Positions 1 to 64,000 of a DNA stretch of 64,000 nucleotides are shown here, in pieces; position 1 is the first letter of the stretch, and each line of letters opens with the position of its first letter. The translations under genes and the position numbers were made by a program. The stretch spans positions 45,858 to 109,857 of the forward strand of contig DFTH01000012.1 of assembly GCA_002379425.1 (NCBI GenBank), written 5' to 3'. The notes under the pieces are model-generated. The model had not been told where the DNA came from and ran no database searches. It worked only from the letters and a program-made list of their open reading frames with translations. Source of the stretch: Prevotella sp. UBA4217. Lineage in GTDB: Bacteria; Bacteroidota; Bacteroidia; Bacteroidales; Bacteroidaceae.

Positions 1-426
1 GGTTTCAAGGGCTTTGCCAAACTTGCTGATGAGTACAGCAGTACAGACGCAGGCAACCTGGCCAACCTCTATGCTGGTCTCTGCAATGCCCAACTCGATA
101 AGTGGGATGAGGCCGTGAAGTATCTGGAGAAGTACGATGGTGCCGACGATGCGATGATTACTCCTGTGGCAGAGGGTGCCCTGGGTAATGCATACGCTCA
201 CCTGAACCAACTCGACAAGGCCGTCTCTCATCTGAAGAAGGCTGCCGAGAAGGCCGACAACAACTCGCTCTCTCCCACCTACCTCATTCAGGCTGGCGAG
301 ATCCTTGAGAGCCAGGGTAAGGGTGATGAGGCCCTGAAACTCTATCAGCAGGTGAAGGAGAAGTACTTCAACTCCATGCAGTATCAGCGCATCGACGAGT
401 ATATCGAGCGCGTATCCGCCAAGTAA
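1..426 (+). CDS. Tetratricopeptide repeat protein, 3' end only
   Basis: The reading frame is open from the first base of the window, so the gene begins outside it; about 141 residues are visible. They are helical TPR-like pairs rich in Ala, Leu, Tyr and Lys, for example a unit ending NAQLDKWDEAVKYLEKYDG followed by similar units, and the protein ends EYIERVSAK. TPR arrays act as protein-protein scaffolds; no catalytic motif is present. The stop is 3 nt before the ribH start, so the two are very probably cotranscribed. A TPR gene just before ribH is, from memory, a common Bacteroidetes arrangement. Function beyond TPR scaffold is not recognisable. Confidence 0.8.
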   Translation, partial: GFKGFAKLADEYSSTDAGNLANLYAGLCNAQLDKWDEAVKYLEKYDGADDAMITPVAEGALGNAYAHLNQLDKAVSHLKKAAEKADNNSLSPTYLIQAGEILESQGKGDEALKLYQQVKEKYFNSMQYQRIDEYIERVSAK

Positions 427-429
427 GCA

Positions 430-906
430 ATGGCAACAGCACTCCATAACCTCAGCGACTACGACTTCTCGAAGGTTCCCGATGCGTCGAACATGATCTT
501 CGGAGTGGTAGTCGCTGAGTGGAATCCAGAGATTACGGGCGCTCTGCTCGAAGGCTGTGTTTCTACGTTAGAGAAGCACGGCGCACTGCCCGAGAATATC
601 CACGTGAAGACCGTGCCAGGTTCTTTCGAACTGATCTACGGTGCCCATCAGATGACGCTCAACGATGGCTATGACGCCATCATTATCCTCGGTTCCGTCA
701 TTCGTGGCGAGACTCCGCACTTCGACTATATCTGTCAGGGTGTCACCGAAGGTATCGCCCGCTTGAATGCCACGAGCAATATCCCTGTCATCTATGGACT
801 GCTCACGACCAATGATTTGCAGCAGGCCAAGGACCGTGCAGGCGGTAAGTTCGGCAACAAAGGCGATGAGTGTGCCGTTGTTGCTATCAAGATGGCAAAG
901 TTCTAA
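430..906 (+). CDS. ribH: 6,7-dimethyl-8-ribityllumazine synthase
   Basis: 158 residues, the normal size for lumazine synthase, the penultimate enzyme of riboflavin synthesis. It condenses 5-amino-6-ribitylaminouracil with 3,4-dihydroxy-2-butanone 4-phosphate in the cytoplasm, usually as a 60-mer or pentamer. Family motifs visible in order are [17 protein letters not shown] near the N-terminus, [20 protein letters not shown] (substrate-binding loop with the catalytic His) and GNKGDECA near the C-terminus. The start lies 3 nt after the upstream TPR gene. Its last 20 bases overlap the 3' end of the convergent ABC transporter gene, an unusually tight convergent overlap. No other riboflavin gene is nearby. 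Confidence 0.96.
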
Positions 907-2701
907 GTTGATAGTATTTCCCTTTCATCGTTAGAAGTTCTTCATGGGTGCCTTGTTCAATGATGCGCCCATGTTCGAGCACGATGATCTGGTCTGCGTT
1001 CCTTACTGTGCTGAGACGGTGGGCAATGACGAAGGTCGTGCGCCCCTGCATGAGTTTGTCCATGCCCTTCTGTACCAGAGTCTCCGTACGGGTGTCGATG
1101 CTCGAGGTGGCTTCGTCGAGGATAAGGACAGGCGGGTTTGAGACGGCAGCGCGGGCGATGGCCAGCAACTGGCGTTCACCTTGCGACAGGTTGCCGCCGT
1201 CGCCATTGAGCATGGTCAGGTAGCCATTGGGCAGACGCCGGATAAAGTCGTCGGCTCCCACGAGTTTGGCAGCCTCCACGCATGCCTCGTCTGTGGCATC
1301 GAGTTTGCCGTAGCGGATGTTGTCGAGCACGGTTCCTGTGAAGAGGTGTGTCTCCTGCAGCACGATACTCATGCCCTGGCGCAGTGAGCGCTTCGAGATG
1401 TCGGTGATGGGGATGCCGTCGTAGAGGATGCGTCCACCCTGAATCTCATAGAAGCGGTTAATCAGGTTGATGATCGTGGTCTTGCCAGCGCCTGTGCCGC
1501 CTACAAAGGCTATCTTCTGCCCGGGATTGGTGTTGATGTCGATGTCGAAGAGCACCTGTTTCTCACTGGTGTAGCCGAAATCCACATCCTTGAAGTCAAC
1601 GTCGCCCTTGGGGTCCTCCAGCACGATCTTGCCCTCGTCAGTCTCGGGTTCCTCGTCCATCAGGTTGAATACGCGTTCTGCGCCTACGGATGCATTCAGC
1701 ACGCTGTTGATCTGCTGGCTTACCTGTGAGATGGGACGCGTAAAACTCTTGTTGAGTTGCAGGAAGGCTACCACCGTACCCAGTGTCACCATGCCCCAAG
1801 AGCCATTGATGGCCAGGGTGGCCCCCACGACAGCCAGACAGACGAAGCCGAAGTTACTGATGCCGCCATTCACGGGCATGACGATGTTGGCAAAGCGGTT
1901 GGCATTGCAGGCTGCTGTGCGCAGTGCCTCGTTGATCTCCTCAAATCGGCTGATGGCCTGCTTCTCATGGCAGAATATCTTGATGACCTTCTGCCCAGTG
2001 AGCATTTCCTCTATGTACCCGTTCACGTTGGCCAACCGTTGCTGTTGTGTGCGGAAGAAGTCGCGCGAGCGCTTGCCGATCTTGGTGGTGGTCACGGCCA
2101 TCACCACTGCCATCGCGATACTCACCAGCGTCAGCGGTACGCTCAGCACAATCATCGAGGTAAACGTGGCCACGATGGTGATGATCGACGAGAAGACCTG
2201 TGCCAATGCCGTTGAGATCATCTGGCGCAGCGAATCGACATCGTTGGTATAGACACTCATGATATCGCCGTGCGAGCGCTGGTCGAAATACTGGATAGGC
2301 AGGTGCTGCATCTTCTCGAAGATGATCTTCCGCAGTCTGAGCATCGTTCCCTGGCTGATGTGGATCATCAAGCGGTTGTAGGTGTAGGAGCAGACGGTGC
2401 CGAAGAAGAGGATGAGGCCCAGTTTGAACAAGGTCTGTGCCAGCGACTGGTACTGCGGATTCTCCGCCTGTGTCAGCGGCACGATATAGTCGTCCATCAG
2501 CGTCTTGGTGAACAGTGATGATATCAGCGAGGTGACAGAGGAGACAAATACGCATGCCAGTACGATGACTATCGCCCACCTGTAATGCTTCACGACGAAT
2601 GTGAACATCCTCAGGAGCGTAGCCCGCTGCTGCTTGTCGATCTTCTGGAATCCTGCTTGAGCCCTTGGTCCGCGAGGCCCTCCGAAGTTTGGTTGTCTCA
2701 T
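887..2701 (-). CDS. ABC exporter half-transporter, catalytic-site subunit
   Basis: 604 residues: an N-terminal six-helix exporter domain (about residues 40-330) and a C-terminal ATPase. Walker A is GGTGAGKTT and Walker [11 protein letters not shown] keeps the catalytic Glu, but the signature is LSQGERQ instead of LSGGQ. An upstream in-frame ATG exists, but the start at 2701 is preferred because it overlaps the stop of the preceding ABC gene as ATGA (translational coupling) and removes an arginine-rich stretch unlike an ABC N-terminus. With its partner it should form a heterodimeric type IV exporter in the inner membrane; the substrate (lipid, drug or peptide) cannot be told from sequence. The gene is convergent with ribH, overlapping it by 20 bp. 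Confidence 0.93.
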
Positions 2702-4530
2702 GCCGCACCTCCTTTCGCTTTGCGTTCGTCTGTCACGCCTCGGCCATCCGAGCCAACTTGGTGGCTCTCGCTGTTCCATCCTTTCTGGTCGAAGTCGCCC
2801 ATGTCGGCCTCCTGTATGGCATAGATTTCCTGATAGAGCGCATTCGTCTTCAGCAGGTTGTCGTGGGTGTCGAATCCTGTTACCACGCCATTGTCCATCA
2901 CGAGGATCCGGTCGCAGTGCTCCACGCTGGAGATGCGCTGGGCGATGATGATCTTGGTCATCTCTGGCAGTTGGGTGTGTATGGCCTTTCTGATCCTGGC
3001 ATCCGTTGCAGTGTCGCAGGCCGAGGTGGAGTCGTCGAGCACCAGTATCTTAGGCTTTTTCAACAGGGCACGGGCGATGCAGAGTCGCTGCTTCTGTCCG
3101 CCGCTCACGTTGGTGCCACCTTGTTCTATATGCGTGTGATACCCTTCGGGCATCTGGTCTATGAACTCATCGGCACAGGCTATCTGACAGACTCTTCGGC
3201 AGTCTTCCTCCGTGGCCTCGCCGTTGCCCCAGCGCAGGTTGTCGAGGATGGTGCCCGAGAAGAGGATATTGTTCTGCAGCACCACGCTCACGGCATTCCG
3301 CAGAGCCGTCAGGTCGTAGTCTTTCACGTTCCTGCCACCCACCAGCACTTCACCCTCCGTGACGTCGTAGAGGCGCGACACCAGGTTGACGAGTGACGAC
3401 TTACCCGAGCCTGTGCCACCGATGATGCCGATGGTCTCGCCTGAGGCTATGCTGAAGTTCACATTGAAGAGTGCCGAGCGGCGGCTCTTGCCTGGTGTGG
3501 GACGGGCATAGTCGAAGCGCACGCCTCTGAATGTCACGCTGCCGTCGGCTATCTCATACACGGGCTGGTCAGGGTTCACGATGTCGGGCTCTTCCTCGAT
3601 GATCTCGGCCACGCGCTTCGCTGAGGCTGCACTCTGGGTGAGCATCACGAAGACCATCGAGAGCATCATCAGCGACATCAGGATCGACATCACGTAGGTA
3701 AACAGCGAGGTCAGTTCGCCAGTGGTCAGGCTGCCTTCCACGATATAGTGGGCGCCCAGCCACGATAATGCGATGATACAGCCATACACCACCATGTTCA
3801 TAATGGGATGGTTCCAGGCCATCAGGCTCTCGGCCTTCACATACAGCCGATACAGGTTGTCGGCAGCACGGGCGAACTTCTCGTTCTCGTAGTCTTCGCG
3901 CACAAAGGCCTTTACCAGTCTGATGGCGCTGACGTTCTCCTGCACGCTCTGGTTCAGTTCGTCGTACTTCGCAAACACCTGCTGGAACAGTCTTGCCACG
4001 CGTGATATGATATGGTAGAGCGAGAAACTCAGTATCACGAGTGCCGTCAGGAACACCAGCGACAGACGGGCGTCTATGATCAGGCACATCAGTATCGACA
4101 GTACCAGTTTGAAGGGTGCCCTCACGCTCACGCCCAGTATCTGCTGGAAGGCGCTCTGCAGGGTGTTTACATCGGTGGTCATGCGGGTGATGAGCCCCGA
4201 GATGGCATATTTGTCGATGTCCGAGAAAGCCAGCCGCTGGATGTTGCGATACATCGCCGAGCGCAGATTGGCTGCAAATCCCGTGGAGGCGTATGCCGAG
4301 CAACGCCCGCCAAGGATGCCGAATACCATGCTCATCATCGCCATGCCCAGCATGATAGTGCCGTAGAGATACACGTTCTGCATATCCCCGGCATTGATGC
4401 CCTTGTCGATGAGCGAGGCCGTCACATAGGGTATTAACACATCCATCAATACCTCCAGCGCCGTCCACACAGGGGTGAGGATGGAGGCCTTGCGGTATGT
4501 GCCGACCTGGCGTAGAAGTGTCTTCAGCAT
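2698..4530 (-). CDS. ABC exporter half-transporter, degenerate-site subunit
   Basis: 610 residues with the same exporter fold: transmembrane domain about 1-310, then ATPase with Walker A GGTGSGKSS and canonical-type signature VSGGQKQR. After Walker B the expected Glu is Asp (LVLDDSTSACD). In known heterodimeric exporters (TM287/288, LmrCD, BmrCD) one site is degenerate in just this way; here the Asp site would pair with the partner's altered LSQGE signature, a consistent asymmetric pair. It is the first gene of a two-gene operon read from a well-matched promoter at 4552-4583, and its stop overlaps the second gene's ATG. Confidence 0.93.
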   Translation of the reverse strand: MLKTLLRQVGTYRKASILTPVWTALEVLMDVLIPYVTASLIDKGINAGDMQNVYLYGTIMLGMAMMSMVFGILGGRCSAYASTGFAANLRSAMYRNIQRLAFSDIDKYAISGLITRMTTDVNTLQSAFQQILGVSVRAPFKLVLSILMCLIIDARLSLVFLTALVILSFSLYHIISRVARLFQQVFAKYDELNQSVQENVSAIRLVKAFVREDYENEKFARAADNLYRLYVKAESLMAWNHPIMNMVVYGCIIALSWLGAHYIVEGSLTTGELTSLFTYVMSILMSLMMLSMVFVMLTQSAASAKRVAEIIEEEPDIVNPDQPVYEIADGSVTFRGVRFDYARPTPGKSRRSALFNVNFSIASGETIGIIGGTGSGKSSLVNLVSRLYDVTEGEVLVGGRNVKDYDLTALRNAVSVVLQNNILFSGTILDNLRWGNGEATEEDCRRVCQIACADEFIDQMPEGYHTHIEQGGTNVSGGQKQRLCIARALLKKPKILVLDDSTSACDTATDARIRKAIHTQLPEMTKIIIAQRISSVEHCDRILVMDNGVVTGFDTHDNLLKTNALYQEIYAIQEADMGDFDQKGWNSESHQVGSDGRGVTDERKAKGGAA

Positions 4531-4551
4531 GATTGATGTCTAATTCATTTG

Positions 4552-4583
4552 CAAAGATACGAAATATGTGGGAGAAAAGCAAA
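4552..4583 (-). promoter_or_regulatory. Bacteroidetes-type promoter of the ABC exporter operon
   Basis: On the minus strand the -7 element TATCTTTG (4552-4559) has a TTTG -33 element (4580-4583) exactly 20 nt upstream, matching the consensus. The ABC start codon at 4530 is 21 nt downstream of the -7 box. Confidence 0.75.
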
Positions 4584-4640
4584 AAGAAAAGTGGATTTTT
4601 CTTTTTACGCACCGTTTCTGTCTTTTCGTTGTCATTCAAA

Positions 4641-4986
4641 TTACCTTTCAGCCGGCACTTAACTCTCTGGTTATCAGTTCTTTCGGCTGAAAGGTGATTT
4701 TTGGTTATGTTCCCCGCTGGAAGGGGAGGCTGTCTGTCGCAAATAAGTGGCTCTTCACGCTGCTAAAGTGCCTCCCTACGTTGCTAAAGTGCCTCTTCGC
4801 GCTGCTAAAGTGGCTCTTTATTTTTGTCCCATGCCTTGGGACAATCGCGAAAAACATGTCGGCACAAACTTTTAGATACGCGTTAATGATGGCTGACAAC
4901 CTGGCTTTCGTGCCATCAAATGTCCCTTCAGCCGGAAGTGCTGACAGTCAGACAGTTAGTTGCTGGCTGAAAGGAAATCACGACGT
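4641..4986. repeat. Composite intergenic element: inverted ends and 21-nt tandem array
   Basis: This gene-free stretch holds two related ~54-bp hairpin sequences in opposite orientation (about 4641-4697 and 4923-4986). Each is itself an imperfect palindrome; the first has arms ACCTTTCAGCCG (4643-4654) and CGGCTGAAAGGT (4684-4695). Between them is a 21-nt tandem array (about 4748-4832; unit like agtggctcttcacgctgctaa), then a short hairpin gtcccaTGCCTtgggac. A related array with the same terminal hairpin lies near 40.6 kb in the other orientation. The array is incidentally open in one frame, giving 7-residue Leu/Lys repeats, but lacks other coding character. It resembles a MITE-like or REP-like element; no target-site duplication was identified. 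Confidence 0.7.
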
Positions 4987-5067
4987 GGACAGGCTTCCTG
5001 AAACGGTGTGACATAACGAAACATCTCCGATTTGAGGAACCCTCAAGGAAGAATTAATCGGAAAAGG

Positions 5068-5099
5068 TTTGGTTATTCCACTTTTTCTATGTACCTTTG
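5068..5099 (+). promoter_or_regulatory. Promoter of exodeoxyribonuclease III gene
   Basis: TTTG (5068-5071), 20-nt spacer, TACCTTTG (5092-5099). It favours the ATG at 5134 as start, because the longer upstream in-frame ORF would begin before the promoter. Confidence 0.75.
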
Positions 5100-5133
5100 T
5101 CCCCGCAACCCAAAACCGTTATATGATAACAAG

Positions 5134-5892
5134 ATGAAATTGATTTCGTGGAACGTGAATGGTCTGAGAGCCTGCCAGGGCAAGGGCTTCAGTGATGTCT
5201 TCCGACAGTTGGATGCCGATTTCTTCTGTCTTCAGGAGACGAAGATGCAGGCCGGGCAACTTGACATTGAGTTCGAGGGATATCAGTCGTACTGGAACTA
5301 TGCCGACAAGAAGGGCTACTCGGGTACGGCCATCTTCACCAGGCACCAGCCGCTCAGCGTGGACTATGGCATCGGCATCGACGTGCACGACCACGAGGGG
5401 CGGGTCATCACGCTCGAAATGGCTGACTTCTACCTCGTATGCTGTTATACGCCTAATTCGCAGGACGGACTGAAGCGCCTCGACTACCGCATGACGTGGG
5501 AAGACGACTTCCGCCACTACCTGAAGAGGCTCGATGAGAAGAAGCCCGTCGTCCTCTGCGGTGACCTGAACGTAGCCCACGAGGAGATAGATATCAAGAA
5601 TCCGAAGACCAACCGCCATAATGCAGGCTTCACTGATGAGGAACGCGCCAAGTTCACGGACCTGCTGGCTAGTGGCTTCACGGACTCCTTCCGCTATATG
5701 CATCCCGACGAGGTGAAGTACTCCTGGTGGTCGTACCGTTTCCAGGCCCGCGAGAAGAACGCTGGCTGGCGCATCGACTACTTCGTGATCTCCGACCGCC
5801 TGCGCGACCGTCTTCAGGAGGCCGAGATCCATACGGAGGTCTTCGGCAGCGACCATTGTCCCGTGGGAGTTACGTTAGACTTTAAACATTAG
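5134..5892 (+). CDS. xth: Exodeoxyribonuclease III (AP endonuclease)
   Basis: 252 residues, normal length for ExoIII. The enzyme cleaves DNA 5' of abasic sites and removes 3'-blocking groups in base-excision repair. Endonuclease/exonuclease/phosphatase-fold motifs visible in order are ISWNVNGLRA (metal-binding Asn), CLQETKMQ (metal-binding Glu), YSGTAIF, CCYTPNSQ (containing the active-site Tyr), CGDLNVAHEEIDI (catalytic Asp/Asn) and SDHCPVG (catalytic Asp-His). The start at 5134 is chosen over the longer ORF because the good promoter ends at 5099 and residue 1 then matches the family N-terminus. It is monocistronic; the next gene has its own promoter. Confidence 0.95.
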   Translation: MKLISWNVNGLRACQGKGFSDVFRQLDADFFCLQETKMQAGQLDIEFEGYQSYWNYADKKGYSGTAIFTRHQPLSVDYGIGIDVHDHEGRVITLEMADFYLVCCYTPNSQDGLKRLDYRMTWEDDFRHYLKRLDEKKPVVLCGDLNVAHEEIDIKNPKTNRHNAGFTDEERAKFTDLLASGFTDSFRYMHPDEVKYSWWSYRFQAREKNAGWRIDYFVISDRLRDRLQEAEIHTEVFGSDHCPVGVTLDFKH

Positions 5893-5934
5893 GCTTTGGA
5901 TTGGCTGAATAAATCGTATGATTCGTTGAACGGA

Positions 5935-5966
5935 TTTGCTGGAGTGGGGTAGAGACACTATCTTTG
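5935..5966 (+). promoter_or_regulatory. Promoter of VTC-domain gene
   Basis: TTTG (5935-5938), 20-nt spacer, TATCTTTG (5959-5966), about 20 nt before the ATG at 5986. Probably drives 5986-8287 as one unit. Confidence 0.75.
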
Positions 5967-5985
5967 CACCAGAAAACAAATAAGG

Positions 5986-6777
5986 ATGCAAGAGATTTTA
6001 GACAGATATGAACCCATCACGCTGGAGGAGATGAAGGACATCCGGCTGATGAATCGCATCGACACCAAGTTCGTGACGACGGTGCCAGTGCTGAAGCGCC
6101 TGCTGGAGATAGCCCGCGACGACTATTTCGTGCAGGAGACGGGTGGACTGCGCATCTCACCCTACTATACACTGTATTTCGACACTGCCGACTGCGCGAT
6201 GTATAACCGTCATGAGGCAGGCTATCTCGTGAGGCAGAAGATCCGCATTCGCTCGTATGTCGATGCTGGGCTGAACTTCCTCGAGGTGAAGACTAAGAAC
6301 AACCACAAGCGTACGAAGAAGAAGCGCATGACGATGGAGAACTTCGACGCCGTCAATCCCGACCACAACATCCTGTTCAGGCGGCAGGACGAGCAGTTCG
6401 TCGCCTACGACGACTTCCTCCGCACCTACCTGCGCTACGATCCAGAGGCGCTGACGGCGCAGTTGGAGAATCGCTTCGACCGCGTGACGCTGGTGAACAA
6501 GGGCAAGACAGAACGGCTGACCATCGACACCAACCTGCGCTTCCACAATATCGCCACCGACAACTTCCGCTTCATGGGCGACATCGTGATCATCGAACTG
6601 AAGCGCGACGGTCTGAAACCGTCGCCCATCCTGCCGAAACTGCTCGACCTGCGCATCCATCCTCACGGATTCTCGAAATACTGCATCGGGTCGGCCCTCA
6701 CCAACGATGACCTGCGCCGCAACCGCATCAAGCCCCGTCTGCACAGTATCGAGCGGTTCCTGGCTCAAGCAAAATAA
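5986..6777 (+). CDS. VTC-domain (polyphosphate polymerase-like) protein
   Basis: 263 residues with the tunnel-fold VTC domain named after yeast vacuolar transporter chaperone Vtc4. Basic and acidic tunnel residues appear in the expected order: NRIDTKFVT near residue 25, YFDTADCAMYNRHEAGY with RQKIRIRSY near 65-90, FLEVKTKNNHKRTKKKR near 95-115, and IIELKRDG near 205. In eukaryotes the domain polymerises polyphosphate from ATP; the role of the bacterial homologues is not established. The next gene is a DUF4956 membrane protein, a pairing often seen in bacteria that suggests a cytoplasmic VTC domain working with a membrane partner. Substrate and reaction are inferred only from fold. Confidence 0.85.
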   Translation: MQEILDRYEPITLEEMKDIRLMNRIDTKFVTTVPVLKRLLEIARDDYFVQETGGLRISPYYTLYFDTADCAMYNRHEAGYLVRQKIRIRSYVDAGLNFLEVKTKNNHKRTKKKRMTMENFDAVNPDHNILFRRQDEQFVAYDDFLRTYLRYDPEALTAQLENRFDRVTLVNKGKTERLTIDTNLRFHNIATDNFRFMGDIVIIELKRDGLKPSPILPKLLDLRIHPHGFSKYCIGSALTNDDLRRNRIKPRLHSIERFLAQAK

Positions 6778-6806
6778 GCAATAAAAATGTATAAACAGTA
6801 AAAGAT

Positions 6807-7460
6807 ATGGAATTTTTTAGTTTGTCTTCCGACTTCCTGATGATGTTCATCCGCCTGCTTATTAACATGCTGGCCACATGGCTCATCATCGACCGCCTGT
6901 ATTATCAGAAAAGTAAGCGGCGTGACTTCTACTTCACGTTCATGCTCATCTCCGTGGCCATCTTCTTCATCGTCTTCTTCATGATCTTCGTGCTGGAGGA
7001 TATGAAGGGCAAGACGTCGATGGGTGTAGGTATCGGACTCTTCGGCATCTTCTCCATCATGCGCTACCGCACGGATACGATGCCCGTACGCGAGATGACC
7101 TACCTCTTCGTCATCATCGCCCTCTCACTGGTCAATGCCGTATCGGTCAATCTCCCTTATTTCGAGGTCATCATCACCAACCTGATCATCATCTGTGCCG
7201 TATGGCTATGCGAGATGCACCTGAAGACCAATCCCTCTCGCCTCGTGCAGTACGACCGCATCGAACTTATTACGCCTGAGCGTCGCGAGGAACTCATTGC
7301 CGATCTGGAGAAACGGCTCGGCGTGAAGGTCGTCAAGGTGGATATCGGCTCTATCGACTTCCTGCGCGACATGGCTATGATCCGTGTCAGTTACGAGGGA
7401 GAACCCTCTGCCGTCAGTAATAACCTGAAACTGTCGAAGGATCAACTCAAAGAGTTCTGA
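6807..7460 (+). CDS. DUF4956 membrane protein
   Basis: 217 residues. The N-terminal half has about four hydrophobic segments (roughly residues 10-30, 42-65, 72-90, 98-135), followed by a cytoplasmic C-terminal domain with a ferredoxin-like look, beginning near ITPERREELIADLEKRLG. The short loop FSIMRYRTDTMPVREMTYLFV is typical of DUF4956, a family of unknown biochemical role that recurs beside VTC-domain genes. It lies 29 nt downstream of the VTC gene and almost certainly shares its transcript. The likely job is a membrane partner or channel for the VTC-domain protein; this is inference from context. Confidence 0.85.
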   Translation: MEFFSLSSDFLMMFIRLLINMLATWLIIDRLYYQKSKRRDFYFTFMLISVAIFFIVFFMIFVLEDMKGKTSMGVGIGLFGIFSIMRYRTDTMPVREMTYLFVIIALSLVNAVSVNLPYFEVIITNLIIICAVWLCEMHLKTNPSRLVQYDRIELITPERREELIADLEKRLGVKVVKVDIGSIDFLRDMAMIRVSYEGEPSAVSNNLKLSKDQLKEF

Positions 7461-7507
7461 AGAATTGAAGGATTGAAGAATTGAAGGATTGAAGGATTGA
7501 AAGCGTT
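7461..7507. repeat. Short A/T-rich direct repeats (gaattgaaggattgaa type)
   Basis: The 47 nt between two cotranscribed genes are almost entirely imperfect copies of an 8-nt unit such as gaattgaa / ggattgaa. Similar runs occur at 37893-37930, 50876-50903 and, less regularly, 10410-10440. They look like slippage-grown spacer sequence. Confidence 0.7.
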
Positions 7508-8287
7508 ATGAAGAAGTTTATTGGACTATTGTTGGCTTTGATGCCACTGGGCGCTATGGCGCAGGGTGACGACTTCGGGCTCGACTTCTCGCTCGAGGCA
7601 CAGAAGAAGATCAACAAGCAGTGGAACATCGGACTTGAAGCGGAATACCGCACTCGCGACAACACCAAGACCAGCGATCGCTGGGCCTTCGGACTCGGTG
7701 TCGATTACAAGGTGGCCAAGTGGCTGAAGGCCTCTGCCGGCTATACCTTCCTCTATGATAACAATAAGAAAATATCTTATTATGATGCCACCGATGATGC
7801 CGTGCTCGATGGTGATGCCAACGAGGGCGATCCCAAGAAGTGTGCACAGTACTGGGCTCCGCGTCACCGTTTCAACGTGTCGCTGACGTTCGACAAGAAA
7901 CTCTTTGGCGACTTCAAGTTCTCACTTCGTGAGCGTTGGCAATACACCTATCGCCCTGCACATACAGTGAGCGAGCGATGGAGTTACCTCGACAATGCCT
8001 GCGACGGTAAGGAGAAGACCTACTCGGGCAAGGGCAAGAACGTGCTGCGCAGCCGTCTCCAGATTGAGTTCGACAAGAAGGGACTGGCCGTCACACCTTA
8101 TATCAATGCCGAACTCTTCAATGCCTGGAGTCTGCAGAAAGTGCGCTATCACGTCGGTCTCGACTGGAAGATCTCAAGGCAGCATTCGCTCGGAGCCTTC
8201 TACCGCTACCAGTCCGTGCGTGACGATGATGACGACAACGAGCCCAATACCCATCTGATAGGTTTAGGCTATAAGTTTAAATTTTAA
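7508..8287 (+). CDS. DUF2490 outer-membrane beta-barrel protein
   Basis: 259 residues. An N-terminal signal peptide (KKFIGLLLALMPLGAMAQ) is followed by alternating amphipathic strands with regular aromatic residues, ending in HLIGLGYKFKF, a terminal Phe as expected of an outer-membrane barrel. The pattern WNIGLEAEYRTRDN ... FGLGVDYKVAKWLKASAGYTF is characteristic of DUF2490. It closes the VTC/DUF4956 unit and is followed directly by a strong hairpin terminator. Function unknown; adjacency suggests a surface component linked to the two preceding proteins, but that is not shown by sequence. Confidence 0.85.
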   Translation: MKKFIGLLLALMPLGAMAQGDDFGLDFSLEAQKKINKQWNIGLEAEYRTRDNTKTSDRWAFGLGVDYKVAKWLKASAGYTFLYDNNKKISYYDATDDAVLDGDANEGDPKKCAQYWAPRHRFNVSLTFDKKLFGDFKFSLRERWQYTYRPAHTVSERWSYLDNACDGKEKTYSGKGKNVLRSRLQIEFDKKGLAVTPYINAELFNAWSLQKVRYHVGLDWKISRQHSLGAFYRYQSVRDDDDDNEPNTHLIGLGYKFKF

Positions 8288-8310
8288 AGGGTGCCAACTG
8301 GCACCCTTTA
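8285..8310 (+). terminator. Intrinsic terminator-like hairpin
   Basis: Perfect 12-bp inverted repeat TAAAGGGTGCCA / TGGCACCCTTTA (8285-8296 and 8299-8310). The first arm contains the stop codon of the DUF2490 gene. The symmetric A/T ends let it serve the convergent glmM gene too. Confidence 0.8.
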
Positions 8311-8333
8311 ATGATATACTACTTCTTTACTTA

Positions 8334-9725
8334 TCACATGTCATAGACCATCTGCATGAGCCGTTTGCCGAGGTCGTCGGCCTGCTCCATGGTCTGTGCC
8401 TCACTATAGATGCGGATGATGGGCTCCGTGTTTGACTTGCGCAGATGTACCCATCGGTCGGGGAAGTCGATCTTCACGCCGTCGATGTCGTTGACCACGG
8501 CGGAGTTGTCCTTGGCAAACATCTCCTTTACCTTCACTAAGATAGCATCAACATCTGTATCAGGAGTGAGGTCGATGCGATTCTTCGCAATCTGGTAGTC
8601 GGGGAAGGTCTGGCGCAGTTCACTGACCGTACAGCCTTTCTGTGCGAGACTGGAGAGGAACAGGGCAATACCCACGAGGGCGTCGCGGCCGTAGTGGCTC
8701 TCGGGATAGATAACGCCACCATTGCCCTCACCACCGATGACGGCTCCTACTTCCTTCATCTTCGTGGTGACGTTTACCTCGCCCACGGCTGCAGCAGTAT
8801 ATTTCCCGCCATGCTTCTCCGTAACATCGCGCAACGCACGTGTTGACGACAGGTTGCTGACGGTGTTGCCTGGCGTATGGGTGAGCACATAGTCGGCTAC
8901 GGCGACCAGCGTATATTCCTCACCGAACATGGTACCATCCTCGCAGATGAAAGCCAGTCGATCGACATCGGGATCGACGACGATACCCAGGTCGAAGCCA
9001 CCCTTCTTCATCTTGTCCATGATACCGTGAAGGTTCTTCTCCAACGGCTCGGGGTTGTGGGCGAAATCGCCTGTGCACTCACCATTGAGAATCTCGTAAT
9101 CGACGCCAAGAGCCTTGAACAACTCTGGAAGGATGATGCCTCCCACTGAGTTGATGGTATCTGCACAGACGCGGAACTTGCGCTGCCTGATGGCTTCGAG
9201 ATCTACGAGTTTCAGGTTCAGCACAGAGTCGATGTGGCGCTGGTTGAACGTATTGTCGATGGTCACCTTTCCCAGATGATCCACCTCGGCATAGTTGAAG
9301 TCCTCGCTCTCTGCGATACGGAGCACCTCGGCTCCATCGGCAGCAGTGAGGAACTCGCCCTCGCTGTTGAGCAGTTTCAGGGCGTTCCACTGGCGGGGGT
9401 TGTGCGAGGCGGTGATGATGATGCCGCCGTCGGCCCCAGACATGCGGACAGCCAGTTCCGTGGTGGGTGTGGTGGCATAGCCGATGTCGATGACATCATA
9501 GCCCATGCCTGTGAGGGTGCCGCATACAACATCGCGCACCATGGGACCCGAGATACGGCCGTCACGACCTACGACGACGACTGGCTTGTCGCCCTTGCGG
9601 GGCCGCTGTCCGATGAATGTAGCGTATGCTGTGGTAAACTTGACGATGTCCAGTGGATTAAGCGTATTGCCCGTGGGGCCTCCGATGGTGCCACGGATTC
9701 CGGAAATTGATTTGATCAGTGTCAT
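8334..9725 (-). CDS. glmM: Phosphoglucosamine mutase
   Basis: 463 residues of the alpha-D-phosphohexomutase family. It interconverts glucosamine 6-phosphate and glucosamine 1-phosphate on the way to UDP-GlcNAc for peptidoglycan and LPS. Visible motifs: SISGIRGTIGG at the N-terminus, the phosphoserine loop TASHNP (Ser107), the metal loop DPDVDR, the sugar-binding GEGNGG, and the phosphate-binding RKSNTEPIIRIYSE near the C-terminus. It lies 21 nt downstream of the DUF4827 gene. Other phosphohexomutases (phosphomannomutase, phosphoglucomutase) share these motifs, so the exact substrate is the likely but not certain assignment. Confidence 0.9.
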   Translation of the reverse strand: MTLIKSISGIRGTIGGPTGNTLNPLDIVKFTTAYATFIGQRPRKGDKPVVVVGRDGRISGPMVRDVVCGTLTGMGYDVIDIGYATTPTTELAVRMSGADGGIIITASHNPRQWNALKLLNSEGEFLTAADGAEVLRIAESEDFNYAEVDHLGKVTIDNTFNQRHIDSVLNLKLVDLEAIRQRKFRVCADTINSVGGIILPELFKALGVDYEILNGECTGDFAHNPEPLEKNLHGIMDKMKKGGFDLGIVVDPDVDRLAFICEDGTMFGEEYTLVAVADYVLTHTPGNTVSNLSSTRALRDVTEKHGGKYTAAAVGEVNVTTKMKEVGAVIGGEGNGGVIYPESHYGRDALVGIALFLSSLAQKGCTVSELRQTFPDYQIAKNRIDLTPDTDVDAILVKVKEMFAKDNSAVVNDIDGVKIDFPDRWVHLRKSNTEPIIRIYSEAQTMEQADDLGKRLMQMVYDM

Positions 9726-9746
9726 GGTTCGTTTTATAGAAAATTG

Positions 9747-10370
9747 TTATTGTTCCTTCTGAAGTGTCAACACATAGAAGTAGGGCACCACGTTGGATGA
9801 GGCTGTGACATGCCCTTGTGTGTGTGGAACGATGAGTTTTACCTTGGCGCACTCCTCGTCTTCCGACTGCGGGCGCCCTACCTTGACGTAGGAGAGTGGT
9901 ACTAACCAGCCTGCGGGTACGGAACTGGTATAAACGGTGTACATCACGCCGCTGAGGAAGGCTGCCGTAAAAGTGCTGCCGGAGCGAGATACGTACAGGA
10001 TGTCGGGGGAGAGGGCGTAGGCCGATGTGTTGTTGCGCAACTGGATTGTGTCTGCCAGGATATTGTACTCGGAGAAGCGGCATACGAGATTGCCTTTCTC
10101 CCCGTCTTGGAACATGGAGCCACAGCCCTTGCGGACGATCTGCATATAGACACCGTTCTTGTCGAACTTTACATACTCATTGCGCGATACGTCGGTCGTC
10201 TCGCCCTGCGCCTTGAACTGGTCTTCAGTGATCACGACGATGGATGAGTCGGAGATGAACTTGGCGATGGCGTTGCGTTCTTTTTCTTTCTTGTCGCCGT
10301 AAGTCTCGTAGTCATTACAACTGGTCAGGACGGCAGCGACGGTTATCATGATAAACAGGAGTCTCTTCAT
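9747..10370 (-). CDS. DUF4827 lipoprotein
   Basis: 207 residues from the chosen ATG at 10370; an in-frame ATG 24 nt upstream is rejected because it would spoil the signal peptide. The N-terminus MKRLLFIMITVAAVLTSCND is a lipoprotein signal with Cys18 as the lipidation site, so the mature protein is probably envelope-anchored. The body has beta-rich segments (VSRNEYVKFDKNGVYMQI ... YFYVLTLQKE) as in Bacteroidetes DUF4827 proteins, which have been compared with FKBP-type proteins; that relationship is from memory. A minus-strand -7 box TACTTTTG lies at 10392-10399. It precedes glmM in the same orientation with a 21-nt gap, suggesting a shared transcript. Confidence 0.8.
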   Translation of the reverse strand: MKRLLFIMITVAAVLTSCNDYETYGDKKEKERNAIAKFISDSSIVVITEDQFKAQGETTDVSRNEYVKFDKNGVYMQIVRKGCGSMFQDGEKGNLVCRFSEYNILADTIQLRNNTSAYALSPDILYVSRSGSTFTAAFLSGVMYTVYTSSVPAGWLVPLSYVKVGRPQSEDEECAKVKLIVPHTQGHVTASSNVVPYFYVLTLQKEQ

Positions 10371-10479
10371 CGTTTCTTGTAATTGACGGTGCAAAAGTAG
10401 TGAATTTAATTAAGAATGAAGAATGAAGAATTAAGAAATTGCCGCGACAGGACTATTTTTAACGCTTTGCTCTCTGCTC

Positions 10480-11520
10480 TTAACTCTTTTTCAGCAGCCC
10501 GGCATAGGCGCGTATCGCCTTCCTGACGGTTTCCACAGCCTCATCCATATTACCGTAGATACGTCCGCCGGCGGCATTGAGGTGACCGCCACCGTTGAAG
10601 AACTCCTCGGCCATCTTGTTACAGGGGAAGTCATCGACGGAGCGAAGGCTCACCCATACCAGGTCGCGCTTGTCGGTGTCCTCGCGCAGCGAGATGGAGA
10701 GGATCAGCCCCTTAATCTGCTGGGGAATGTTTACCAGTCCTTCGGCATCGCCCTTGATGAAGTGGAAGTGCTGCTGCTCCTCCTTGGTCAGCGTATAGAA
10801 GGCAGCATGGTATTCGGACAGGTAGGTGAGTTTCTCGTACATGACGTAGCCCATCAGACGGATGCGGTCCTCGGAGTAATTGTGATATACGTTCCGGTAG
10901 ATGCGGTCCTTGTCGATCCGCTTGGTGAGCAGTTCACTGATGATGAAGAATATCTCCGGAGCGGTGGAGTTGAAAGTGAAGCCCCCTGTGTCGGTCATCA
11001 TCCCACAGTAGATGGGGGCGGCAAACTGCTTGCCGAGGTCCTTGAAGCCGTCGAGTTGCCAGACGATGCGGAAAATGAGTTCGCAGGTGCTGGATGCCTC
11101 CGGGTGGGAGATGGTGAGGATGGTCTCGACATCTGGGTTGGGATGGTGGTCGATGAGGATGCGCTTGGCAGGAGTCGAGATGAGGGCCTGCTGCATGTCC
11201 TCCACGCGGCTGGGGGTGTTGTAGTCAAGGCAGAACACAAGGTCGGCGATCTTGAAGAGCATGTCGCATTTCTCGCGGTGCTTGTCGTAGCGCACGATTT
11301 TTTCCGTGTTGGGCATCCATTGCAGGAAGTCTGGGTACTGGTCGGGCACGACGACGACGGGCTCCTTGCCCTGTGAGCGCAGGTATTCGGCCCACCCCAG
11401 ACAGGAACCGATGGCATCACCGTCGGGACTCTTGTGGCAGGTGACCAGGATGGTCTCTGCATGAGAAATCAGGTGGCTTAGTTGGGCCACCTGATCTTCT
11501 GTCATGATATTGATATCCAT
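10480..11520 (-). CDS. nrnA: DHH/DHHA1 phosphoesterase (NrnA-like nanoRNase)
   Basis: 346 residues. DHH motifs in order: CHKSPDGDAIGSCLG (motif I with metal-binding His/Asp), FCLDYN (motif II), LIDHHPNPD (the DHH motif, near residue 140), and GMMTDTGGF (motif IV). The C-terminal DHHA1 domain carries GGGHLNAAGG. NrnA-type enzymes degrade 2-5-nt RNAs and dephosphorylate pAp; related members hydrolyse cyclic dinucleotides, so the precise substrate is open. The start codon abuts the stop of the upstream nucleotidyltransferase gene with no gap, indicating cotranscription and coupling. It has no membrane segment and should be cytoplasmic. Confidence 0.88.
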   Translation of the reverse strand: MDINIMTEDQVAQLSHLISHAETILVTCHKSPDGDAIGSCLGWAEYLRSQGKEPVVVVPDQYPDFLQWMPNTEKIVRYDKHREKCDMLFKIADLVFCLDYNTPSRVEDMQQALISTPAKRILIDHHPNPDVETILTISHPEASSTCELIFRIVWQLDGFKDLGKQFAAPIYCGMMTDTGGFTFNSTAPEIFFIISELLTKRIDKDRIYRNVYHNYSEDRIRLMGYVMYEKLTYLSEYHAAFYTLTKEEQQHFHFIKGDAEGLVNIPQQIKGLILSISLREDTDKRDLVWVSLRSVDDFPCNKMAEEFFNGGGHLNAAGGRIYGNMDEAVETVRKAIRAYAGLLKKS

Positions 11521-12462
11521 TTAGAAGAGTTGTTTGGGATAGACGCCTTCATCAACAAGTTGCTGAATGCGTGCCACAGTGGCATCGCGGTCGGCTGCGT
11601 ATGTCACGCCGAACCATTTGCTGGTGGTGTCGAGCACCTCAACGGTGGCCGTGCCGTCGTTGATGAGTTTGTTGACCATCAGGGGGATGAAGAACTCGGC
11701 CTTCAGGTTCTCGATGTTCTTCGGGTCGGAGAGGAACTCCTTGAAGTAGGCCTCGCTGTACTCGAAGTAGTCGGGGGTGAAGCCCCACATGTTCATGGAT
11801 ACGGGGGTGTTGTCGGCCACCTCAACCCACTGGCCGTTCTCGTCCTTGTAGCGGATGGGTTCAGTGGCGGCACCGGCATTGGATCCGTCAGCGGCACAGC
11901 GCACAATCTCCGTACGCTCTACGACGGTGGTCAGATGGCCCTTCTCGTTCTTGGAGCAGATGCCGCGGGCCACGGTACCGTTCTCGCTAAGGGTGTTGCC
12001 CACGCGGAAGCCCACCATGGCATACTGGTTCCTGGCACCCTCGGGGAGATTGCTGAGGAACTTGCCGATCACCATGAAGGCATCGCGGTTGTAGAAGTCG
12101 TCGCAGTTGATGACGCAGAAGGGCTCCTTGATCACGCCCTTGCCCATCAGCACGGCATGGTTGGTACCCCAAGGCTTCTGGCGACCTTCAGGTACGCTAA
12201 AACCTTCGGGCAGGGCATCGAGTGCCTGAAAGCATAGTTCGCACTTGACCTTGCCTTCATATTTGGAGAGGATCTGACTGCGGAACTGCTCCTCAAAGTC
12301 CTTGCGGATGACCCATACTATCTTGCCGAATCCGGCCTGGATGGCATCGTAGATAGAGTAGTCCATGATCGTCTCACCATTGGGCCCTAGACCGTCGAGT
12401 TGTTTCAGGCCGCCGTAGCGGCTTCCCATACCTGCTGCAAGCAGAAAAAGCGTTGGTTTCAT
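11521..12462 (-). CDS. Sugar-nucleotide (NTP) transferase
   Basis: 313 residues with the Rossmann-like nucleotidyltransferase signature LLAAGMGSRYGGLKQLDGLGPNGETIMDY split over the N-terminus, an internal VINCDDFYNRDAF (metal-binding Asp pair), and a C-terminal GVTYAADRDATV. It should transfer a nucleoside monophosphate to a sugar phosphate. The sugar and nucleotide are not identifiable. Expected partners in LPS or capsule synthesis are not adjacent. The minus-strand -7 box TATCTTTG at 12499-12506 lies 36 nt upstream, and the nrnA gene follows with no intergenic base. Confidence 0.8.
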   Translation of the reverse strand: MKPTLFLLAAGMGSRYGGLKQLDGLGPNGETIMDYSIYDAIQAGFGKIVWVIRKDFEEQFRSQILSKYEGKVKCELCFQALDALPEGFSVPEGRQKPWGTNHAVLMGKGVIKEPFCVINCDDFYNRDAFMVIGKFLSNLPEGARNQYAMVGFRVGNTLSENGTVARGICSKNEKGHLTTVVERTEIVRCAADGSNAGAATEPIRYKDENGQWVEVADNTPVSMNMWGFTPDYFEYSEAYFKEFLSDPKNIENLKAEFFIPLMVNKLINDGTATVEVLDTTSKWFGVTYAADRDATVARIQQLVDEGVYPKQLF

Positions 12463-12605
12463 AAGCGAATTATATTAGAGTTTTCAATAAATTGACTGCA
12501 AAGATACGAATATTAATTCATATATTCATCATTCATCATTCATAATTTTCCAGGCTTGACGCTTTTTTCGCAATTCTTAACGATGGAATTCCGCCCTTTG
12601 CCTGC

Positions 12606-15041
12606 TTAGAACGGATAGCCGATGGCGAAGTTGAGCGTGTGGAGGTCCTTGAACCTCTCGACATTGAAGAAGTAACCGGAGACACCGTTCTCGCATGGGA
12701 GGTGGAGGGCTATTCCCCAATCGACGCGGAGCACGAGGAATCCCAGATCGTATCGCAGTCCGAAGCCAGTGCCCAGGGCAATGTCGTTGAAGAAGCGTGA
12801 GGGCTTGAATTTCATCGTGTCGAACCATTTCTTCATGCCGTAGGTAAAAAGGATATCCTCGTCGGTCATGTTCTCCAGGTTATCGAAATTGAAGTCCTCT
12901 TCATCGTAAAACGATGTCATCCGCCACACATTGCCAGCGTCGAAGAAGATGGCTCCTTTCATATTGCCAAAGAGGGGCGTGCGGTATTCAAGGTTTGCCA
13001 CCAGTTTCAGGTCTCCGTTGCGCATGAGATAGAACATCTGGCGGAAGAACTTGTCTTTGAGCCCGAGGTCGGTGAACGCACCTGGACCGATATCGCGTAC
13101 GGTAAAGGCGCGGATGCTATTGGCACCTCCGACATAGTACTGTTCGGTGAGTGGCGCCTCCTTGCTATTGCCGTAACTCCAGATCACGCCGGCATTCACG
13201 TGGGCAATCAGACTGGACTCCGTGCCCATGCTCCAGGTCTTGGTGAAATCGGTCTCCAGTCGCAGGAACTGGGAATAGGGATTCTTAAAGAGTTTCTTCT
13301 CTTTCTCATTGAAAGACTTGCCTCTGGCCATGTCGATCAGTGATACCACATTGCCCGACTCCTCGATAGTGGTCTCCCAGCGGATGGGGTTGCGCAAGGT
13401 GGAGGGACTGGTATAGGTATAGGTGTAGCGCATCTTAGGGATGAAGTAGTCGCCCATGGTGCGCTCGAGGTAGGGGCTTTCAATCATCAGCGTATCGAAT
13501 CTGGCGGTGGTGGAGTTCTTGAACTGATACGTCACGGTGAGTGGTGAGAACTCGTGCTTGCTGGTGGCCGTGGGCTGCCAGCGGTAGGTCCACTCACCAG
13601 TCACGATATGCATTTTATAGTAGTCGGGGCGGCGCACGATGTCGGTGGAAACCTTGGCAAAGGTCGTCGGCGTGGCAAAGGGGCGCCTGCGGCGGATGCG
13701 GCGCCCATTCTTGTCGCGGCGCACACGGTCGCTGTTGTAGAAAGGTGCTATGATGCGGGGAAACTCGATGCTGACTTCCGCACCATACTGATAGGTGGCA
13801 CTGTTGTTACCACCGCCATGTTGCCATTCGTACGAACCGTGCAGGTTGATATCGAGTTTCTCACCGCCTCTGAAGAGGTTGCGCCGTGTGAAACCGATTT
13901 TCGCCTCAGGTCCATAGCGGCCGTTGGTGCGGCCGATGGCATTGGTCTCGATATAGAAGTCGTAAGGCTTGTCGAGCACACAGTTCAGGCGTAGGTCGAG
14001 AGTATCGGAATCTAATCTGGGCGTAAACTGGAAGTCGGTAGTTGAGAATATCCCATTGGCATTGATCTTACTGGCGGATTCCATGTAATTGTCGTAACTG
14101 AACTGCTGGCGTGGGCGCAACTTGAGGTCCTTGAGGATGATCCTGGGGCGGATGGGCGGGTTTTTGCCATTGAAGTAGATGGTGAGGTGGCGGCGCCTGA
14201 TGCTGTCGGTCAGTTGCTCGCGCATGGACTTCCGGAAGTGCACGCTCACGTTGCCTATATACCACTTCTTGAGGGCATTGTCAGGCAGGCCGTCGGCCAG
14301 TTGAAAGCGCAGTTGGGCTTTGTCGGCCACCTGGAAAGTATCGGCCAGATAGGAGGCATAAGTGCTGTTGTAATAGTAGTAGCCATTGTTGCGGAATAGG
14401 TTGCTGAGGCGGATGCGCTCACCGTCGAGCGTAGAGGCGCTGAAGGCACTGCCACTTTTGATCAACGATTCACTGCTGGTGGAGTCGATGAGTTGTCTTA
14501 GTGGCTTTGGGAAATTGGTATAGGCCACGCTGTCGAGAGTGAATAGTGAGTCGAGGCGCACGGTATATGCTATCTTGGATTTCTTCGGATTCTTCTGGGG
14601 TATGATCTCGTAGGTGACGTCACCTCGGAAGTAGCCGTTGTTCTGGAGGACGGAGCGTGCCACGGAGGCGCGCAGGGCAGGGTTGACCTGGCTCATCAGC
14701 ACGGGTGCCTTGCCAAACGACTTGGTCATCCACTTGGCAAACTTGGAGTCCTTGCCCGAAAACTTGTTGTATATCCAGAGGTGCCATGACCAGGGTACGG
14801 TGTAGTAACTACTGCCGAAGAGGGCACCGTTGGGCTCGGTGGCCAGGGCGGCCTCCAGTTCTTCCTTCGTGGTGCTGAGGTGGTCGTCAAAGGCCTTGTC
14901 GTTATAGTCTGGCGTGTCAGCGTAGGCAATCTTCTTCAGGCCCGTGAAGAGTTGATCGTCCTCAGGGATGTTCTTGGTCATCGAACAGGAGGTGAGGACC
15001 AATGAGAGGCAGAGCCATAGGAGTATATTATCTTGTTTCAT
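12606..15041 (-). CDS. tamL: TamL-type BamA-family outer-membrane lipoprotein
   Basis: 811 residues from the ATG at 15041. The N-terminus is a lipoprotein signal (LCLSLVLTSCSMTKNIPEDD), so this Omp85 protein is lipidated, the hallmark of Bacteroidetes TamL as opposed to proteobacterial TamA. POTRA-like segments occupy about residues 30-410, followed by a C-terminal barrel with the Omp85 hallmark near GGANSIRAFTVRDIGPG and ending FAIGYPF, a terminal Phe. TamL should work with TamB in outer-membrane protein or lipid homeostasis. It overlaps the tamB stop by 14 bp, so the two are translationally coupled. The longer upstream in-frame ORF lies inside tamB and is rejected. Confidence 0.9.
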   Translation of the reverse strand: MKQDNILLWLCLSLVLTSCSMTKNIPEDDQLFTGLKKIAYADTPDYNDKAFDDHLSTTKEELEAALATEPNGALFGSSYYTVPWSWHLWIYNKFSGKDSKFAKWMTKSFGKAPVLMSQVNPALRASVARSVLQNNGYFRGDVTYEIIPQKNPKKSKIAYTVRLDSLFTLDSVAYTNFPKPLRQLIDSTSSESLIKSGSAFSASTLDGERIRLSNLFRNNGYYYYNSTYASYLADTFQVADKAQLRFQLADGLPDNALKKWYIGNVSVHFRKSMREQLTDSIRRRHLTIYFNGKNPPIRPRIILKDLKLRPRQQFSYDNYMESASKINANGIFSTTDFQFTPRLDSDTLDLRLNCVLDKPYDFYIETNAIGRTNGRYGPEAKIGFTRRNLFRGGEKLDINLHGSYEWQHGGGNNSATYQYGAEVSIEFPRIIAPFYNSDRVRRDKNGRRIRRRRPFATPTTFAKVSTDIVRRPDYYKMHIVTGEWTYRWQPTATSKHEFSPLTVTYQFKNSTTARFDTLMIESPYLERTMGDYFIPKMRYTYTYTSPSTLRNPIRWETTIEESGNVVSLIDMARGKSFNEKEKKLFKNPYSQFLRLETDFTKTWSMGTESSLIAHVNAGVIWSYGNSKEAPLTEQYYVGGANSIRAFTVRDIGPGAFTDLGLKDKFFRQMFYLMRNGDLKLVANLEYRTPLFGNMKGAIFFDAGNVWRMTSFYDEEDFNFDNLENMTDEDILFTYGMKKWFDTMKFKPSRFFNDIALGTGFGLRYDLGFLVLRVDWGIALHLPCENGVSGYFFNVERFKDLHTLNFAIGYPF

Positions 15042-18000
15042 GGGGCGTGGGTCTGATGGAGTCTGTTTTAGTACTGTCGCGCTGCATGGAGGGCAGGGTC
15101 GTGGTCCGAGGACGTTGCATCTGAGGCTGTTGTTCTTTCTTCCAGAAACGGATGATATCCCAGAAATTATCGAGTCTCCTGCGCCACACGAAGCCTGCGC
15201 CATACATGCTGGTATAGCCTTCGAGCCAGTCATAGACATTCTGCTGGTAGAAAAGTTTGATGTTCTTAGTGGCATTCTGGTTCAGGCGGTATTCCATGGT
15301 TACATTGTCGAAGAATGACTTGTTTTGCCCAGAGAGGTCGCTATTGCCCGACGATACCTTTCCACCGATCTCAACCTTGAGGCGGTTGTTGAGGAACCGC
15401 TTGGCAAACTTAAACGAGTAGTCGGTGTGCATGTTGCCTGATGCATCTGTGCTGTTGTCGATGCCCACGCTGAGGTCGAGGGTCTTCAGGGCGGAGCCGG
15501 CGATGCTGTTGATCTCGCTCTGTAGGAAGGAACTGAGGGCGGAGTTCATCGAGAAACTGCCTGTGTCGCCCCCGGCAAGATACATGCCTGTGGTGAGCAT
15601 GCCCACTGCCAGTTTGCCTCGTTCGTCTGCCGACATCATGGCGAGATCATTGCTGACGGAATTGTCCTCTGGCGCGTCGATAGTGAACTCCAGCCCCATG
15701 TCGTTGAGGGTCTTGGTGATGATGACACCGCAGTCGAAGGTGACGCTCCGACTCTGCCCGTCATCTGCATTGACCGTTGCCTTTACGCGTTCTGTGGCAG
15801 TGATATTCAGTTTGGGGTTCATGGGGTCGCCAGTAAACTCCACATAACTGCCATCCTTGATAGTGAATGTCTTCAGAGGAATTACTGGCAGTGAATATTT
15901 CATCTCACCGCTGTTCAGAGTATAGCGGCCGGTCATGTTGATACCCTCCGAATTGTATTTCATGCGGAGGTCGCCCCCGCCCATCAGATCCAAATAGTTG
16001 GTCTGGTCGGGATTGAGGTTGCAGACGATATGGGCGCCTTCGGATACGTTGATAGTCAGGTCGGCTGTCAGTCCGCTGGGGGCCGGACGGGTGACGACGG
16101 TCTGGGTGGAGTCGGTGAAGTCAGTAAATTTCACCAGTTCATTCAGCCGGTTATCGGCAGAGAGTGGAGAGTCGAGCAACATGTACGTCATATCGGTAGA
16201 GCCTAAGACATCGAGTCTGCCGCGCATGTTCATCTCTTCCAACGGTCCCTGCAGACGGGCAAAGAAGTTCACATAGGCCTTGCCGTATGCAATGCTCTTG
16301 GCCTCCTGCTTGGCATTGATAAGTAGCAGGTCACGTGCCCGCATCCTCATGTCGATGCTGATATGCTCCGTGTCGGAGAAGTCGATGTCGCCCATTAGGT
16401 TTAGCGGCTGGTCGTTATAGGCATAGAGTCCGAAGTTCTCAAGGAGCAAGTGGCTGCCGACGATGCGCACGGGGTCATTGTCGAAGCGCATCCTGACACC
16501 GTAAGGGATACTCACTAAATAGGCAGAATCGACAAATATTTCACCATTGACGTCGGGATGCGTGGTCGTGCCTTGGATGGTGAGCGTTCCGTCGCCGTAG
16601 CCTTCTAATCCGATGATCTGATCGGGTACGAAACCGTTGGCAATGGAAAGTGGCATCCTTGTCATGGTGAAAGTGGCGTCGATGATACCCTCGCCTGTTC
16701 CCGAGACTTTTTTGTTCTGGTAGGAACCATTGAGCAGTCCGAACTCCTCGTCGTCGAGCATCAGGCGTGCCTCTACGGCGTGGGTGTCGTCTTCTTTCTG
16801 CAGATAGACGAATTCTGTACTGATGTTACCGATAGGTGAACCCTCATAGGTCATCTTCTGTATGGCCATATCGGAGGCCACGGAGAACTGTCCCTCTCGA
16901 TTCTGCACGATGTGGTAGTCGCCATCCAGTTTTCCCGTGATATGGGGCAGATAAGGTAGTACGGAGGTCACTTCACCCAGGTCCAGTCGGTGTAGGGAGA
17001 GGGTGAGGTCCTGCTGCATGGTAGAGTCTTGGTTCTCTGTATAGAGTTTCATACCTGTCATGTCGTCGGAGATCAGATCGACCTTTGCCTGTAATCTGTT
17101 GCTCTTGTCCAGGAAGATGAAATTGTCCTTATTCAGATTAAAATCCTTATAGCCAATGGTGGGGCGCTCTGGCATCAGTCTGAAGCGGATGCCCTGAGCC
17201 TCCATTTCTGCCGTGACTCCTAAGCGTACACCCATCTTTCCCTTGGCGTCATAGTAACGTAGTCCTGCCAGAAGACCATGCTCATGGAAATGCCCGTCGA
17301 GTAGGGCATTGAAGACGAATTGGGGATTCTTCTTGTTATTGCGTATCTGTCCCTGGTAGGTCAGACGATCGCCCTTTTGCGTCAGGTTCAGACGGATGGT
17401 ATCAATACGCGTACTGTCGTAGTTCAGAGAGTAGAGATAACTCTGCCCGTTGATACCAGTCTCTGGTGAGGTCGATAGGTCGAGCATCATCTCCTTGAAG
17501 GTGATGTCACTGGTCCTCAGCAAGTCGGCAATGGGGTTGTCACGCTTACTTTCTACGTGGAGTTTCAATGTGGGCAATAGTCGCTTCACGGCTGGTTGAT
17601 CGATGGTGTTCTGATTATATTGTGCCATCACCGAGTCGGAGAGCATGCTTACCTGTTTCAGCACATGTTCATAATCATCGCTGGCATCGAGTTTCACGAT
17701 GAAGTCGCCGCTCTGCGCCCTCACGATGGTGGTATCCTCATCTGTCTTTACCAGCAGGCCAATCTTGTCGGGGTGATAGGCCTTCTTCTTGTCTTGTATC
17801 AGAATGTCGCCCAAGAGTCCACTGATTCTATGGGTCTTCTTCAGGTCGGAGTTCAGGTCGATATTCCCATTAAAGCCGATGATTAATGGCTTTTTAACCA
17901 GTCGCATCCTGTAGAGGTCGGCTTTGTCCAATGCCGCCTGAATCGAGCCTTCAATCTTTTTGGTGTCAAGGAGGGCATCGAGGCTGATGGTGCCGTCGAG

Positions 18001-19770
18001 GAGTTCGTTGTTGCCAGTGATGGAGGCTTGTCCGCGACCGTCGCTCAGGGTTGCCTGGGCCGTGATGCCATCCAGGTCCCATCCGCCGTATTGTAGGTGG
18101 TGAATGGTGGCATCGGCTGTAAGCCTGCTGCGCTTTGAAAGGAAGTCTGTCCCGTAACCTTTCGCTTTAATATCTGCGGAGACGGAATAGAGTGAGTCCT
18201 TGGGCATGAAATGGTGGAGGTTCAGGTTGTTGACCTTGACGTCTGCATCGTAACTCATGTTCTGCGTAACCATCTCCCCTCTTGCATCGTAAGGAATGGT
18301 GGCAGATCCCTTCAGTTTCACACTACCGCTTCCCTCTCTGACCGTCAGGTCCGTGGAATACCTTGGGCCATCAGCCTTGACCGTACCTTCTAACGTGATA
18401 CCACTGGGAATACGATAGCCCCCCATCATTTTGGGATCGATGAATGCCGTTAGGAAATTGACATCCTGGGCTTTCGCACTGAATTTGACATCGGCTTTCA
18501 ACTGTTTGGGATCAGCCAGATTGCCAGCGGTACCGCCTGCTGTCAGGTACATGGCAGTTGGCAGATGGACATCCAGTCCCGTAAATTCCATCTGCTGCAT
18601 ATTTCCATTGACGGACCCTTTGATGGTCAGCGGGTGGTTGGGATAGCGCTCCATCAATTTCTGGGGCAGGTCTCCTATAAGGCGGCTTAAGTCCTGCTTG
18701 CCTATCTGGGCATTGAGCCTGACCCTAAGATTCCCTTGTCGTGGATTCTCAGTTCCTTGATGGTGTGGAGAAAATGCACTCAAATCGATATCTGCTTCCG
18801 CCATGATATCCGAGTCGGGCGTGCGTAGTGTCATCGATGGAATCTTGATATTATGGAATGCAGAGTCCAGCCGTATGCCACCCTTCAGTTCTGTTATCTC
18901 CAGTCCACTTTTCTCTTTCAGGGCCATTTTGCGCATGAATAAGGAAGTGCCCTGTGGGGTATAACTGATGGAATCGATACCCAGGCGGATGTCGCTAAGA
19001 GCAATATGATAATAGTCTAGTCCCTTGGCTTCAGGTTCGGAACGATCGTCGTAGGTTAGGGCACCATCCTGCCAGTCAAGACTGGATACTTTATATATTT
19101 CCTGACCAATATCAATGAGTGCCTCACGGGCAACGGCTCGGGCTAAGTAGCCACCCACCTGCAACGTGTCTCCTGGCAGGTGAATCTTCAAGTCTGTGCG
19201 AGTGATGCTAAGGCTGTCGGCATTGATGATCCATTTCACTTCAGAGGTCGTGGTATCTATGGCAGCCGTGTCGCTCAGGGCGATATCAAGACGCGCGTCA
19301 GAGAGTCGTGCCCCGTTGACCTCAACAGTCTCCCGACCGAGGTCGATCCCTTTTGAGGATAGCCAGAGTTCGTCGAGTTCACCCTTGATACGTAGGTCGC
19401 TGATAAAACCGTTGGTGTTGATCTTTGCCTGATGGAACGACAGTTCGTCAATCACGACTCTTTTCCGCAATAATGGCAGCAGTCTGACATCTGCCACTAG
19501 TCGCCTGACGTCGGCAATGGTGTCATTGAGGGACGGGATGGAATCATTAGGCTTGATGACGCGAAAACCGTCGATGCCCAGGTCGAGGGGAAAGGCCAGG
19601 TCAACATGGTCGATGGTGATCTTCATTCCCGTCTTTTCTGAGGTTATGGCAGTCACTTTCTTTACCGCCCAGTTCTGAATGGGTGGCAGATAGATCAGTA
19701 CGGCGATTATAATAAAAAGCAGAAAGGGCGTGAGCACCGCGAACCCTAACCACTTCAGGGACTTCTTCAT
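15028..19770 (-). CDS. tamB: Translocation and assembly module protein TamB (AsmA/DUF490)
   Basis: 1580 residues. One N-terminal membrane segment (WLGFAVLTPFLLFIIIAVLIYLP split around residues 6-28) anchors a very long beta-rich periplasmic body built of repeated amphipathic strands (taco-like beta-helix). The C-terminal DUF490 part contains RYTLNSGEMKYSLPVIPLKT and NSALSSFLQSEINSIAGSAL. TamB proteins bridge the periplasm and probably carry phospholipids or help insert outer-membrane proteins. The start is set by MKKSLKWLGF at 19770; the upstream ATG would place 17 residues before the anchor and lies in the promoter. tamL follows with a 14-bp overlap. Confidence 0.92.
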   Translation of the reverse strand: MKKSLKWLGFAVLTPFLLFIIIAVLIYLPPIQNWAVKKVTAITSEKTGMKITIDHVDLAFPLDLGIDGFRVIKPNDSIPSLNDTIADVRRLVADVRLLPLLRKRVVIDELSFHQAKINTNGFISDLRIKGELDELWLSSKGIDLGRETVEVNGARLSDARLDIALSDTAAIDTTTSEVKWIINADSLSITRTDLKIHLPGDTLQVGGYLARAVAREALIDIGQEIYKVSSLDWQDGALTYDDRSEPEAKGLDYYHIALSDIRLGIDSISYTPQGTSLFMRKMALKEKSGLEITELKGGIRLDSAFHNIKIPSMTLRTPDSDIMAEADIDLSAFSPHHQGTENPRQGNLRVRLNAQIGKQDLSRLIGDLPQKLMERYPNHPLTIKGSVNGNMQQMEFTGLDVHLPTAMYLTAGGTAGNLADPKQLKADVKFSAKAQDVNFLTAFIDPKMMGGYRIPSGITLEGTVKADGPRYSTDLTVREGSGSVKLKGSATIPYDARGEMVTQNMSYDADVKVNNLNLHHFMPKDSLYSVSADIKAKGYGTDFLSKRSRLTADATIHHLQYGGWDLDGITAQATLSDGRGQASITGNNELLDGTISLDALLDTKKIEGSIQAALDKADLYRMRLVKKPLIIGFNGNIDLNSDLKKTHRISGLLGDILIQDKKKAYHPDKIGLLVKTDEDTTIVRAQSGDFIVKLDASDDYEHVLKQVSMLSDSVMAQYNQNTIDQPAVKRLLPTLKLHVESKRDNPIADLLRTSDITFKEMMLDLSTSPETGINGQSYLYSLNYDSTRIDTIRLNLTQKGDRLTYQGQIRNNKKNPQFVFNALLDGHFHEHGLLAGLRYYDAKGKMGVRLGVTAEMEAQGIRFRLMPERPTIGYKDFNLNKDNFIFLDKSNRLQAKVDLISDDMTGMKLYTENQDSTMQQDLTLSLHRLDLGEVTSVLPYLPHITGKLDGDYHIVQNREGQFSVASDMAIQKMTYEGSPIGNISTEFVYLQKEDDTHAVEARLMLDDEEFGLLNGSYQNKKVSGTGEGIIDATFTMTRMPLSIANGFVPDQIIGLEGYGDGTLTIQGTTTHPDVNGEIFVDSAYLVSIPYGVRMRFDNDPVRIVGSHLLLENFGLYAYNDQPLNLMGDIDFSDTEHISIDMRMRARDLLLINAKQEAKSIAYGKAYVNFFARLQGPLEEMNMRGRLDVLGSTDMTYMLLDSPLSADNRLNELVKFTDFTDSTQTVVTRPAPSGLTADLTINVSEGAHIVCNLNPDQTNYLDLMGGGDLRMKYNSEGINMTGRYTLNSGEMKYSLPVIPLKTFTIKDGSYVEFTGDPMNPKLNITATERVKATVNADDGQSRSVTFDCGVIITKTLNDMGLEFTIDAPEDNSVSNDLAMMSADERGKLAVGMLTTGMYLAGGDTGSFSMNSALSSFLQSEINSIAGSALKTLDLSVGIDNSTDASGNMHTDYSFKFAKRFLNNRLKVEIGGKVSSGNSDLSGQNKSFFDNVTMEYRLNQNATKNIKLFYQQNVYDWLEGYTSMYGAGFVWRRRLDNFWDIIRFWKKEQQPQMQRPRTTTLPSMQRDSTKTDSIRPTPHETR

Positions 19771-19791
19771 CGTTGATGCGATTCGATTGTG

Positions 19792-19822
19792 CAAAAGTAC
19801 AATAATTCTAACGATTGCCAAA
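19792..19822 (-). promoter_or_regulatory. Promoter of tamB-tamL
   Basis: Minus strand: -7 TACTTTTG (19792-19799) with -33 TTTG (19819-19822), spacer 19 nt; the tamB ATG is 21 nt downstream of the -7 box. It is back-to-back with the promoter at 19841-19872. Confidence 0.7.
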
Positions 19823-19840
19823 GGATTTTTACAGAAAAAG

Positions 19841-19872
19841 TTTGCAAGTTAAGGACTATTTCGTTAATTTTG
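19841..19872 (+). promoter_or_regulatory. Promoter of the two small membrane-protein genes
   Basis: TTTG (19841-19844), 20-nt spacer, TAATTTTG (19865-19872). The transcript would start about 19878, which rules out the ORF start at 19815 and favours the ATG at 19887. Confidence 0.7.
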
Positions 19873-19886
19873 CAGCGAAAAGGAGA

Positions 19887-20231
19887 ATGCAGGGACTGAT
19901 GGTGATGAGACTGCTGTGGCCGTTGGCGGCAACGATTGTGATAGAACTGGGGGTGCTGCTCTACCTCGGTGAGCGTCGTGGGAAGGTGCTTTGGGGCTCT
20001 GTTGCGGTAAATATCCTGACTAACGTATCACTGAACCTCTGGGCGGTCTATGTCGGCAGCGGACTTGAAACAGTGGTCGTTGGCGAACTATTGGTGGTGC
20101 TCGTGGAGGCGCTGTGGTTCTGGTGGCTGGTGGGAGACAAATGTCAGGGAGTTGTGTATAGCCTGTTGTGTAATGCCATCAGTTTCCTCATGGGTGAAGT
20201 ATTTATAATCGTTATATCAGTATTAACTTAA
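19887..20231 (+). CDS. Small integral membrane protein, unknown
   Basis: 114 residues from the ATG at 19887, with two alternative ATGs 12 and 18 nt later. About four hydrophobic helices fill the protein: LLWPLAATIVIELGVLLYLG, a second around ILTNVSLNLWAVYVGSG, a third around VVVGELLVVLVEALWFWWLVG and a last around LCNAISFLMGEVFIIVISVL. No family is recognised. The promoter and purine-rich stretch aggaga before the ATG support expression. The 97-residue gene begins 12 nt after it. Charged residues in helices (two Glu) could suggest transport or a channel, but this is speculation. Confidence 0.65.
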   Translation: MQGLMVMRLLWPLAATIVIELGVLLYLGERRGKVLWGSVAVNILTNVSLNLWAVYVGSGLETVVVGELLVVLVEALWFWWLVGDKCQGVVYSLLCNAISFLMGEVFIIVISVLT

Positions 20232-20243
20232 CATGTTGGAATA

Positions 20244-20537
20244 ATGATATTATCAGACGTTTTACCTTTTGATCGGAGTGATAAAGACCGGATCATAGAA
20301 ATTAGCAGGGATGTGAGAAATGTGGTTATTGATTCTGTGGATGCCATCAAAGACTCTGTGGGAGCCACAAAGGATGCTATTGCCGACAGCATCAGTCAGT
20401 CACAGGTCGTACTCGACAGTGGGGGAGCCAGCCAGAGTGAAGTCTCGCTGGGGGTCATGATCGTTGTTGCCGCTGCTCTCGCAGGATGCTTCTACCTGGC
20501 CCACCTCTATCGTCGGCACCTGGGTACTCAGGCATAG
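20244..20537 (+). CDS. Small tail-anchored protein, unknown
   Basis: 97 residues. The N-terminal two thirds is charged and repetitive, with a short heptad-like run VIDSVDAIKDSVGATKDAI suggesting an amphipathic helix; one transmembrane segment (LGVMIVVAAALAGCFYLAHLY) near residues 69-89 is followed by a basic tail. The topology resembles a single-pass protein exposing a helical domain. It is 12 nt downstream of the four-helix protein and probably cotranscribed with it. No known family was recognised. A convergent rluA gene ends 14 nt away. Confidence 0.6.
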   Translation: MILSDVLPFDRSDKDRIIEISRDVRNVVIDSVDAIKDSVGATKDAIADSISQSQVVLDSGGASQSEVSLGVMIVVAAALAGCFYLAHLYRRHLGTQA

Positions 20538-20551
20538 GAGAAGTCTGATTG

Positions 20552-21220
20552 TTAGACTCCGAATGATTGCCAGAGAGAATCGTCAGGAAGGGGAGCCTCA
20601 ACAATAATCTGCTCCTTTGAGACCGGATGGATGAATGCTACACGACGAGACATCAGAGAGATACTGCCGTCAGGGTTGGAGCGTGGGGCACCATACTTCA
20701 AGTCACCTTTTATCGGACAGCCCATCGCTGCTAACTGGCAGCGGATTTGATGGTGACGTCCAGTCATCAGTTGCACTCCCAGCAGGGTATAGTTGTCGCT
20801 GTGGCCGATAACCTTATATTTTAGGATGGCCTTCTTGGCATTTGGACGCTCGTGGTCGTAGGCATAACTCTTATTCTGCTTCTCATTACGCACGAGCCAG
20901 TGGGTAAGGGTCCCCTCGGGCTCCTTGGGGGCATTCTTGACAATGGCCCAGTAAGTCTTTTGTACTTCGCCTTCGGCAAACATCTTGTTCAGGCGCGTGA
21001 GAGCCTTTGAGGTTCGGGCAAAGACCACGAGACCGCTTACTGGACGATCCAGACGGTGCACTACTCCTAGAAACACGGCCCCAGGTTTCTGATACTTGTC
21101 TTTGATATAGTCCTTTACAATATCAGAGAGGGGGCGATCGCCAGTCTTATCGCCCTGTACAATCTCCCCACTCTGTTTATTGACAATGATGATATGGTTG
21201 TCCTCGTAGATGACCTCCAT
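20552..21220 (-). CDS. RluA-family RNA pseudouridine synthase
   Basis: 222 residues without an S4 domain. The catalytic motif is HRLDRPVSGLVVFA (catalytic Asp in HRLDR, about residue 58), followed by KTYWAIV and the LMTGRHHQIRCQLAAMGCPI block, all typical of RluA enzymes. It should isomerise uridine to pseudouridine in rRNA or tRNA; lack of S4 suggests an RluA/TruC-like member rather than RluD. The target base is unknown. It lies 22 nt downstream of fabG in the same orientation, likely the last gene of the TetR-fabG-rluA unit. Confidence 0.9.
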   Translation of the reverse strand: MEVIYEDNHIIIVNKQSGEIVQGDKTGDRPLSDIVKDYIKDKYQKPGAVFLGVVHRLDRPVSGLVVFARTSKALTRLNKMFAEGEVQKTYWAIVKNAPKEPEGTLTHWLVRNEKQNKSYAYDHERPNAKKAILKYKVIGHSDNYTLLGVQLMTGRHHQIRCQLAAMGCPIKGDLKYGAPRSNPDGSISLMSRRVAFIHPVSKEQIIVEAPLPDDSLWQSFGV

Positions 21221-21242
21221 AACTATAAACTATGCACTAAAG

Positions 21243-21980
21243 TTACATGTTCATGCCACCATCAACCTGAATGACTTGCCCACTGACATAACTAGACATG
21301 TCGCTAGCGAGGAACGTAGCCACGTTGGCAATGTCCTCCACCTGTCCACCACGGCGCAGAGGAATCTTGTTGATCCACTCCTTGCGGATATCATCAGGCA
21401 GAGCCTGTGTCATGGCTGTATCGATGAAGCCTGGGGCGATAGCGTTGGCACGGATACCCTTCGGTCCCATCTCTTGGCCGATACTCTTGGCCAGGGCTAT
21501 CAGTCCAGCCTTTGAAGCGGCATAGTTGGCCTGTCCTGCATTACCATGAACACCTACAACGCTGGCCATATTGATGATAGAACCACCACGCTGGCGCATC
21601 ATTACGGGCACGCAGGCGTGGATAAAGTTAAAGGCTGATTTCAGGTTGACAGCAATTACGGCATCCCATTGCTGTTCTGTCATACGGAGCATCAGGCCAT
21701 CCTTTGTGATACCGGCATTGTTCACAAGGATATCAATGCTTCCAAACTCTTCCTTCACTGCCTTGACAACCTCCTCGGTCTGAGCGAAGTCCGCAGCATT
21801 GGAAGCATAACTCTTGGCCTTCACGCCTTTGGCTGAAATTTCCTTTTCAGTCTCCTCGTTGACCTCAAGGTCAGTAAATGCGATGTTTGCGCCTTCTTCG
21901 GCGAATTTCAGTGCGATAGCCTTTCCGATACCGCGTGCAGCACCCGTGATAAGGGCTGTCTTTCCTTCTAATAATCCCAT
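21243..21980 (-). CDS. fabG: 3-oxoacyl-[acyl-carrier-protein] reductase
   Basis: 245 residues of the short-chain dehydrogenase family. The NADP(H)-binding motif ALITGAARGIGKAIA is at the N-terminus, NNAGIT near residue 87 is the structural motif, and the catalytic Ser-Tyr-Lys set appears in NMASVVG and QANYAASKAG. The C-terminus YVSGQVIQVDGGMNM is a close match to FabG proteins. FabG performs the first reductive step of fatty-acid elongation. It sits 25 nt after a TetR regulator and before an rluA gene, separate from other fab genes, so the regulator may control it. Confidence 0.92.
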   Translation of the reverse strand: MGLLEGKTALITGAARGIGKAIALKFAEEGANIAFTDLEVNEETEKEISAKGVKAKSYASNAADFAQTEEVVKAVKEEFGSIDILVNNAGITKDGLMLRMTEQQWDAVIAVNLKSAFNFIHACVPVMMRQRGGSIINMASVVGVHGNAGQANYAASKAGLIALAKSIGQEMGPKGIRANAIAPGFIDTAMTQALPDDIRKEWINKIPLRRGGQVEDIANVATFLASDMSSYVSGQVIQVDGGMNM

Positions 21981-22005
21981 AAATTCAATGTTTAATATTT
22001 AATGA

Positions 22006-22599
22006 TTAATGTTTCTGAAACTTCCCCAGTGCGCCATAAACCACCTTAGCCACCTGAGGCTTGGTGTCCTCCTCTTTCATACCATGGGCGATACGGCCAT
22101 AGATATATGGTACCTCCAGTCCCTTAATACAATAGTGAGTGATGTCGGCCACGAGGTCAATGTTGTCAATGTCGAACTCACCGTCTTCCTTTCCTTCTGT
22201 ATAGACTTTGCGGAAGAGTTCAATCTCTGCATCGTCGAAATGTTTGCGCACCTTCTCTACCATCCAGATATTTCGGAAGAATTCGGCGCGCAGATTTCCG
22301 TTACGCACGACGGTCTCTCTGATCATGCTCAGGTGGGTGTAGATCAGTTCGATGATCTTGTCCTGTGGACGAATCTTACGGGCAGCAACCTCGTCAAGTT
22401 TGTCGCTCAGTCTTTCCAGTTCACCCTCAATCACGGCGTAGTAGATTTCTTCTTTCGACTTGAAATAGGTGTAGAGCGTACGACGCCCTTTTCCCGACTG
22501 CAAGGCAATGTCGTTCATCGTCGTATTTTCCAGGCCGTTCTTGGCGAACAACTGGCGCGCTACGTCAACTAGTTTTTGTCTTGTTTTCGATACGGACAT
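22006..22599 (-). CDS. TetR/AcrR-family transcriptional regulator
   Basis: 197 residues starting at 22599. The HTH is RQLFAKNGLENTTMNDIALQ plus GRRTLYTYFKSKEEIYYAVI (about residues 15-60), typical of TetR DNA-binding domains; the C-terminal helical ligand domain has no recognisable specificity. The longer in-frame start at 22713 is rejected because the -7 box (TACTTTTG, minus strand, 22650-22657) lies inside that extension. It is followed by fabG with a short gap, so it may regulate fatty-acid synthesis, as some TetR proteins do; this is inferred from position only. Confidence 0.88.
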   Translation of the reverse strand: MSVSKTRQKLVDVARQLFAKNGLENTTMNDIALQSGKGRRTLYTYFKSKEEIYYAVIEGELERLSDKLDEVAARKIRPQDKIIELIYTHLSMIRETVVRNGNLRAEFFRNIWMVEKVRKHFDDAEIELFRKVYTEGKEDGEFDIDNIDLVADITHYCIKGLEVPYIYGRIAHGMKEEDTKPQVAKVVYGALGKFQKH

Positions 22600-22737
22600 A
22601 TATACTTTCTCCTTGAAATTATAGAATTGCACATGACAATTAGTGTGTGCAAAAGTAAGTGTTTTATTTGAATTGAGCAAGAAAACGGAGGAAAAATGTT
22701 GGAAAAATCGCAAAATTATAAAAAAAGTGCGTAATAA

Positions 22738-22769
22738 TTTGTATATCTCAAAAAATATATGTACTTTTG
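22738..22769 (+). promoter_or_regulatory. Promoter of initiator tRNA
   Basis: TTTG (22738-22741), 20-nt spacer, TACTTTTG (22762-22769), ending 20 nt before the tRNA. Confidence 0.8.
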
Positions 22770-22789
22770 CACCCGCTTAGAAAAAACAT

Positions 22790-22862
22790 CGCGGAGTGGA
22801 GCAGTTGGTAGCTCGCCAGGCTCATAACCTGGAGGTCGCACGTTCGAATCCTGCCTCCGCAA
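22790..22862 (+). tRNA. tRNA-Met (CAT), initiator type
   Basis: A 73-nt cloverleaf can be folded. The acceptor stem begins C1-GCGGAG and ends CTCCGC-A72-A73; the unpaired C1/A72 is the mark of bacterial initiator tRNA. The anticodon loop is CTCATAA. CCA is not encoded (ACT follows). Two deviations from textbook fMet tRNA: the anticodon stem has AGG rather than GGG at positions 29-31, and the T-stem as read contains one C-C opposition. Confidence 0.9.
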
Positions 22863-22867
22863 CTCAA

Positions 22868-22894
22868 GAAGCCCGACATTATGTGTCGGGCTTC
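22868..22894 (+). terminator. Terminator after tRNA-Met
   Basis: GAAGCCCGACA (22868-22878), loop TTATG, TGTCGGGCTTC (22884-22894), an 11-bp perfect stem followed by T-rich DNA. It also lies just past the stop of the convergent RelA/SpoT-domain gene. Confidence 0.85.
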
Positions 22895-22903
22895 GTTGTT
22901 GTA

Positions 22904-23995
22904 TTATTTTTTCTTGTGCATGAAGGGCAGGTCAGTCACCTGTTTCATCATGATGTTAGCAAATGAATCTCCCTGTTTACCATACAGATGGTTATAGAAC
23001 TGTTTCAATCCAGGCAATCCTTCTCCTCCCTTGAGGATATGTACAATACATAGGTTGAGCAGGCCAACGTTCTCGGAGAGGATGTCAATGTCTGTAAAGG
23101 CAAGTTGGGAGAGTGCCAGTTGGTAAGCATCATCAGCATCTTTAGTTATCATACGGTCCACGTCGCCAAGGGTCTTGAAGCCAAAAGACTGTAATATGGG
23201 GACGAAACTCAAGAGGGAGCATGGTAATATTTCTGCTTGATTGACGGCAGCGATACGCTGGTTCAACCGGTCGAACGGCTTGAGATGCAAGTAACTCTTA
23301 AAGGAGTCGGAGTCGAGCAGGACATCATCTAATTGTCCTGAAGCAACCAGCGACTGCACCTGGCGCCGATAGTCCGTCAATCTGGTTCTTAGACGGCTGA
23401 ATTCATCATCGATGAGTTCAAGCATTCCTGCCAGCCTATTGAATTGTCTTTGGTATTCATGGGGAATCTTGACTTCCCCTTTATAGCCTGTGTCATGCTC
23501 AATTGTGGACCAGACATGCTGTAGAGCCGTACGCATTTGTAATTCAAACCGGTACTGGTTGAGTTCTGGCATCTCGGGATCGTCGATGACTGATTTCGGC
23601 AGTCGGCAGATATAGTGTAGTGAATTATAGCCGAAACTGTCCAACTGGTGAAGTTTCCTCTTATCGACAGACTCCTGCCAGTCTATGTCGAAAGTATGCT
23701 TGGCTATAGCCGCAACCTTATCTACATCGTCTGTATAGAATGTGATGACCCGAAGGCCCAGGATGTCAGTGATGTCATCGAGTGATTCGTATTTGGCACC
23801 TTTGAGTTCCAACTTTCCCGCGAGTGAGTGCTCTTCTTTGATGCGATGCTCGATAGAAGTGACATAGATGCCCTGTCGTCTCAATGTGTAGCGTAGGTGG
23901 TCGTAGGCGATTTTCTCCATCCTTTCATAGATGGGGCGTCGCTCCTGATACTGCAGGAGCAGTTTGGTACCGTGTGGATCTAAGTGATAATTCAT
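22904..23995 (-). CDS. RelA/SpoT-domain (p)ppGpp synthetase-like protein
   Basis: 363 residues. The synthetase-type nucleotidyltransferase domain occupies about residues 25-190: RIKEEHSLAGKLELKG, DILGLRVITFYTDDV, the GYNSLHYICRL motif and the FELQMRTALQHVWSTIEHD motif (catalytic Glu of the synthetase). There is no HD hydrolase domain upstream and no TGS/ACT domain, so it is like a small alarmone synthetase, but with an unassigned ~150-residue helical C-terminal extension. It may make (p)ppGpp; activity not provable here. The gene begins 3 nt after the D-lactate dehydrogenase stop, suggesting cotranscription with it. Confidence 0.85.
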   Translation of the reverse strand: MNYHLDPHGTKLLLQYQERRPIYERMEKIAYDHLRYTLRRQGIYVTSIEHRIKEEHSLAGKLELKGAKYESLDDITDILGLRVITFYTDDVDKVAAIAKHTFDIDWQESVDKRKLHQLDSFGYNSLHYICRLPKSVIDDPEMPELNQYRFELQMRTALQHVWSTIEHDTGYKGEVKIPHEYQRQFNRLAGMLELIDDEFSRLRTRLTDYRRQVQSLVASGQLDDVLLDSDSFKSYLHLKPFDRLNQRIAAVNQAEILPCSLLSFVPILQSFGFKTLGDVDRMITKDADDAYQLALSQLAFTDIDILSENVGLLNLCIVHILKGGEGLPGLKQFYNHLYGKQGDSFANIMMKQVTDLPFMHKKK

Positions 23996-23998
23996 GTG

Positions 23999-26900
23999 TT
24001 AAAGGTTTGTTTTCCTGGTCGTACACTCCTGAACCAGATATACTATGTTCATATACGGTATGCCGGTGTTTGTCTCCAGCCCTATCTCGCAAGTGCGGCT
24101 GTTCGAGTAGCCTACCTCAATATGATTTGCTTCAATTTGTGGGCGAAGTTTGCGCAGGCCGTATTTGTTAAGTTCCGGATATGTGAATCCCCTGTCGCCA
24201 GCAAAGCCACAGCAGCCCACACCCTCAGGCAAATAGACATGATTTGAGCACATCTTGGCAAGCGCAATCAAGTCGTCAGCCACACCCATCTGACGGGTGG
24301 AACAGGTAATGTGCAGGGCGATGTGACGGTCAATGGGGTGGAAATCGAGGCGTGGCACGAGGTACTTCATGATAAACTCGGCAGGTTCGTATAGTTTCAT
24401 TTTGTGCATCACCTTCCGCATGCGGTGCAGGCAGGGACTTTGTGCACATAGCACAGGATAGCGGCCGTACTCTGATGCTTCCCAGAGAGACTGCTCCAGT
24501 TCGGCGCTCTTCCGGTCTGCAATATCCAGCATGCCCTTCGACTCCCAGATCTGTCCACAGCACATTTTCTCCATGCCTTTTGGGAATATAGTTTCATAGC
24601 CGGCCTTGGCGAGCAGTTGGATAACCTCATCAACGAGATCGTGCTTCTTGCCACTAAGTTTTGACTGTCCCATCGTCTGGTTAATACAACTGGGGAAATA
24701 GACGACCTTGAGGTCTGATGACTGCTGCTTAGGGTCAGTTTTGTGCGGGATTGACTTCTCGATGATAAACTGTGTCAGGTCACTCTGCTTCGGTTGGCGC
24801 TTTTTCTTTGGCATAGCAGTTGTCCAAAGTGGCAGTCCCATCTTGTTCATCGTGCGGCATACGTTGGTCATCAACTTAGGTCCAAGGGTGATATGTCCAA
24901 GATGGGCCACGTCAAGCACCACCCGCAGGCCAGATTTGATACCAGCCATGTGGTTAGCAGCGAACTCACCGACTTTATAGCCCATGGGGTTATTGTTCAT
25001 GTCCATCTGACGGATCAGGTGGGTCAGTTCGCCTGTATTGATCTTCATCGGACAAGAGGTAGAGCAGAGTCCATCCGTGGCACAGGTCTGGTCACCATAG
25101 TATTTGTATTGCTTCCGCAGGGTAGCCACTCGTTCTGGGTTTTTGCCGGTTGCCTCCAGTTCACAGATCTCGCGCTGTACGGCGATACGCATTCGTGATG
25201 AGAGTGTCAGACCGCACGACATGCAGTTTACCTCACAGAAACCACATTCGATACACTTGTTGGCGCGCTTTACTTGCTCGATAGTCTCCTTGGCCGTAGA
25301 GAGTGACGGGTCCATCAAGTAGTGGCCGCCGTCAGGAACCTTATTGAAATCAAAGTCGAGTACGGGCAGTGGCTTCAGGCACTTGATGAAGCACTCTGGG
25401 TCGTCGTTAAAGATGACCCCTTGGTTGAGCAGACCGTCTGGGTCGAAGATAGCCTTGAGTTCCTTCATCGTCTGGTATGCTTTGTCGCCCCACTCGTATT
25501 TCACGAATGGTGCCATGTTGCGCCCAGTGCCATGTTCAGCCTTCAGTGATCCGTCATACTCCTCTACTACGAGTCTCGCCACGTCTCGCATCATCTCGGC
25601 ATAGCGTGCCACCTCGTGCTCATCGGCAAAACTCTGGTTTAAGATGAAGTGGTAGTTGCCCTCGAATGCGTGTCCGTAGATGCAGGCGTCGGAATAGCCA
25701 TGGTCAGCGATGAGTTTCTGGAGTTTTACAGTAGCCTCAGGCAGCGAGTCGATGGGAAAGGCAACATCCTCGATGAGACAACTGGTACCTATGGGGCGTG
25801 TACCGCCCACTGAGGGGAAAATGCCTGAGCGAATAGCCCAGTACTTTCCATAGACTGCAGGGTCCTCTGTGAATTCGGCAGGGATGTAGAGGCGGAATGC
25901 TCCCAGGCATTCCTTGATTTTCGCAACTTTTTCCAGCAACTGCTCATGGGTTATACCTTTGGTCTCGGTGAGGATGGCCGTCAGGTTGTGATAATCACCA
26001 GGCTCCACACCCTCTATTTTGCCGGCATCAACGTCTTTCTTGTATTGCAGGAACACTGGGTCATCAACGGCATTCAACGACATATAGTCGAGCATCTCCG
26101 CGCTCTTCACCATCAGGTTCTCCGCACTCATCTTCACGTCCTCATCACCAGCCATCAACTTCTTCATGGCCACCACGGCCTCGCAACTCTCCTTCATCGT
26201 CAGGAAATAGACCATGGCTGAGGCTTTGTATGGGTAGTCGTAAAGGGTTCTCATCGTTACTTCCGAAAGGAAGGCCAGTGTGCCCTCGCTGCCCACCATC
26301 GAGTGGGCGATGATGTCGAAGGGGTCATCATAGGCGACCAGAGGACGAAGATTCAGGCCTGTTACGTTCTTAATTGAGTATTTGGTACGTATGCGCGAGG
26401 CCAGTTCTCCATCGGCCCTTACCTTGTCGCGCAGGTCTTCTATCTTTTTGATAAAATCCGGGTGGCTCTTTCGGAATGACTCCTTGCTCTTGGCGTCGCC
26501 CGTATCGAGGATCGTCCCGTCGGTAAGGACGATCCTGGCAGAGACCATCATGCGGTCGCTGTTGGCATGCACGCCACAGTTCATGCCGGAGGCATTGTTG
26601 ATCACGATGCCACCTACCATGGCAGAACCGATAGAGGCAGGGTCGGGGGGAAAGACACGGCCGTAGGGCTTTAGGATTTCGTTGACCTTGGCACCAACGA
26701 TGCCAGGTTGCAGACGGATGGTGTCTTGGTTCTCGCCGACCGTATATTTCTCCCAGTGCTTGCCAGCCACGATAAGCACGCTATCTGTGCAACTCTGTCC
26801 TGAGAGAGAGGTGCCAGCCGCGCGGAAGGTGTAGGGTAGTTTGTGCTTCTTGCAGGCTTTCACGATCTTGCTGATTTCCTCCTCTCCATCGCTTCGGATG

Positions 26901-27025
26901 ACAACTTTTGGGATCTGACGATAGAAACTGGCATCCGTTCCCCAGCCGAGGGTTCGGAGTTCATCGGTATAAATGCGGTCAGACGGGATGAATTGTCTGA
27001 GTTCTGCAAGGAATTGTTGTATCAT
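23999..27025 (-). CDS. FAD/Fe-S oxidoreductase, D-lactate dehydrogenase type
   Basis: 1008 residues. The N-terminal half is a FAD-binding PCMH/GlcD domain (RAAGTSLSGQSCTD near 88-101 binds the FAD; HGTGRNMAPFVKYEWG later). The C-terminal part has a pair of ferredoxin-like clusters, CIECGFCEVNC and CATDGLCSTSCPM (about residues 593 and 655), and two CCG domains (MEKMCCGQIWES; GVGCCGFAGDRGF) typical of GlpC/LutA/HdrD. This architecture matches fused D-lactate (or 2-hydroxyacid) dehydrogenases feeding electrons to quinone. The divergent neighbour is a lactate permease, which strengthens lactate as substrate. Malate or glycolate remain possible. The minus-strand -7 box TATCTTTG is at 27068-27075. 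Confidence 0.88.
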   Translation of the reverse strand: MIQQFLAELRQFIPSDRIYTDELRTLGWGTDASFYRQIPKVVIRSDGEEEISKIVKACKKHKLPYTFRAAGTSLSGQSCTDSVLIVAGKHWEKYTVGENQDTIRLQPGIVGAKVNEILKPYGRVFPPDPASIGSAMVGGIVINNASGMNCGVHANSDRMMVSARIVLTDGTILDTGDAKSKESFRKSHPDFIKKIEDLRDKVRADGELASRIRTKYSIKNVTGLNLRPLVAYDDPFDIIAHSMVGSEGTLAFLSEVTMRTLYDYPYKASAMVYFLTMKESCEAVVAMKKLMAGDEDVKMSAENLMVKSAEMLDYMSLNAVDDPVFLQYKKDVDAGKIEGVEPGDYHNLTAILTETKGITHEQLLEKVAKIKECLGAFRLYIPAEFTEDPAVYGKYWAIRSGIFPSVGGTRPIGTSCLIEDVAFPIDSLPEATVKLQKLIADHGYSDACIYGHAFEGNYHFILNQSFADEHEVARYAEMMRDVARLVVEEYDGSLKAEHGTGRNMAPFVKYEWGDKAYQTMKELKAIFDPDGLLNQGVIFNDDPECFIKCLKPLPVLDFDFNKVPDGGHYLMDPSLSTAKETIEQVKRANKCIECGFCEVNCMSCGLTLSSRMRIAVQREICELEATGKNPERVATLRKQYKYYGDQTCATDGLCSTSCPMKINTGELTHLIRQMDMNNNPMGYKVGEFAANHMAGIKSGLRVVLDVAHLGHITLGPKLMTNVCRTMNKMGLPLWTTAMPKKKRQPKQSDLTQFIIEKSIPHKTDPKQQSSDLKVVYFPSCINQTMGQSKLSGKKHDLVDEVIQLLAKAGYETIFPKGMEKMCCGQIWESKGMLDIADRKSAELEQSLWEASEYGRYPVLCAQSPCLHRMRKVMHKMKLYEPAEFIMKYLVPRLDFHPIDRHIALHITCSTRQMGVADDLIALAKMCSNHVYLPEGVGCCGFAGDRGFTYPELNKYGLRKLRPQIEANHIEVGYSNSRTCEIGLETNTGIPYMNIVYLVQECTTRKTNL

Positions 27026-27067
27026 AGGTTGTTATTGGTATTTGTCTGTTATGTACATTGATTGGGG

Positions 27068-27189
27068 CAAAGATACAAAAAAGATGTGATAAGTGGCAAG
27101 CGAAATGGAGAAAAACTTTGTATAGAATGATCCTTTTTGATTTTTTCACATAATTATTGAGGGGATGTCGCAAAAAGTTCGTATATTTG
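27068..27189. promoter_or_regulatory. Divergent promoter region, lactate dehydrogenase / permease
   Basis: Minus-strand TATCTTTG (27068-27075) faces the dehydrogenase; plus-strand TATATTTG (27182-27189) faces the permease, with an imperfect -33 TTGA at 27157-27160. The ~107 nt between the -7 boxes could hold a shared regulator site; no clear operator palindrome was found. Confidence 0.55.
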
Positions 27190-27244
27190 GCAACAATTTG
27201 TGAAGCAAGTAAACCTCCTTATAAACAACAATTACTAAAAACCT

Positions 27245-28849
27245 ATGTCAGCATTAGTATCTGTCATTCCAATCCTGTTACTCATCGTATTGATGATGGG
27301 TTTCAAAGTATCAGGTTACAAGAGTGCAGTCATCACACTTGTCGTAACAATCATTCTGGCCTTGTTTGCCGCTCCGGCGATGGGTATCGTGCCGGAGAAG
27401 TATGAAGGAGTCTCTATCTATGGCGTGACACTCTGGTCGGTTATCGAGGGGTTCCTAAAGGCCTGCTTCCCCATCATTCTGATTATTATCTGTGCCATCT
27501 TTAGTTATAATATCCTCTGTGAAACGAAGGAAATTGAGACTATTAAGACGCAGTTCATTCAGATGACCTCCGACAAGGGCCTGTTGGTGTTGCTCCTGAC
27601 TTGGGGGCTTGGTGGTGTGCTTGAAGGCATGGCCGGTTTCGGTACGGCAGTGGCCATTCCAGCCGCCATCCTCATCGGTCTGGGCTTCAAACCGATGTTC
27701 TCCGCTGTCATCTGTCTGGTGGCCAACACGGTGGCCGTAGGCTTTGGTGCCGTGGGGCTTCCTGCCACCACGCTGGCCAATCAGGTTGCTGCCAGTGGTG
27801 TCGCCACGCCTGAGGAACTCTGTGAGGTGGCCACGTTTATCATCCTGCAACTCTCGCTGATGTTCTTCATCACCCCGTTCCTCATCCTGATGATGACCGA
27901 CCGTACGAAGATCGTAAAGAATATCTCCATTGCCCTCTTCGTGGGTACGTTCTCCATTGTCGTACAGTTCTGCTGTGCCCACTGGATTGGTCCGGAGACA
28001 CCAGCCATCCTCGGTTCCGTAGCAGCCATCATCGCCATGCTCATCTATAACAAGTTGTTTATCCATGACGAGAGTCCTGCCGATGAGGTGATCGTCGAGA
28101 AACAGAAGTTCGGCCTGACAAAGACCCTCAAGGCATGGAGCGTCTATGGGCTGATCATTTTCTTCATCCTGATCAGCAGTAAGATTGTGCCTCCCGTCAA
28201 TGAACTGTTGAACAATACGCTGGTGACCAAGTTCGACCTGCCTGTCATTGGCAACACCTTTAAGTTTGGCTGGCTGTCGAATGCGGGTCTGATGATCTTC
28301 TTGGGAGCCGTCATCGGTGGTCTGATACAGGGCATGAGTTTCGGCAGTCTGATGAAACTGCTGGCCAAGACAACCCTAAACCTTCAAAAGACGGTGGTGA
28401 CTATCTGTTGCCTCGTGGCGATGGCTATGCTGATGAACAATACGGGCATGACCAACGACATTGCCAAGGGTCTCGTGCTCCTGACGGGCTCTGCCTTCCC
28501 GTTCTTTGCTCCCCTCATTGGCTCTATTGGCACCTTCGTTACGGGTAGTGCCACGAATGCCAACATCCTCTTTGGCAAACTTCAGGCCACTGCCGCTGCA
28601 GATCTTGGCCTGACCAATCCTGGTACGTTCTTCGGTGTCACGGGTAATGAGACAAACTGGCTGGCTGCTGCCAACTGTGCTGGTTCTGAGGGTGGTAAAC
28701 TTCTCTCACCGCAGTCGATTGCCATCGCTACGGCAGCCTGCGACATGGAAGGGCAGGATGGCGACATCATGCGTAAGACGATGCCGTTTGCCATCTTCTG
28801 GATTCTAATGAATGGCCTGATGGTCTTCCTTGGGCTGCATGTCATCTGA
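27245..28849 (+). CDS. lctP: L-lactate permease (LctP family)
   Basis: 534 residues with 12 or more hydrophobic segments spanning almost the whole protein and the family features GMAGFGTAVAIPAAILIGLGFKP (split around residue 125-150), GLPATTLANQ, and IGSIGTFVTGSATNANILFG near residue 420. LctP proteins import lactate or glycolate by proton symport across the inner membrane. The start MSALVSVIPILLLIVLMMGF is the first Met after the promoter. Divergence from the FAD/Fe-S dehydrogenase suggests a lactate uptake and oxidation module. No RBS of note. Confidence 0.93.
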   Translation: MSALVSVIPILLLIVLMMGFKVSGYKSAVITLVVTIILALFAAPAMGIVPEKYEGVSIYGVTLWSVIEGFLKACFPIILIIICAIFSYNILCETKEIETIKTQFIQMTSDKGLLVLLLTWGLGGVLEGMAGFGTAVAIPAAILIGLGFKPMFSAVICLVANTVAVGFGAVGLPATTLANQVAASGVATPEELCEVATFIILQLSLMFFITPFLILMMTDRTKIVKNISIALFVGTFSIVVQFCCAHWIGPETPAILGSVAAIIAMLIYNKLFIHDESPADEVIVEKQKFGLTKTLKAWSVYGLIIFFILISSKIVPPVNELLNNTLVTKFDLPVIGNTFKFGWLSNAGLMIFLGAVIGGLIQGMSFGSLMKLLAKTTLNLQKTVVTICCLVAMAMLMNNTGMTNDIAKGLVLLTGSAFPFFAPLIGSIGTFVTGSATNANILFGKLQATAAADLGLTNPGTFFGVTGNETNWLAAANCAGSEGGKLLSPQSIAIATAACDMEGQDGDIMRKTMPFAIFWILMNGLMVFLGLHVI

Positions 28850-28886
28850 TAGAGAAACTAAGACGTTAAAACGAGTGTGAGAGTTT

Positions 28887-30890
28887 ATGACGATAACAAA
28901 GAATTACTTAAAGGGCTTTTTCTTGTTGGTTCTGTCCATAGCCCTCTGCTGTGTGGGCTATGCCCAGGAGCCTACTGAGGAGGAGGTGGTGTTTGCCCAG
29001 AGGATCTATCATTTGCAGGAGATTGGTGACGAGGAAGGCTTCCTTCAGGCCGAGCAAGCATTCATGGACTATTTGGAGAAAAAAGGTGACTGGGCAAAAT
29101 ACTACAATGTATGGATGAACAAGGTGGTCTATGATGTCAACGAAAAGAAGTTCTACCGTGCCTATACGGAGATCAGGAAGATTACCGACGACATCAGAGA
29201 ACGCAATAAACCGATGTACCTGTATATCCCTCATCAGGCGCTGGGCTTCTATTATGTCAACAAGAGTAATCCGGAAATGGGCGCCCAGCAGTTTATGAAG
29301 GCGCTGGAGAAGATAGACACGCTGAACAATAAACTGGCAGCGGCCAACCTCTATATCTCACTGGCTCAGGCGTTGAGTTTTACCAATCCCCAACAGGCAC
29401 TGCGCTATCTTGACAAGGTGGAGCCGATGACGCGTAACCCCACCACCACGAGTGGGTTGCTGGGCTATCGCTGCATCATTACCTACGAGATGGGCGACGA
29501 GAAGGCTTTCGATCGCTATTATTCCCAGTATGATAGCATCAGACGGCAATATCCAGAGGAATTCAACGAGTTGAACTACGATTATGTGATGGTGTATCGG
29601 AACATGCGCTTGGGTAACTATCAGGAGGCGCTGGGCTGGTGTGACTCCGTGGATGCACGCGACGAAGCCTGTGAACTGCGGGAGAAGGTCTATGCCAAGA
29701 TGGGATTGTGGGAAAAGGCCTACCAGGAAGATACCATGAAGGACAGTCTGCGGGCTCTCCAGTACAATGAGGTGCTGATCGACGACCTGAATTCACTGAA
29801 TCATGATATTGCCGTGATGGACTATGCCCTGGAGCGTGCTCATGCGAGGAAGATACAGATTATCTTAGTCAGCCTGTTATCCCTTGCTGTTATCGCCCTG
29901 TTGGTAGGTATGCTTATCTATCGCCATAAGAAGAACTTGCGGCTGAAGCGGCAGTATGATGAACTTCTGTTGGCACAGCAGCGTACTAAGGACGCGCTGG
30001 CCATCCGAAAGGCCTTCGTCGGTTCACTGCAGGAACGTCTCACCTCGCCAATCAACCTGTTGCTCGGCTTTGCCCGCGCATTCAATAATCCGGATTTCCG
30101 TCTCAATGTGGAGGATAGGGAGAAGGCATACGAGAGTATTACTGCATCGGCCAAGAGCATTGAGTCGCTCCTGGAGCCGTTGCTTGACTCTTTTGTCTAT
30201 AATCACAATGGCATCGGCCACGAACAGCGGCAGTTGTGCCTCGACACCCTCCGTTCGCCACTGAGTGCTATGATCGGCATGGCTGAGATGATTGCCTCCG
30301 ACAAGGCTCATTCGATTACCGAAGATGACTATATGGCGATGCGCAGTGAGATATCCAAAGATGCCAATCAGGTGGCTACGGCCGTACATGAACTGCTCGT
30401 GTTCTCCACGTCTGATGAGGGCGCTGAGGTGGTGAAGGGTGACCTCGTCGGTCTGAACGAAAGCGCCTTGTCGTCGCTGAGTGCTTACGACCTCCGTAAT
30501 ACTAATCTGAGGACTCAGTTTAGTACCAACGTTGACTATGATGTCAGGATTTCCACTAACCAGGACATGCTGCATGAGTTGCTGATGACGCTGATCTCGA
30601 ATGCCGATAAGTATGCTACGGGAGGGGTTATTTGGATGTACTGTTATCAGGAGCCAGCCGGCACGTACGCCATCTCGCTTGTCAACGATGCGCCAGCCAT
30701 CGGTGCGGAAGACGCGAAGAGGATATTCGAACCCTTTGTACGTCTGTCGGGAGATGGCAAAGGCTACGGACTCGGACTTGGCCTCCCGCTCGCCCGAAGA
30801 CTGGCACGTATGCTGGGCTATGAACTCATTCTGGACTCCGACTACCAAGATGGTGTCAAGTTCGTCATTACTGGCATCGTCAGGGCATAG
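28887..30890 (+). CDS. TPR sensor, histidine-kinase-like, without phosphoacceptor His
   Basis: 667 residues: signal peptide (1-26), a periplasmic helical TPR-like domain (30-315), one membrane segment (323-345), then a cytoplasmic kinase-like region. There are two HisKA-like helices: one reads LQERLTSPINLLLGF with Glu383 where the phosphoacceptor His should be, the other CLDTLRSPLSAMIGM with Asp453 in that place. The HATPase part has an intact N box (LISNADKYA), F box (RIFEPFVRL) and G2 (KGYGLGLGLPLA), but the G1 box reads NDAPAIG rather than DxGxG. Probably a signalling pseudokinase or a protein whose partner is phosphorylated elsewhere. It lies 6 nt before the MFS gene. Confidence 0.85.
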   Translation: MTITKNYLKGFFLLVLSIALCCVGYAQEPTEEEVVFAQRIYHLQEIGDEEGFLQAEQAFMDYLEKKGDWAKYYNVWMNKVVYDVNEKKFYRAYTEIRKITDDIRERNKPMYLYIPHQALGFYYVNKSNPEMGAQQFMKALEKIDTLNNKLAAANLYISLAQALSFTNPQQALRYLDKVEPMTRNPTTTSGLLGYRCIITYEMGDEKAFDRYYSQYDSIRRQYPEEFNELNYDYVMVYRNMRLGNYQEALGWCDSVDARDEACELREKVYAKMGLWEKAYQEDTMKDSLRALQYNEVLIDDLNSLNHDIAVMDYALERAHARKIQIILVSLLSLAVIALLVGMLIYRHKKNLRLKRQYDELLLAQQRTKDALAIRKAFVGSLQERLTSPINLLLGFARAFNNPDFRLNVEDREKAYESITASAKSIESLLEPLLDSFVYNHNGIGHEQRQLCLDTLRSPLSAMIGMAEMIASDKAHSITEDDYMAMRSEISKDANQVATAVHELLVFSTSDEGAEVVKGDLVGLNESALSSLSAYDLRNTNLRTQFSTNVDYDVRISTNQDMLHELLMTLISNADKYATGGVIWMYCYQEPAGTYAISLVNDAPAIGAEDAKRIFEPFVRLSGDGKGYGLGLGLPLARRLARMLGYELILDSDYQDGVKFVITGIVRA

Positions 30891-30896
30891 GTATTC

Positions 30897-32108
30897 ATGG
30901 ACAGACTTTGGAACAGGAACTACTGCAAGGTGATGGCGGCGAACTTCACGCTGTTCTTTGCCTTTTATGTGCTGACGCCATTGTTGCCGCTGTACTTGCG
31001 TGATCATTTCGGGGCGACGAAGGATGTCATTGGTCTGGTGCTCTCCGGCTATACCATCACGGCGCTTTTGTTCCGTCCGTTCAGTGGCTATTTCGTCGAT
31101 TCCTTTCCTCGCCGCACGGTGCTGATGGTGTGCTTCGGCGGCTTCGCGATCTTTTTCGCTGGCTACCTCGCTGCCTCCACCTTATTATTATTTACTATCG
31201 TCCGGACGCTCCACGGTGGACCCTTCGGGGCCCTGACGGTGGCAAACTCCACGGCGGCCATCGACGTGCTGCCCTCCAGCCGTCGCACGGAGGGCATTGG
31301 CTACTATGGTCTGTCTAACAACCTCTCCATGGCGATAGCACCGACCGTTGGTATCTTCATCTATAAATATACCGCCAGTTTTGAACTTCTCTTCTGGATT
31401 GCGCTTGTCGTGGCCTGTGCAGGCTGGCTCATCGATGCCACGGTAGAGTTTCCCGAAAAGGAGATCGTGCGCAACAAGTCGAAACTATCGTGGGACCGTT
31501 TCTTCCTGGTGCGTGGCTGGTTGCTCGGCCTGAACATGGTTGCCTTCGGCTTCAGTTTCGGCGTGCTGAGCAACTACCTGGCCATCTATGGTATGGAGAC
31601 ACTGGGTATTACGGGTGGTACGGGCACTTATTTTCTGCTCTGTTCCATCGGTCTGATGGCGTCACGCCTGCAGGGCGGAAGAGCCTTACGGCAGGGTAGG
31701 CTGACGCATAACGCAGGGGAGGGGATGGTGATTTCTCTCGTAGGCTATACCTTGTTTATATTAATGCCAACGCTCTTCCCCGACAACCATGAGGCCGTCA
31801 TGGCAGGATACTATGGCTCGGCCCTGCTGATCGGCTTGGGCAATGGTCACCTGTGGCCTGCCTTCCAGAATATGACGATCAGTGTGGCCCGCAACAACCA
31901 GAGGGGTACAGCCAACTCTACCATCCTCATTTCCTGGGACATCGGCATGGGACTGGGAATCCTGGCTGGTGGTGTCATCGCTGAACACCTAGGCTATGGG
32001 GCCGCCTTCTGGACGGTTGTGCTTATCAATGCCTTGGGGGTGGCCGGCTTCTTCCTCGCCACCAAGGCTTTCTTCCTGGAGCGCAAACAAAGCGCGTCGG
32101 TATGTTAA
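30897..32108 (+). CDS. Major facilitator superfamily transporter
   Basis: 403 residues with 12 predicted membrane helices, an MFS size. The loop 2-3 motif is GYFVDSFPRRTVLMV (variant of the G-x-x-x-D-R-x-G-R motif) near residue 62, and RTLHGGPFGALTVANSTA near 100 is typical of drug- and sugar-exporting MFS proteins. The substrate is not identifiable. Its start lies 6 nt after the sensor gene, so the two are likely cotranscribed; the sensor may regulate it or act separately. Converges with pantothenate kinase with a 25-nt gap. Confidence 0.9.
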   Translation: MDRLWNRNYCKVMAANFTLFFAFYVLTPLLPLYLRDHFGATKDVIGLVLSGYTITALLFRPFSGYFVDSFPRRTVLMVCFGGFAIFFAGYLAASTLLLFTIVRTLHGGPFGALTVANSTAAIDVLPSSRRTEGIGYYGLSNNLSMAIAPTVGIFIYKYTASFELLFWIALVVACAGWLIDATVEFPEKEIVRNKSKLSWDRFFLVRGWLLGLNMVAFGFSFGVLSNYLAIYGMETLGITGGTGTYFLLCSIGLMASRLQGGRALRQGRLTHNAGEGMVISLVGYTLFILMPTLFPDNHEAVMAGYYGSALLIGLGNGHLWPAFQNMTISVARNNQRGTANSTILISWDIGMGLGILAGGVIAEHLGYGAAFWTVVLINALGVAGFFLATKAFFLERKQSASVC

Positions 32109-32133
32109 GGAATTCCGGCCTGCGTGCCTCGTT

Positions 32134-32970
32134 TTACTTGGGCCTTTTCTTGTTGAACGTATAGTCAAGGGCAGCACCGATGGCGGTGCAGTACTGCGAG
32201 TGCTTGGGCACGTGGAAACTGATGTCGTAGAGTTTCTCCAATCCGGGGAACACCTCCTTGCACTGTGGCAGAAGCGAGAGGTTGCCAATCAGCACGAAGT
32301 CACGGATGCCACTGCCGAGTGAAGCCAGCCAGGCGGCTGAGCCGATCGACTGGAGCACCATTTTGATCAGGCCGGCAGCAATATCCTCTTTCGAGGCATC
32401 ACTCTGGGCCTTGGCGAAGTTGGAAGCCGTGGTGTCCATAGGCAGTCCGGGCAGGGGATGAAGGCTGATGTCGCCGATAGCCAGGTCGATGTTCCGGACA
32501 TTTCCCTGCTTGGCCAATGTGATGATCTGTTTGTAGTCGCCTGTGTTGAGCATGATGCGGGAAAGTCCTACCAGTGTGCCGCCACCGACACCGATACCAC
32601 CGATATGCCGCATCTCATCGCCATTGCATAGGATGAAGGTAGTACCTGTACCCATGGATACCACGATGGCATGGTCGAGTTTCGATTCGTAGCGGGCGCC
32701 AAGGCCGTCGGCCACAAACTCCTCCGACTTGTCTGTCGGCAGTCCGTAGATTGGCGTGTCGATATAGGCGGCACCCACGCCTGTAAGCATCACCTGCTCG
32801 ACATCCTTGAGATCGATCTCGTTGTCGTGCAGGTACTTGCCGAAAGCACCATAGAGAGAGGTGATGGGGTCGGCTGCCGTGATGTGGATGGGGGCAGAGA
32901 CCTTGCCGTTCTTGATTCCTACAATCTTAGTGGTGGAGATGCCCACGTCGATACCAATGACAATACCCAT
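32134..32970 (-). CDS. coaW: Type II pantothenate kinase
   Basis: 278 residues of the ASKHA ATPase fold. The start GIVIGIDVGISTTKIVGIKNG is the first phosphate loop; MLTGVGAAYID, VVSMGTGTTFILCNG and GIGVGGGTLVGLSRIM follow, matching type II pantothenate kinases (CoaW, as in staphylococci), which phosphorylate pantothenate in the first step of CoA synthesis and are usually not inhibited by CoA. A BadF-type ATPase is the main alternative. It is a single gene downstream of the tRNA-Phe terminator. Confidence 0.88.
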   Translation of the reverse strand: MGIVIGIDVGISTTKIVGIKNGKVSAPIHITAADPITSLYGAFGKYLHDNEIDLKDVEQVMLTGVGAAYIDTPIYGLPTDKSEEFVADGLGARYESKLDHAIVVSMGTGTTFILCNGDEMRHIGGIGVGGGTLVGLSRIMLNTGDYKQIITLAKQGNVRNIDLAIGDISLHPLPGLPMDTTASNFAKAQSDASKEDIAAGLIKMVLQSIGSAAWLASLGSGIRDFVLIGNLSLLPQCKEVFPGLEKLYDISFHVPKHSQYCTAIGAALDYTFNKKRPK

Positions 32971-32990
32971 AATACTTCTTGTTTAGGTTA

Positions 32991-33027
32991 AAATAAAAAA
33001 CCCGGCCGCCATAACGCGAAACCGGGC
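32991..33027 (-). terminator. Terminator after tRNA-Phe
   Basis: On the minus strand, CCCGG (33022-33026 complement) pairs with CCGGG (33001-33005 complement) around a 16-nt loop, followed by a run of six T and further T/A. It separates tRNA-Phe from coaW. Confidence 0.7.
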
Positions 33028-33042
33028 TAATGAAAGGAGGAG

Positions 33043-33115
33043 TGGTACCTCCAGGAATCGAACCGGGGACACACGGATTTTCAGTCCGATGCTCTACCAA
33101 CTGAGCTAAGGCACC
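33043..33115 (-). tRNA. tRNA-Phe (GAA)
   Basis: A 73-nt cloverleaf on the minus strand: acceptor GGTGCCT / AGGTACC with discriminator A (one G-T pair), D-arm with AGCTCAGTTGGTAGAGC, anticodon stem-loop around CTGAAAA giving anticodon GAA, T-loop GGTTCGATTCC. CCA is not encoded. Confidence 0.95.
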
Positions 33116-33187
33116 AATTTCGGTTCTTTCAGTCGCGTCGCTTTGTGAAAGCGGTAAACCGAGCGGCAATCCTTTCGTTTGCGGGTG

Positions 33188-33219
33188 CAAAGGTACTGCT
33201 TTTTTCTGAACCCACCAAA
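33188..33219 (-). promoter_or_regulatory. Promoter of tRNA-Phe
   Basis: Minus strand -7 TACCTTTG (33188-33195) and -33 TTTG (33216-33219) at 20 nt. It gives a leader of about 70 nt before the mature tRNA. Confidence 0.75.
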
Positions 33220-33248
33220 TAAATTGGCTATTTTTTTTGAAAAAGTTT

Positions 33249-34352
33249 TTAAGAGAGGTGCGTCCACCCTTGCGCCTTGAGTTCAAACTCCTGATTATCA
33301 CGGGTCACGAGCACCTTGCCGAACTTCTCCTCGGTGATGTGCCCGATGAGTTTCACACCGTCAATCTGCTCTATCTTCTCGTGGTCACCGATGGGAACGG
33401 TGAACAGCAGTTCGTAGTCCTCGCCGCCATTGAGCGCGCAGGTGGTGACGTTCATGTTCAGTTCTTCAGCCATCACCGCCGTCTGGTAGTCGATGGGAAT
33501 GTTTTTCTCATAGATCCGACAGCCCACACCCGACTGTTTGCAGATATGCAGCAGTTCGGAGGAGAGTCCGTCGCTGATGTCCATCATCGCCGTCGGACGG
33601 ATGCCTGCCTCCCGGAGTCTCTCGATGATGTCGCCACGGGCCTCAGTCTGCAATTGGCGCTGCAGCAGGTATTCCTTGCCGCTGAAGTCGGGCTGGAAGG
33701 TGAATGTTGAGAGTTGGGAGTTGAGGGCTGAGAGTCTTTTTCCGTCGCCAGCGGCCTTGGCCTCGGCAATCTTCTTCCGCAGGTCATCTACCTGTCCGTA
33801 ATAGACGGTCTTCTCGCGCTCCAGCAGTTGCAGACCCATGTAGGCGGCACCGAGGTCGCCAGAGACGCAGACGAGGTCGGTGTTCCTTGCACCGTTGCGA
33901 TAGACGACATCCTCCTTCCGTGCCTCTCCGATGCAGGTGATGCTGATGGCCAGGCCAGTGTAACTGGAGGTGGTGTCACCGCCGACGATATCGACGCCCC
34001 ACTTGTCGCAGGCCAGACGGAGTCCGCTGTAGAACTCCTCCATGTCCTCTACAGAGAATCGCTTGCTGAGGGCCAGGGAGACTGTGATCTGGCGGGGCGT
34101 TCCGTTCATGGCGAACACATCACTGATGTTCACCATCGCCGATTTATAGCCAAGGTGCTTCAGGTCGATGTAGGTCAGGTCGAAGTGCACGCCCTCCATC
34201 AGCAGGTCGGTGGTGACGAGTACTTCTTTGTCAGGGTAGGAGAGTACGGCGCAGTCGTCGCCCACACCGTATTTCGTACTCTCATTCTTGATCTCTATGT
34301 CCTTAGTGAGATGGTCGATCAGACCAAACTCACCGAGTTTTGCTATTTCCAT
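33249..34352 (-). CDS. thiL: Thiamine-monophosphate kinase, with in-frame insertion
   Basis: 367 residues, somewhat longer than usual for ThiL. The enzyme phosphorylates thiamine monophosphate to thiamine diphosphate using ATP. AIRS/PurM-type motifs: EFGLIDHLTK at the N-terminus, GVGDDCAVL, TTDLLMEGVHFD, AMVNISDVFAMNG, VGGDTTSS, and DISDGLSSEL near residue 255. Residues near 205 (KRLSALNSQLSTF) are encoded by ctcaact-type repeat DNA (about 33701-33737) normally seen between genes. The insertion keeps the frame and precedes FSGKEYLLQRQ, so the enzyme is probably functional. Third gene of the sppA-lpxK-thiL operon, 9 nt after lpxK. Confidence 0.9.
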   Translation of the reverse strand: MEIAKLGEFGLIDHLTKDIEIKNESTKYGVGDDCAVLSYPDKEVLVTTDLLMEGVHFDLTYIDLKHLGYKSAMVNISDVFAMNGTPRQITVSLALSKRFSVEDMEEFYSGLRLACDKWGVDIVGGDTTSSYTGLAISITCIGEARKEDVVYRNGARNTDLVCVSGDLGAAYMGLQLLEREKTVYYGQVDDLRKKIAEAKAAGDGKRLSALNSQLSTFTFQPDFSGKEYLLQRQLQTEARGDIIERLREAGIRPTAMMDISDGLSSELLHICKQSGVGCRIYEKNIPIDYQTAVMAEELNMNVTTCALNGGEDYELLFTVPIGDHEKIEQIDGVKLIGHITEEKFGKVLVTRDNQEFELKAQGWTHLS

Positions 34353-34361
34353 GATGTCTTG

Positions 34362-35552
34362 TCAATTATTCCGAAAACTGATGATCCGAGGCTTCTCTTC
34401 CGTATGACTGCTACCCTGGGCCTTGCGGTCAGCCTTGCCTTTAGCCAGGATGCTGTTCCTCGAATTCTTCCGTACGTATCCTAATATCTTCTCGTTGAAT
34501 GCTTCTTCCTGGTCCTGTAGCAGTCGGATGTGAATGGGAAGTACGTAGAGGTGCTGTCTGACATCATCGCTCAGACCTTCGACAGTGGCCAGGCGGGTGG
34601 CGTCTTTCTCTGTCGTGATGATCAGTCTGGGTGATGGCATACTGTCGAAGACCTCGTTGATGCGCTGGATATCCTTTCGACTGAAGTTGTGATGGTCGGG
34701 GAAGGTCAGGGGCTGGATATGCTCCGTATAGCCCTGCAGGTCGTGGAGCATCTGCTTGGGCGAGGCGATACCGGTCAGCAGGAGGATATGCTGGTTGGCC
34801 AGGGATTCCAGGGAGACTTGGTTTCCTAGGTTTCCTAGGTTTCCTAGGGATCCTAGGGGGACTAGTTCTCCGTACTCATGGGTGGAGAAGAACAACTGCT
34901 GATAGGGGTAGAGCCTCATCGCCTTGGTGATGACACGGAACTCCATCGGCTTCAGGTCCAGTGGGCACTTGGTGACAATGACGATGTCGGCCCTGTCCTT
35001 ACTCTTGACGGGTTCGCGGAGCCTGCCAGAAGGGAGCAGTTCGTCGTAGATGATCAGACGGTGATAATCCACGAGGAGGATATTGATGCCTGGCTTCACG
35101 TAGCGGTGCTGGAAGGCATCGTCGAGCAGAACGACGTCGATGTCGTCAACGTATTCGCCGCTGGTCAGTTTGTCAATCCCTCTTGTACGCTTCTTATCGA
35201 CGGCCACGGTGATGTCGGGGAATTTCTGCATCATCTGGAAAGGCTCGTCACCGATTTCCTTCATGGTCGTATCCTTTCCGGCCAGCACGAAGCCCTTGCT
35301 CTTCCGCTTGTAGCCCCGGCTGAGTACGGCCACCTTCATCTTGTCCTTCATCAGACTGATCAGGTATTCCACGTGAGGTGTCTTGCCAGTACCGCCGACG
35401 GTGATATTACCCACGGAGATGACGGGCACCTTATAGGCGCGGCTCTTCAGGATGCCCATGTCGAAGAGCATGTTCCTGAATCCGACGCCCAGGCCGTAGA
35501 GCCAACTCAGTGGACGGAGTTTCTTGTTGATATAGATGAGGTCGCCTTCCAT
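34362..35552 (-). CDS. lpxK: Tetraacyldisaccharide 4'-kinase
   Basis: 396 residues. LpxK phosphorylates the 4' position of tetraacyldisaccharide 1-phosphate in lipid A synthesis at the inner-membrane face. The P-loop is ISVGNITVGGTGKTPHVEYL (residues ~44-63), followed by SRGYKRKSKGF, GDEPFQM and LLDDAFQHRYV (the catalytic Asp region). Residues about 230-245 (PLGSLGNLGNLGNQ) come from a 9-nt tandem repeat, discussed separately. The gene starts 4 nt after sppA and is followed by thiL. Confidence 0.93.
   Translation of the reverse strand: MEGDLIYINKKLRPLSWLYGLGVGFRNMLFDMGILKSRAYKVPVISVGNITVGGTGKTPHVEYLISLMKDKMKVAVLSRGYKRKSKGFVLAGKDTTMKEIGDEPFQMMQKFPDITVAVDKKRTRGIDKLTSGEYVDDIDVVLLDDAFQHRYVKPGINILLVDYHRLIIYDELLPSGRLREPVKSKDRADIVIVTKCPLDLKPMEFRVITKAMRLYPYQQLFFSTHEYGELVPLGSLGNLGNLGNQVSLESLANQHILLLTGIASPKQMLHDLQGYTEHIQPLTFPDHHNFSRKDIQRINEVFDSMPSPRLIITTEKDATRLATVEGLSDDVRQHLYVLPIHIRLLQDQEEAFNEKILGYVRKNSRNSILAKGKADRKAQGSSHTEEKPRIISFRNN
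34820..34858. repeat. 9-nt tandem repeat inside lpxK
   Basis: Four consecutive units of ggtttccta (the last one gggatccta) at 34820-34858, giving the coding-strand triplet repeat G-N-L / G-S-L in LpxK. As units are 9 nt, copy-number change keeps the frame. Confidence 0.85.
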
Positions 35553-35556
35553 ACGT

Positions 35557-37353
35557 TTACTTCACGCGGATGTCGTCGAGCATGCGAGCCTGGATGCGGT
35601 CTGTCGTGCTGAGGTCGCGGCGCAACTGCATCAGCGGCTCGTAGAGGTCACCCAGCAGGACGCGGAATTCCGCGTCAAGGTAACTGCTCTTGTTCTCGCT
35701 GGGCAAGAATTTATCCATCCAGTCTCCCTGTCCGGGATAGGATACGGTGTGGTACTCCTTGAGTTTGGCGAGTTCAGCGGCCTTCTTCACGGCGTCGTCA
35801 AGACTGCCGAGTTGATCGACGAGTTTGATCTTGATGGCGTCGGATGCCAGCCATACGCGACCCTGTGCGATCGAATCGACCTGTTCGGGCTTCATGCCAC
35901 GGCCCTCTGATACGATGTTGAGGAAATCCTGGTAGCCATGGTCGATATAGGTCTGCATGTGTCTCATGATGTCGTCGGTATTCTTGCCGAAGACGAGGTC
36001 TGTCTCGAAGTCAGAGTATTTGTTCGTTGTCACGCCATCGAAGGAGACACCCAGTTTGTCCTGTACCAGTCCGCCTACATTGGGAATCAGTCCGAAGATG
36101 CCGATGCTACCAGTAATGGTGGTCGGCTCGGCCACGATGTAGTTGGCAGGTGAACTGATCCAGTAGCCGCCTGAGGCTGCCGCACCGCCCATGGACACCA
36201 CGACGGGCTTCTTGCCCTTCAGTACCTTCACGGCATGACGGATCTGCTCTGAGGCCCTGGCGCTGCCGCCAGGAGAGTTGACGCGGAATACAACGGCCTT
36301 GATATCATCATCGTCGGCCAGTTTGCGCAGGTCTTCTGCCGTCTCCTTGCCCACGATGCTATGCCCGCCACCGTTGAGCAGGTTCATGGCCTCGCTGTCA
36401 ACGATCGAACCGTATGCGTAATAGACAGCGATCTTCTCTCCGTCGTCGTTCTTTTCCGACTTTACGTTGAGCATGTCAGCGAGTGTCAGTTGTGGGATGT
36501 TGTCGTCCTTTCCGAGTTTCAGGCGCTTCTTGATCTCTGCCTTGATCTCTTCGGGGAAGAGCACCTTATCGACGAGTTTGGCTTTCACATAGTCCTTGGT
36601 ATCGGCAAGGGCCATGATACTGTCACTGGCCAGTTGGTTCAGTTGCTCGGGCTTCACCTTACGGCTGGCGGCTATCTCCTTCAGCCATTGGTTCCAGATG
36701 CCATTGACCATCGCGGTGCGCTGCTCACGGTCGTATTCGCTCATGCCCGTCTGGGTGTTGGCTTCCACGGCACTCTTGTATTTGCCCACCTTGGCCACCA
36801 GGTACTTCACGCCGAGTTTGTCGTAGAGTCCCTTCATGTACTCGGTCTTAGTGCCCAGACCCTTGAAGTCGATCATGGCATGGTCGTTGATATAGATGTT
36901 GTCGGCAATCGAAGCCACATAGTAGTTGGACTGGAAATACTGGTCGGCGTATGCCACAATCCACTTGCCCCCCTGCTTGAAGTCTTTCAGGGCATCGCGC
37001 AACTGCTGGGCTGTGGCAGGTGAGTCGAATGATGCTTCGCCGCCCTCCAGGTAGATGCCCTTGATGTCGTCGTTGGCCTTGGCCTTACGGATGCTGCTGA
37101 TCAGGTCGTCAAGCCCCATGGCACTCATATCGCCCATGCTGAGGAGTGTGTTGAACGGGGAGCCTTCTTCAGCGCGCTCGTCGATGGTCCCTTCAAATTT
37201 GATGACAAACACGGAGTTCTCCTTTACCTTGGTGGAAGCGGAGTCGCTGGCAAGCATGCCCACCAATGAGATAACCAAGAAGAATCCTGTGATCAGCAGG
37301 AAAACTACAATACCACAGACCGTGGCAAACATCATTTTAAAGAACTGTTTCAT
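35557..37353 (-). CDS. sppA: Signal peptide peptidase SppA (67-kDa type)
   Basis: 598 residues, the long tandem-domain form. The N-terminal anchor is MKQFFKMMFATVCGIVVFLL; the rest is periplasmic. The N-terminal half carries the catalytic Lys (VGKYKSAVE, near residue 196) and the C-terminal half the nucleophile Ser (SMGGAAASGGYWIS, near 395), as in E. coli SppA. It digests cleaved signal peptides in the membrane. First gene of the sppA-lpxK-thiL operon; -7 TATCTTTG on the minus strand at 37385-37392. Confidence 0.95.
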   Translation of the reverse strand: MKQFFKMMFATVCGIVVFLLITGFFLVISLVGMLASDSASTKVKENSVFVIKFEGTIDERAEEGSPFNTLLSMGDMSAMGLDDLISSIRKAKANDDIKGIYLEGGEASFDSPATAQQLRDALKDFKQGGKWIVAYADQYFQSNYYVASIADNIYINDHAMIDFKGLGTKTEYMKGLYDKLGVKYLVAKVGKYKSAVEANTQTGMSEYDREQRTAMVNGIWNQWLKEIAASRKVKPEQLNQLASDSIMALADTKDYVKAKLVDKVLFPEEIKAEIKKRLKLGKDDNIPQLTLADMLNVKSEKNDDGEKIAVYYAYGSIVDSEAMNLLNGGGHSIVGKETAEDLRKLADDDDIKAVVFRVNSPGGSARASEQIRHAVKVLKGKKPVVVSMGGAAASGGYWISSPANYIVAEPTTITGSIGIFGLIPNVGGLVQDKLGVSFDGVTTNKYSDFETDLVFGKNTDDIMRHMQTYIDHGYQDFLNIVSEGRGMKPEQVDSIAQGRVWLASDAIKIKLVDQLGSLDDAVKKAAELAKLKEYHTVSYPGQGDWMDKFLPSENKSSYLDAEFRVLLGDLYEPLMQLRRDLSTTDRIQARMLDDIRVK

Positions 37354-37384
37354 ACTTAATCTAAATTATAGCCATAATTTGGCG

Positions 37385-37392
37385 CAAAGATA
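37385..37392 (-). promoter_or_regulatory. -7 element of sppA-lpxK-thiL
   Basis: Minus-strand TATCTTTG about 32 nt before the sppA ATG. The -33 region is T-rich and not a clear TTTG. Confidence 0.6.
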
Positions 37393-37525
37393 GTGCTTTT
37401 TTTTTAATCTGTCACGAGAAAATGTTGATTTCTTTGTAATTACTCCTTTTTTTTGCTTTATTTTTGCAATTCCTTTTAATCCTTGTTGACTGACAATGTG
37501 GCAGAGTGGCATCATGTAACTGGGG

Positions 37526-37543
37526 TTGGCACGGTTTTGGCAG
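37526..37543 (+). promoter_or_regulatory. Sigma-54-like promoter upstream of groES
   Basis: TTGGCACGG-TTTTGGCAG: the GG (37528-37529) and GC (37540-37541) dinucleotides are separated by exactly 10 nt, the -24/-12 geometry of sigma-54 promoters, and the first half matches TGGCACG. The expected start is about 12 nt beyond the GC, leaving a leader of ~65 nt to the groES ATG at 37620. No TAnnTTTG box is visible between 37393 and 37619 on the plus strand. Confidence 0.55.
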
Positions 37544-37619
37544 AGTGAATGGCGGAGTGGTCGGAAGACTATTCCGTAACTATATAAAACAAGGTATAAC
37601 ATTAAAATAATTAAGTATT

Positions 37620-37892
37620 ATGAACATTAAACCATTAGCAGATCGCGTGCTGGTATTGCCAGCACCGGCAGAAGAGAAAATCGGTGGTATCATCATTCCT
37701 GACACTGCCAAGGAGAAGCCCCTCCACGGTACTATCAAAGCCGTTGGTCAGGGAACCAAGGACGAACAGATGATCCTGAAAGAAGGCGACGAAGTGCTCT
37801 ACGGCAAATACAGTGGCACGGAACTCGAGTTCGAGGGTGAGAAGTACTTGATGATGCGTCAGAGCGATGTGCTCGCAGTGATTGAGAAATAA
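37620..37892 (+). CDS. groES: Co-chaperonin GroES
   Basis: 90 residues, the usual GroES size. It forms the heptameric cap of GroEL. Motifs: [11 protein letters not shown] at the start, the mobile loop around [17 protein letters not shown] (GroEL binding), then GTIKAVGQG and [21 protein letters not shown]. The start is preceded by A/T-rich DNA typical of Bacteroidetes, without a Shine-Dalgarno. groEL follows 40 nt later across a short repeat-type spacer. Confidence 0.97.
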
Positions 37893-37920
37893 TTGAAGAA
37901 TTGAAGGATTGAAAAATTGA

Positions 37921-39564
<1,644 letters not shown>

Positions 39565-39627
39565 TCAAAGAGTATTAGTGAAGGCGGCAAAATCGGTATA
39601 ATTTTGCTAAGCCAACATAACAAATTA

Positions 39628-39658
39628 GGGGATGGATAGGAAAATCCATCCCCTTTTT
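39628..39658 (+). terminator. groESL terminator
   Basis: GGGGATGGAT (39628-39637), 6-nt loop, ATCCATCCCC (39644-39653), then TTTTT; 64 nt after the groEL stop. Confidence 0.88.
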
Positions 39659-39700
39659 GGGGTATTTTTGTGCGCACACAATGATTTTTATACAAAATTA

Positions 39701-39732
39701 CTTGGAGGTTATGCAAAAAGGCCGTAACTTTG
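39701..39732 (+). promoter_or_regulatory. Promoter of candidate small RNA
   Basis: CTTG (39701-39704) 20 nt before TAACTTTG (39725-39732), immediately after the groEL terminator and pointing into a gap without any ORF. Confidence 0.6.
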
Positions 39733-39739
39733 CACTGTG

Positions 39740-39875
39740 GACGAGAATTTCCTTTTGTCTGCAAAATAGTATTAGATATTGTCGATTAAAAGATATTTTT
39801 TTGATTTGTTTTAGTAGATTAGTTTTTAAGTAGTTTGTTTTTTGGAACTGGCTGTCGGGAGACAGCCAGTTTTTC
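39740..39875 (+). ncRNA. Candidate small non-coding RNA downstream of groEL
   Basis: A promoter (39701-39732) and a strong terminator (39847-39875) delimit about 135 nt. There is no ATG in the interval and no ORF worth the name. The body is A/T-rich with long T runs and ends in the GC-rich terminator hairpin. A short leader-type transcript of the next gene is excluded because the terminator would cut it and the next plus-strand gene is 900 nt away. Neither 6S RNA nor tmRNA features were recognised. Family unknown. Confidence 0.5.
39847..39875 (+). terminator. Strong intrinsic terminator
   Basis: ACTGGCTGTC (39847-39856), loop GGGA, GACAGCCAGT (39861-39870), then TTTTT. There is no protein gene upstream of it after groEL. 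Confidence 0.88.
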
Positions 39876-39894
39876 TATATATCTGGATATCATG

Positions 39895-39927
39895 AAAAAA
39901 GGCCGGCAAGTTTCATTCTTGCCGACC
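39895..39927 (-). terminator. Minus-strand terminator
   Basis: On the minus strand CGGCAAG / CTTGCCG (39918-39924 and 39904-39910), extended by two more pairs past one mismatch, is followed by a run of six T (complement of 39895-39900). It would end transcripts from the gene remnant at 40106-40327 after they cross the two hairpin repeats. Confidence 0.7.
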
Positions 39928-39950
39928 GTCAACACATCAAATACTTATCA

Positions 39951-40097
39951 CTCACTTGACGCTGCGCGTCGAGTTCGTTCACGCTCGGCAGAGTTCATGC
40001 GAGCATGACTCTGCTCTCACTTGCTCACTCACTTGATGCTCCGCATCGAGTAGGCTCATGCTCGGGAGAGTTCATGCAAGCATGACTCTCCTCTCGC
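39951..40097. repeat. Two 70-nt direct copies of a double-hairpin repeat
   Basis: Copies at 39951-40020 and 40028-40097 align without gaps. Each has two hairpins: a small one (GACGC..GCGTC in copy 1, GATGC..GCATC in copy 2) and a larger one (CAGAG..CTCTG versus GAGAG..CTCTC, around CATGC/GCATG). The changes in the stems are compensatory. A diverged inverted copy of the second hairpin lies at about 63105-63150. Confidence 0.8.
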
Positions 40098-40105
40098 TCA
40101 ATCGC

Positions 40106-40327
40106 CTACTTCCAGGGATTCTCGAAGGCCACGGGACCGTTCTCGAGTTTCTGGCACACGATCTCCATCTCCTCGAAGTGCTCCTGACCGTCTTCCCACA
40201 TCTCCTTGTAGTGGATGCAGTAGCAGCCTGTGCCCTTCAACTGCTTCATCGTGTTGCCATCCACCGTGTTGTAGAACGTGCAGGTGAAATCGCGCGGGTC
40301 GTTCGGAGCCAGCATCCACTGCAGCAT
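40106..40327 (-). pseudogene. Small ORF, probably a 5'-truncated gene remnant
   Basis: 73 residues from the only ATG, ending QKLENGPVAFENPWK. Codon use matches the G+C-rich house style (many third-position G/C), which suggests real coding sequence. The open frame continues upstream of the ATG with plausible residues (LYSNSQ) until it runs into the inverted repeat at 40366, with no start codon and no TAnnTTTG promoter. It therefore looks like the 3' part of a gene whose 5' end was replaced by repeat DNA; a short genuine gene is the alternative. A matching minus-strand terminator lies downstream at 39895-39927. The parent family was not recognised. Confidence 0.5.
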
Positions 40328-40365
40328 CTGGCTGTTACTATATAGTTGTCTTAAGCCAAAAACAA

Positions 40366-40434
40366 GTGTCCCACCTGTCCCATCTGTCCAAGAAGGATAG
40401 TTCCCACCAGGGACAGATGGGACAGGTGGGACAC
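40366..40434. repeat. Perfect 24-bp inverted repeat
   Basis: Arms at 40366-40389 (GTGTCCCACCTGTCCC...) and 40411-40434 are exact reverse complements, spaced by 21 nt. The arms contain two tandem tgtccca-like subunits, and a partial copy (gtgggacacat) recurs at 40692-40703, beyond the 21-nt array. The structure could form a very stable cruciform or RNA hairpin but has no T-run on either side. Confidence 0.85.
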
Positions 40435-40457
40435 ATAAAAAGTGGGTAAGACCACTC

Positions 40458-40489
40458 TATATATACGCGTGCGTATATGCGCACATATA
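40458..40489. other. 32-nt alternating purine-pyrimidine tract inside a palindrome
   Basis: Every base from 40458 to 40489 alternates pyrimidine and purine, with a CG/TG-rich core. It lies within an imperfect palindrome bounded by CTCTATAT (40455-40462) and ATATAGAG (40485-40492). Such tracts are prone to Z-DNA or cruciform formation. Confidence 0.75.
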
Positions 40490-40558
40490 GAGATTTCGTC
40501 AGGTGAACAGTCGGGTGCGACATAGAAAGAGTCTTTTCTGGAATAGGAAGGCTCTTTT

Positions 40559-40690
40559 CTGAATTCCCAAGGCCTGGGAACAAAATGAGAAGGCACTTTA
40601 CGGAACTGAGGAGGCTCCTCACGTTGCTAAAGAGGCTCCTCACGTTCGTAAAGAGCCTCCTCATTTTCGTAAAGAGGCTCTTTTCTGGAG
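40559..40690. repeat. 21-nt tandem repeat array, second copy of the intergenic element
   Basis: A hairpin ttcccaaggcctgggaa (about 40562-40578) precedes 4 imperfect 21-nt units such as aggctcctcacgttgctaaag up to about 40690. Reverse-complemented, the order (array, then ttttG-t/t-CCCA..TGGGA hairpin) equals that of the 4748-4852 copy. The minus strand is open across the array, giving a 7-residue repeat ORF (e.g. RSLFSNV), as in the first copy. Confidence 0.75.
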
Positions 40691-40738
40691 AGTGGGACAC
40701 ATATTATGGGCTTAATTGCGTTAATCTTCCAAAATCGC

Positions 40739-40769
40739 TTTGCGGCGTCAGCATAATTTCGTATCTTTG
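40739..40769 (+). promoter_or_regulatory. Promoter of the kinase-RapZ fusion gene
   Basis: TTTG (40739-40742), 19-nt spacer, TATCTTTG (40762-40769). Only 8 nt separate the box from the ATG at 40778, so the mRNA leader must be extremely short. Confidence 0.7.
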
Positions 40770-40777
40770 CGGTCGAT

Positions 40778-42373
40778 ATGGAGAAACTCCTGAATTTATA
40801 TAAGGAATGGAATGGCAGTGAGCCTGCCAATGTCCAGCAGATACCTGGCGGTGGCAGCAATCGCACCTACTACCGTCTGACGGATAAGGAAGGCCAGACG
40901 GTCATTGGCGTCATTGGTACGAGTCGTGACGAGGATCATGCCTTTATCTATCTGACAGAGCACTTCAACCGTCGTAGGTTACCAGTGCCGAAGATTCTTG
41001 CGGCCAGTGACGACGAACTGCGCTATCTGCAGACAGACCTTGGCAGTACCTCCCTCTTTGATGCCATCCGCGGAGGTCGCGAGGCCGGTGGGCGCTATAC
41101 GCTCAGGGAGCAGGGACTGCTGAGGCGTACGATCAGGGAACTGCCGAACATGCAGATTCGCGGTGCCCGTGATCTCGACTTCTCGAATTGCTATCCACAG
41201 GCTGAGTTCGATGTTGACAGTGTGCTCTTCGACTTGAACTATTTCAAGTACTGTTTCCTGAAAGCCACAGAACTCGACTTCCACGAACTGAAACTGGAGG
41301 CCGACTTCCGCCTCTTTGCCAAGGACCTTACCACCGACCTTGACAATCCTGTGCCTGAAGTGGAATGCTTCTTGTATCGTGACTTCCAGGCGCGCAATGT
41401 CATGCTCGACAGTGAGGGTAATCCCTGGTTTATTGATTATCAAGGTGGTCGTAAAGGACCATATTATTACGATGTCGCTTCCTTCTTGTGGCAGGCCAGT
41501 GCTAAGTATCCTTATAAACTTCGCCGTGAACTGGTCTATGAGTATTACAACTCGCTCAAGAACTATACTGAGGTGCCACCCGTGCGCCACTTCGTCAACC
41601 GCCTCTCCCTCTTCGTACTCTTCCGTACATTACAGGTGTTGGGAGCCTACGGCTTCCGGGGCTACTTTGAGCAGAAGAAGCACTTCATAGAGTCTATCCC
41701 GCCTGCCATCCAGAATCTGCGGGAACTGATTGCCAGTTCATGGCATGGTTCCGCGGAGAAGGCGGAAACATCAACTTTCCACTATCCTTACCTGATGGAT
41801 CTGCTCCGCAGGCTGACCGAATTGCCGCAGTTTGCGCAGATAGAGGCGACGGCCAGTCGTGCAGATGGATATAAGACGACCGACTTGAATCCCTACAAGG
41901 CGCATCCCCAGGACGGACCAGCCACATTTTCCAAGTACGATGCCCAGGGACCGCTGGTAGTACGAGTCTTCAGTTTCTCATACGCCAAGGGGATTCCTGA
42001 AGATGAGAGCGGCAACGGTGGTGGCTATGTGTTTGACTGTCGCAGCACTCATAACCCCGGGCGCTATGAACCCTATAAGAAACTGACGGGACTTGACGAG
42101 CCTGTCATCCGTTTCCTTGAGGACGATGGTGAAATCCTGACATTCCTGGATTCTGTCTATAAACTGGCTGATGCCCATGTGCGCCGTTATATCCAGCGTG
42201 GCTTTACCTCCCTGATGTTCTCCTTCGGCTGTACTGGTGGACAGCACCGTAGCGTCTATTCTGCCCAGCATCTCGCAGAGCATATCCACGAGAAGTTTGG
42301 CATTGAGGTGCGCATCTGCCACCGTGAACAAGGTATCATGCAGACGCTGGATGCCCGGAAGGGGAAGGTTTAG
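40778..42373 (+). CDS. AmgK-like sugar kinase fused to RapZ C-terminal domain
   Basis: 531 residues in two parts. Residues 1-340 form an aminoglycoside-phosphotransferase-fold kinase: catalytic loop CFLYRDFQARNVML (Asp and Asn in place, His replaced by Tyr) and metal loop WFIDYQGGRKGPYYYDVASF, close to AmgK, which phosphorylates the anomeric position of MurNAc/GlcNAc in peptidoglycan recycling. Residues ~395-531 match the C-terminal domain of RapZ: CRSTHNPGRYEPYKKLTGLD and FGCTGGQHRSVYSAQHLAEH. RapZ's N-terminal P-loop NTPase is absent. As RapZ-C senses glucosamine 6-phosphate, the fusion may be a feedback-controlled amino-sugar kinase. A MurU-like partner lies 12 kb away at 54792. Its stop overlaps the convergent PAP2 gene by 4 nt. 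Confidence 0.85.
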   Translation: MEKLLNLYKEWNGSEPANVQQIPGGGSNRTYYRLTDKEGQTVIGVIGTSRDEDHAFIYLTEHFNRRRLPVPKILAASDDELRYLQTDLGSTSLFDAIRGGREAGGRYTLREQGLLRRTIRELPNMQIRGARDLDFSNCYPQAEFDVDSVLFDLNYFKYCFLKATELDFHELKLEADFRLFAKDLTTDLDNPVPEVECFLYRDFQARNVMLDSEGNPWFIDYQGGRKGPYYYDVASFLWQASAKYPYKLRRELVYEYYNSLKNYTEVPPVRHFVNRLSLFVLFRTLQVLGAYGFRGYFEQKKHFIESIPPAIQNLRELIASSWHGSAEKAETSTFHYPYLMDLLRRLTELPQFAQIEATASRADGYKTTDLNPYKAHPQDGPATFSKYDAQGPLVVRVFSFSYAKGIPEDESGNGGGYVFDCRSTHNPGRYEPYKKLTGLDEPVIRFLEDDGEILTFLDSVYKLADAHVRRYIQRGFTSLMFSFGCTGGQHRSVYSAQHLAEHIHEKFGIEVRICHREQGIMQTLDARKGKV

Positions 42374-43914
42374 AAGTGCTTCCTGATAGATTTCTGTCCG
42401 TTTTGGATTATAATGCCGCGTGTGGTGTCCGTAGCAGGCGTGCCGTCGAGCCGATAGATACGAGCCGTGGGCGTAGTCGTTTCAGTGCGAGTGGCAGGTT
42501 CGATGCCTGTAGCCTTCTCTTTGTATTCTGCACAGGCCTTGGCTATGAGTTGTGATATTTCTGCATCGGCGTGTAGTCGGGCAACGAGAGCACTGGCAAG
42601 GAGTCGGGTGACCTCGATGTCGCTGGCCCAGTGGTAACCCACGATAAGGCGGTTGTAACCATATTCGTAGCCGCGTCGGAGAATCTCGTCCTGATGGTCA
42701 GGAGCCACCTCTGCCATGATTAGGGCAGTGGTCCATCCCAGATTGGTGTGCCCTGACGGGAAACTGCTCTTGCCACGCTCCTTCTCCTCATCACCTGGTA
42801 CGAAAGAGGGATCGCCCAGTTGGACGAACGGCCGCTTGCGGAAGCGGATGGGTTTCAGACGGTCGGCAGTGTCGCTGGAACGTACGAGTATCGAGTCGAT
42901 GAGTTCGCTGATGGCCGGTGTCGTCTCAGGACTGAGCGTCATCCCGACAGCCTCGCCAAACACTTTCCGCATCATGTCCTCACTATATTCGGCCTCGCTG
43001 GCGGCACGGTCGCCTCGCTCTGTGTCACGCTGTTCCTTTGCCTTCCAATAGCGCATCACATCAGCCAGATAGCGATAGTTCGTTGTATCGACAGGATTGT
43101 TGAGAAAGTCCTCACCATGGGGTAGGTCAGCCTCAGCAGAAGGATCATAGTCGGCAGACTTGCCCTTCAGGGCTGCATATTCGGCCCGAGCGGCAAGGAT
43201 ATCCTTATGGAACTCAGGGTTTGTATGGGCACGGGCAATGCTGGCAGCACCACACAGGTAGCCTGCATAGACATCGCTCTGCCAGTGGGCACCCGTGATG
43301 ACACGGTTCTCACCATATTCGAAGCCACGACGCCAGATTGTGTCTTGCAGGGCTGGCCACATCTCTCCGAAAGCCAGGGCCGTTGCCCATCCGCAGGCCG
43401 CATGATCAGAAGGGTAGGAGTCGCCGGAATGCGAAATGCCTTTGTCCCACAGTGCCCATGGCTCCTCGTTCATCATTCCAAAAGGACGGGTACGCACGAA
43501 GTCTTTGGCGGCTGCCGTGCTCTGTGCCCCCGTATTGTAGGCTTTGGACAGAAGGCGCGACAAGGCGGGAGTCTTCTCGTCGGAGATGGTGTCAAGTTCC
43601 AGTACTTGCGCCATGATTGAGCGCATACTGGAGGGCTGCCCGACCGATTCTCGGCTGGCCTTCTCACCACGCGGGGTACCTTTCTGGGTCCTGGCCCACT
43701 GCCATTGTATCAGGTCATCGACAAAGTCGATATTGACTGAGTCTGGTGGGGTGGGAATGAAATAGCCCGCATTGGGCTGGTCGGTCAGATACACATACAC
43801 CGTATCCTCAGCGGTCTGGGCCTGAGCCCTTATGCTACACATGGTCGTTAGAGTGATTGTTATCCATAGGCGGATAAGCGTACTCGTCTTGGTGTTGGAG
43901 ATTGTCCTAATCAT
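42370..43914 (-). CDS. Secreted acid phosphatase with two PAP2 domains
   Basis: 514 residues from the ATG at 43914, which gives a clear signal peptide (RLWITITLTTMCSIRAQAQ). Two tandem PAP2/class-A acid phosphatase domains follow. Domain 1 (about 90-260): RTRPFG, YPSDHAACGWATA (PSDH instead of PSGH) and NRVITGAHWQSDV. Domain 2 (about 330-455): FRKRPF, FPSGHTNLGWTTA, NRLIVGYHWASDI. The repeated sequence FEYGENRV / YEYGYNRL shows internal duplication. The C-terminal 30 residues (ARIYRLDGTPATDTTRGIII ... NGQK) resemble the short Prevotella-type surface-sorting tails and may mark secretion. It hydrolyses phosphate monoesters by family; substrate unknown. It has a -7 box at 43942-43949 and faces away from the hcp operon. 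Confidence 0.88.
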   Translation of the reverse strand: MIRTISNTKTSTLIRLWITITLTTMCSIRAQAQTAEDTVYVYLTDQPNAGYFIPTPPDSVNIDFVDDLIQWQWARTQKGTPRGEKASRESVGQPSSMRSIMAQVLELDTISDEKTPALSRLLSKAYNTGAQSTAAAKDFVRTRPFGMMNEEPWALWDKGISHSGDSYPSDHAACGWATALAFGEMWPALQDTIWRRGFEYGENRVITGAHWQSDVYAGYLCGAASIARAHTNPEFHKDILAARAEYAALKGKSADYDPSAEADLPHGEDFLNNPVDTTNYRYLADVMRYWKAKEQRDTERGDRAASEAEYSEDMMRKVFGEAVGMTLSPETTPAISELIDSILVRSSDTADRLKPIRFRKRPFVQLGDPSFVPGDEEKERGKSSFPSGHTNLGWTTALIMAEVAPDHQDEILRRGYEYGYNRLIVGYHWASDIEVTRLLASALVARLHADAEISQLIAKACAEYKEKATGIEPATRTETTTPTARIYRLDGTPATDTTRGIIIQNGQKSIRKHF

Positions 43915-43941
43915 ATTATTATTGTTACTTGTAATTTGCTG

Positions 43942-43949
43942 CAAAGATA
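43942..43949 (-). promoter_or_regulatory. -7 element of the PAP2 phosphatase gene
   Basis: Minus-strand TATCTTTG, 27 nt before the start codon at 43914. Confidence 0.6.
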
Positions 43950-43985
43950 GAATTTTTTTCTCAATAAAACAAATAAAAATGGAAA

Positions 43986-44031
43986 TTTTTGCGACATGAT
44001 TTGCAGACGTCCGTATCATTTGTCGCAAAAA
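43986..44031. promoter_or_regulatory. Inverted repeat between divergent promoters
   Basis: TTTTTGCGACA (43986-43996) and TGTCGCAAAAA (44021-44031) are exact reverse complements; the inner TGAT/ATCA (43997-44000 / 44015-44018) extends the match. TGTCGC recurs at 44040-44045. The site lies between the PAP2 promoter and the hcp promoter, where an operator for a dimeric regulator could act on both. Confidence 0.55.
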
Positions 44032-44075
44032 TTGTTTTCTGTCGCTACATGAGGCGATAATTACCGGCATAAATA

Positions 44076-44107
44076 TTTGCATAATGTCGGAAAATTAACT
44101 ATCTTTG
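44076..44107 (+). promoter_or_regulatory. Promoter of the hcp-vgrG-like operon
   Basis: TTTG (44076-44079), exactly 20 nt, TATCTTTG (44100-44107): a perfect consensus match 30 nt before the first ATG. Confidence 0.8.
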
Positions 44108-44137
44108 CAGCAGAAATAATAAAAAAGTAAAGAAAAA

Positions 44138-44551
44138 ATGGCATTAACAGCAGTTTTAGAATTTGGCGATAACAACATCAAGCGTTACTCAAAGCAGTAC
44201 TTGGTGTCTGACTTTCGCTTTGTATTCAACCGCGCTTACACGTCTTTCAGTCCTGAAGGTGGGGCTCGCTGCAAGCAGGTTGAGGTAACGGTCGTCGCTC
44301 CAGGAAGGAACGATTTGACTTTGTTTGAGTGGTTTTCTACTCAAGGTGAACAGAGTGGTCGGATATTGATTAGTCTGTCTAACGAAGACAAACTTTCTGA
44401 ATCTGACACACAGTCTCTCTTTTTCGAAGATGCCAAGTGCTTCTCTCTGAACGAGTCTTATGACGTTGAACAGACCCGTCGCAGATACCTGAAGTTGGCT
44501 ATCGGTGCTGAACAGATTAAAATTGACGATGTTTTTTTTAAACGTATCTAA
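44138..44551 (+). CDS. Hcp/TssD-like type VI tube protein
   Basis: 137 residues, the size of a Bacteroidetes TssD (Hcp). The pattern is that family's: an N-terminal strand MALTAVLEFGDN, a long loop, then LTLFEWFSTQGEQSGRILI, SLFFEDAKCFSLNESYD and a C-terminal RRYLKLAIGAEQIKID. These proteins form hexameric rings that stack into the secreted tube and carry effectors. The assignment rests on this pattern, not on a search. It is the first gene behind a perfect promoter, followed 3 nt later by a related gene. Base composition is lower in G+C than in the flanking genes. Confidence in Hcp-like is good; whether a working type VI system exists elsewhere in the genome is unknown. Confidence 0.7.
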   Translation: MALTAVLEFGDNNIKRYSKQYLVSDFRFVFNRAYTSFSPEGGARCKQVEVTVVAPGRNDLTLFEWFSTQGEQSGRILISLSNEDKLSESDTQSLFFEDAKCFSLNESYDVEQTRRRYLKLAIGAEQIKIDDVFFKRI

Positions 44552-44554
44552 GTA

Positions 44555-45040
44555 ATGGCAAAACTATATTCAAACGAACTGAAGGCTTTCGTGGTACCGG
44601 AGAATTTTCTTGATAACCCCAAGAATGTGTTGAAGGAACACTGTTTGTCTGTTCAGCATTTTGACTATGACTGTGTGCATAAGCGCAACGATTCCGACGA
44701 GGTTTATGGCGCCACCGAGCCAGTGATTCTGAGTTTCACCGTGCGTGTCAACTCACCAGTCCATTCACGTGTGTTCTACCGTAATCTGGTTAGCAATGCC
44801 CATTATAACTATTCTTTCCTTTTCAATGCGACATTTAATGCTTACCAGCGTCTGGGAGACTATGATGACGGGATGGTTGTAAATGGCTACGTTGTCAGTG
44901 TGGAAGAAAAATTCTCAACGGATCGGGATGAGGCAGGTCAGAGTGAGCAGATTCTCCTGGATGTGAAACTTCTGGTGCGGAGTGTGACCTATCTCGGCCG
45001 TGAAGAGCAGAATAATCTGAAAAGTGTGTTTATTCAATGA
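44555..45040 (+). CDS. Second Hcp/TssD-like tube or adaptor protein
   Basis: 161 residues, 3 nt after the first hcp-like gene. Its core (LSFTVRVNSPVHSRVFYRNL ... YNYSFLFNATFNAYQRLGDY ... NGYVVSVEEKF) has the beta-barrel rhythm of TssD, but it is about 24 residues longer, with an N-terminal extension (MAKLYSNELKAFVVPENFLD) not seen in the first copy. Tandem unequal Hcp-like genes just before vgrG suggest that the second could be a cap or adaptor joining tube and spike rather than the main tube subunit; that is inference. No catalytic residues. Low-G+C like its neighbours. Confidence 0.6.
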   Translation: MAKLYSNELKAFVVPENFLDNPKNVLKEHCLSVQHFDYDCVHKRNDSDEVYGATEPVILSFTVRVNSPVHSRVFYRNLVSNAHYNYSFLFNATFNAYQRLGDYDDGMVVNGYVVSVEEKFSTDRDEAGQSEQILLDVKLLVRSVTYLGREEQNNLKSVFIQ

Positions 45041-45063
45041 CGTCTAAAAAACTGAAATAGATT

Positions 45064-48000
45064 ATGGCATTAAAATTGGTTGTTAATAGTGTTGAGTCTT
45101 ATAAAGACACAAACGATTTATCTAAAGAAACGTGTAAGAATAATGTTACATTGACTACGTCGGATACGACTTCGTCGTTGATACTGTATAATGTTGCAAA
45201 ACATAAACAGACATATATACTGAGTCTGTTGAACCTGACTTTCCAAAAGAAGATGTACCAGCCGACAGAGATTGTCATAACGCTTCAGGTTAGTCCTAAT
45301 GAGACAAGTGATTCTAAGGATGCCTGGTGCGCTATTCCGAAGGAGAAAGTTACAGACTTGTTTCAAAACAAGAAAGTCGGACTGTATGACGTGGCTGCAA
45401 GTTATAAGATAGGGGATGATTTTTATGTGAAAGATGTTCTTCCGAGTTTTAAGTCTAACTCTATGCTTGTCGTGCTGAAGGTTTATAGTCTGGATAAATT
45501 ATTGACGCTGGAGCACGATTGCCGCTCGTTCGTGTCGAAGAAACTGGTGGCGGGTATCTTGGCATCGGAAATGACCAAATATAAGAAGCCTTATGACCCT
45601 GATACTTCAGTAGCCTTTAGTAAAGGCCAAATGAAAGTGTTGTCATATTTGAAGAAACTCTCCGTTCAGAAACCAAAGGAGAAGTGGGCCAATTCAAGCC
45701 AGGCGGAATACGATGTCAAGGACGTTGGCACAGAGCACATATTTCCCTATCTCGTGCAGTATAACGAGAGTTTCTACGATTTGCTTGCGCGAACAACAAA
45801 CCGTTGGGGCGAGTTCATGTATTATGAGGACGGAAAATTGAATATCGGTTATCCTGATGAGCCAACGGTAGTTATTACGCATACAGATTCCGTGGATGAT
45901 AAGTTTAAAAGTATTAACTACATTAATCTCGATGATCTCAAGTTGGCATCCAATTATGACCTTGAGGCAAACTATGACAAGAATATCCTGGACGCACCAT
46001 TGGAGAAAAGTCCTAATAAACTCTCAGGTTTGTTATATGCTCCTGGCAAAAAGATGGACAAAGTCATTATGAAGAAGTTTGCCGCTTTCTTTAAGAATGA
46101 TAAGAACATACCAACGTTTATCGGGAATCAGTTGTTTGACGATCTCTATGGACTGGCAACTAAGACTATCGCGGTGGATAACAGTAATAATCAGTTTGAT
46201 GAGCAGCATTTCTCGGATGAGAATAGAAAGAACTGGCCGGAGAAATATGGGCAGTATAAATTCAAATCGGGAAAAAAGGAAGGGTTTAATATCTTCTCAG
46301 AACTGAATTCTGATTATGATAGTAAGAAGTATGGCGAGATCCTCAATAATGAAAGATCTGCGGCAGTCGATGCTGTGTGTATCGATTTTGACACCACGTT
46401 CCCCTGCCTGAAGTTGGGACAGGTGATTCAGGTTTATGGAAAAGAATATATTGTTGTACAGATTGACTGCAAACCGCGTTACCAGTATAAGGTTAATAAG
46501 AACAATTGGGTCGAAGCAAATACAGATAATCCTGAACTGGTATATAGTATCATTGGGACAGTACGAGACACTGTTAATAAAAAGGTCCTGAAGAAAGTAA
46601 AGAATGAATCAGGTGTAATGGAGGATAAAGAAGTAGAGGAGAAACTTTTCTATCCAACAGTTATCGCTTCTGGTCATGTCAGATATGCCGACCCGCAGAT
46701 GGCTACGGTCATCGATGCCGGCGACCCTTTGGGCAAGGGGCGTGTGCGCGTGATGTTCTCTTGGCAAAGTATTCCCAAAACAGATGGTGAAATCGATTTT
46801 GACAAAGCAGTGGAACTGTCTTCTCCCTGGCTGCAGTTTACGGCAAATGCCGGTGGCGGTAGTGGCATTACGGGAATGCACTATCCTGAGGACAAAGTCT
46901 TTGTAGGGTTCCTTGATGGTAATGTGGAACGTCCCTATGTCCTTGGTGCATTATCAGGCGGAGCAGGTTCCGATATAGCCTGCGAGACCCCTGGCGGACA
47001 TAAGATGACCATTGGCGACGATGATGGAGGAATTTCCAACTTCGTGCTGGGAACCCTTGCACCTGGTCTTGGTACGCTTTCGGCTTTTCTCCCTGGTGTG
47101 GGCGACAAACTGGCCTTTGGGAAGAATTGGGAAAAGAACCTCAGTTTCGGCGGTGGCTTCGAGATTACCGACCAATATGGTATTTATAAGGTATCGGGCT
47201 CTACTGATGGACGAGAGGTCGGCATTGCTTCACCTTGGGGCAATGTGAACATCAGTGCTTTCACAGGCATCAGTATCTCAGCCCCCAATGGCGACATCTC
47301 CATCAGAGGTAAGAATGTTTCTATTGAGGCAGGCAACAACTTGTCGCTTGTGTCTGGTAAAAACGTCAGTTACAAGTTGTGGAAGGAAAAAGACTCCAAG
47401 AAAGGTTCACTAGCGCAGTTCTTCATCGACATCCCTCTTCAGGTGACTAAGAAATTGGCAGAAACATTGACGAACATAGTCGATCTGTCGATTGTCAGGT
47501 CAGTGGTCGAGGTCGTCATGAAGCCTGTGGAGGGTGCTCTGACGGTGAAGTCCAACAGGTTCCTGAAACTCGAAGCAGGCAAGAGCAAGTGCGCATATCC
47601 CGTCTCGGCTTACAAGAAATCGAAAGTGGAACTCCAGAAAGAACTTGATGAGGAGAGAAAGAAAGACATCCTTGCGGGCACAGGAAAAATACTCGGCGTG
47701 GGCAATGCCATGAAAGAGATTTTCAGTTCCATCGAGAGTGTGGTAGCAAACCTTGACACCCGATATCAGACGCACTACAATAAGTGTGTTGACTTGAAGG
47801 CGAAACTGAAGGACAGTCTTGCTGCGTTGGAACCATGGAGAAATAATTTGGACAAAGATGACAAGTCTGCTCTTAAAAGGAAGTTTGATGATCTCTGGAA
47901 GGATGATCTGATCGGCAAACTCTGGGTTGTACAAGATGAATATAAGGACTTGAAGGAAGATGACCTTCAGTTCTCTGACGAGATTAAAGTCGATGGTAAT

Positions 48001-48903
48001 CCCAAGGATATAGTTGACGTTACCTGTCGTAATGCTCATACCTTCGGGGCAAACTTCAGGCATCCCATAGTTAGTATCAAGAATATTAAAAAGGACAGTG
48101 TTGAAAATATTGATATTGCCATCGTAGAGGAGCGTAAGCGGCTCAGGGCGAAGGCCCTGAATGCCCTTAATGATCTGGGCAGGGAGATACACTATCTGCT
48201 TCACTTCGATGCGAAACGTATCTATACCAAGGATCTCTCTTCATTTTATCTGACACCGGCCCCGGAGGACTATAAGGATAAAATGACAACGGCATTAAGC
48301 AAGGCGAAGTGTCCGAATGTGTATTATTACAAGATGCCTAGTGCAGATTTGCAGAAACTGGAGAGTAAGGGCGATACAGGTAACTGGCTGATTGGGGATG
48401 ATGAACGCCTTTATGTCAAGCGTCTTGTGGCGATGAACCTGATTGAAGAATTTGGGTTCTATCATGAGGAACTTGCTGTTGCCGACGCCAAATACAAAGT
48501 TCAACCTGCAGTCATTGACGCTAATAAGGATCACAGTCTCGTGAATAACACCTGTTGGGGGAAATATGTCGATTCGATCAGCGGTGTACCACCTTTAGGG
48601 AAGGCTGAGTCGTCCATCAGTTCCATTGCCAAGGGGGCTCTTAGTGATGCTCTGGGTAATCTGACGTTCTGGGACAGCACCGTTGAAAAATTCACATGGG
48701 GACAAGGTAAGGCTGGTAAGATACTGTTCGCTGATGGCAGCAAGACCTATTACCTTACCCAAAAAGGCGGAGATGAAGCCGATGTCGCCGAAGCAAGTAA
48801 GGAGTACCTGAAGGCCGCAGATTGTGCGGGCAAGGAGCAGACAGAGATCACTAATTTCCTTACAGTAATCAAAAATGCATTAAAAGAAGTAAAGAATTCG
48901 TAA
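45064..48903 (+). CDS. Giant VgrG/TssI-like spike protein with long C-terminal extension
   Basis: 1279 residues. The N-terminal gp27-like part (1-530) includes FPYLVQYNESFYDLLARTTN and FMYYEDGKLNIGYPDE near 227-266, a VgrG hallmark. A gp5-type OB fold (about 537-640) reads DPLGKGRVRVMFSWQ, SPWLQFTANAGGGSGITGMH and NVERPYVLGALSGG. A triple-stranded beta-needle follows (about 695-775; GVY-type repeats such as GNVNISAFTGISISAPNGDI). Residues ~775-1279 are an extra region, mostly charged helix with heptad-like runs (KKSKVELQKELDEERKK), unlike known VgrG tails and possibly a cargo domain; no catalytic motif was recognised. It is 23 nt after the second hcp-like gene and 3 nt before the next gene. 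Confidence 0.75.
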   Translation: MALKLVVNSVESYKDTNDLSKETCKNNVTLTTSDTTSSLILYNVAKHKQTYILSLLNLTFQKKMYQPTEIVITLQVSPNETSDSKDAWCAIPKEKVTDLFQNKKVGLYDVAASYKIGDDFYVKDVLPSFKSNSMLVVLKVYSLDKLLTLEHDCRSFVSKKLVAGILASEMTKYKKPYDPDTSVAFSKGQMKVLSYLKKLSVQKPKEKWANSSQAEYDVKDVGTEHIFPYLVQYNESFYDLLARTTNRWGEFMYYEDGKLNIGYPDEPTVVITHTDSVDDKFKSINYINLDDLKLASNYDLEANYDKNILDAPLEKSPNKLSGLLYAPGKKMDKVIMKKFAAFFKNDKNIPTFIGNQLFDDLYGLATKTIAVDNSNNQFDEQHFSDENRKNWPEKYGQYKFKSGKKEGFNIFSELNSDYDSKKYGEILNNERSAAVDAVCIDFDTTFPCLKLGQVIQVYGKEYIVVQIDCKPRYQYKVNKNNWVEANTDNPELVYSIIGTVRDTVNKKVLKKVKNESGVMEDKEVEEKLFYPTVIASGHVRYADPQMATVIDAGDPLGKGRVRVMFSWQSIPKTDGEIDFDKAVELSSPWLQFTANAGGGSGITGMHYPEDKVFVGFLDGNVERPYVLGALSGGAGSDIACETPGGHKMTIGDDDGGISNFVLGTLAPGLGTLSAFLPGVGDKLAFGKNWEKNLSFGGGFEITDQYGIYKVSGSTDGREVGIASPWGNVNISAFTGISISAPNGDISIRGKNVSIEAGNNLSLVSGKNVSYKLWKEKDSKKGSLAQFFIDIPLQVTKKLAETLTNIVDLSIVRSVVEVVMKPVEGALTVKSNRFLKLEAGKSKCAYPVSAYKKSKVELQKELDEERKKDILAGTGKILGVGNAMKEIFSSIESVVANLDTRYQTHYNKCVDLKAKLKDSLAALEPWRNNLDKDDKSALKRKFDDLWKDDLIGKLWVVQDEYKDLKEDDLQFSDEIKVDGNPKDIVDVTCRNAHTFGANFRHPIVSIKNIKKDSVENIDIAIVEERKRLRAKALNALNDLGREIHYLLHFDAKRIYTKDLSSFYLTPAPEDYKDKMTTALSKAKCPNVYYYKMPSADLQKLESKGDTGNWLIGDDERLYVKRLVAMNLIEEFGFYHEELAVADAKYKVQPAVIDANKDHSLVNNTCWGKYVDSISGVPPLGKAESSISSIAKGALSDALGNLTFWDSTVEKFTWGQGKAGKILFADGSKTYYLTQKGGDEADVAEASKEYLKAADCAGKEQTEITNFLTVIKNALKEVKNS

Positions 48904-48906
48904 GTT

Positions 48907-50874
48907 ATGGCATATATATTTGATGATTGGAAGAAAGTTCTGGAGAACTTTCAGAAGAGTGTCGAGAAGGATCTTGATGAGATTCATCAGCAGAAGGCTG
49001 AACTTCTGCAGATCAAGGTTGACATCTTCAACAAACTCGAGAAGGGATTGTTCTTCCGTGATAATGACCGTATTGTTATCTCTGCGCCTGAAGTTATCAT
49101 AGGCAATGTGGATAAGGGCGGTATGCTGATCGGAGAATCAGGTCGGGTGGTAGTAAAGGGTCAGGAAGTGGCCATGGATGGTGTAGGTAATACAGGGCAT
49201 ATCATCAGTCGTGCCCCCAGCATACGCCAGATAGCCGTCAATCCTGGCATCGACGGTGTTGAGAATGTGGTTTGCGATACCTCCGAGGTTGTTTCTCAGG
49301 CCTGTGATATCGTGCTCCATAGCAGCGATGCCAAGGATGTGTTCTCTCAGAATCCTGTGCCAGCAGGTCATGGGGGCATCCGCATCCATGCCGATAGCAA
49401 CCTGAATTTGGAGTCTGCCGTTTCTGCCGATAACCGGAAAGCCCAGATCGAGGCTTCCGTAAAAAACATCTCAGAACAGATTGATACGCTGAAGAAACAG
49501 ATGGATGCCGAGAAGAAACAGGTAGATGACTGTTTCAAGAGAATGTCGAAGGCGCTCGACCAGGAGGAGAAACTGAATCAGAGCGAGAATTATCTCTCCC
49601 GAATCAATGTCTATGATATTACAGAGGCCCATGAGGAGATGGAGGATATTATGCCGATGCTCTATCAGTCAACACAGGCTTTTATCAGTGTCATGTCGAG
49701 GTTGGCCGAGATGAATCGTCAGAAGAAAGCCTTGGAGACGGAAAAAGGTGCCATCAAGACTGGCAATGACTTTAAGGAGAATACCACGGGTGCCTCGATG
49801 AATATCATATCAGAGACCATCAATGTTACGACCTCTGACGGTGACGGTAACCTGCATTCCAATATTGAGGCAGGCATCAATGTCAGGTCTCCGAGAATGG
49901 ATGTGTCGATGCTTGATGAGAAAGGCCAACTGGTGGAGAATGGCGGCTTAGCCGTTACCGCACAGAGTATCTCTCTTGCCTCCGTTGCCTTGGCTGGCGA
50001 AGGAAAGGAGATGTGCAGCACAGGTGTTGTCAATATTCAGGCCAAAGACATTAGTCTGCAGTCTGTCGATTACAAATTGGATGACAATAAGATGTTCTCG
50101 GAGAAAGAACTCACAAATGACGGCAAGATTATGATGACAGCCAAAACCGTCGAGGTTTCTACAGCCAATCCCACCAATGTTGAACGTGACGAGGAAGGCA
50201 AACTTTCCAAAGGTGAGTTTAAGAGCGAGGGCGATGTGATCTTCAGGTCGAAGACGTTTACCGTTGAGAGCCTTGATTACGAGGTGAAGGATGGCAAACT
50301 GGATACGAAGGCCTTGACAAAGGACGGAGTATTCTCGATCCGTGCTGAGAAGACAAATATCCTTGCTGCTGATGCCGAAGGTAAGGCAACAGGCTCTATC
50401 AACCTTAATGCGAAGGCCGTGGCTGTGAAGTCGATGAATGTCGATAAGGAGAAACTTACTGACGACAAACTCGCCGAAGGCAGCACAATGACCATCGTGT
50501 CGGAGAAGATGTTCGTCGGTGCCAAGTCGAATGACGTCAAGAGTAAGAAAGTGCAGGTGGTATCCGAAGAAATGGGCGCATTCGCAGACAAGACATTGGA
50601 GATACAGCAGGGCGATGGCAAGGCAGTGGTCCAACTTGATGGCGGCAATGCCTCCGTGGGCGGCAGCAAGACGCAGTTGTTTGGTGCCACGACGATCAAC
50701 GGCAAGACGGAGGTTAAGGACGAACTGAAGGCTCCCCAGGCCACGATCGACAACCTGGAGGCCAAGACATCGTTCAAGTCGCAGAATATCAGCGACGGAA
50801 TAGCCGTTCCCGGTGCCGCGGCAGGTGGAAGCCTGAGTGCTAAACTGAAGACGGAGGATGCTCCGAAAGATTAA
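48907..50874 (+). CDS. Beta-repeat and coiled-coil protein, spike companion
   Basis: 655 residues starting 3 nt after the vgrG-like stop. Residues 1-45 are helical; 50-170 alternate short strands and Gly turns (RIVISAPEVIIGNVDKGGML...); 177-295 are a coiled coil (EQIDTLKKQMDAEKKQVDDC); 300-620 form at least five ~50-residue repeats with the pattern G-hydrophobic-x-h-x-A-K-x-h-x-V followed by a variable lysine/aspartate loop (e.g. GKIMMTAKTVEVSTANPTN, GVFSIRAEKTNILAADAEG, GSINLNAKAVAVKSMNVDK). The repeats look like rungs of a beta-solenoid, as in trimeric phage spikes or DUF2345-like needle tips. The C-terminus GAAAGGSLSAKLKTEDAPKD is flexible. Not a family I can name; a structural partner of the spike is the best guess. 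Confidence 0.65.
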   Translation: MAYIFDDWKKVLENFQKSVEKDLDEIHQQKAELLQIKVDIFNKLEKGLFFRDNDRIVISAPEVIIGNVDKGGMLIGESGRVVVKGQEVAMDGVGNTGHIISRAPSIRQIAVNPGIDGVENVVCDTSEVVSQACDIVLHSSDAKDVFSQNPVPAGHGGIRIHADSNLNLESAVSADNRKAQIEASVKNISEQIDTLKKQMDAEKKQVDDCFKRMSKALDQEEKLNQSENYLSRINVYDITEAHEEMEDIMPMLYQSTQAFISVMSRLAEMNRQKKALETEKGAIKTGNDFKENTTGASMNIISETINVTTSDGDGNLHSNIEAGINVRSPRMDVSMLDEKGQLVENGGLAVTAQSISLASVALAGEGKEMCSTGVVNIQAKDISLQSVDYKLDDNKMFSEKELTNDGKIMMTAKTVEVSTANPTNVERDEEGKLSKGEFKSEGDVIFRSKTFTVESLDYEVKDGKLDTKALTKDGVFSIRAEKTNILAADAEGKATGSINLNAKAVAVKSMNVDKEKLTDDKLAEGSTMTIVSEKMFVGAKSNDVKSKKVQVVSEEMGAFADKTLEIQQGDGKAVVQLDGGNASVGGSKTQLFGATTINGKTEVKDELKAPQATIDNLEAKTSFKSQNISDGIAVPGAAAGGSLSAKLKTEDAPKD

Positions 50875-50905
50875 AGAATCGAAGAATTAAAGAATTAAAT
50901 AAGTT

Positions 50906-51637
50906 ATGAGAAGAGCAGTTGTGAAAGAGTTTGAGCAGTTGGGCGAGAAACTGTCTAATTACAATGCCATTTTCGCCTATCGCCTGATGAACCTCTGTGT
51001 CAAGGCAGAAGAGGTCTCCTTATTGCCAGTAGAAGCCTTTATAGAAGGCGAACTCCAGAAGTTGGAGGATTGTACCACTATCTCCAAAAAAGATGAATAC
51101 AGTTTTATGATATTCCCCATCTACGATGAGGATCTGCCGGCAATTGGTCAGGCATTGTTAAGGGTACATCCCGAGTTCAAGCAGAAGATAGAGTCTATGA
51201 CGGTCAAAGGCGTAGATATTAATGGACATCTGGAAGATGCCGATGTCCGCTATATCTTAGTCACGATGCCAGAGGTGGACGACAATCGCTATGACGCGCT
51301 GAAGGATGGAGTGAAACTCTGTTATGAAGAGTGTAAGGCACAGATGGATGCCGAGAATCTCAAGGCCGATGCTAAATTTGCCACTTTGACGGTGGGTGAG
51401 AGTGAAGATGATATGAAAAAACTGAAGGATGGTCGTGAACAACTCAACGACCAGTGGTTTGGACAGCGTGATAATCTTTACAATAGTAAACTCCAAGAGA
51501 TAGAGGAGGCACATAACAAGTGGCTGTCGGAGGAGGCTGAGAAGAACCAGAAACTTCAGGATGAAGATGCTGCGCGCGGTAATGGAGTCGGCTCACAGAT
51601 GCGTATGATACCAGAGGATGGAGAGTTTGTCAATTAA
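50906..51637 (+). CDS. Helical acidic protein of the spike operon, unknown
   Basis: 243 residues, 31 nt downstream of the beta-repeat gene behind a short repeat-type spacer. It is soluble, Glu/Asp/Lys-rich and largely alpha-helical; the C-terminal third (QEIEEAHNKWLSEEAEKNQK) is a strong coiled coil. The first half includes YSFMIFPIYDEDLPAIGQALL and IESMTVKGVDINGH. No signal peptide and no membrane segment. The shape (small, acidic, operon partner of a large secreted spike) resembles an adaptor or chaperone such as those that load effectors onto VgrG, but sequence similarity to a known adaptor was not recognised. Could equally be an immunity protein for the spike's extra domain. Confidence 0.6.
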   Translation: MRRAVVKEFEQLGEKLSNYNAIFAYRLMNLCVKAEEVSLLPVEAFIEGELQKLEDCTTISKKDEYSFMIFPIYDEDLPAIGQALLRVHPEFKQKIESMTVKGVDINGHLEDADVRYILVTMPEVDDNRYDALKDGVKLCYEECKAQMDAENLKADAKFATLTVGESEDDMKKLKDGREQLNDQWFGQRDNLYNSKLQEIEEAHNKWLSEEAEKNQKLQDEDAARGNGVGSQMRMIPEDGEFVN

Positions 51638-51661
51638 ATCATTTATTAATCCAATAACCAG

Positions 51662-53077
51662 ATGAGAAAAATTCTGATAATGGCTCCCGTGTTGCTAACT
51701 GTTTGCGCGGTCTTCATGGGTTGCTCAAAAAAAGATGCCTATGAACCCGACAGGATCGAGAAGGATGCCAACGTAGTTTATCGTGAGAATTTCAAGGCCT
51801 ACGTTGGAGGCGAGATCAACAGTGGGGTAGATTGGGGATTTGGTGCTACAGGCAGATCCAGAGCGCTTACTCGGTCAGGTGAGGCCACAGGTGTGTGGGA
51901 TACCCAAGGTTATGCCACTTATTTCCATGCCGAGTTCTTCGAGACTGTTCAGGAGTATTTCCCGGAAGGTGCAGTGTGTAAGTCATCCGAGTGGACCAAC
52001 TTTGAGTTCAAGCAGAATGCTGTTTACCACAATCTCCAGTTGATTTATTCCAATACTTCAGCGAATGACGAGATAGGCATCTATTACTATGACCCGAAGA
52101 CAGAGGAACCGTCAAAGGGGAATAGGACTTTAAAACTCATTGATAATCTTCAGGACAACTCGGGCAATCTTGACTATTATCTCCAGTTTAACCGAAGTGA
52201 AGAAGGAGGACGGTGGTGGGGCGTCACTACCACACATGGATATGGGTTGTGGAATGGTGAAAATGCGGCTAAGCGTATTCAGTGCCGTACATGTGTCGTT
52301 GAGATGGATAAGGACTACCAGTTCGGCTTCTATGTGAAGAATAAGGATACAGGTAAGACCTATTATACCAATCAGAATCTGAACGATGACCAGCAAGCGT
52401 ATAGTGCTGCCTTAATAGGCGACAAGGCTGTGGGAAATGTGTACCAGAATTATGTATTCGGTCTTAGTGACGACGGTCAGCCTGGTTGCAATATTCTTTT
52501 TGTGATGCCTCAGAAGAGTGATGACGGTACCTATCCCACGCTGGTCAAACCAGAGAAGAAACTGGAATGGCATCGTATCATTGCTGAAGATTTGAATGCT
52601 CATGACCTCGATGCTGATGGTGATGCCGACGATACCGACTTCGACTTCAATGATATAGTACTCGATGTGGCGCTGACAGATGGTGGTGCAAAGTGTATCC
52701 TGCAGGCTGCCGGTGCTACGCTGAAGATTCGTATCAACGGCAATGATAATCTCGAGGTGCATCAATTGTTCGGCGTTGACCAGGCTACCATGGTGAATAC
52801 TAATGCTGATAAGAGAGGCATGAAGAGCGCGAAGAAGGATGTTGTGGAATTCGAATTGACGGGCGCGTTCAACTCCGTTAACGATATTAAGATAGAAGTT
52901 TTCCGCCAGAACAGGTGGATGACGCTAACGGCTCCTAAGGGCGATGCGGCTTCAAAGATAGTAGTAGCCAACGATTTCGTATGGCCCGACGAGCGCGAGA
53001 GCCTGAAGGTGAAGTATCCTAACTTCCTCCGCTATGTCCATGACAATGACATCACTGAATGGTGGAATAGGTTCTGA
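51662..53077 (+). CDS. LruC/DUF4842-type surface lipoprotein
   Basis: 471 residues with a lipoprotein signal (Cys21 in VFMGCSKK). The core has the LruC/DUF4842 feature: an acidic, calcium-binding-like loop HDLDADGDADDTDFDFND (about 313-330), and NSGVDWGFGATGR near residue 39, typical of Bacteroidetes LruC-domain proteins. It is probably anchored in the outer membrane. It starts 24 nt after the helical protein and may belong to the same transcript. Its link to the spike genes is by position only: it may be an anchor, target or unrelated passenger. Convergent with the PP2C gene by 14 nt. Confidence 0.75.
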   Translation: MRKILIMAPVLLTVCAVFMGCSKKDAYEPDRIEKDANVVYRENFKAYVGGEINSGVDWGFGATGRSRALTRSGEATGVWDTQGYATYFHAEFFETVQEYFPEGAVCKSSEWTNFEFKQNAVYHNLQLIYSNTSANDEIGIYYYDPKTEEPSKGNRTLKLIDNLQDNSGNLDYYLQFNRSEEGGRWWGVTTTHGYGLWNGENAAKRIQCRTCVVEMDKDYQFGFYVKNKDTGKTYYTNQNLNDDQQAYSAALIGDKAVGNVYQNYVFGLSDDGQPGCNILFVMPQKSDDGTYPTLVKPEKKLEWHRIIAEDLNAHDLDADGDADDTDFDFNDIVLDVALTDGGAKCILQAAGATLKIRINGNDNLEVHQLFGVDQATMVNTNADKRGMKSAKKDVVEFELTGAFNSVNDIKIEVFRQNRWMTLTAPKGDAASKIVVANDFVWPDERESLKVKYPNFLRYVHDNDITEWWNRF

Positions 53078-53091
53078 TGACGTAACGCCGT

Positions 53092-54624
53092 TCAGATAAT
53101 CTTCATGGCCAGCATGGTAATATCATCTTCCTGCTGGGCCGAACCTCGATAACTCTCCAAGGTGTCCTGCATCTTGGAGAGTATTTTTTCAGGACTTTCA
53201 CCCATACGGGCAGCACTATCCAGACGAGCCATCATGCGCTTGATGCCGAAGATCTCATGATAACTATTCTCAGTCTCGTACAGTCCATCATTGTATAAGA
53301 ATAAGGTAAAGTCGTCGATCATCGTGATTTTCTGTTCTTCGTATTTATAGTCATCAACGACTCCTACTGGCACATTGGGGACAGTGTCGAGCAATTTGGC
53401 ACCCGTTGAGGGGTTGAGCACCACAGGGGCAGGATTGCCGGCACAGCAGTAACCAAAGCGTGCGCTGTCGAGGTTGAGCACTCCGATGAACATCGTGACG
53501 AACATCTCATTGTGATTGATGGAGCATAATGCATGGTTCATGGCGTTCATGATGGCTGCAGGCGAAGGATCCTGTCCTGGTGGACAACTGCCACAGTGGA
53601 TAGAGGCCGCCGTTCGGAAGGCACTCCGCGTGATCGACATCGTCAGCGAAGCCTTTACATTGCTTCCTGGTACGTCGCCGATGCAAAACACGATGCACTG
53701 TCCAGAGTAGATATAGTCGTAGAAGTCGGCACCTACGTCTGGCGCGGAGAGCACCTTTACCTGTAGGTCGAGATGGTGGCGCGCGTTCTCGCCGGAAGAG
53801 ACGTTGGGCAGCATGGCTTCCTGTATGTCGCTCGCAATCTTGAGTTCCCTGCCCATGATCTCCTGCGACATAATCAGTTTGTTCACACGGCGGAACTCAC
53901 GTGAGTAGCGCCACACGATATAGATGATGAGGAATATGCCCAGCAACTGGAAGATAAGTACCCATAGGTGCATACGGTGCATGTCCTCGTAGGCCTCGTA
54001 GGTTGCGATGTCATCATTGACGAGTTCCTTGAAATAGACATCGGCTGTCAGCACGCCCACCACCTTGCCTTTCTTGTTATGGATAGGCAGGCCGTATGTG
54101 TAAATCAGGAGATTGGCACCGCCAGTATCATAATAGGGCTCGCTCCAGTAGGCTGAGTCCGACTTGAATGGATGCGTGAACCATTCCTGCTGGGTATAGT
54201 CGTAAGGTAATACCTTGGTCCGGGGCTCGTCAGCACGCTCGTCCTGAAAGGCGTAGGGCGCAAACAACTTCTCCTTTTGTGGATAGAAATGGGGAGCCAT
54301 AGACACTGAACTACCGATAATCTCAGAGTTGCGCATGACCAACCTGGTAGCAATGCCATAGAGTTTATCCGGATCGCTGAGGTTCATCTCTACGTCACCC
54401 ATCGCATTTTGGACAGCCGTCTCAACAGAAGTCTTCAGGTTGACCACACGCTGGATCTCATTCAGGTCATCATAGGCCTGAGCAATGCTCTGTTCCCTGA
54501 TGGTATTGCGGGTATAGAAGTACTGCGCCACGTTGATAATTTCTATGAGGGCGGCAGCCACAATGATCAGCGCAACACTGGTCTTGGCTTTATTGATGAT
54601 TTTCTTTCTGTTTGTCAGTTCCAT
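53092..54624 (-). CDS. Membrane Cache-domain PP2C/SpoIIE-type phosphatase
   Basis: 510 residues from the ATG at 54624. Architecture: membrane segment (~10-33), periplasmic sensor of the Cache type (40-240, with QQEWFTHPFKSDSAYWSEPY near residue 150), a second membrane segment (~242-262), a short linker, then a SpoIIE/PP2C serine phosphatase domain. The metal-binding Asps are in APDVGADFYDY and IVFCIGDVPGSN, and QQEDDITMLAMKII is the last motif. It should dephosphorylate Ser/Thr on partner or anti-anti-sigma proteins in answer to an extracellular ligand. No kinase is adjacent. Whether it regulates the spike operon (type VI systems can be switched by phosphatases) is only a possibility. Confidence 0.87.
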   Translation of the reverse strand: MELTNRKKIINKAKTSVALIIVAAALIEIINVAQYFYTRNTIREQSIAQAYDDLNEIQRVVNLKTSVETAVQNAMGDVEMNLSDPDKLYGIATRLVMRNSEIIGSSVSMAPHFYPQKEKLFAPYAFQDERADEPRTKVLPYDYTQQEWFTHPFKSDSAYWSEPYYDTGGANLLIYTYGLPIHNKKGKVVGVLTADVYFKELVNDDIATYEAYEDMHRMHLWVLIFQLLGIFLIIYIVWRYSREFRRVNKLIMSQEIMGRELKIASDIQEAMLPNVSSGENARHHLDLQVKVLSAPDVGADFYDYIYSGQCIVFCIGDVPGSNVKASLTMSITRSAFRTAASIHCGSCPPGQDPSPAAIMNAMNHALCSINHNEMFVTMFIGVLNLDSARFGYCCAGNPAPVVLNPSTGAKLLDTVPNVPVGVVDDYKYEEQKITMIDDFTLFLYNDGLYETENSYHEIFGIKRMMARLDSAARMGESPEKILSKMQDTLESYRGSAQQEDDITMLAMKII

Positions 54625-54641
54625 ATTGTTCTTTGCCGCGG

Positions 54642-54673
54642 CAAAGATAATCATAATTTGCGAAACGAGCAAG
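54642..54673 (-). promoter_or_regulatory. Promoter of the PP2C gene
   Basis: Minus strand -7 TATCTTTG (54642-54649) with -33 CTTG (54670-54673) at 20 nt. Confidence 0.65.
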
Positions 54674-54755
54674 TTTTTTCAAATTATAATGACGTGCTAC
54701 CGTAATTTGCAACCGAAACGCGCCATCAGTAAGTTATCATAAAAAGACATAATTC

Positions 54756-54787
54756 CTTGGCTATTTCAAGGAATCTTTGTAATTTTG
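54756..54787 (+). promoter_or_regulatory. Promoter of murU-like gene, apparently leaderless
   Basis: CTTG (54756-54759), 20-nt spacer, TAATTTTG (54780-54787). The ATG at 54792 is only 4 nt past the box, where transcription should start. Confidence 0.65.
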
Positions 54788-54791
54788 CGGC

Positions 54792-55562
54792 ATGAAACAG
54801 GCGATGATCTTTGCCGCAGGGCTCGGAACGAGGCTGAAGCCCTTGACCGATACGATGCCCAAGGCACTCGTGAGGGTAGGGGGGCAGCCGTTGCTCTGGC
54901 ATGTTATCCAAAGACTGAAGGAGGCTGGCTTCGGGCGCGTTGTCATCAATGTGCACCACTTCGCCCAGCAGATTATAGACTACCTCCAGGCGAACCAGAA
55001 CTTCGGACTTGATATCCGCATCAGCGATGAGACCAGCGGCTTGCTCGAGACAGGTGGCGGCATCAGGAAGGCACTGCCGCTTTTTGATCCCGAGTTGCCC
55101 GTGCTCATCCATAACGTCGATATCCTGAGCAATGCCGATCTGGCAGGGATATACGCAATGGCTGAGCGTGGCCATGCCGATGCCCTGCTGCTCGTGAGTC
55201 CCCGCCATACGAAGCGCTACCTGCTCTTTGAAGAGGAAGAGTCCACGGCTGGTGCGTCTGGCATATTGCTTCTTCAGGGCTGGACCAACATCGAGACGGG
55301 AGAGGTGCGCAGTCCCTATCCCGGTCTTGATCCCCGTCATGCACAGCAACTCGCCTTCAGTGGCATCCATGTGCTCTCGCCATCGGCATTCTCCATCCTT
55401 AAAGACATGCCCGAACGTTTCGGCATCATCGATTTCTACCTCCGCTACTGTCATAAGTACGCCTTTCTGGGCAAGAATCAGAGAGACCTGCAATTGCTTG
55501 ATGTCGGTAAACTCGACTCTCTCGACATGGCTGAGGCCTTCTTGTCAATTCCAAATAGATAA
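54792..55562 (+). CDS. murU: MurU-like nucleotidyltransferase
   Basis: 256 residues of the NTP-transferase family: [20 protein letters not shown] is the nucleotide-binding signature with the catalytic Arg, [13 protein letters not shown] follows, [20 protein letters not shown] is the sugar-binding region, and IHNVDIL carries the metal-binding Asp. It is close to MurU, which makes UDP-MurNAc from MurNAc 1-phosphate in cell-wall recycling, the step after AmgK. The AmgK-like partner is at 40778, split off by the phosphatase and spike genes. Glucose or mannose 1-phosphate remain possible substrates. guaA follows after 2 nt. Confidence 0.78.
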
Positions 55563-55564
55563 AT

Positions 55565-57145
55565 ATGCAACAGAAGATAATTATATTAGACTTTGGTTCA
55601 CAGACCACGCAACTCATTGGTCGCCGTGTGCGTGAACTCGACACTTTCTGCGAGATTTTGCCCTATAATAAGTTTCCGAAGGACGACGAGAGCGTGATCG
55701 GTGTCATCTTGAGCGGATCTCCGTTCAGTGTCCACGACCCAGAGGCCTTCAAGGTCGATTTGTCGCCATTCATAGGCAGGATTCCCGTATTGGGCATCTG
55801 CTATGGGGCACAGTTTATCTCCCATACCCTCGGCGGGAAGGTGGAGAAGGCTGACTCAAGGGAGTACGGCCGTGCCAACCTCGAGACGGTGGATAACTCC
55901 AACCCGCTCTTCAAGGGCTTCGAGCAGCACTCGCAGGTGTGGATGTCGCATGGTGACACGATCACTGCCATTCCCGATGGTTTTCAGGTGATTGCCTCCA
56001 CGAAAGACGTGAAGTATGCCGCCTACTGGTGTCCCCCCGGCTCTCAACTGTCAACTCTCAACTGTCAACTCTCAACTGGTATCTGGGCCGTACAGTTCCA
56101 CCCGGAAGTGTTCCATAGCCTGCAGGGTACGCAACTGCTGAAGAATTTTGTCGTTGATATATGTGGCTCCCGCCAGTCGTGGAGCGCAGCCTCGTTTGTC
56201 GATTCCACGGTGGCAGAACTGAAGGCGCAACTTGGACAGGACCGTGTCATCCTCGGTCTCTCCGGCGGTGTCGATTCCTCCGTGGCTGCCGTGCTCCTGA
56301 ACCGGGCCATCGGCAACCGTCTGACCTGTATCTTCGTGGATCATGGCATGCTTCGCAAGAACGAGTTCCAGCAGGTGATGGACGATTACAAGGTGCTGGG
56401 GCTCAACGTGATTGGCGTGGATGCCAGTGAGACGTTCTTTAGCGACCTCGCCGGGGTCACGGAACCGGAGCAGAAACGCAAGATCATCGGGCGTGACTTC
56501 GTGGAGGTGTTCAATGCCGAGGCTAAGAAGATCACCGATGCGAAATGGCTGGCCCAGGGCACGATCTATCCCGACCGTATCGAGTCGCTTAACATCACGG
56601 GCAAGGTCATCAAGAGCCATCATAATGTGGGCGGACTGCCCAAGGAGATGAACCTCCGACTCTGTGAGCCGCTGAAGTGGCTCTTCAAGGACGAGGTGCG
56701 CCGCGTAGGCCGTCAACTCGGCATGCCCGAGCACCTCATCACCCGCCATCCCTTCCCGGGGCCTGGACTGGCTGTGCGCATCCTCGGTGACATCACGCCT
56801 GAGAAGGTACGCATCCTTCAGGATGCCGACGATATCTACATCCGTGGGCTGCGCGAGTGGGTCGATACCGATGGCGAGACTCTCTACAATAAAGTGTGGC
56901 AGGCAGGCGTCATCCTCCTTTCCACGGTGAGAAGCGTCGGCGTGATGGGCGATGAGCGTACATACGAGCATCCTGTGGCCCTGCGTGCCGTCACCTCCAC
57001 CGATGCCATGACTGCCGACTGGGCTCATCTGCCCTACGAGTTCATGGCGAAGGTGTCCAACGAGATCATCAACAAGGTGAGAGGTGTGAACCGTGTCTGC
57101 TATGACATTTCCTCCAAGCCGCCCGCAACCATCGAGTGGGAGTGA
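55565..57145 (+). CDS. guaA: GMP synthase (glutamine-hydrolysing), with in-frame insertion
   Basis: 526 residues. The N-terminal class I amidotransferase has the Cys nucleophile in GICYGAQ (about residue 80) and the His/Glu pair in AVQFHPEV. The ATP-pyrophosphatase domain has the P-loop [11 protein letters not shown] and the C-terminal dimer domain ends [12 protein letters not shown], as in all GuaA proteins. It converts XMP to GMP with ATP and glutamine. Just before AVQFHPE lies [13 protein letters not shown], encoded by tandem repeat DNA (56041-56078) rather than by a conserved segment. 2 nt after murU; transcribed with it. Confidence 0.96.
56041..56078. repeat. Tandem ctcaactgtcaa repeat inside guaA
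   Basis: Three to four short units of tcaactctcaactg / tcaactgtcaact in a row. The same repeat motif occurs, in the opposite orientation, within thiL near 33701-33737. In frame in both genes. Confidence 0.8.
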
Positions 57146-57163
57146 CCCCTTTGCATACAGCGT

Positions 57164-58912
57164 ATGAAAAAACTGCTGACACATGTTGCACTGGTTTTTC
57201 TGACAGTATGTCTGGTAATAGGCTGTGGGAGACACCATTACCCACAGTCGCTGCTCACAGCAGACAGTCTGGCAGAAGTGCGACCCGACAGCAGTCTGAA
57301 GATGCTGGAGGCAATGGCTGGCGAGATGGCAACAGCCCCTGCGACTGATCAGATGTACTATCGTCTGCTCCGCATCAAAGCATCCGACAAGTGTGACCGT
57401 CTCCAGCCAGATACCTTTGAAATCACCCAGATTGTAGATTATTATGAACAGGCAGGTGACTCTCTTCTGCCTGCCGCATACTATTATGCGGGCCGTACTT
57501 ACTATGATCTTCATGATATGCCGCAAGCCTTGGGGTACTATCAAAAAGCAGTAGATGCTATATGTGATAGACAGACCAGACCGTTCCTGCTATTGAAAGA
57601 AGTCTGCTATAGTCAGATGGGGTATATCTTCATGTACCAGAAACTGTATGAGCAGGCTAAAGAAATGCATATCAAGGAAATATCAACTGCCCAACAAATA
57701 AATGATACTTTGGGCTTGTCATACGGCTATCGGGACTTGGGCTTTATCTATTCAGAATTAGAAAACTATAAAGATGCTATCAATATGCTGAAAATGGCTT
57801 TATTCAAAGCACATTCCAGTAACAATGATAAATTGGAATTTGCCATTAAGTCATATTTGGCTAATACATATAGACATCTTGGAGATTATGACTCCGCACT
57901 ATATTATCTACGACCAGTCTTAGAAAACGTTAATTTGTTAAGCAAAAGTTCTGTCTATTCCAATGCGGCTAAGATATATTACGATAAAGGAAAAATCGAC
58001 TCTGCCCTATATTACTTTCATCAACTTGAGTTGGTAGGGGGTGTCTATGCCAAAGAGAATGCATATAAACATCTACTTCAAGATGCAATTATTAGGAAAG
58101 AATTTGTAGATGTTTCAAACTATTATCAGAACTATCTTCTCTATTCAGATTCAGTCAAGAAAATAACCCAAACAGAGGCCATAGCAAAGATATCCTCTCA
58201 ATACAGGTTTCAAAAGAAAGAAGACGAAAAGCATCAGTTAGAAGCGGATAAGGCCAGGCAGTTGTTCTTATTCATTATCCTCAGTCTGATTGCTGTCACG
58301 ATTATTGCTGCTTTAATGGTCGTCTTGCTTATTTACAGAAAAAAACAGGCCATCCAAGCAGAACGATATGAGAATCTTCAGCGAATTAAGGAGGAGGACT
58401 ACAAAAAATCCATGGAATACATTGAGGCGAATAAACAGAGGATAGGAGAATTAGAGAAACAATTGATTTCAACTAGTCAAGATAATATAGACCTGAAGCG
58501 TCAATTAGAACGGGAAAAAGAAAGACTAATCACTTCCAATAGGATAGCGAAGATAGGGATAGAGCAGAAGGATATGTCCATTGCGATAGTAAGAGACTCG
58601 CACATTTACCGCCATTTAATTAGCATGGCAAATCATGAGCACCCTAGTGAGAAAGACTGGAATAACCTTGAATCATTATTAAACCAGGAGTGTGACAACT
58701 TCTGCGACAAACTAAAAACGCTATGTAAACTCAAACCGATAGCGTATCGTATCTCTTTACTTATCAAGATTGGAATCGAACCATCCCAGATGGCCCAGTT
58801 GTTGAATACCAGCAAGCAGAATATCTCTACGACCAAAAGCCGTCTATACCGTGAAATCTTCGGCAAAAAAGGTGGTGCTAAAGACTGGGATGAGTTTGTG
58901 AAGTCTATTTAA
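57164..58912 (+). CDS. TPR lipoprotein-type membrane regulator with C-terminal HTH
   Basis: 582 residues. The N-terminus LTVCLVIGCGRH is a lipoprotein-type signal (Cys ~21), followed by about 6 TPR units (60-350, e.g. YYYAGRTYYDLHDMPQALGY), a membrane segment (about 364-392, LFIILSLIAVTIIAALMVVL), a coiled coil (395-470), and a cytoplasmic helix-turn-helix near 533-570 (GIEPSQMAQLLNTSKQNIST). This is a Bacteroidetes membrane-regulator layout, in which the TPR domain reads an envelope signal and the HTH binds DNA. The 5' third is G+C-rich and the rest clearly A/T-richer, a mosaic. It precedes a small lipoprotein gene that may be its target. Confidence 0.8.
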   Translation: MKKLLTHVALVFLTVCLVIGCGRHHYPQSLLTADSLAEVRPDSSLKMLEAMAGEMATAPATDQMYYRLLRIKASDKCDRLQPDTFEITQIVDYYEQAGDSLLPAAYYYAGRTYYDLHDMPQALGYYQKAVDAICDRQTRPFLLLKEVCYSQMGYIFMYQKLYEQAKEMHIKEISTAQQINDTLGLSYGYRDLGFIYSELENYKDAINMLKMALFKAHSSNNDKLEFAIKSYLANTYRHLGDYDSALYYLRPVLENVNLLSKSSVYSNAAKIYYDKGKIDSALYYFHQLELVGGVYAKENAYKHLLQDAIIRKEFVDVSNYYQNYLLYSDSVKKITQTEAIAKISSQYRFQKKEDEKHQLEADKARQLFLFIILSLIAVTIIAALMVVLLIYRKKQAIQAERYENLQRIKEEDYKKSMEYIEANKQRIGELEKQLISTSQDNIDLKRQLEREKERLITSNRIAKIGIEQKDMSIAIVRDSHIYRHLISMANHEHPSEKDWNNLESLLNQECDNFCDKLKTLCKLKPIAYRISLLIKIGIEPSQMAQLLNTSKQNISTTKSRLYREIFGKKGGAKDWDEFVKSI

Positions 58913-58965
58913 TAGTCCGTTTTTAACGTCTTTTACGCTTTGTGTACTAATTGCGTATTACTTCA

Positions 58966-59129
58966 CTTGGCTGCAAATGAATAAAATAATATCTTTGCAA
59001 AAGATTATTCATTTGTAACTATCGGTAAGGATGTGATAACTAAGAAATTATATATAAGCGAAAAGAACTAAAAAGTGATTAATATTTACTAATTAGTTTT
59101 ACTATGGTTAAATAGTTTATTTATATTTG
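58966..59129 (+). promoter_or_regulatory. Two promoters before the small lipoprotein gene
   Basis: P1: CTTG (58966-58969), 20 nt, TATCTTTG (58990-58997). P2: TATATTTG (59122-59129) with a poor -33. P1 gives a leader of about 150 nt, long enough for regulation; P2 gives about 20 nt. Confidence 0.55.
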
Positions 59130-59154
59130 TAGAACATTTTAAAACAAAACGGAC

Positions 59155-59541
59155 ATGAAAAAGTATTTTCTATTTGTGATCAGCACCTTCCTGATGGGTT
59201 TGGGTATCCTCTCGGCAACCGGCTGCGATAGTGATGCAACTATAACTCCTCAGACAAGAAACGCGTATTCGAAAGTTAATCTTTCCGATTGGCAGATGCA
59301 AAAGTGTGACTACTTAGAGGGAATGGCATGCCCTTTCCAACTCTTGAAGCGTGAGTATGAGGGCGAAACCTATTATTGGTACAGTTCAACAGTGTTTTCG
59401 AACATCTTTGAGCATCTTTATGACAGCAAGGGCAACCACTGGAAGGATGTGAACAACGTAGAACCTCCCTATACCGAATTTACACGTTACGAGGACGGGA
59501 AATGGCTTGGTTGGGAGGTCATCTATGAGTATTGGCCCTGA
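59155..59541 (+). CDS. Small lipoprotein, unknown
   Basis: 128 residues. The N-terminus FLFVISTFLMGLGILSATGCDS has a lipobox (Cys ~24). The mature part is aromatic and acidic (YYWYSSTVFSNIFEHLYDSK), with no known family. It lies 242 nt after the TPR-HTH gene and in the same orientation, with its own promoters; similar regulator-lipoprotein pairs are plausible but not proven here. Its product is probably in the outer membrane or periplasm. Confidence 0.65.
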   Translation: MKKYFLFVISTFLMGLGILSATGCDSDATITPQTRNAYSKVNLSDWQMQKCDYLEGMACPFQLLKREYEGETYYWYSSTVFSNIFEHLYDSKGNHWKDVNNVEPPYTEFTRYEDGKWLGWEVIYEYWP

Positions 59542-59565
59542 TTTTTTTCCTGCACCTCAAGGCAC

Positions 59566-59579
59566 CCTGTGACGGGGCG
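59566..59579. repeat. 14-bp direct repeat, left copy
   Basis: CCTGTGACGGGGCG, identical to 60674-60687. The right copy contains the rpn stop codon. The two flank the whole promoter-plus-rpn gene unit. Confidence 0.75.
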
Positions 59580-59638
59580 GTATCCTCTTGTTTAGTGGGG
59601 GGGAGCCTTGGTTGTGTTGCAAGTTTTTCCGCGAATTG

Positions 59639-59701
59639 TTTGGCGGAATGGAAAACTTATCGTATCTTTGCAGGCGGATAGGTCATCGAGGGCCTATCCG
59701 C
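59639..59701 (+). promoter_or_regulatory. rpn promoter and 5' hairpin
   Basis: TTTG (59639-59642), 20 nt, TATCTTTG (59663-59670). The expected start is about 59675, at which a perfect 9-bp hairpin begins (GCGGATAGG 59674-59682; CCTATCCGC 59693-59701). The mRNA would carry a stable stem at its very 5' end. Confidence 0.65.
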
Positions 59702-59729
59702 AGCAATATTGTTTAACCCTCTAAATTTA

Positions 59730-60680
59730 ATGATTATGAAGCATGAGGACAAAAATGTGAAAGGAGAAAAGGCGATGATCAACGAGAAGTATGTACGGTT
59801 TGACTGGGCCATGAAGCGGATGCTCCGCGACAAGGCCAACTTCGACGTGCTTGAGGGGCTGATGACGGTGCTCTTCGAGCAGGAGGTGAAGATAGTGGAA
59901 CTGCTTGAGAGCGAAGCCAACCAGGAGGCTGAGGATGACAAGTACAATCGTGTGGATCTCAAGGCGAAAGACTCCCGTGGCGAGATCATCTTGGTGGAGA
60001 TCCAGTTGAACCGCGACATCGACTACCTGAAGCGCATCGTCTATGGGGTGGCCAAGACCATCACCGACCACATGTCGCTGGGCAAGACCTACAAGAACGT
60101 GAAGAAGGTCTATTCGGTGAGCATCGTGTATTTCAACTTCGGGGAGGGGAAGGACTACCTCTACCACGGACAGACGCAGTTGAAAGGCGTGTTTAAGGGC
60201 GACACGCTCCAGATTAGGCCCGGCACGAGCGACCTGGTGAAGATTCCGCAGCCGAAGGACGTGTTCCCTGAATACTATTTCATCCGTGTGAACGAGTTCA
60301 ACGAGTTGGCCAGGACACCGTTGGGCGAATGGCTGGAGTACCTGAAGAGCGGCCATATCAAAGACGATACGACGGTGCCCGGCTTGCAGGCCGCCCGTGA
60401 GAAACTGCAGTACATCAGGATGAGTCCGGAGGAGCGGCTGGCATACGAGCACCACCTTGACAGTGTGCGTTCGATGAACGGCGTGATTAACACCGCGCTC
60501 CTGGAGGGCATGGAGAAAGGTATGGAGGAAGGTATTGAGAAAGGCCGTGCAGAGGGCCGTGCAGAGGGCCGCGAAGAACGGTCAGCAGAGATTGCACGCA
60601 GCCTCAAGAAGATGGGCCTGCCCACTGCCGACATCGCAGCGGCAACTGGTCTCACAGTCGAGGATATCGCCGTCCTGTGA
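59730..60680 (+). CDS. Rpn/PD-(D/E)XK nuclease family transposase-like protein
   Basis: 316 residues from the ATG at 59730; an ATG 6 nt later is equally possible, and an upstream in-frame TTG (59709) is less likely. The N-terminal nuclease fold has RFDWAMKRMLRDKANFDVLEGLMTV, RVDLKAKDSRGEIILVEIQLN (catalytic Asp and E-x-Q) and AKTITDHMSLG, as in the Rpn/YhgA family of recombination-promoting nucleases. The middle (FPEYYFIRVNEFNELARTPL) is typical of Bacteroidales members. A repetitive Glu-Gly stretch (EKGMEEGIEKGRAEGRAEGR) precedes a small C-terminal helical domain (LPTADIAAATGLT) that resembles a DNA-binding motif. Flanked by 14-bp direct repeats. Confidence 0.88.
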   Translation: MIMKHEDKNVKGEKAMINEKYVRFDWAMKRMLRDKANFDVLEGLMTVLFEQEVKIVELLESEANQEAEDDKYNRVDLKAKDSRGEIILVEIQLNRDIDYLKRIVYGVAKTITDHMSLGKTYKNVKKVYSVSIVYFNFGEGKDYLYHGQTQLKGVFKGDTLQIRPGTSDLVKIPQPKDVFPEYYFIRVNEFNELARTPLGEWLEYLKSGHIKDDTTVPGLQAAREKLQYIRMSPEERLAYEHHLDSVRSMNGVINTALLEGMEKGMEEGIEKGRAEGRAEGREERSAEIARSLKKMGLPTADIAAATGLTVEDIAVL

Positions 60681-60687
60681 CGGGGCG
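60674..60687. repeat. 14-bp direct repeat, right copy
   Basis: Second copy of CCTGTGACGGGGCG, spanning the rpn stop codon (60678-60680). The 170 nt after it hold no gene. Confidence 0.75.
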
Positions 60688-60825
60688 TCACCTTTGTCGT
60701 GTGGAATAGCCGTGGGCACCTGGGGTATAGCAGCCGTCATACCCAAGTATCTCTTACCTGCGACTACCTAGAACCCTCAAACGAAGAAAGAATTATGAGT
60801 CCATAATAAGAAATAATTCCAAATA

Positions 60826-60857
60826 TTTGGGTATCTCCAAGAATCTTACTACTTTTG
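60826..60857 (+). promoter_or_regulatory. Promoter of the RNase-fold gene, apparently leaderless
   Basis: TTTG (60826-60829), exactly 20 nt, TACTTTTG (60850-60857); the ATG at 60862 is 4 nt beyond the box. Confidence 0.7.
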
Positions 60858-60861
60858 CAGT

Positions 60862-61374
60862 ATGATTCAGAATGAAGATTTCCTGACAGACGAGATATAC
60901 GGGGAACGCTTGCTGATCAGCGTTCGTGCAGACCAGACAGAACTCAACGATAACATCCGAGTGGCAAGGGTGCTGTTGCGGTGCTTCGACGACATGTACA
61001 TCCGCATCAACGAGCATCTGCTGGTCATCGGCCACAAGAATCCGGAATATACCATCAACGGGAAACTGGGCGACCGAAAAGGCGTGGAAAGCGAAAACGG
61101 CATCAAGTCGGCTTTCCGTAAGGCCAAGCAACAAGGATGTAAGGTGGTCGTACTTGACTTTGATATGCACATGTCCGAAAGTATTTTGAAGACGAAGAAG
61201 ATAGTCTCTGGTCTCTTCGGTCGTCATGAAGATTTCAGCGAGGGGAGTCTTGAAGAGTGTTACGTGGTTCATAACAGCAAGGCCGTTGTCGTGAATGCTG
61301 ATGCCTTCTCTGCGCCAGACAAGGAAACCATCAAACAACTGATCAAAGACGTGATAGAACGACTGAGGACATAA
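60862..61374 (+). CDS. Orphan CdiA-CT-like RNase-fold protein
   Basis: 170 residues. The central pattern, NPEYTINGKLGDRKGVESEN followed by GIKSAFRKAKQQGCKVVVLDFD (residues 60-101), matches the BECR-fold tRNase domains seen at the C-termini of CdiA toxins and in phage head-protein fusions: a short strand giving NP-D/E, a G-K/E stretch, then an Ala/Lys helix and a VVVLDFD strand. Usually this domain is attached to a large delivery protein; here it stands alone with its own leaderless promoter and no signal peptide. A neighbour that could be an immunity protein is not obvious. It may be an orphan toxin, a transferred remnant, or a housekeeping RNase. A hairpin (61365-61373 / 61384-61392) covers its stop. 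Confidence 0.6.
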   Translation: MIQNEDFLTDEIYGERLLISVRADQTELNDNIRVARVLLRCFDDMYIRINEHLLVIGHKNPEYTINGKLGDRKGVESENGIKSAFRKAKQQGCKVVVLDFDMHMSESILKTKKIVSGLFGRHEDFSEGSLEECYVVHNSKAVVVNADAFSAPDKETIKQLIKDVIERLRT

Positions 61375-61605
61375 CCTTGCGGCTATGTCCTCGTATGGTG
61401 GTCAGAAAGGTCCAGCTTGAAATATTGCTCCGAAAGCAGTTCGTTTCGCGCCCTCTGACGACATTCTGACGATGCAAAGATAGACATAATTATTGAAACT
61501 TCCAAATTTTCGGCCATCTTTTTTTTCTCATTACACGTTTTATGCCAAATCCCCTGCTTTTGTCTCGGAAACTTTTGTACCTTTGCAGCCAAATAGCCAC
61601 TGACG

Positions 61606-62178
61606 ATGGAACAGAAATTCGGGAAAAATAGCATTGACATCAAGGTGCTGCGCGAGTTTTGCGAGCGCGAGGGCAAGATGGTGGAGTACCGCAAGGGCGA
61701 CCAGTTGGAGCGCGAGGGTGACCCCGCACGCTGGCTCGGCTACGTGACAGAGGGATGCTTCAAGTATGTGAATCATAGCAGTGACGGCAGGGAACACATC
61801 ACGTGGTTCTCGTTCGCCGGCGAATTCGTGGTCGACTATCCCACGTTCCTCTACGGCCAGCCATCGCAGACTACTATCGAGGCGATGATGCCCAGCCGCG
61901 TGCTCAGGGTTACGGGTCAGCAATTGGAGCAGTATTTCGATCAGAGCATAGAGACGATAAAACTGCGTGCCGTCATTGCCGAGCACATTCTCTTCCAGTT
62001 CCGTTCGCGTTATCTTGACCTCCACTGCGCCACAGCCCGCGAGCGCTACGAGTTGCTGCTGCAGCGTTGTCCCGGCATTGTTGAACATCTTGACTTACAA
62101 GACATCGCCTCGTTCCTCAACGTCACTCCCAAGACCATCAGCATGATCCGAAAGGATATCACTTTCGGCAAGGATTAG
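61606..62178 (+). CDS. Crp/Fnr-family transcriptional regulator
   Basis: 190 residues. A cyclic-nucleotide-binding-like beta-roll (about 25-120; YRKGDQLEREGDPARWLGYV, FSFAGEFVVDYPTFLYGQPS) is followed by a helix linker and a C-terminal winged HTH (LQDIASFLNVTPKTISMIRK). The essential residues for cAMP binding are not evident and no Fe-S cysteines are seen, so the ligand is unknown. A -7 box TACCTTTG lies at 61578-61585. The neighbouring RNase-fold and toxin-antitoxin genes give no clear target. Confidence 0.87.
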   Translation: MEQKFGKNSIDIKVLREFCEREGKMVEYRKGDQLEREGDPARWLGYVTEGCFKYVNHSSDGREHITWFSFAGEFVVDYPTFLYGQPSQTTIEAMMPSRVLRVTGQQLEQYFDQSIETIKLRAVIAEHILFQFRSRYLDLHCATARERYELLLQRCPGIVEHLDLQDIASFLNVTPKTISMIRKDITFGKD

Positions 62179-62280
62179 CCACAGATTTCGCAAAAACTCA
62201 AAAAAAGTGAGAAATCCGTGATCACTTTTCATGGAAAGTTCGTACCTTTGCACTTGAAATCGTTTTAAACATCATCAGTC

Positions 62281-62550
62281 ATGACAACCGTTAAACTCAG
62301 AACCTCCATTGTGGCAGAACTCGATCAGATGAGCGTCGAGATGCTGGAGAGCGTGCAGCACTACGTGCGACGCCTGCGCCGTCACGCCCGTCCCACCAGA
62401 CGAACTTCTGCAACAAAGGCCGAAGCCAAAGCAGAGACGAAAGAATTCACCCCGAGAGTGATGCGCTTCAAGCGTGGCAACCCTTGGTATGCCACCGACG
62501 AGGAAGTGGATCGCCTGCGTTACGAATTCCTAACTGAGAAATTCAAATGA
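62281..62550 (+). CDS. Antitoxin-like small protein
   Basis: 89 residues. Its stop overlaps the start of the broken PIN gene as ATGA, the coupling usual for toxin-antitoxin pairs. The N-terminal 34 residues (MTTVKLRTSIVAELDQMSVE and an amphipathic helix with basic residues) could dimerise or bind DNA; the C-terminus FKRGNPWYATDEEVDRLRYE is a typical toxin-wrapping tail. The -7 box TACCTTTG is at 62243-62250. No named antitoxin family was recognised. With the toxin broken, it may be a relic or have a separate role. Confidence 0.65.
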   Translation: MTTVKLRTSIVAELDQMSVEMLESVQHYVRRLRRHARPTRRTSATKAEAKAETKEFTPRVMRFKRGNPWYATDEEVDRLRYEFLTEKFK

Positions 62551-62802
62551 AGCGCGTATTCGTTGATGCAAACATCGTCGTAGATCTGCCAGATGTGTAC
62601 GCCTACCGTGGTAGATGCTTCTGTGGTAAGGGAGGCGCTCGACTCCGATTTTACCGATTTCGAGGATGCCTTGCAGCATTTCTCTGCCAAGACCGTTGAT
62701 GCCGACTGTATCGTGACGCGCAACAAGAAGGACTTCGGTACCTCCGAGATTCCCGTCTATGAGTTAGACGAATTCATGACTCTCATGGATAACGATGAAT
62801 GA
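62547..62802 (+). pseudogene. PIN-domain toxin, broken by internal deletion and frameshift
   Basis: The 5' part from ATG 62547 encodes MKRVFVDANIVVDL, the standard PIN-toxin N-terminus with the first catalytic Asp, but the frame then runs to a stop at 62697-62699. The other reading frame (62593-62802) encodes the normal C-terminal half: VVREALDSDFTDFEDALQHF (second acidic cluster), DADCIVTRNKKDFGTSEIPV and a terminal helix. About 50-60 residues of a normal ~135-residue PIN domain are missing and the frame is shifted at the join. The antitoxin before it is intact. VapC-type RNase activity should be lost. Confidence 0.8.
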
Positions 62803-62885
62803 CCGATAACCAATGCCGCGACATCACGTTCGACGGCAAAGATTAGGACCCATATTAACAAAAACTCTTAACCTGGGTAAAGACT

Positions 62886-62927
62886 TTCACCCTCGGCGGC
62901 CGGTTTCCGGACCATGCCGAGGGTGAA
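62886..62927. terminator. Strong hairpin, possible bidirectional terminator
   Basis: TTCACCCTCGGC (62886-62897) and GCCGAGGGTGAA (62916-62927) form a 12-bp perfect stem; the loop contains a second small GC-rich stem (CCGG/CCGG). It is followed by TTTG. It closes the toxin-antitoxin region. Confidence 0.65.
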
Positions 62928-63104
62928 TTTGTTATTAATGTTGTAACTTTGCAAGGTTATACATGGTAATAATTGGGTCTGCGCTTTCTTTATGCCCATA
63001 CCGATAGTGCTTCCCCCTACCAGACTTTGATGAGAGAATTATAAAGCAACCATAATACAAGAACAATTAAAAAAGAAACAAAATGAGGAGTATGAAACAT
63101 TCGA

Positions 63105-63195
63105 TTAAACGAGAGCAGAGCCATGCTCGCATGAGTTTTGCCGAGTGTGAGAACCAACGGTCGCTCGCTCACAAAGTGTCAGACACTTTGTGAGC
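63105..63195. repeat. Palindromic repeat, inverted copy of the 40-kb double hairpin
   Basis: About 63105-63150 is, on the minus strand, a diverged copy of the second hairpin of the 39951-40097 repeats (core ctcatgcgagcatggctctg). It is followed by a perfect palindrome, arms 63167-63180 and 63182-63195 (GCTCACAAAGTGTC / GACACTTTGTGAGC) around a single A. A 36-codon ORF (63083-63193) is made by the repeat itself and is not considered a gene. Confidence 0.7.
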
Positions 63196-63441
63196 AAGGT
63201 CTTCGTCATTACCAGCATCAAGGACGACGTGCTCCGCATCCGTAACGGATCCTTCTACAGTGGCCCCGGCGACTACACCCTCTTCGTCCTCGACGGCAAC
63301 CTCCTCCATCCCCGCCAAGTCCGCCTCGGCGAGTGTAACTATGACTATATCGAGGTTGTCAGCGGCCTGGAATCTGGCGAACAGGTCGTGGTCAGCGACA
63401 TGACGAAGTACAAAGGCAAGGAAAAACTGAAGGTGGAATAG
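63190..63441 (+). pseudogene. C-terminal fragment of an efflux adaptor (HlyD/RND type)
   Basis: 83 codons from a GTG that lies in the palindrome. The visible part, LRIRNGSFYSGPGDYTLFVL and EVVSGLESGEQVVVSDMTKY, matches the last beta-barrel and membrane-proximal domain of periplasmic adaptor subunits of ABC/RND efflux pumps, normally some 400 residues long. The N-terminal signal, hairpin and lipoyl domains are missing. Upstream is repeat DNA, not adaptor sequence, so the truncation happened at or through the repeat. Not expected to be functional. The remaining 127 nt to the next gene hold a -7 box for it. Confidence 0.75.
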
Positions 63442-63539
63442 GTGTGTTGGAATGCTTTAACAACTAAAAAAAGTGGTTAAGAATCTCAAATGTCAGGCAA
63501 ATGTCAGGGAGTTTTCCCTTCTTTTCAGGCAATTTGGTT

Positions 63540-63547
63540 TAACTTTG
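63540..63547 (+). promoter_or_regulatory. -7 element of the last gene
   Basis: TAACTTTG, 21 nt before the ATG at 63569; no good TTTG at -33. Confidence 0.5.
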
Positions 63548-63568
63548 CATCGCATAACGTTTAAATAT

Positions 63569-64000
63569 ATGAACAAGCAAATCGTCTTTTCTATCCTACT
63601 CGCCCTCACCGCTTTCAACGGGTGGACACAGAAGGTATGGACCAATCCCGGCTATCGTAACGAACCGCACGGATTCCAGTTTGATGTCAACGAGGTGGAG
63701 TTCCACGATGACGAGACGGTGCTACACATCACCGTCAGGAACCGCCCTAACGCTAAGTTCTCCTTCGGAAAAGGCACTGCGCTCAAGACGGAGGACGGCA
63801 AGTCGTACACCATCACCAGCGCGAAGAAGACACGCGACGGCGAGACAGACCTTGCGCTTGACGAATATATAGCGGTTTCAGAATCAGGCAAGACCGATGT
63901 GGCCCTACACTTCCAGCCGTTGCCCCAAGGCGTCAGGCAGTTCGACCTTGTAGAGGGTTACGCCCGCAACTTCTTTAAGATATGGGACATCACCGACCCT
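63569..64000 (+). CDS. Secreted protein, probably thioredoxin/TlpA family, 5' part
   Basis: 144 residues are visible and the frame runs off the window. The N-terminus (MNKQIVFSILLALTAFNGWT) is a signal peptide; the next part (QKVWTNPGYRN, then FQFDVNEVEFHDDETVLHIT) is like the N-terminal beta-sandwich that precedes the redox domain in Bacteroidetes thioredoxin-type secreted proteins. The redox CxxC motif would lie past the window's end, so the family is inferred from this domain only. An envelope redox or repair role is likely; other secreted beta-sandwich proteins cannot be excluded. Confidence 0.6.
   Translation, partial: MNKQIVFSILLALTAFNGWTQKVWTNPGYRNEPHGFQFDVNEVEFHDDETVLHITVRNRPNAKFSFGKGTALKTEDGKSYTITSAKKTRDGETDLALDEYIAVSESGKTDVALHFQPLPQGVRQFDLVEGYARNFFKIWDITDP

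Follow-up and report, generated by a model that had tools for sequence, protein, structure and literature searches.

The cassette and its insertion site

Within the window, by which we mean the whole analysed stretch of 64,000 nucleotides from Prevotella sp. UBA4217, five intact ORFs (P1 to P5, Table 1) follow one another with gaps of 3, 23, 3 and 31 nt, and the ORF for P6 starts 24 nt after that for P5. The cassette is preceded by the element TTTG-N20-TATCTTTG, which fits what we take to be the Bacteroidetes promoter consensus. Its G+C content is 0.455, versus 0.523 in the 10 kb to the left and 0.490 in the 10 kb to the right. Both the tight packing behind a promoter and the deviating base composition had been pointed out in a preliminary description of this DNA and were recovered here. 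The promoter is not conserved together with the cassette, as it was found at most 220 nt from the first gene in 8 of the 82 other VgrG occurrences.

Table 1. Features in and around the cassette (window positions).
Feature	Position	Strand	Basis or remark
Truncated hcp piece	~40109-40375	-	TssD search of the assembly; distance to the cassette ~4 kb
amgK-rapZ fusion gene, left border of insertion site	40778..42373	+	PF01636, PF22740
PAP2 gene between amgK-rapZ and cassette	42370-44082	-	
Promoter TTTG-N20-TATCTTTG	44076..44107	+	Pattern match; ~30 nt 5' of the P1 gene
P1, Hcp3/TssD tube protein, 137 aa	44138..44551	+	PF17642, 44.5 bits
P2, second Hcp-fold protein (predicted), 161 aa	44555..45040	+	AlphaFold model and Foldseek
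P3, long VgrG spike, 1279 aa	45064..48903	+	PF04717, 29.6 bits; conserved core
P4, coiled-coil/beta protein, candidate spike extension, 655 aa	48907..50874	+	Position after VgrG
P5, RRF-fold protein, candidate adaptor, 243 aa	50906..51637	+	Family match to RRF structures
P6, lipoprotein, weak LruC-domain similarity, 471 aa	51662..53077	+	Lipobox in sequence
PDC-sensor SpoIIE-type PP2C phosphatase	53092..54672	-	PF07228, 139.7 bits; PF22673, 87.9 bits
murU-like nucleotidyltransferase gene, right border of insertion site	54792..55562	+	
guaA, after murU	55565-57145		

The amgK-rapZ/murU junction is a recurrent cassette site: amgK-rapZ lies immediately 5' of 14 of the 45 cassettes found outside a core T6SS locus, and at most 1 kb from murU in 19 of the 29 other murU loci fetched. 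The SpoIIE-type phosphatase occupies the identical place and strand in seven related loci (L077, L082, L086, L090, L093, L099 and L100). More generally, SpoIIE-type phosphatase or STAS genes adjoin 28 of the 45 non-core cassettes versus none of the 19 core cassettes, and the phosphatase may control the deployment of the spike cassette next to it.

Searches of the assembly with TssD, TssC and the VgrG OB domain yielded no further T6SS genes inside the window besides the truncated hcp piece, which the preliminary description had overlooked. Similar truncated hcp pieces are scattered over the source genome.

Composition of the tube and spike proteins

The two Hcp/TssD-like proteins of the preliminary description were both recovered, be it by different routes. 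P1 exceeds the curated score of PF17642 (TssD; cut-off 25.8 bits) and its family aligns with Hcp1 at 95.7% (hhalign). P2 matched no Pfam family, the curated PF17642 score included, and its Hcp fold is a predicted one: the AlphaFold model (pLDDT 82.7) has Hcp structures as its top PDB matches (4hkh, Foldseek E 5e-7).

The proposed VgrG-like spike with an OB fold was likewise found, P3 scoring above the cut-off of the VgrG/phage OB domain (PF04717; 23.8 bits). The protein consists of a hub, OB and beta-helix part up to around residue 850, followed by a mostly helical C-terminal part of around 425 residues. Considering that the OB domain passes its cut-off and that the curated whole-protein VgrG scores are not reached (19.2 of 186.35 bits for TIGR03361 and 32.9 of 121.8 bits for TIGR01646), P3 probably works like a VgrG but has diverged. 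It alone matches PF04717 in the source assembly, which is 58% complete, so that a second VgrG may be missing from it.

No cargo or toxin domains were recognised in the cassette proteins, and effector delivery is therefore kept as a candidate function. One could envisage a toxin cassette, in which the VgrG C-terminus is a fused effector, P5 or P6 an immunity protein, and the copies serve to diversify the arsenal. In line with this, the C-terminus evolves fast (identity to the window VgrG of 0.13-0.25 after residue 850, versus 0.22-0.64 for residues 51-850, in one 80-row alignment), at least two VgrG loci are present in 16 of the 48 VgrG-bearing genomes (six in RUG383), and the lipoprotein P6 accompanies only some cassettes, being found behind P5 in 10 of 78 related loci. 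We nevertheless consider this rather unlikely, as the C-terminus is, unlike swapped polymorphic toxins, homologous in 71 of the 80 rows, copies from core loci included; it matches no toxin family, and its model (pLDDT 81) has no structural match in the PDB. Moreover, P5 is common to core and non-core settings.

The genes for P4 and P5 each follow VgrG in 63 of the 64 occurrences with room for them. P4 matched no protein family, and its PDB matches are weak (a designed protein, E 0.0056; a trimeric adhesin stalk, E 0.012). P5 had been described as a helical protein, which is incomplete: its family matches ribosome recycling factor (RRF) structures over both domains (best E 1.4e-13, to 1eh1), and a PF01765 match is present in 41 of its 43 members. 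Within the RNxRR motif, whose positions we take to be the rRNA-binding arginines of RRF domain I, the first arginine is replaced by Asp or Glu in 36 of 43 members and retained in none, and the second is retained in 4 of 43. Judged by sequence, P5 thus combines the RRF fold with the loss of the rRNA-binding arginines expected of a functional Frr; it also differs from Frr in being linked to VgrG. As for P6, the lipobox supports the earlier designation 'LruC lipoprotein' in its second half, whereas the LruC label is weak (TIGR04456, 15.2 bits against a cut-off of 36).

A divergent T6SS on the same contig

The preliminary description offered two readings, an orphan effector module of a T6SSiii machine encoded elsewhere and a distinct delivery system. 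TssB, TssC, TssK and ClpV were all located at C11:130456-149258 on the same contig, around 33 kb downstream of the cassette and 20 kb beyond the end of the window, in a divergent T6SS core that also encodes Hcp1, Hcp2, TssE, TssF and TssG. Sheath and ClpV, baseplate (TssE, TssF, TssG, TssK) and the Hcp tube with its VgrG spike are all represented. ClpV carries AAA and ClpB_D2-small domains, TssE matches gp25 (PF04965, 35.4 bits), and TssB was assigned by position, as the conserved ORF between ClpV and TssC, outside the Pfam scan. TssK falls below the cut-off in its own Pfam match; in profile comparisons (hhalign) with the T6SS locus of G572, whose genes are named by size and order, TssF scored 99.1% and TssG and TssK 97.2% each.

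The system is a T6SS, then, but not an ordinary T6SSiii. With the Bacteroidota T6SSiii (B. fragilis type; GA1-GA3) it shares ClpV, TssB/C (PF17541), multiple Hcp, TssE/F/G/K and VgrG. However, its TssC scores 339 bits and complete TssC matches in relatives 332-358 bits, versus 751 bits for the canonical second TssC within one genome (G211), and the VgrG is 1279 aa long versus around 620 aa in G016. The genes for E1, E2, the predicted ubiquitin-like protein (Ubl), RING-FHA, P4 and P5 are extra. TssN, TssO, TssP, TssQ and TssR, which make up the membrane complex of T6SSiii, were not recognised by Pfam among the exported and membrane proteins of the locus, a result that leaves room for remote homology, and hhalign comparison of these proteins with the G572 and G099 loci (17 ORFs) gave at most 3%.

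The five-gene order was also found in other Bacteroidales, often inside the machine operon. In many relatives, among them Prevotella, Bacteroides, Parabacteroides, Alistipes and Millionella, the five genes lie between Hcp2 and the PEGA/E1 genes, and VgrG is within the core locus in 23 of the 82 occurrences. Given this gene order, the term 'orphan' fails, and there is no need to invoke a distinct delivery system: although the window lacks sheath and baseplate genes, relatives carry the same genes within a single T6SS operon, which largely refutes a T6SS-independent system and makes it highly improbable. In the source genome's own machine the in-operon place is empty. Six genomes show the order cassette-phosphatase-murU-guaA-ClpV, with at most 2.1 kb of other intervening DNA, and in Prevotella the non-core form of the cassette is often in the majority. 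TssC was found in 43 and E2 in 43 of the 48 VgrG-bearing genomes; 41 have both, and in 28 of these the two lie on one contig within 17.5 kb. The absences, five for each gene (both in G179, G196 and G207), are perhaps due to incompleteness; G031 has VgrG but no E2.

The truncated hcp pieces, one of which is separated from the cassette by 4 kb, could suggest a remnant left at a hot spot that no longer serves the machine. Considering the five intact ORFs, the status of P3 as sole VgrG found, the empty place in the machine operon and the same split in three other genomes (G198, G186 and G182), this is improbable. The five genes very probably make up the tube-tip and spike cassette of the divergent T6SS, detached from its core locus. 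Between the Hcp1/Hcp2 tube and the trimer of VgrG, P1 and P2 would assemble into special Hcp rings; P4 would be a trimeric coiled-coil/beta needle that lengthens the spike, and P5 may act as an adaptor for assembly or loading; the helical VgrG C-terminus and P6 may be cargo-related or self-protection parts. Orphan or auxiliary hcp-vgrG clusters of T6SSs, in which spike and tube genes lie apart from the core locus, resemble this arrangement in that distance. They differ from it in that here an RRF-fold gene, a recurrent amgK/murU site and a SpoIIE phosphatase partner are present and no second VgrG was found in the 58% complete assembly.

Genes for a putative ubiquitin-like conjugation set

The machine locus further encodes a putative Ubl with a C-terminal glycine, an E2 with an HPN...C signature, an E1, and a membrane protein that combines a RING-like part with vWA-like, membrane and FHA-like segments. 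The Ubl ends in PG and the E2 keeps HPNI plus the catalytic cysteine in all 20 distinct complete sequences of each. The E1 motif GCGALGNE is kept in every row that reaches it (27 of 28, one being cut off before the motif), and eight candidate ligands of the RING-like part are kept in 16 of 16 rows. Similarity to known families is remote for some of these proteins: the own E2 stays under the curated score of UQ_con (22.5 versus 27 bits), and all seven PDB matches of the E2 profile are UBE2K-type E2s, albeit weak ones (E 0.006-0.02). Fold matches of the Ubl are weak as well (Rad60-SLD and YukD below cut-off; best PDB E 0.018), its 11 PDB matches comprising ubiquitin variants, SUMO-like chains and unrelated remainder. 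The E1 is ThiF-type and matches PADLOC 'E1-E2' models (best E 4.5e-17); the E2 and Ubl match none of the PADLOC models.

Outside the cassette-bearing genomes, E2 was found in none of the 24 other TssC-bearing genomes among 395 surveyed phylum-wide. E1-Ubl-E2-RING sets without ClpV or TssC on the stretch read occur at three loci (L212, L213 and L217), so the tie with the T6SS is not absolute.

Bacterial ubiquitin-like conjugation is known from the E1-E2 protein Cap2 of CBASS and from Bil/Bub operons, and the ThiF-type E1, the E2 and the predicted Ubl are shared with these. In contrast, the present set lies inside a secretion locus, has a separate E1 and E2, and has its RING joined to the other parts of the membrane protein. 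No JAB protease was seen either, among the Pfam matches of 15 of the 17 machine proteins (all but TssB and Hcp1).

The lack of a JAB protease among the proteins scanned would also suit a structural or hitchhiking role of the four genes, with the Ubl as a docking part. There is a precedent in canonical T6SSiii: TssN of B. fragilis interacts with TssK and has a ubiquitin-like cytoplasmic domain that is proposed to dock the baseplate (PMC10781749). The free PG terminus and the conserved features of E2, E1 and RING would, however, be unnecessary for purely structural parts, and we hold such a role to be doubtful. Going by these sequence features, the most likely use of the set would be to attach the Ubl to cargo or to a component of the machine, and the FHA-like domain may provide a phospho-dependent switch. 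The broader proposition, that this T6SS uses its own E1-E2-Ubl(-RING) cascade on a machine part or cargo and draws on interchangeable RRF-adaptor cassettes that outside the core are often SpoIIE-switched, is in our estimation evenly balanced.

Searches that expect VgrG within a few genes of ClpV can overlook systems of this kind or label their cassettes as orphans, and the gene order described here explains how. Should the Ubl be conjugated, a secretion nanomachine of Bacteroidales with relatives from rumen and gut samples would include protein tagging. This would join secretion and ubiquitin-like tagging, two fields that we did not find connected in the literature searched, and the RRF fold would gain a role outside translation.

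A split type VI secretion locus

The five open reading frames of the module in the preliminary description were recovered at identical coordinates (see table), with intergenic gaps of 3, 23, 3 and 31 nt, and the lipoprotein gene (P6) begins 24 nt past the last of them. The sequence TTTG-N20-TATCTTTG, which we take from its consensus to be the promoter claimed there, indeed precedes the module, and the reported lower G+C content was borne out (0.455 vs 0.523 and 0.490 in the 10-kb flanks). On basis of Pfam, P1 is a TssD (Hcp) protein and P3 carries a VgrG/phage OB domain. No family match was obtained for P2; the top structural matches of its AlphaFold model (52 sequences, pLDDT 82.7, pTM 0.76) were Hcp proteins (4hkh, E 5e-7), with Hcp5 of B. 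fragilis (7yw0) ranking 50th. The terminal portion of P3 was mostly helical in a 435-residue model (pLDDT 81), for which no PDB match was found.

The module had been called an orphan, linked either to a T6SS encoded elsewhere or to a distinct delivery system. In the assembly (1.9 Mb, 58% complete), in which the window corresponds to C11:45858-109857, a T6SS machine was found on the same contig and strand, around 33 kb beyond the module. The module thus belongs to a T6SS, as the first alternative held, and it only looks orphaned because the locus is split. The machine comprises ClpV, TssB, an AraC-type regulator, TssC, Hcp1, Hcp2 and a PEGA-domain exported protein, followed by a ThiF-type E1, TssG, TssK, TssE, TssF, a 105-aa ubiquitin-like protein (Ubl), an E2, two further proteins, exported or membrane-bound (u389 and u303, names that reflect the lengths of their first ORFs), and a protein of 800 aa that combines vWA-like, RING-like and FHA-like parts with a transmembrane part. 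The RING label derives from sub-threshold Pfam matches (Prok-RING_1, zf-RING_2); the vWA and FHA labels are presumptive, from reading the sequence by eye. Nothing was found after Hcp2, where relatives carry the module, and a PF04717 search of the 58% complete assembly recovered only the VgrG of the window.

Mapping the module and machine proteins on the loci of relatives yielded the order ClpV-TssB-(AraC)-TssC-Hcp1-Hcp2-[P1-P2-VgrG-P4-P5]-PEGA-E1-TssG-TssK-TssE-TssF-Ubl-E2-u389-u303-vWA/RING/FHA. The five-gene order, for which a check in other Bacteroidales had been proposed, thus resides inside the T6SS operon in Prevotella, Bacteroides, Parabacteroides, Alistipes and Millionella; in one subgroup P5 and PEGA lie on the reverse strand relative to the rest. 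The system is patchy: VgrG was matched at E 0.001 or better in 6 of 60 close relatives (three strongly) and TssD was present in 22 of 150 genus members. A survey with one genome per species recovered 78 loci in 48 genomes, from the best 80 of 160 relative-encoding stretches, and within that selection 16 of the 48 had two or more loci.

Coordinates of the features (window positions unless a contig or locus is named)
Feature	Position	Strand	Remark
Truncated hcp piece	40109-40375, with 40338-40700	- (first interval)	adjoins repeat-rich stretch; cf. L055, L056, L058, L059
Imperfect inverted repeat (TTTTTGCGACA..TGTCGCAAAAA)	43985-44035		between PAP2 gene and module promoter; candidate operator or terminator
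P1	44138-44551	+	Hcp3/TssD
P2	44555-45040	+
P3	45064-48903	+	VgrG
P4	48907-50874	+	655 aa
P5	50906-51637	+
P6	51662-53077	+	lipoprotein
SpoIIE phosphatase	53092-54672	-	PDC sensor
G+C-poor stretch	57164-60680
Tetratricopeptide-like lipoprotein	57164-58912		in G+C-poor stretch; label by eye
Rpn/PD-(D/E)XK-like	59709-60680		in G+C-poor stretch; label by eye
T6SS machine	C11:130456-149258	+
Hcp1-Hcp2 pairs	C11:135.7 kb; C15:52.8 kb; C1:127.5 kb
DUF4280 proteins	L079:18575-18964; L131:17762-18187		near cassette

The ubiquitin-like set

All 20 distinct complete Ubl sequences (23 matches) end in DP(F/I)PG, and all 20 of E2 (22 matches) carry the motif PWHPNI...AG.VC[ILV]N. The E1 motif GCGALGNE is kept in 27 of 28 rows, the remaining row ending before it, and eight candidate ligands of the RING-like part in 16 of 16. 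All seven PDB matches of the E2 profile were UBE2K-type E2s, at weak E-values of 0.006-0.02. The Ubl profile matched 11 entries at E 1 or better; designed ubiquitin variants took the first four ranks (from E 0.018), a further two were SUMO-like and the others unrelated.

Within the 48 VgrG genomes TssC and E2 were each found in 43, both in 41 and neither in G179, G196 and G207; in 28 of the 41 the two lay on one contig within 17.5 kb. Three genomes added to the E2 survey comprised G020 and G025, which have E2 and repeat contigs of G189 and G184, and G031, with VgrG but without E2. E2 was absent from all four genus members with a canonical-scoring Hcp (142-152 bits; G016, G026, G099, G156). TssC occurred in 25 and E2 in 3 of 395 phylum genomes, both counts including our own. 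The 24 remaining genomes with TssC all lacked E2, and a distant E2 without TssC was seen in G285 and G379. For 295 order genomes the counts were 15 and 5, with both on one contig, besides our own, in G637 (TssC 568 bits), G766 (352) and G830 (316), E2 alone in G051 and TssC without E2 in G572 (436 bits). Based on these counts, E2 is for the most part found together with a low-scoring TssC, G637 being an exception. At L212, L213 and L217 there are E1-Ubl-E2-vWA/RING/FHA sets, but neither a sheath nor any other T6SS gene was recognised on the stretch read; they possibly represent a further injection system equipped with this tagging set.

The available text of PMC4714493 describes three T6SS architectures in gut Bacteroidales, its first screen demanding VgrG and ClpV within fifteen genes; that of PMC10781749 presents TssNOPQR as the membrane complex, with the ubiquitin-like domain of TssN as proposed baseplate dock, and that of PMC1779556 treats prokaryotic ubiquitin relatives. 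An E1-E2-Ubl set in a T6SS is not described in the available parts of these or of PMC3482391 and PMC11354881. Among the matches listed in the open-licence literature (T6SS/secretion with ubiquitin-like/ThiF/RING/E2, and prokaryotic ubiquitin-like systems) no title concerned such a locus. A 2011 study of prokaryotic RING fingers by Burroughs, Iyer and Aravind may mention such neighbourhoods.

Cassettes outside the machine operon

VgrG was part of a core cassette, inside the machine operon, in 23 of 82 occurrences, the other 59 being non-core or on contigs too short to tell. Where there was room on both sides (64), P4 and P5 each followed VgrG in 63 cases, and Hcp3 (P1) and P2 preceded it in 41 and 40, respectively. 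Non-core cassettes without Hcp3 before VgrG (22 of 45 with room; L074, L078, L080, L084 and others) form a second cassette class, and in 16 of the 22 SpoIIE or STAS genes follow P5. DUF4280 (PF14107) proteins, which we take to be PAAR-like, lie near the cassette in two genomes; no adjoining ORF of this type was noticed around the module of the window. At L212 the E1-Ubl-E2 set adjoins an ORF judged PAAR-like by eye and another of 1766 aa.

The amgK-rapZ gene lies directly upstream of 14 of the 45 non-core cassettes with room and murU downstream of 13 of these 14; the window shows the same arrangement. Of 29 other murU loci, 19 have amgK-rapZ within 1 kb of murU, which leaves no place for a cassette; in one (G020) the phosphatase of the cassette occupies the site, and in nine no amgK-rapZ was seen in the 1.5 kb covered. 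The order cassette-phosphatase-murU-guaA-ClpV is found in six genomes (L082, L086, L090, G186, G182, G198), guaA and ClpV being 0.2-2.1 kb apart, vs 27 kb, in the same order, in the genome of the window.

Of the non-core cassettes with room, 28 of 45 have SpoIIE-type phosphatase or STAS genes at most 3.5 kb from P5, vs 0 of 19 core ones (Fisher p 1e-6 within this set of loci, which are not independent). Spike deployment may be controlled locally, via a partner switch or the FHA-like domain.

The three Hcp1-Hcp2 pairs of the genome share 92-95% DNA identity over ~900 bp and there are three truncated hcp copies besides. Stretches of the repeat that adjoins the truncated piece of the window lie next to five of these six places, which suggests that hcp genes are spreading or recombining together with this repeat.

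P5 and the ribosome recycling factor fold

The P5 family profile (43 rows) matched ribosome recycling factor (RRF) structures over both RRF domains, with E-values down to 1.4e-13. Individually, 41 of the 43 members matched PF01765, the P5 of the window scoring marginally below the curated cut-off (29.2 vs 29.7 bits), and just 12 matched NCBIfam frr. The arginines of the RNxRR motif contact rRNA in RRF. At the first of these positions 36 of 43 members have D/E and none has R; at the second, R is found in 4 of 43. P5 thus resembles RRF yet is unlikely to recycle ribosomes; it may rather act as an adaptor or in assembly. We infer the function of the Ubl set, the nature of the cargo and the roles of P4, P5 and P6 likewise. 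No paper joining ribosome recycling factor, type VI secretion and VgrG was found in the open-licence literature. It is the RRF-fold gene of the cassette, together with the type of machine, that makes this case notable.
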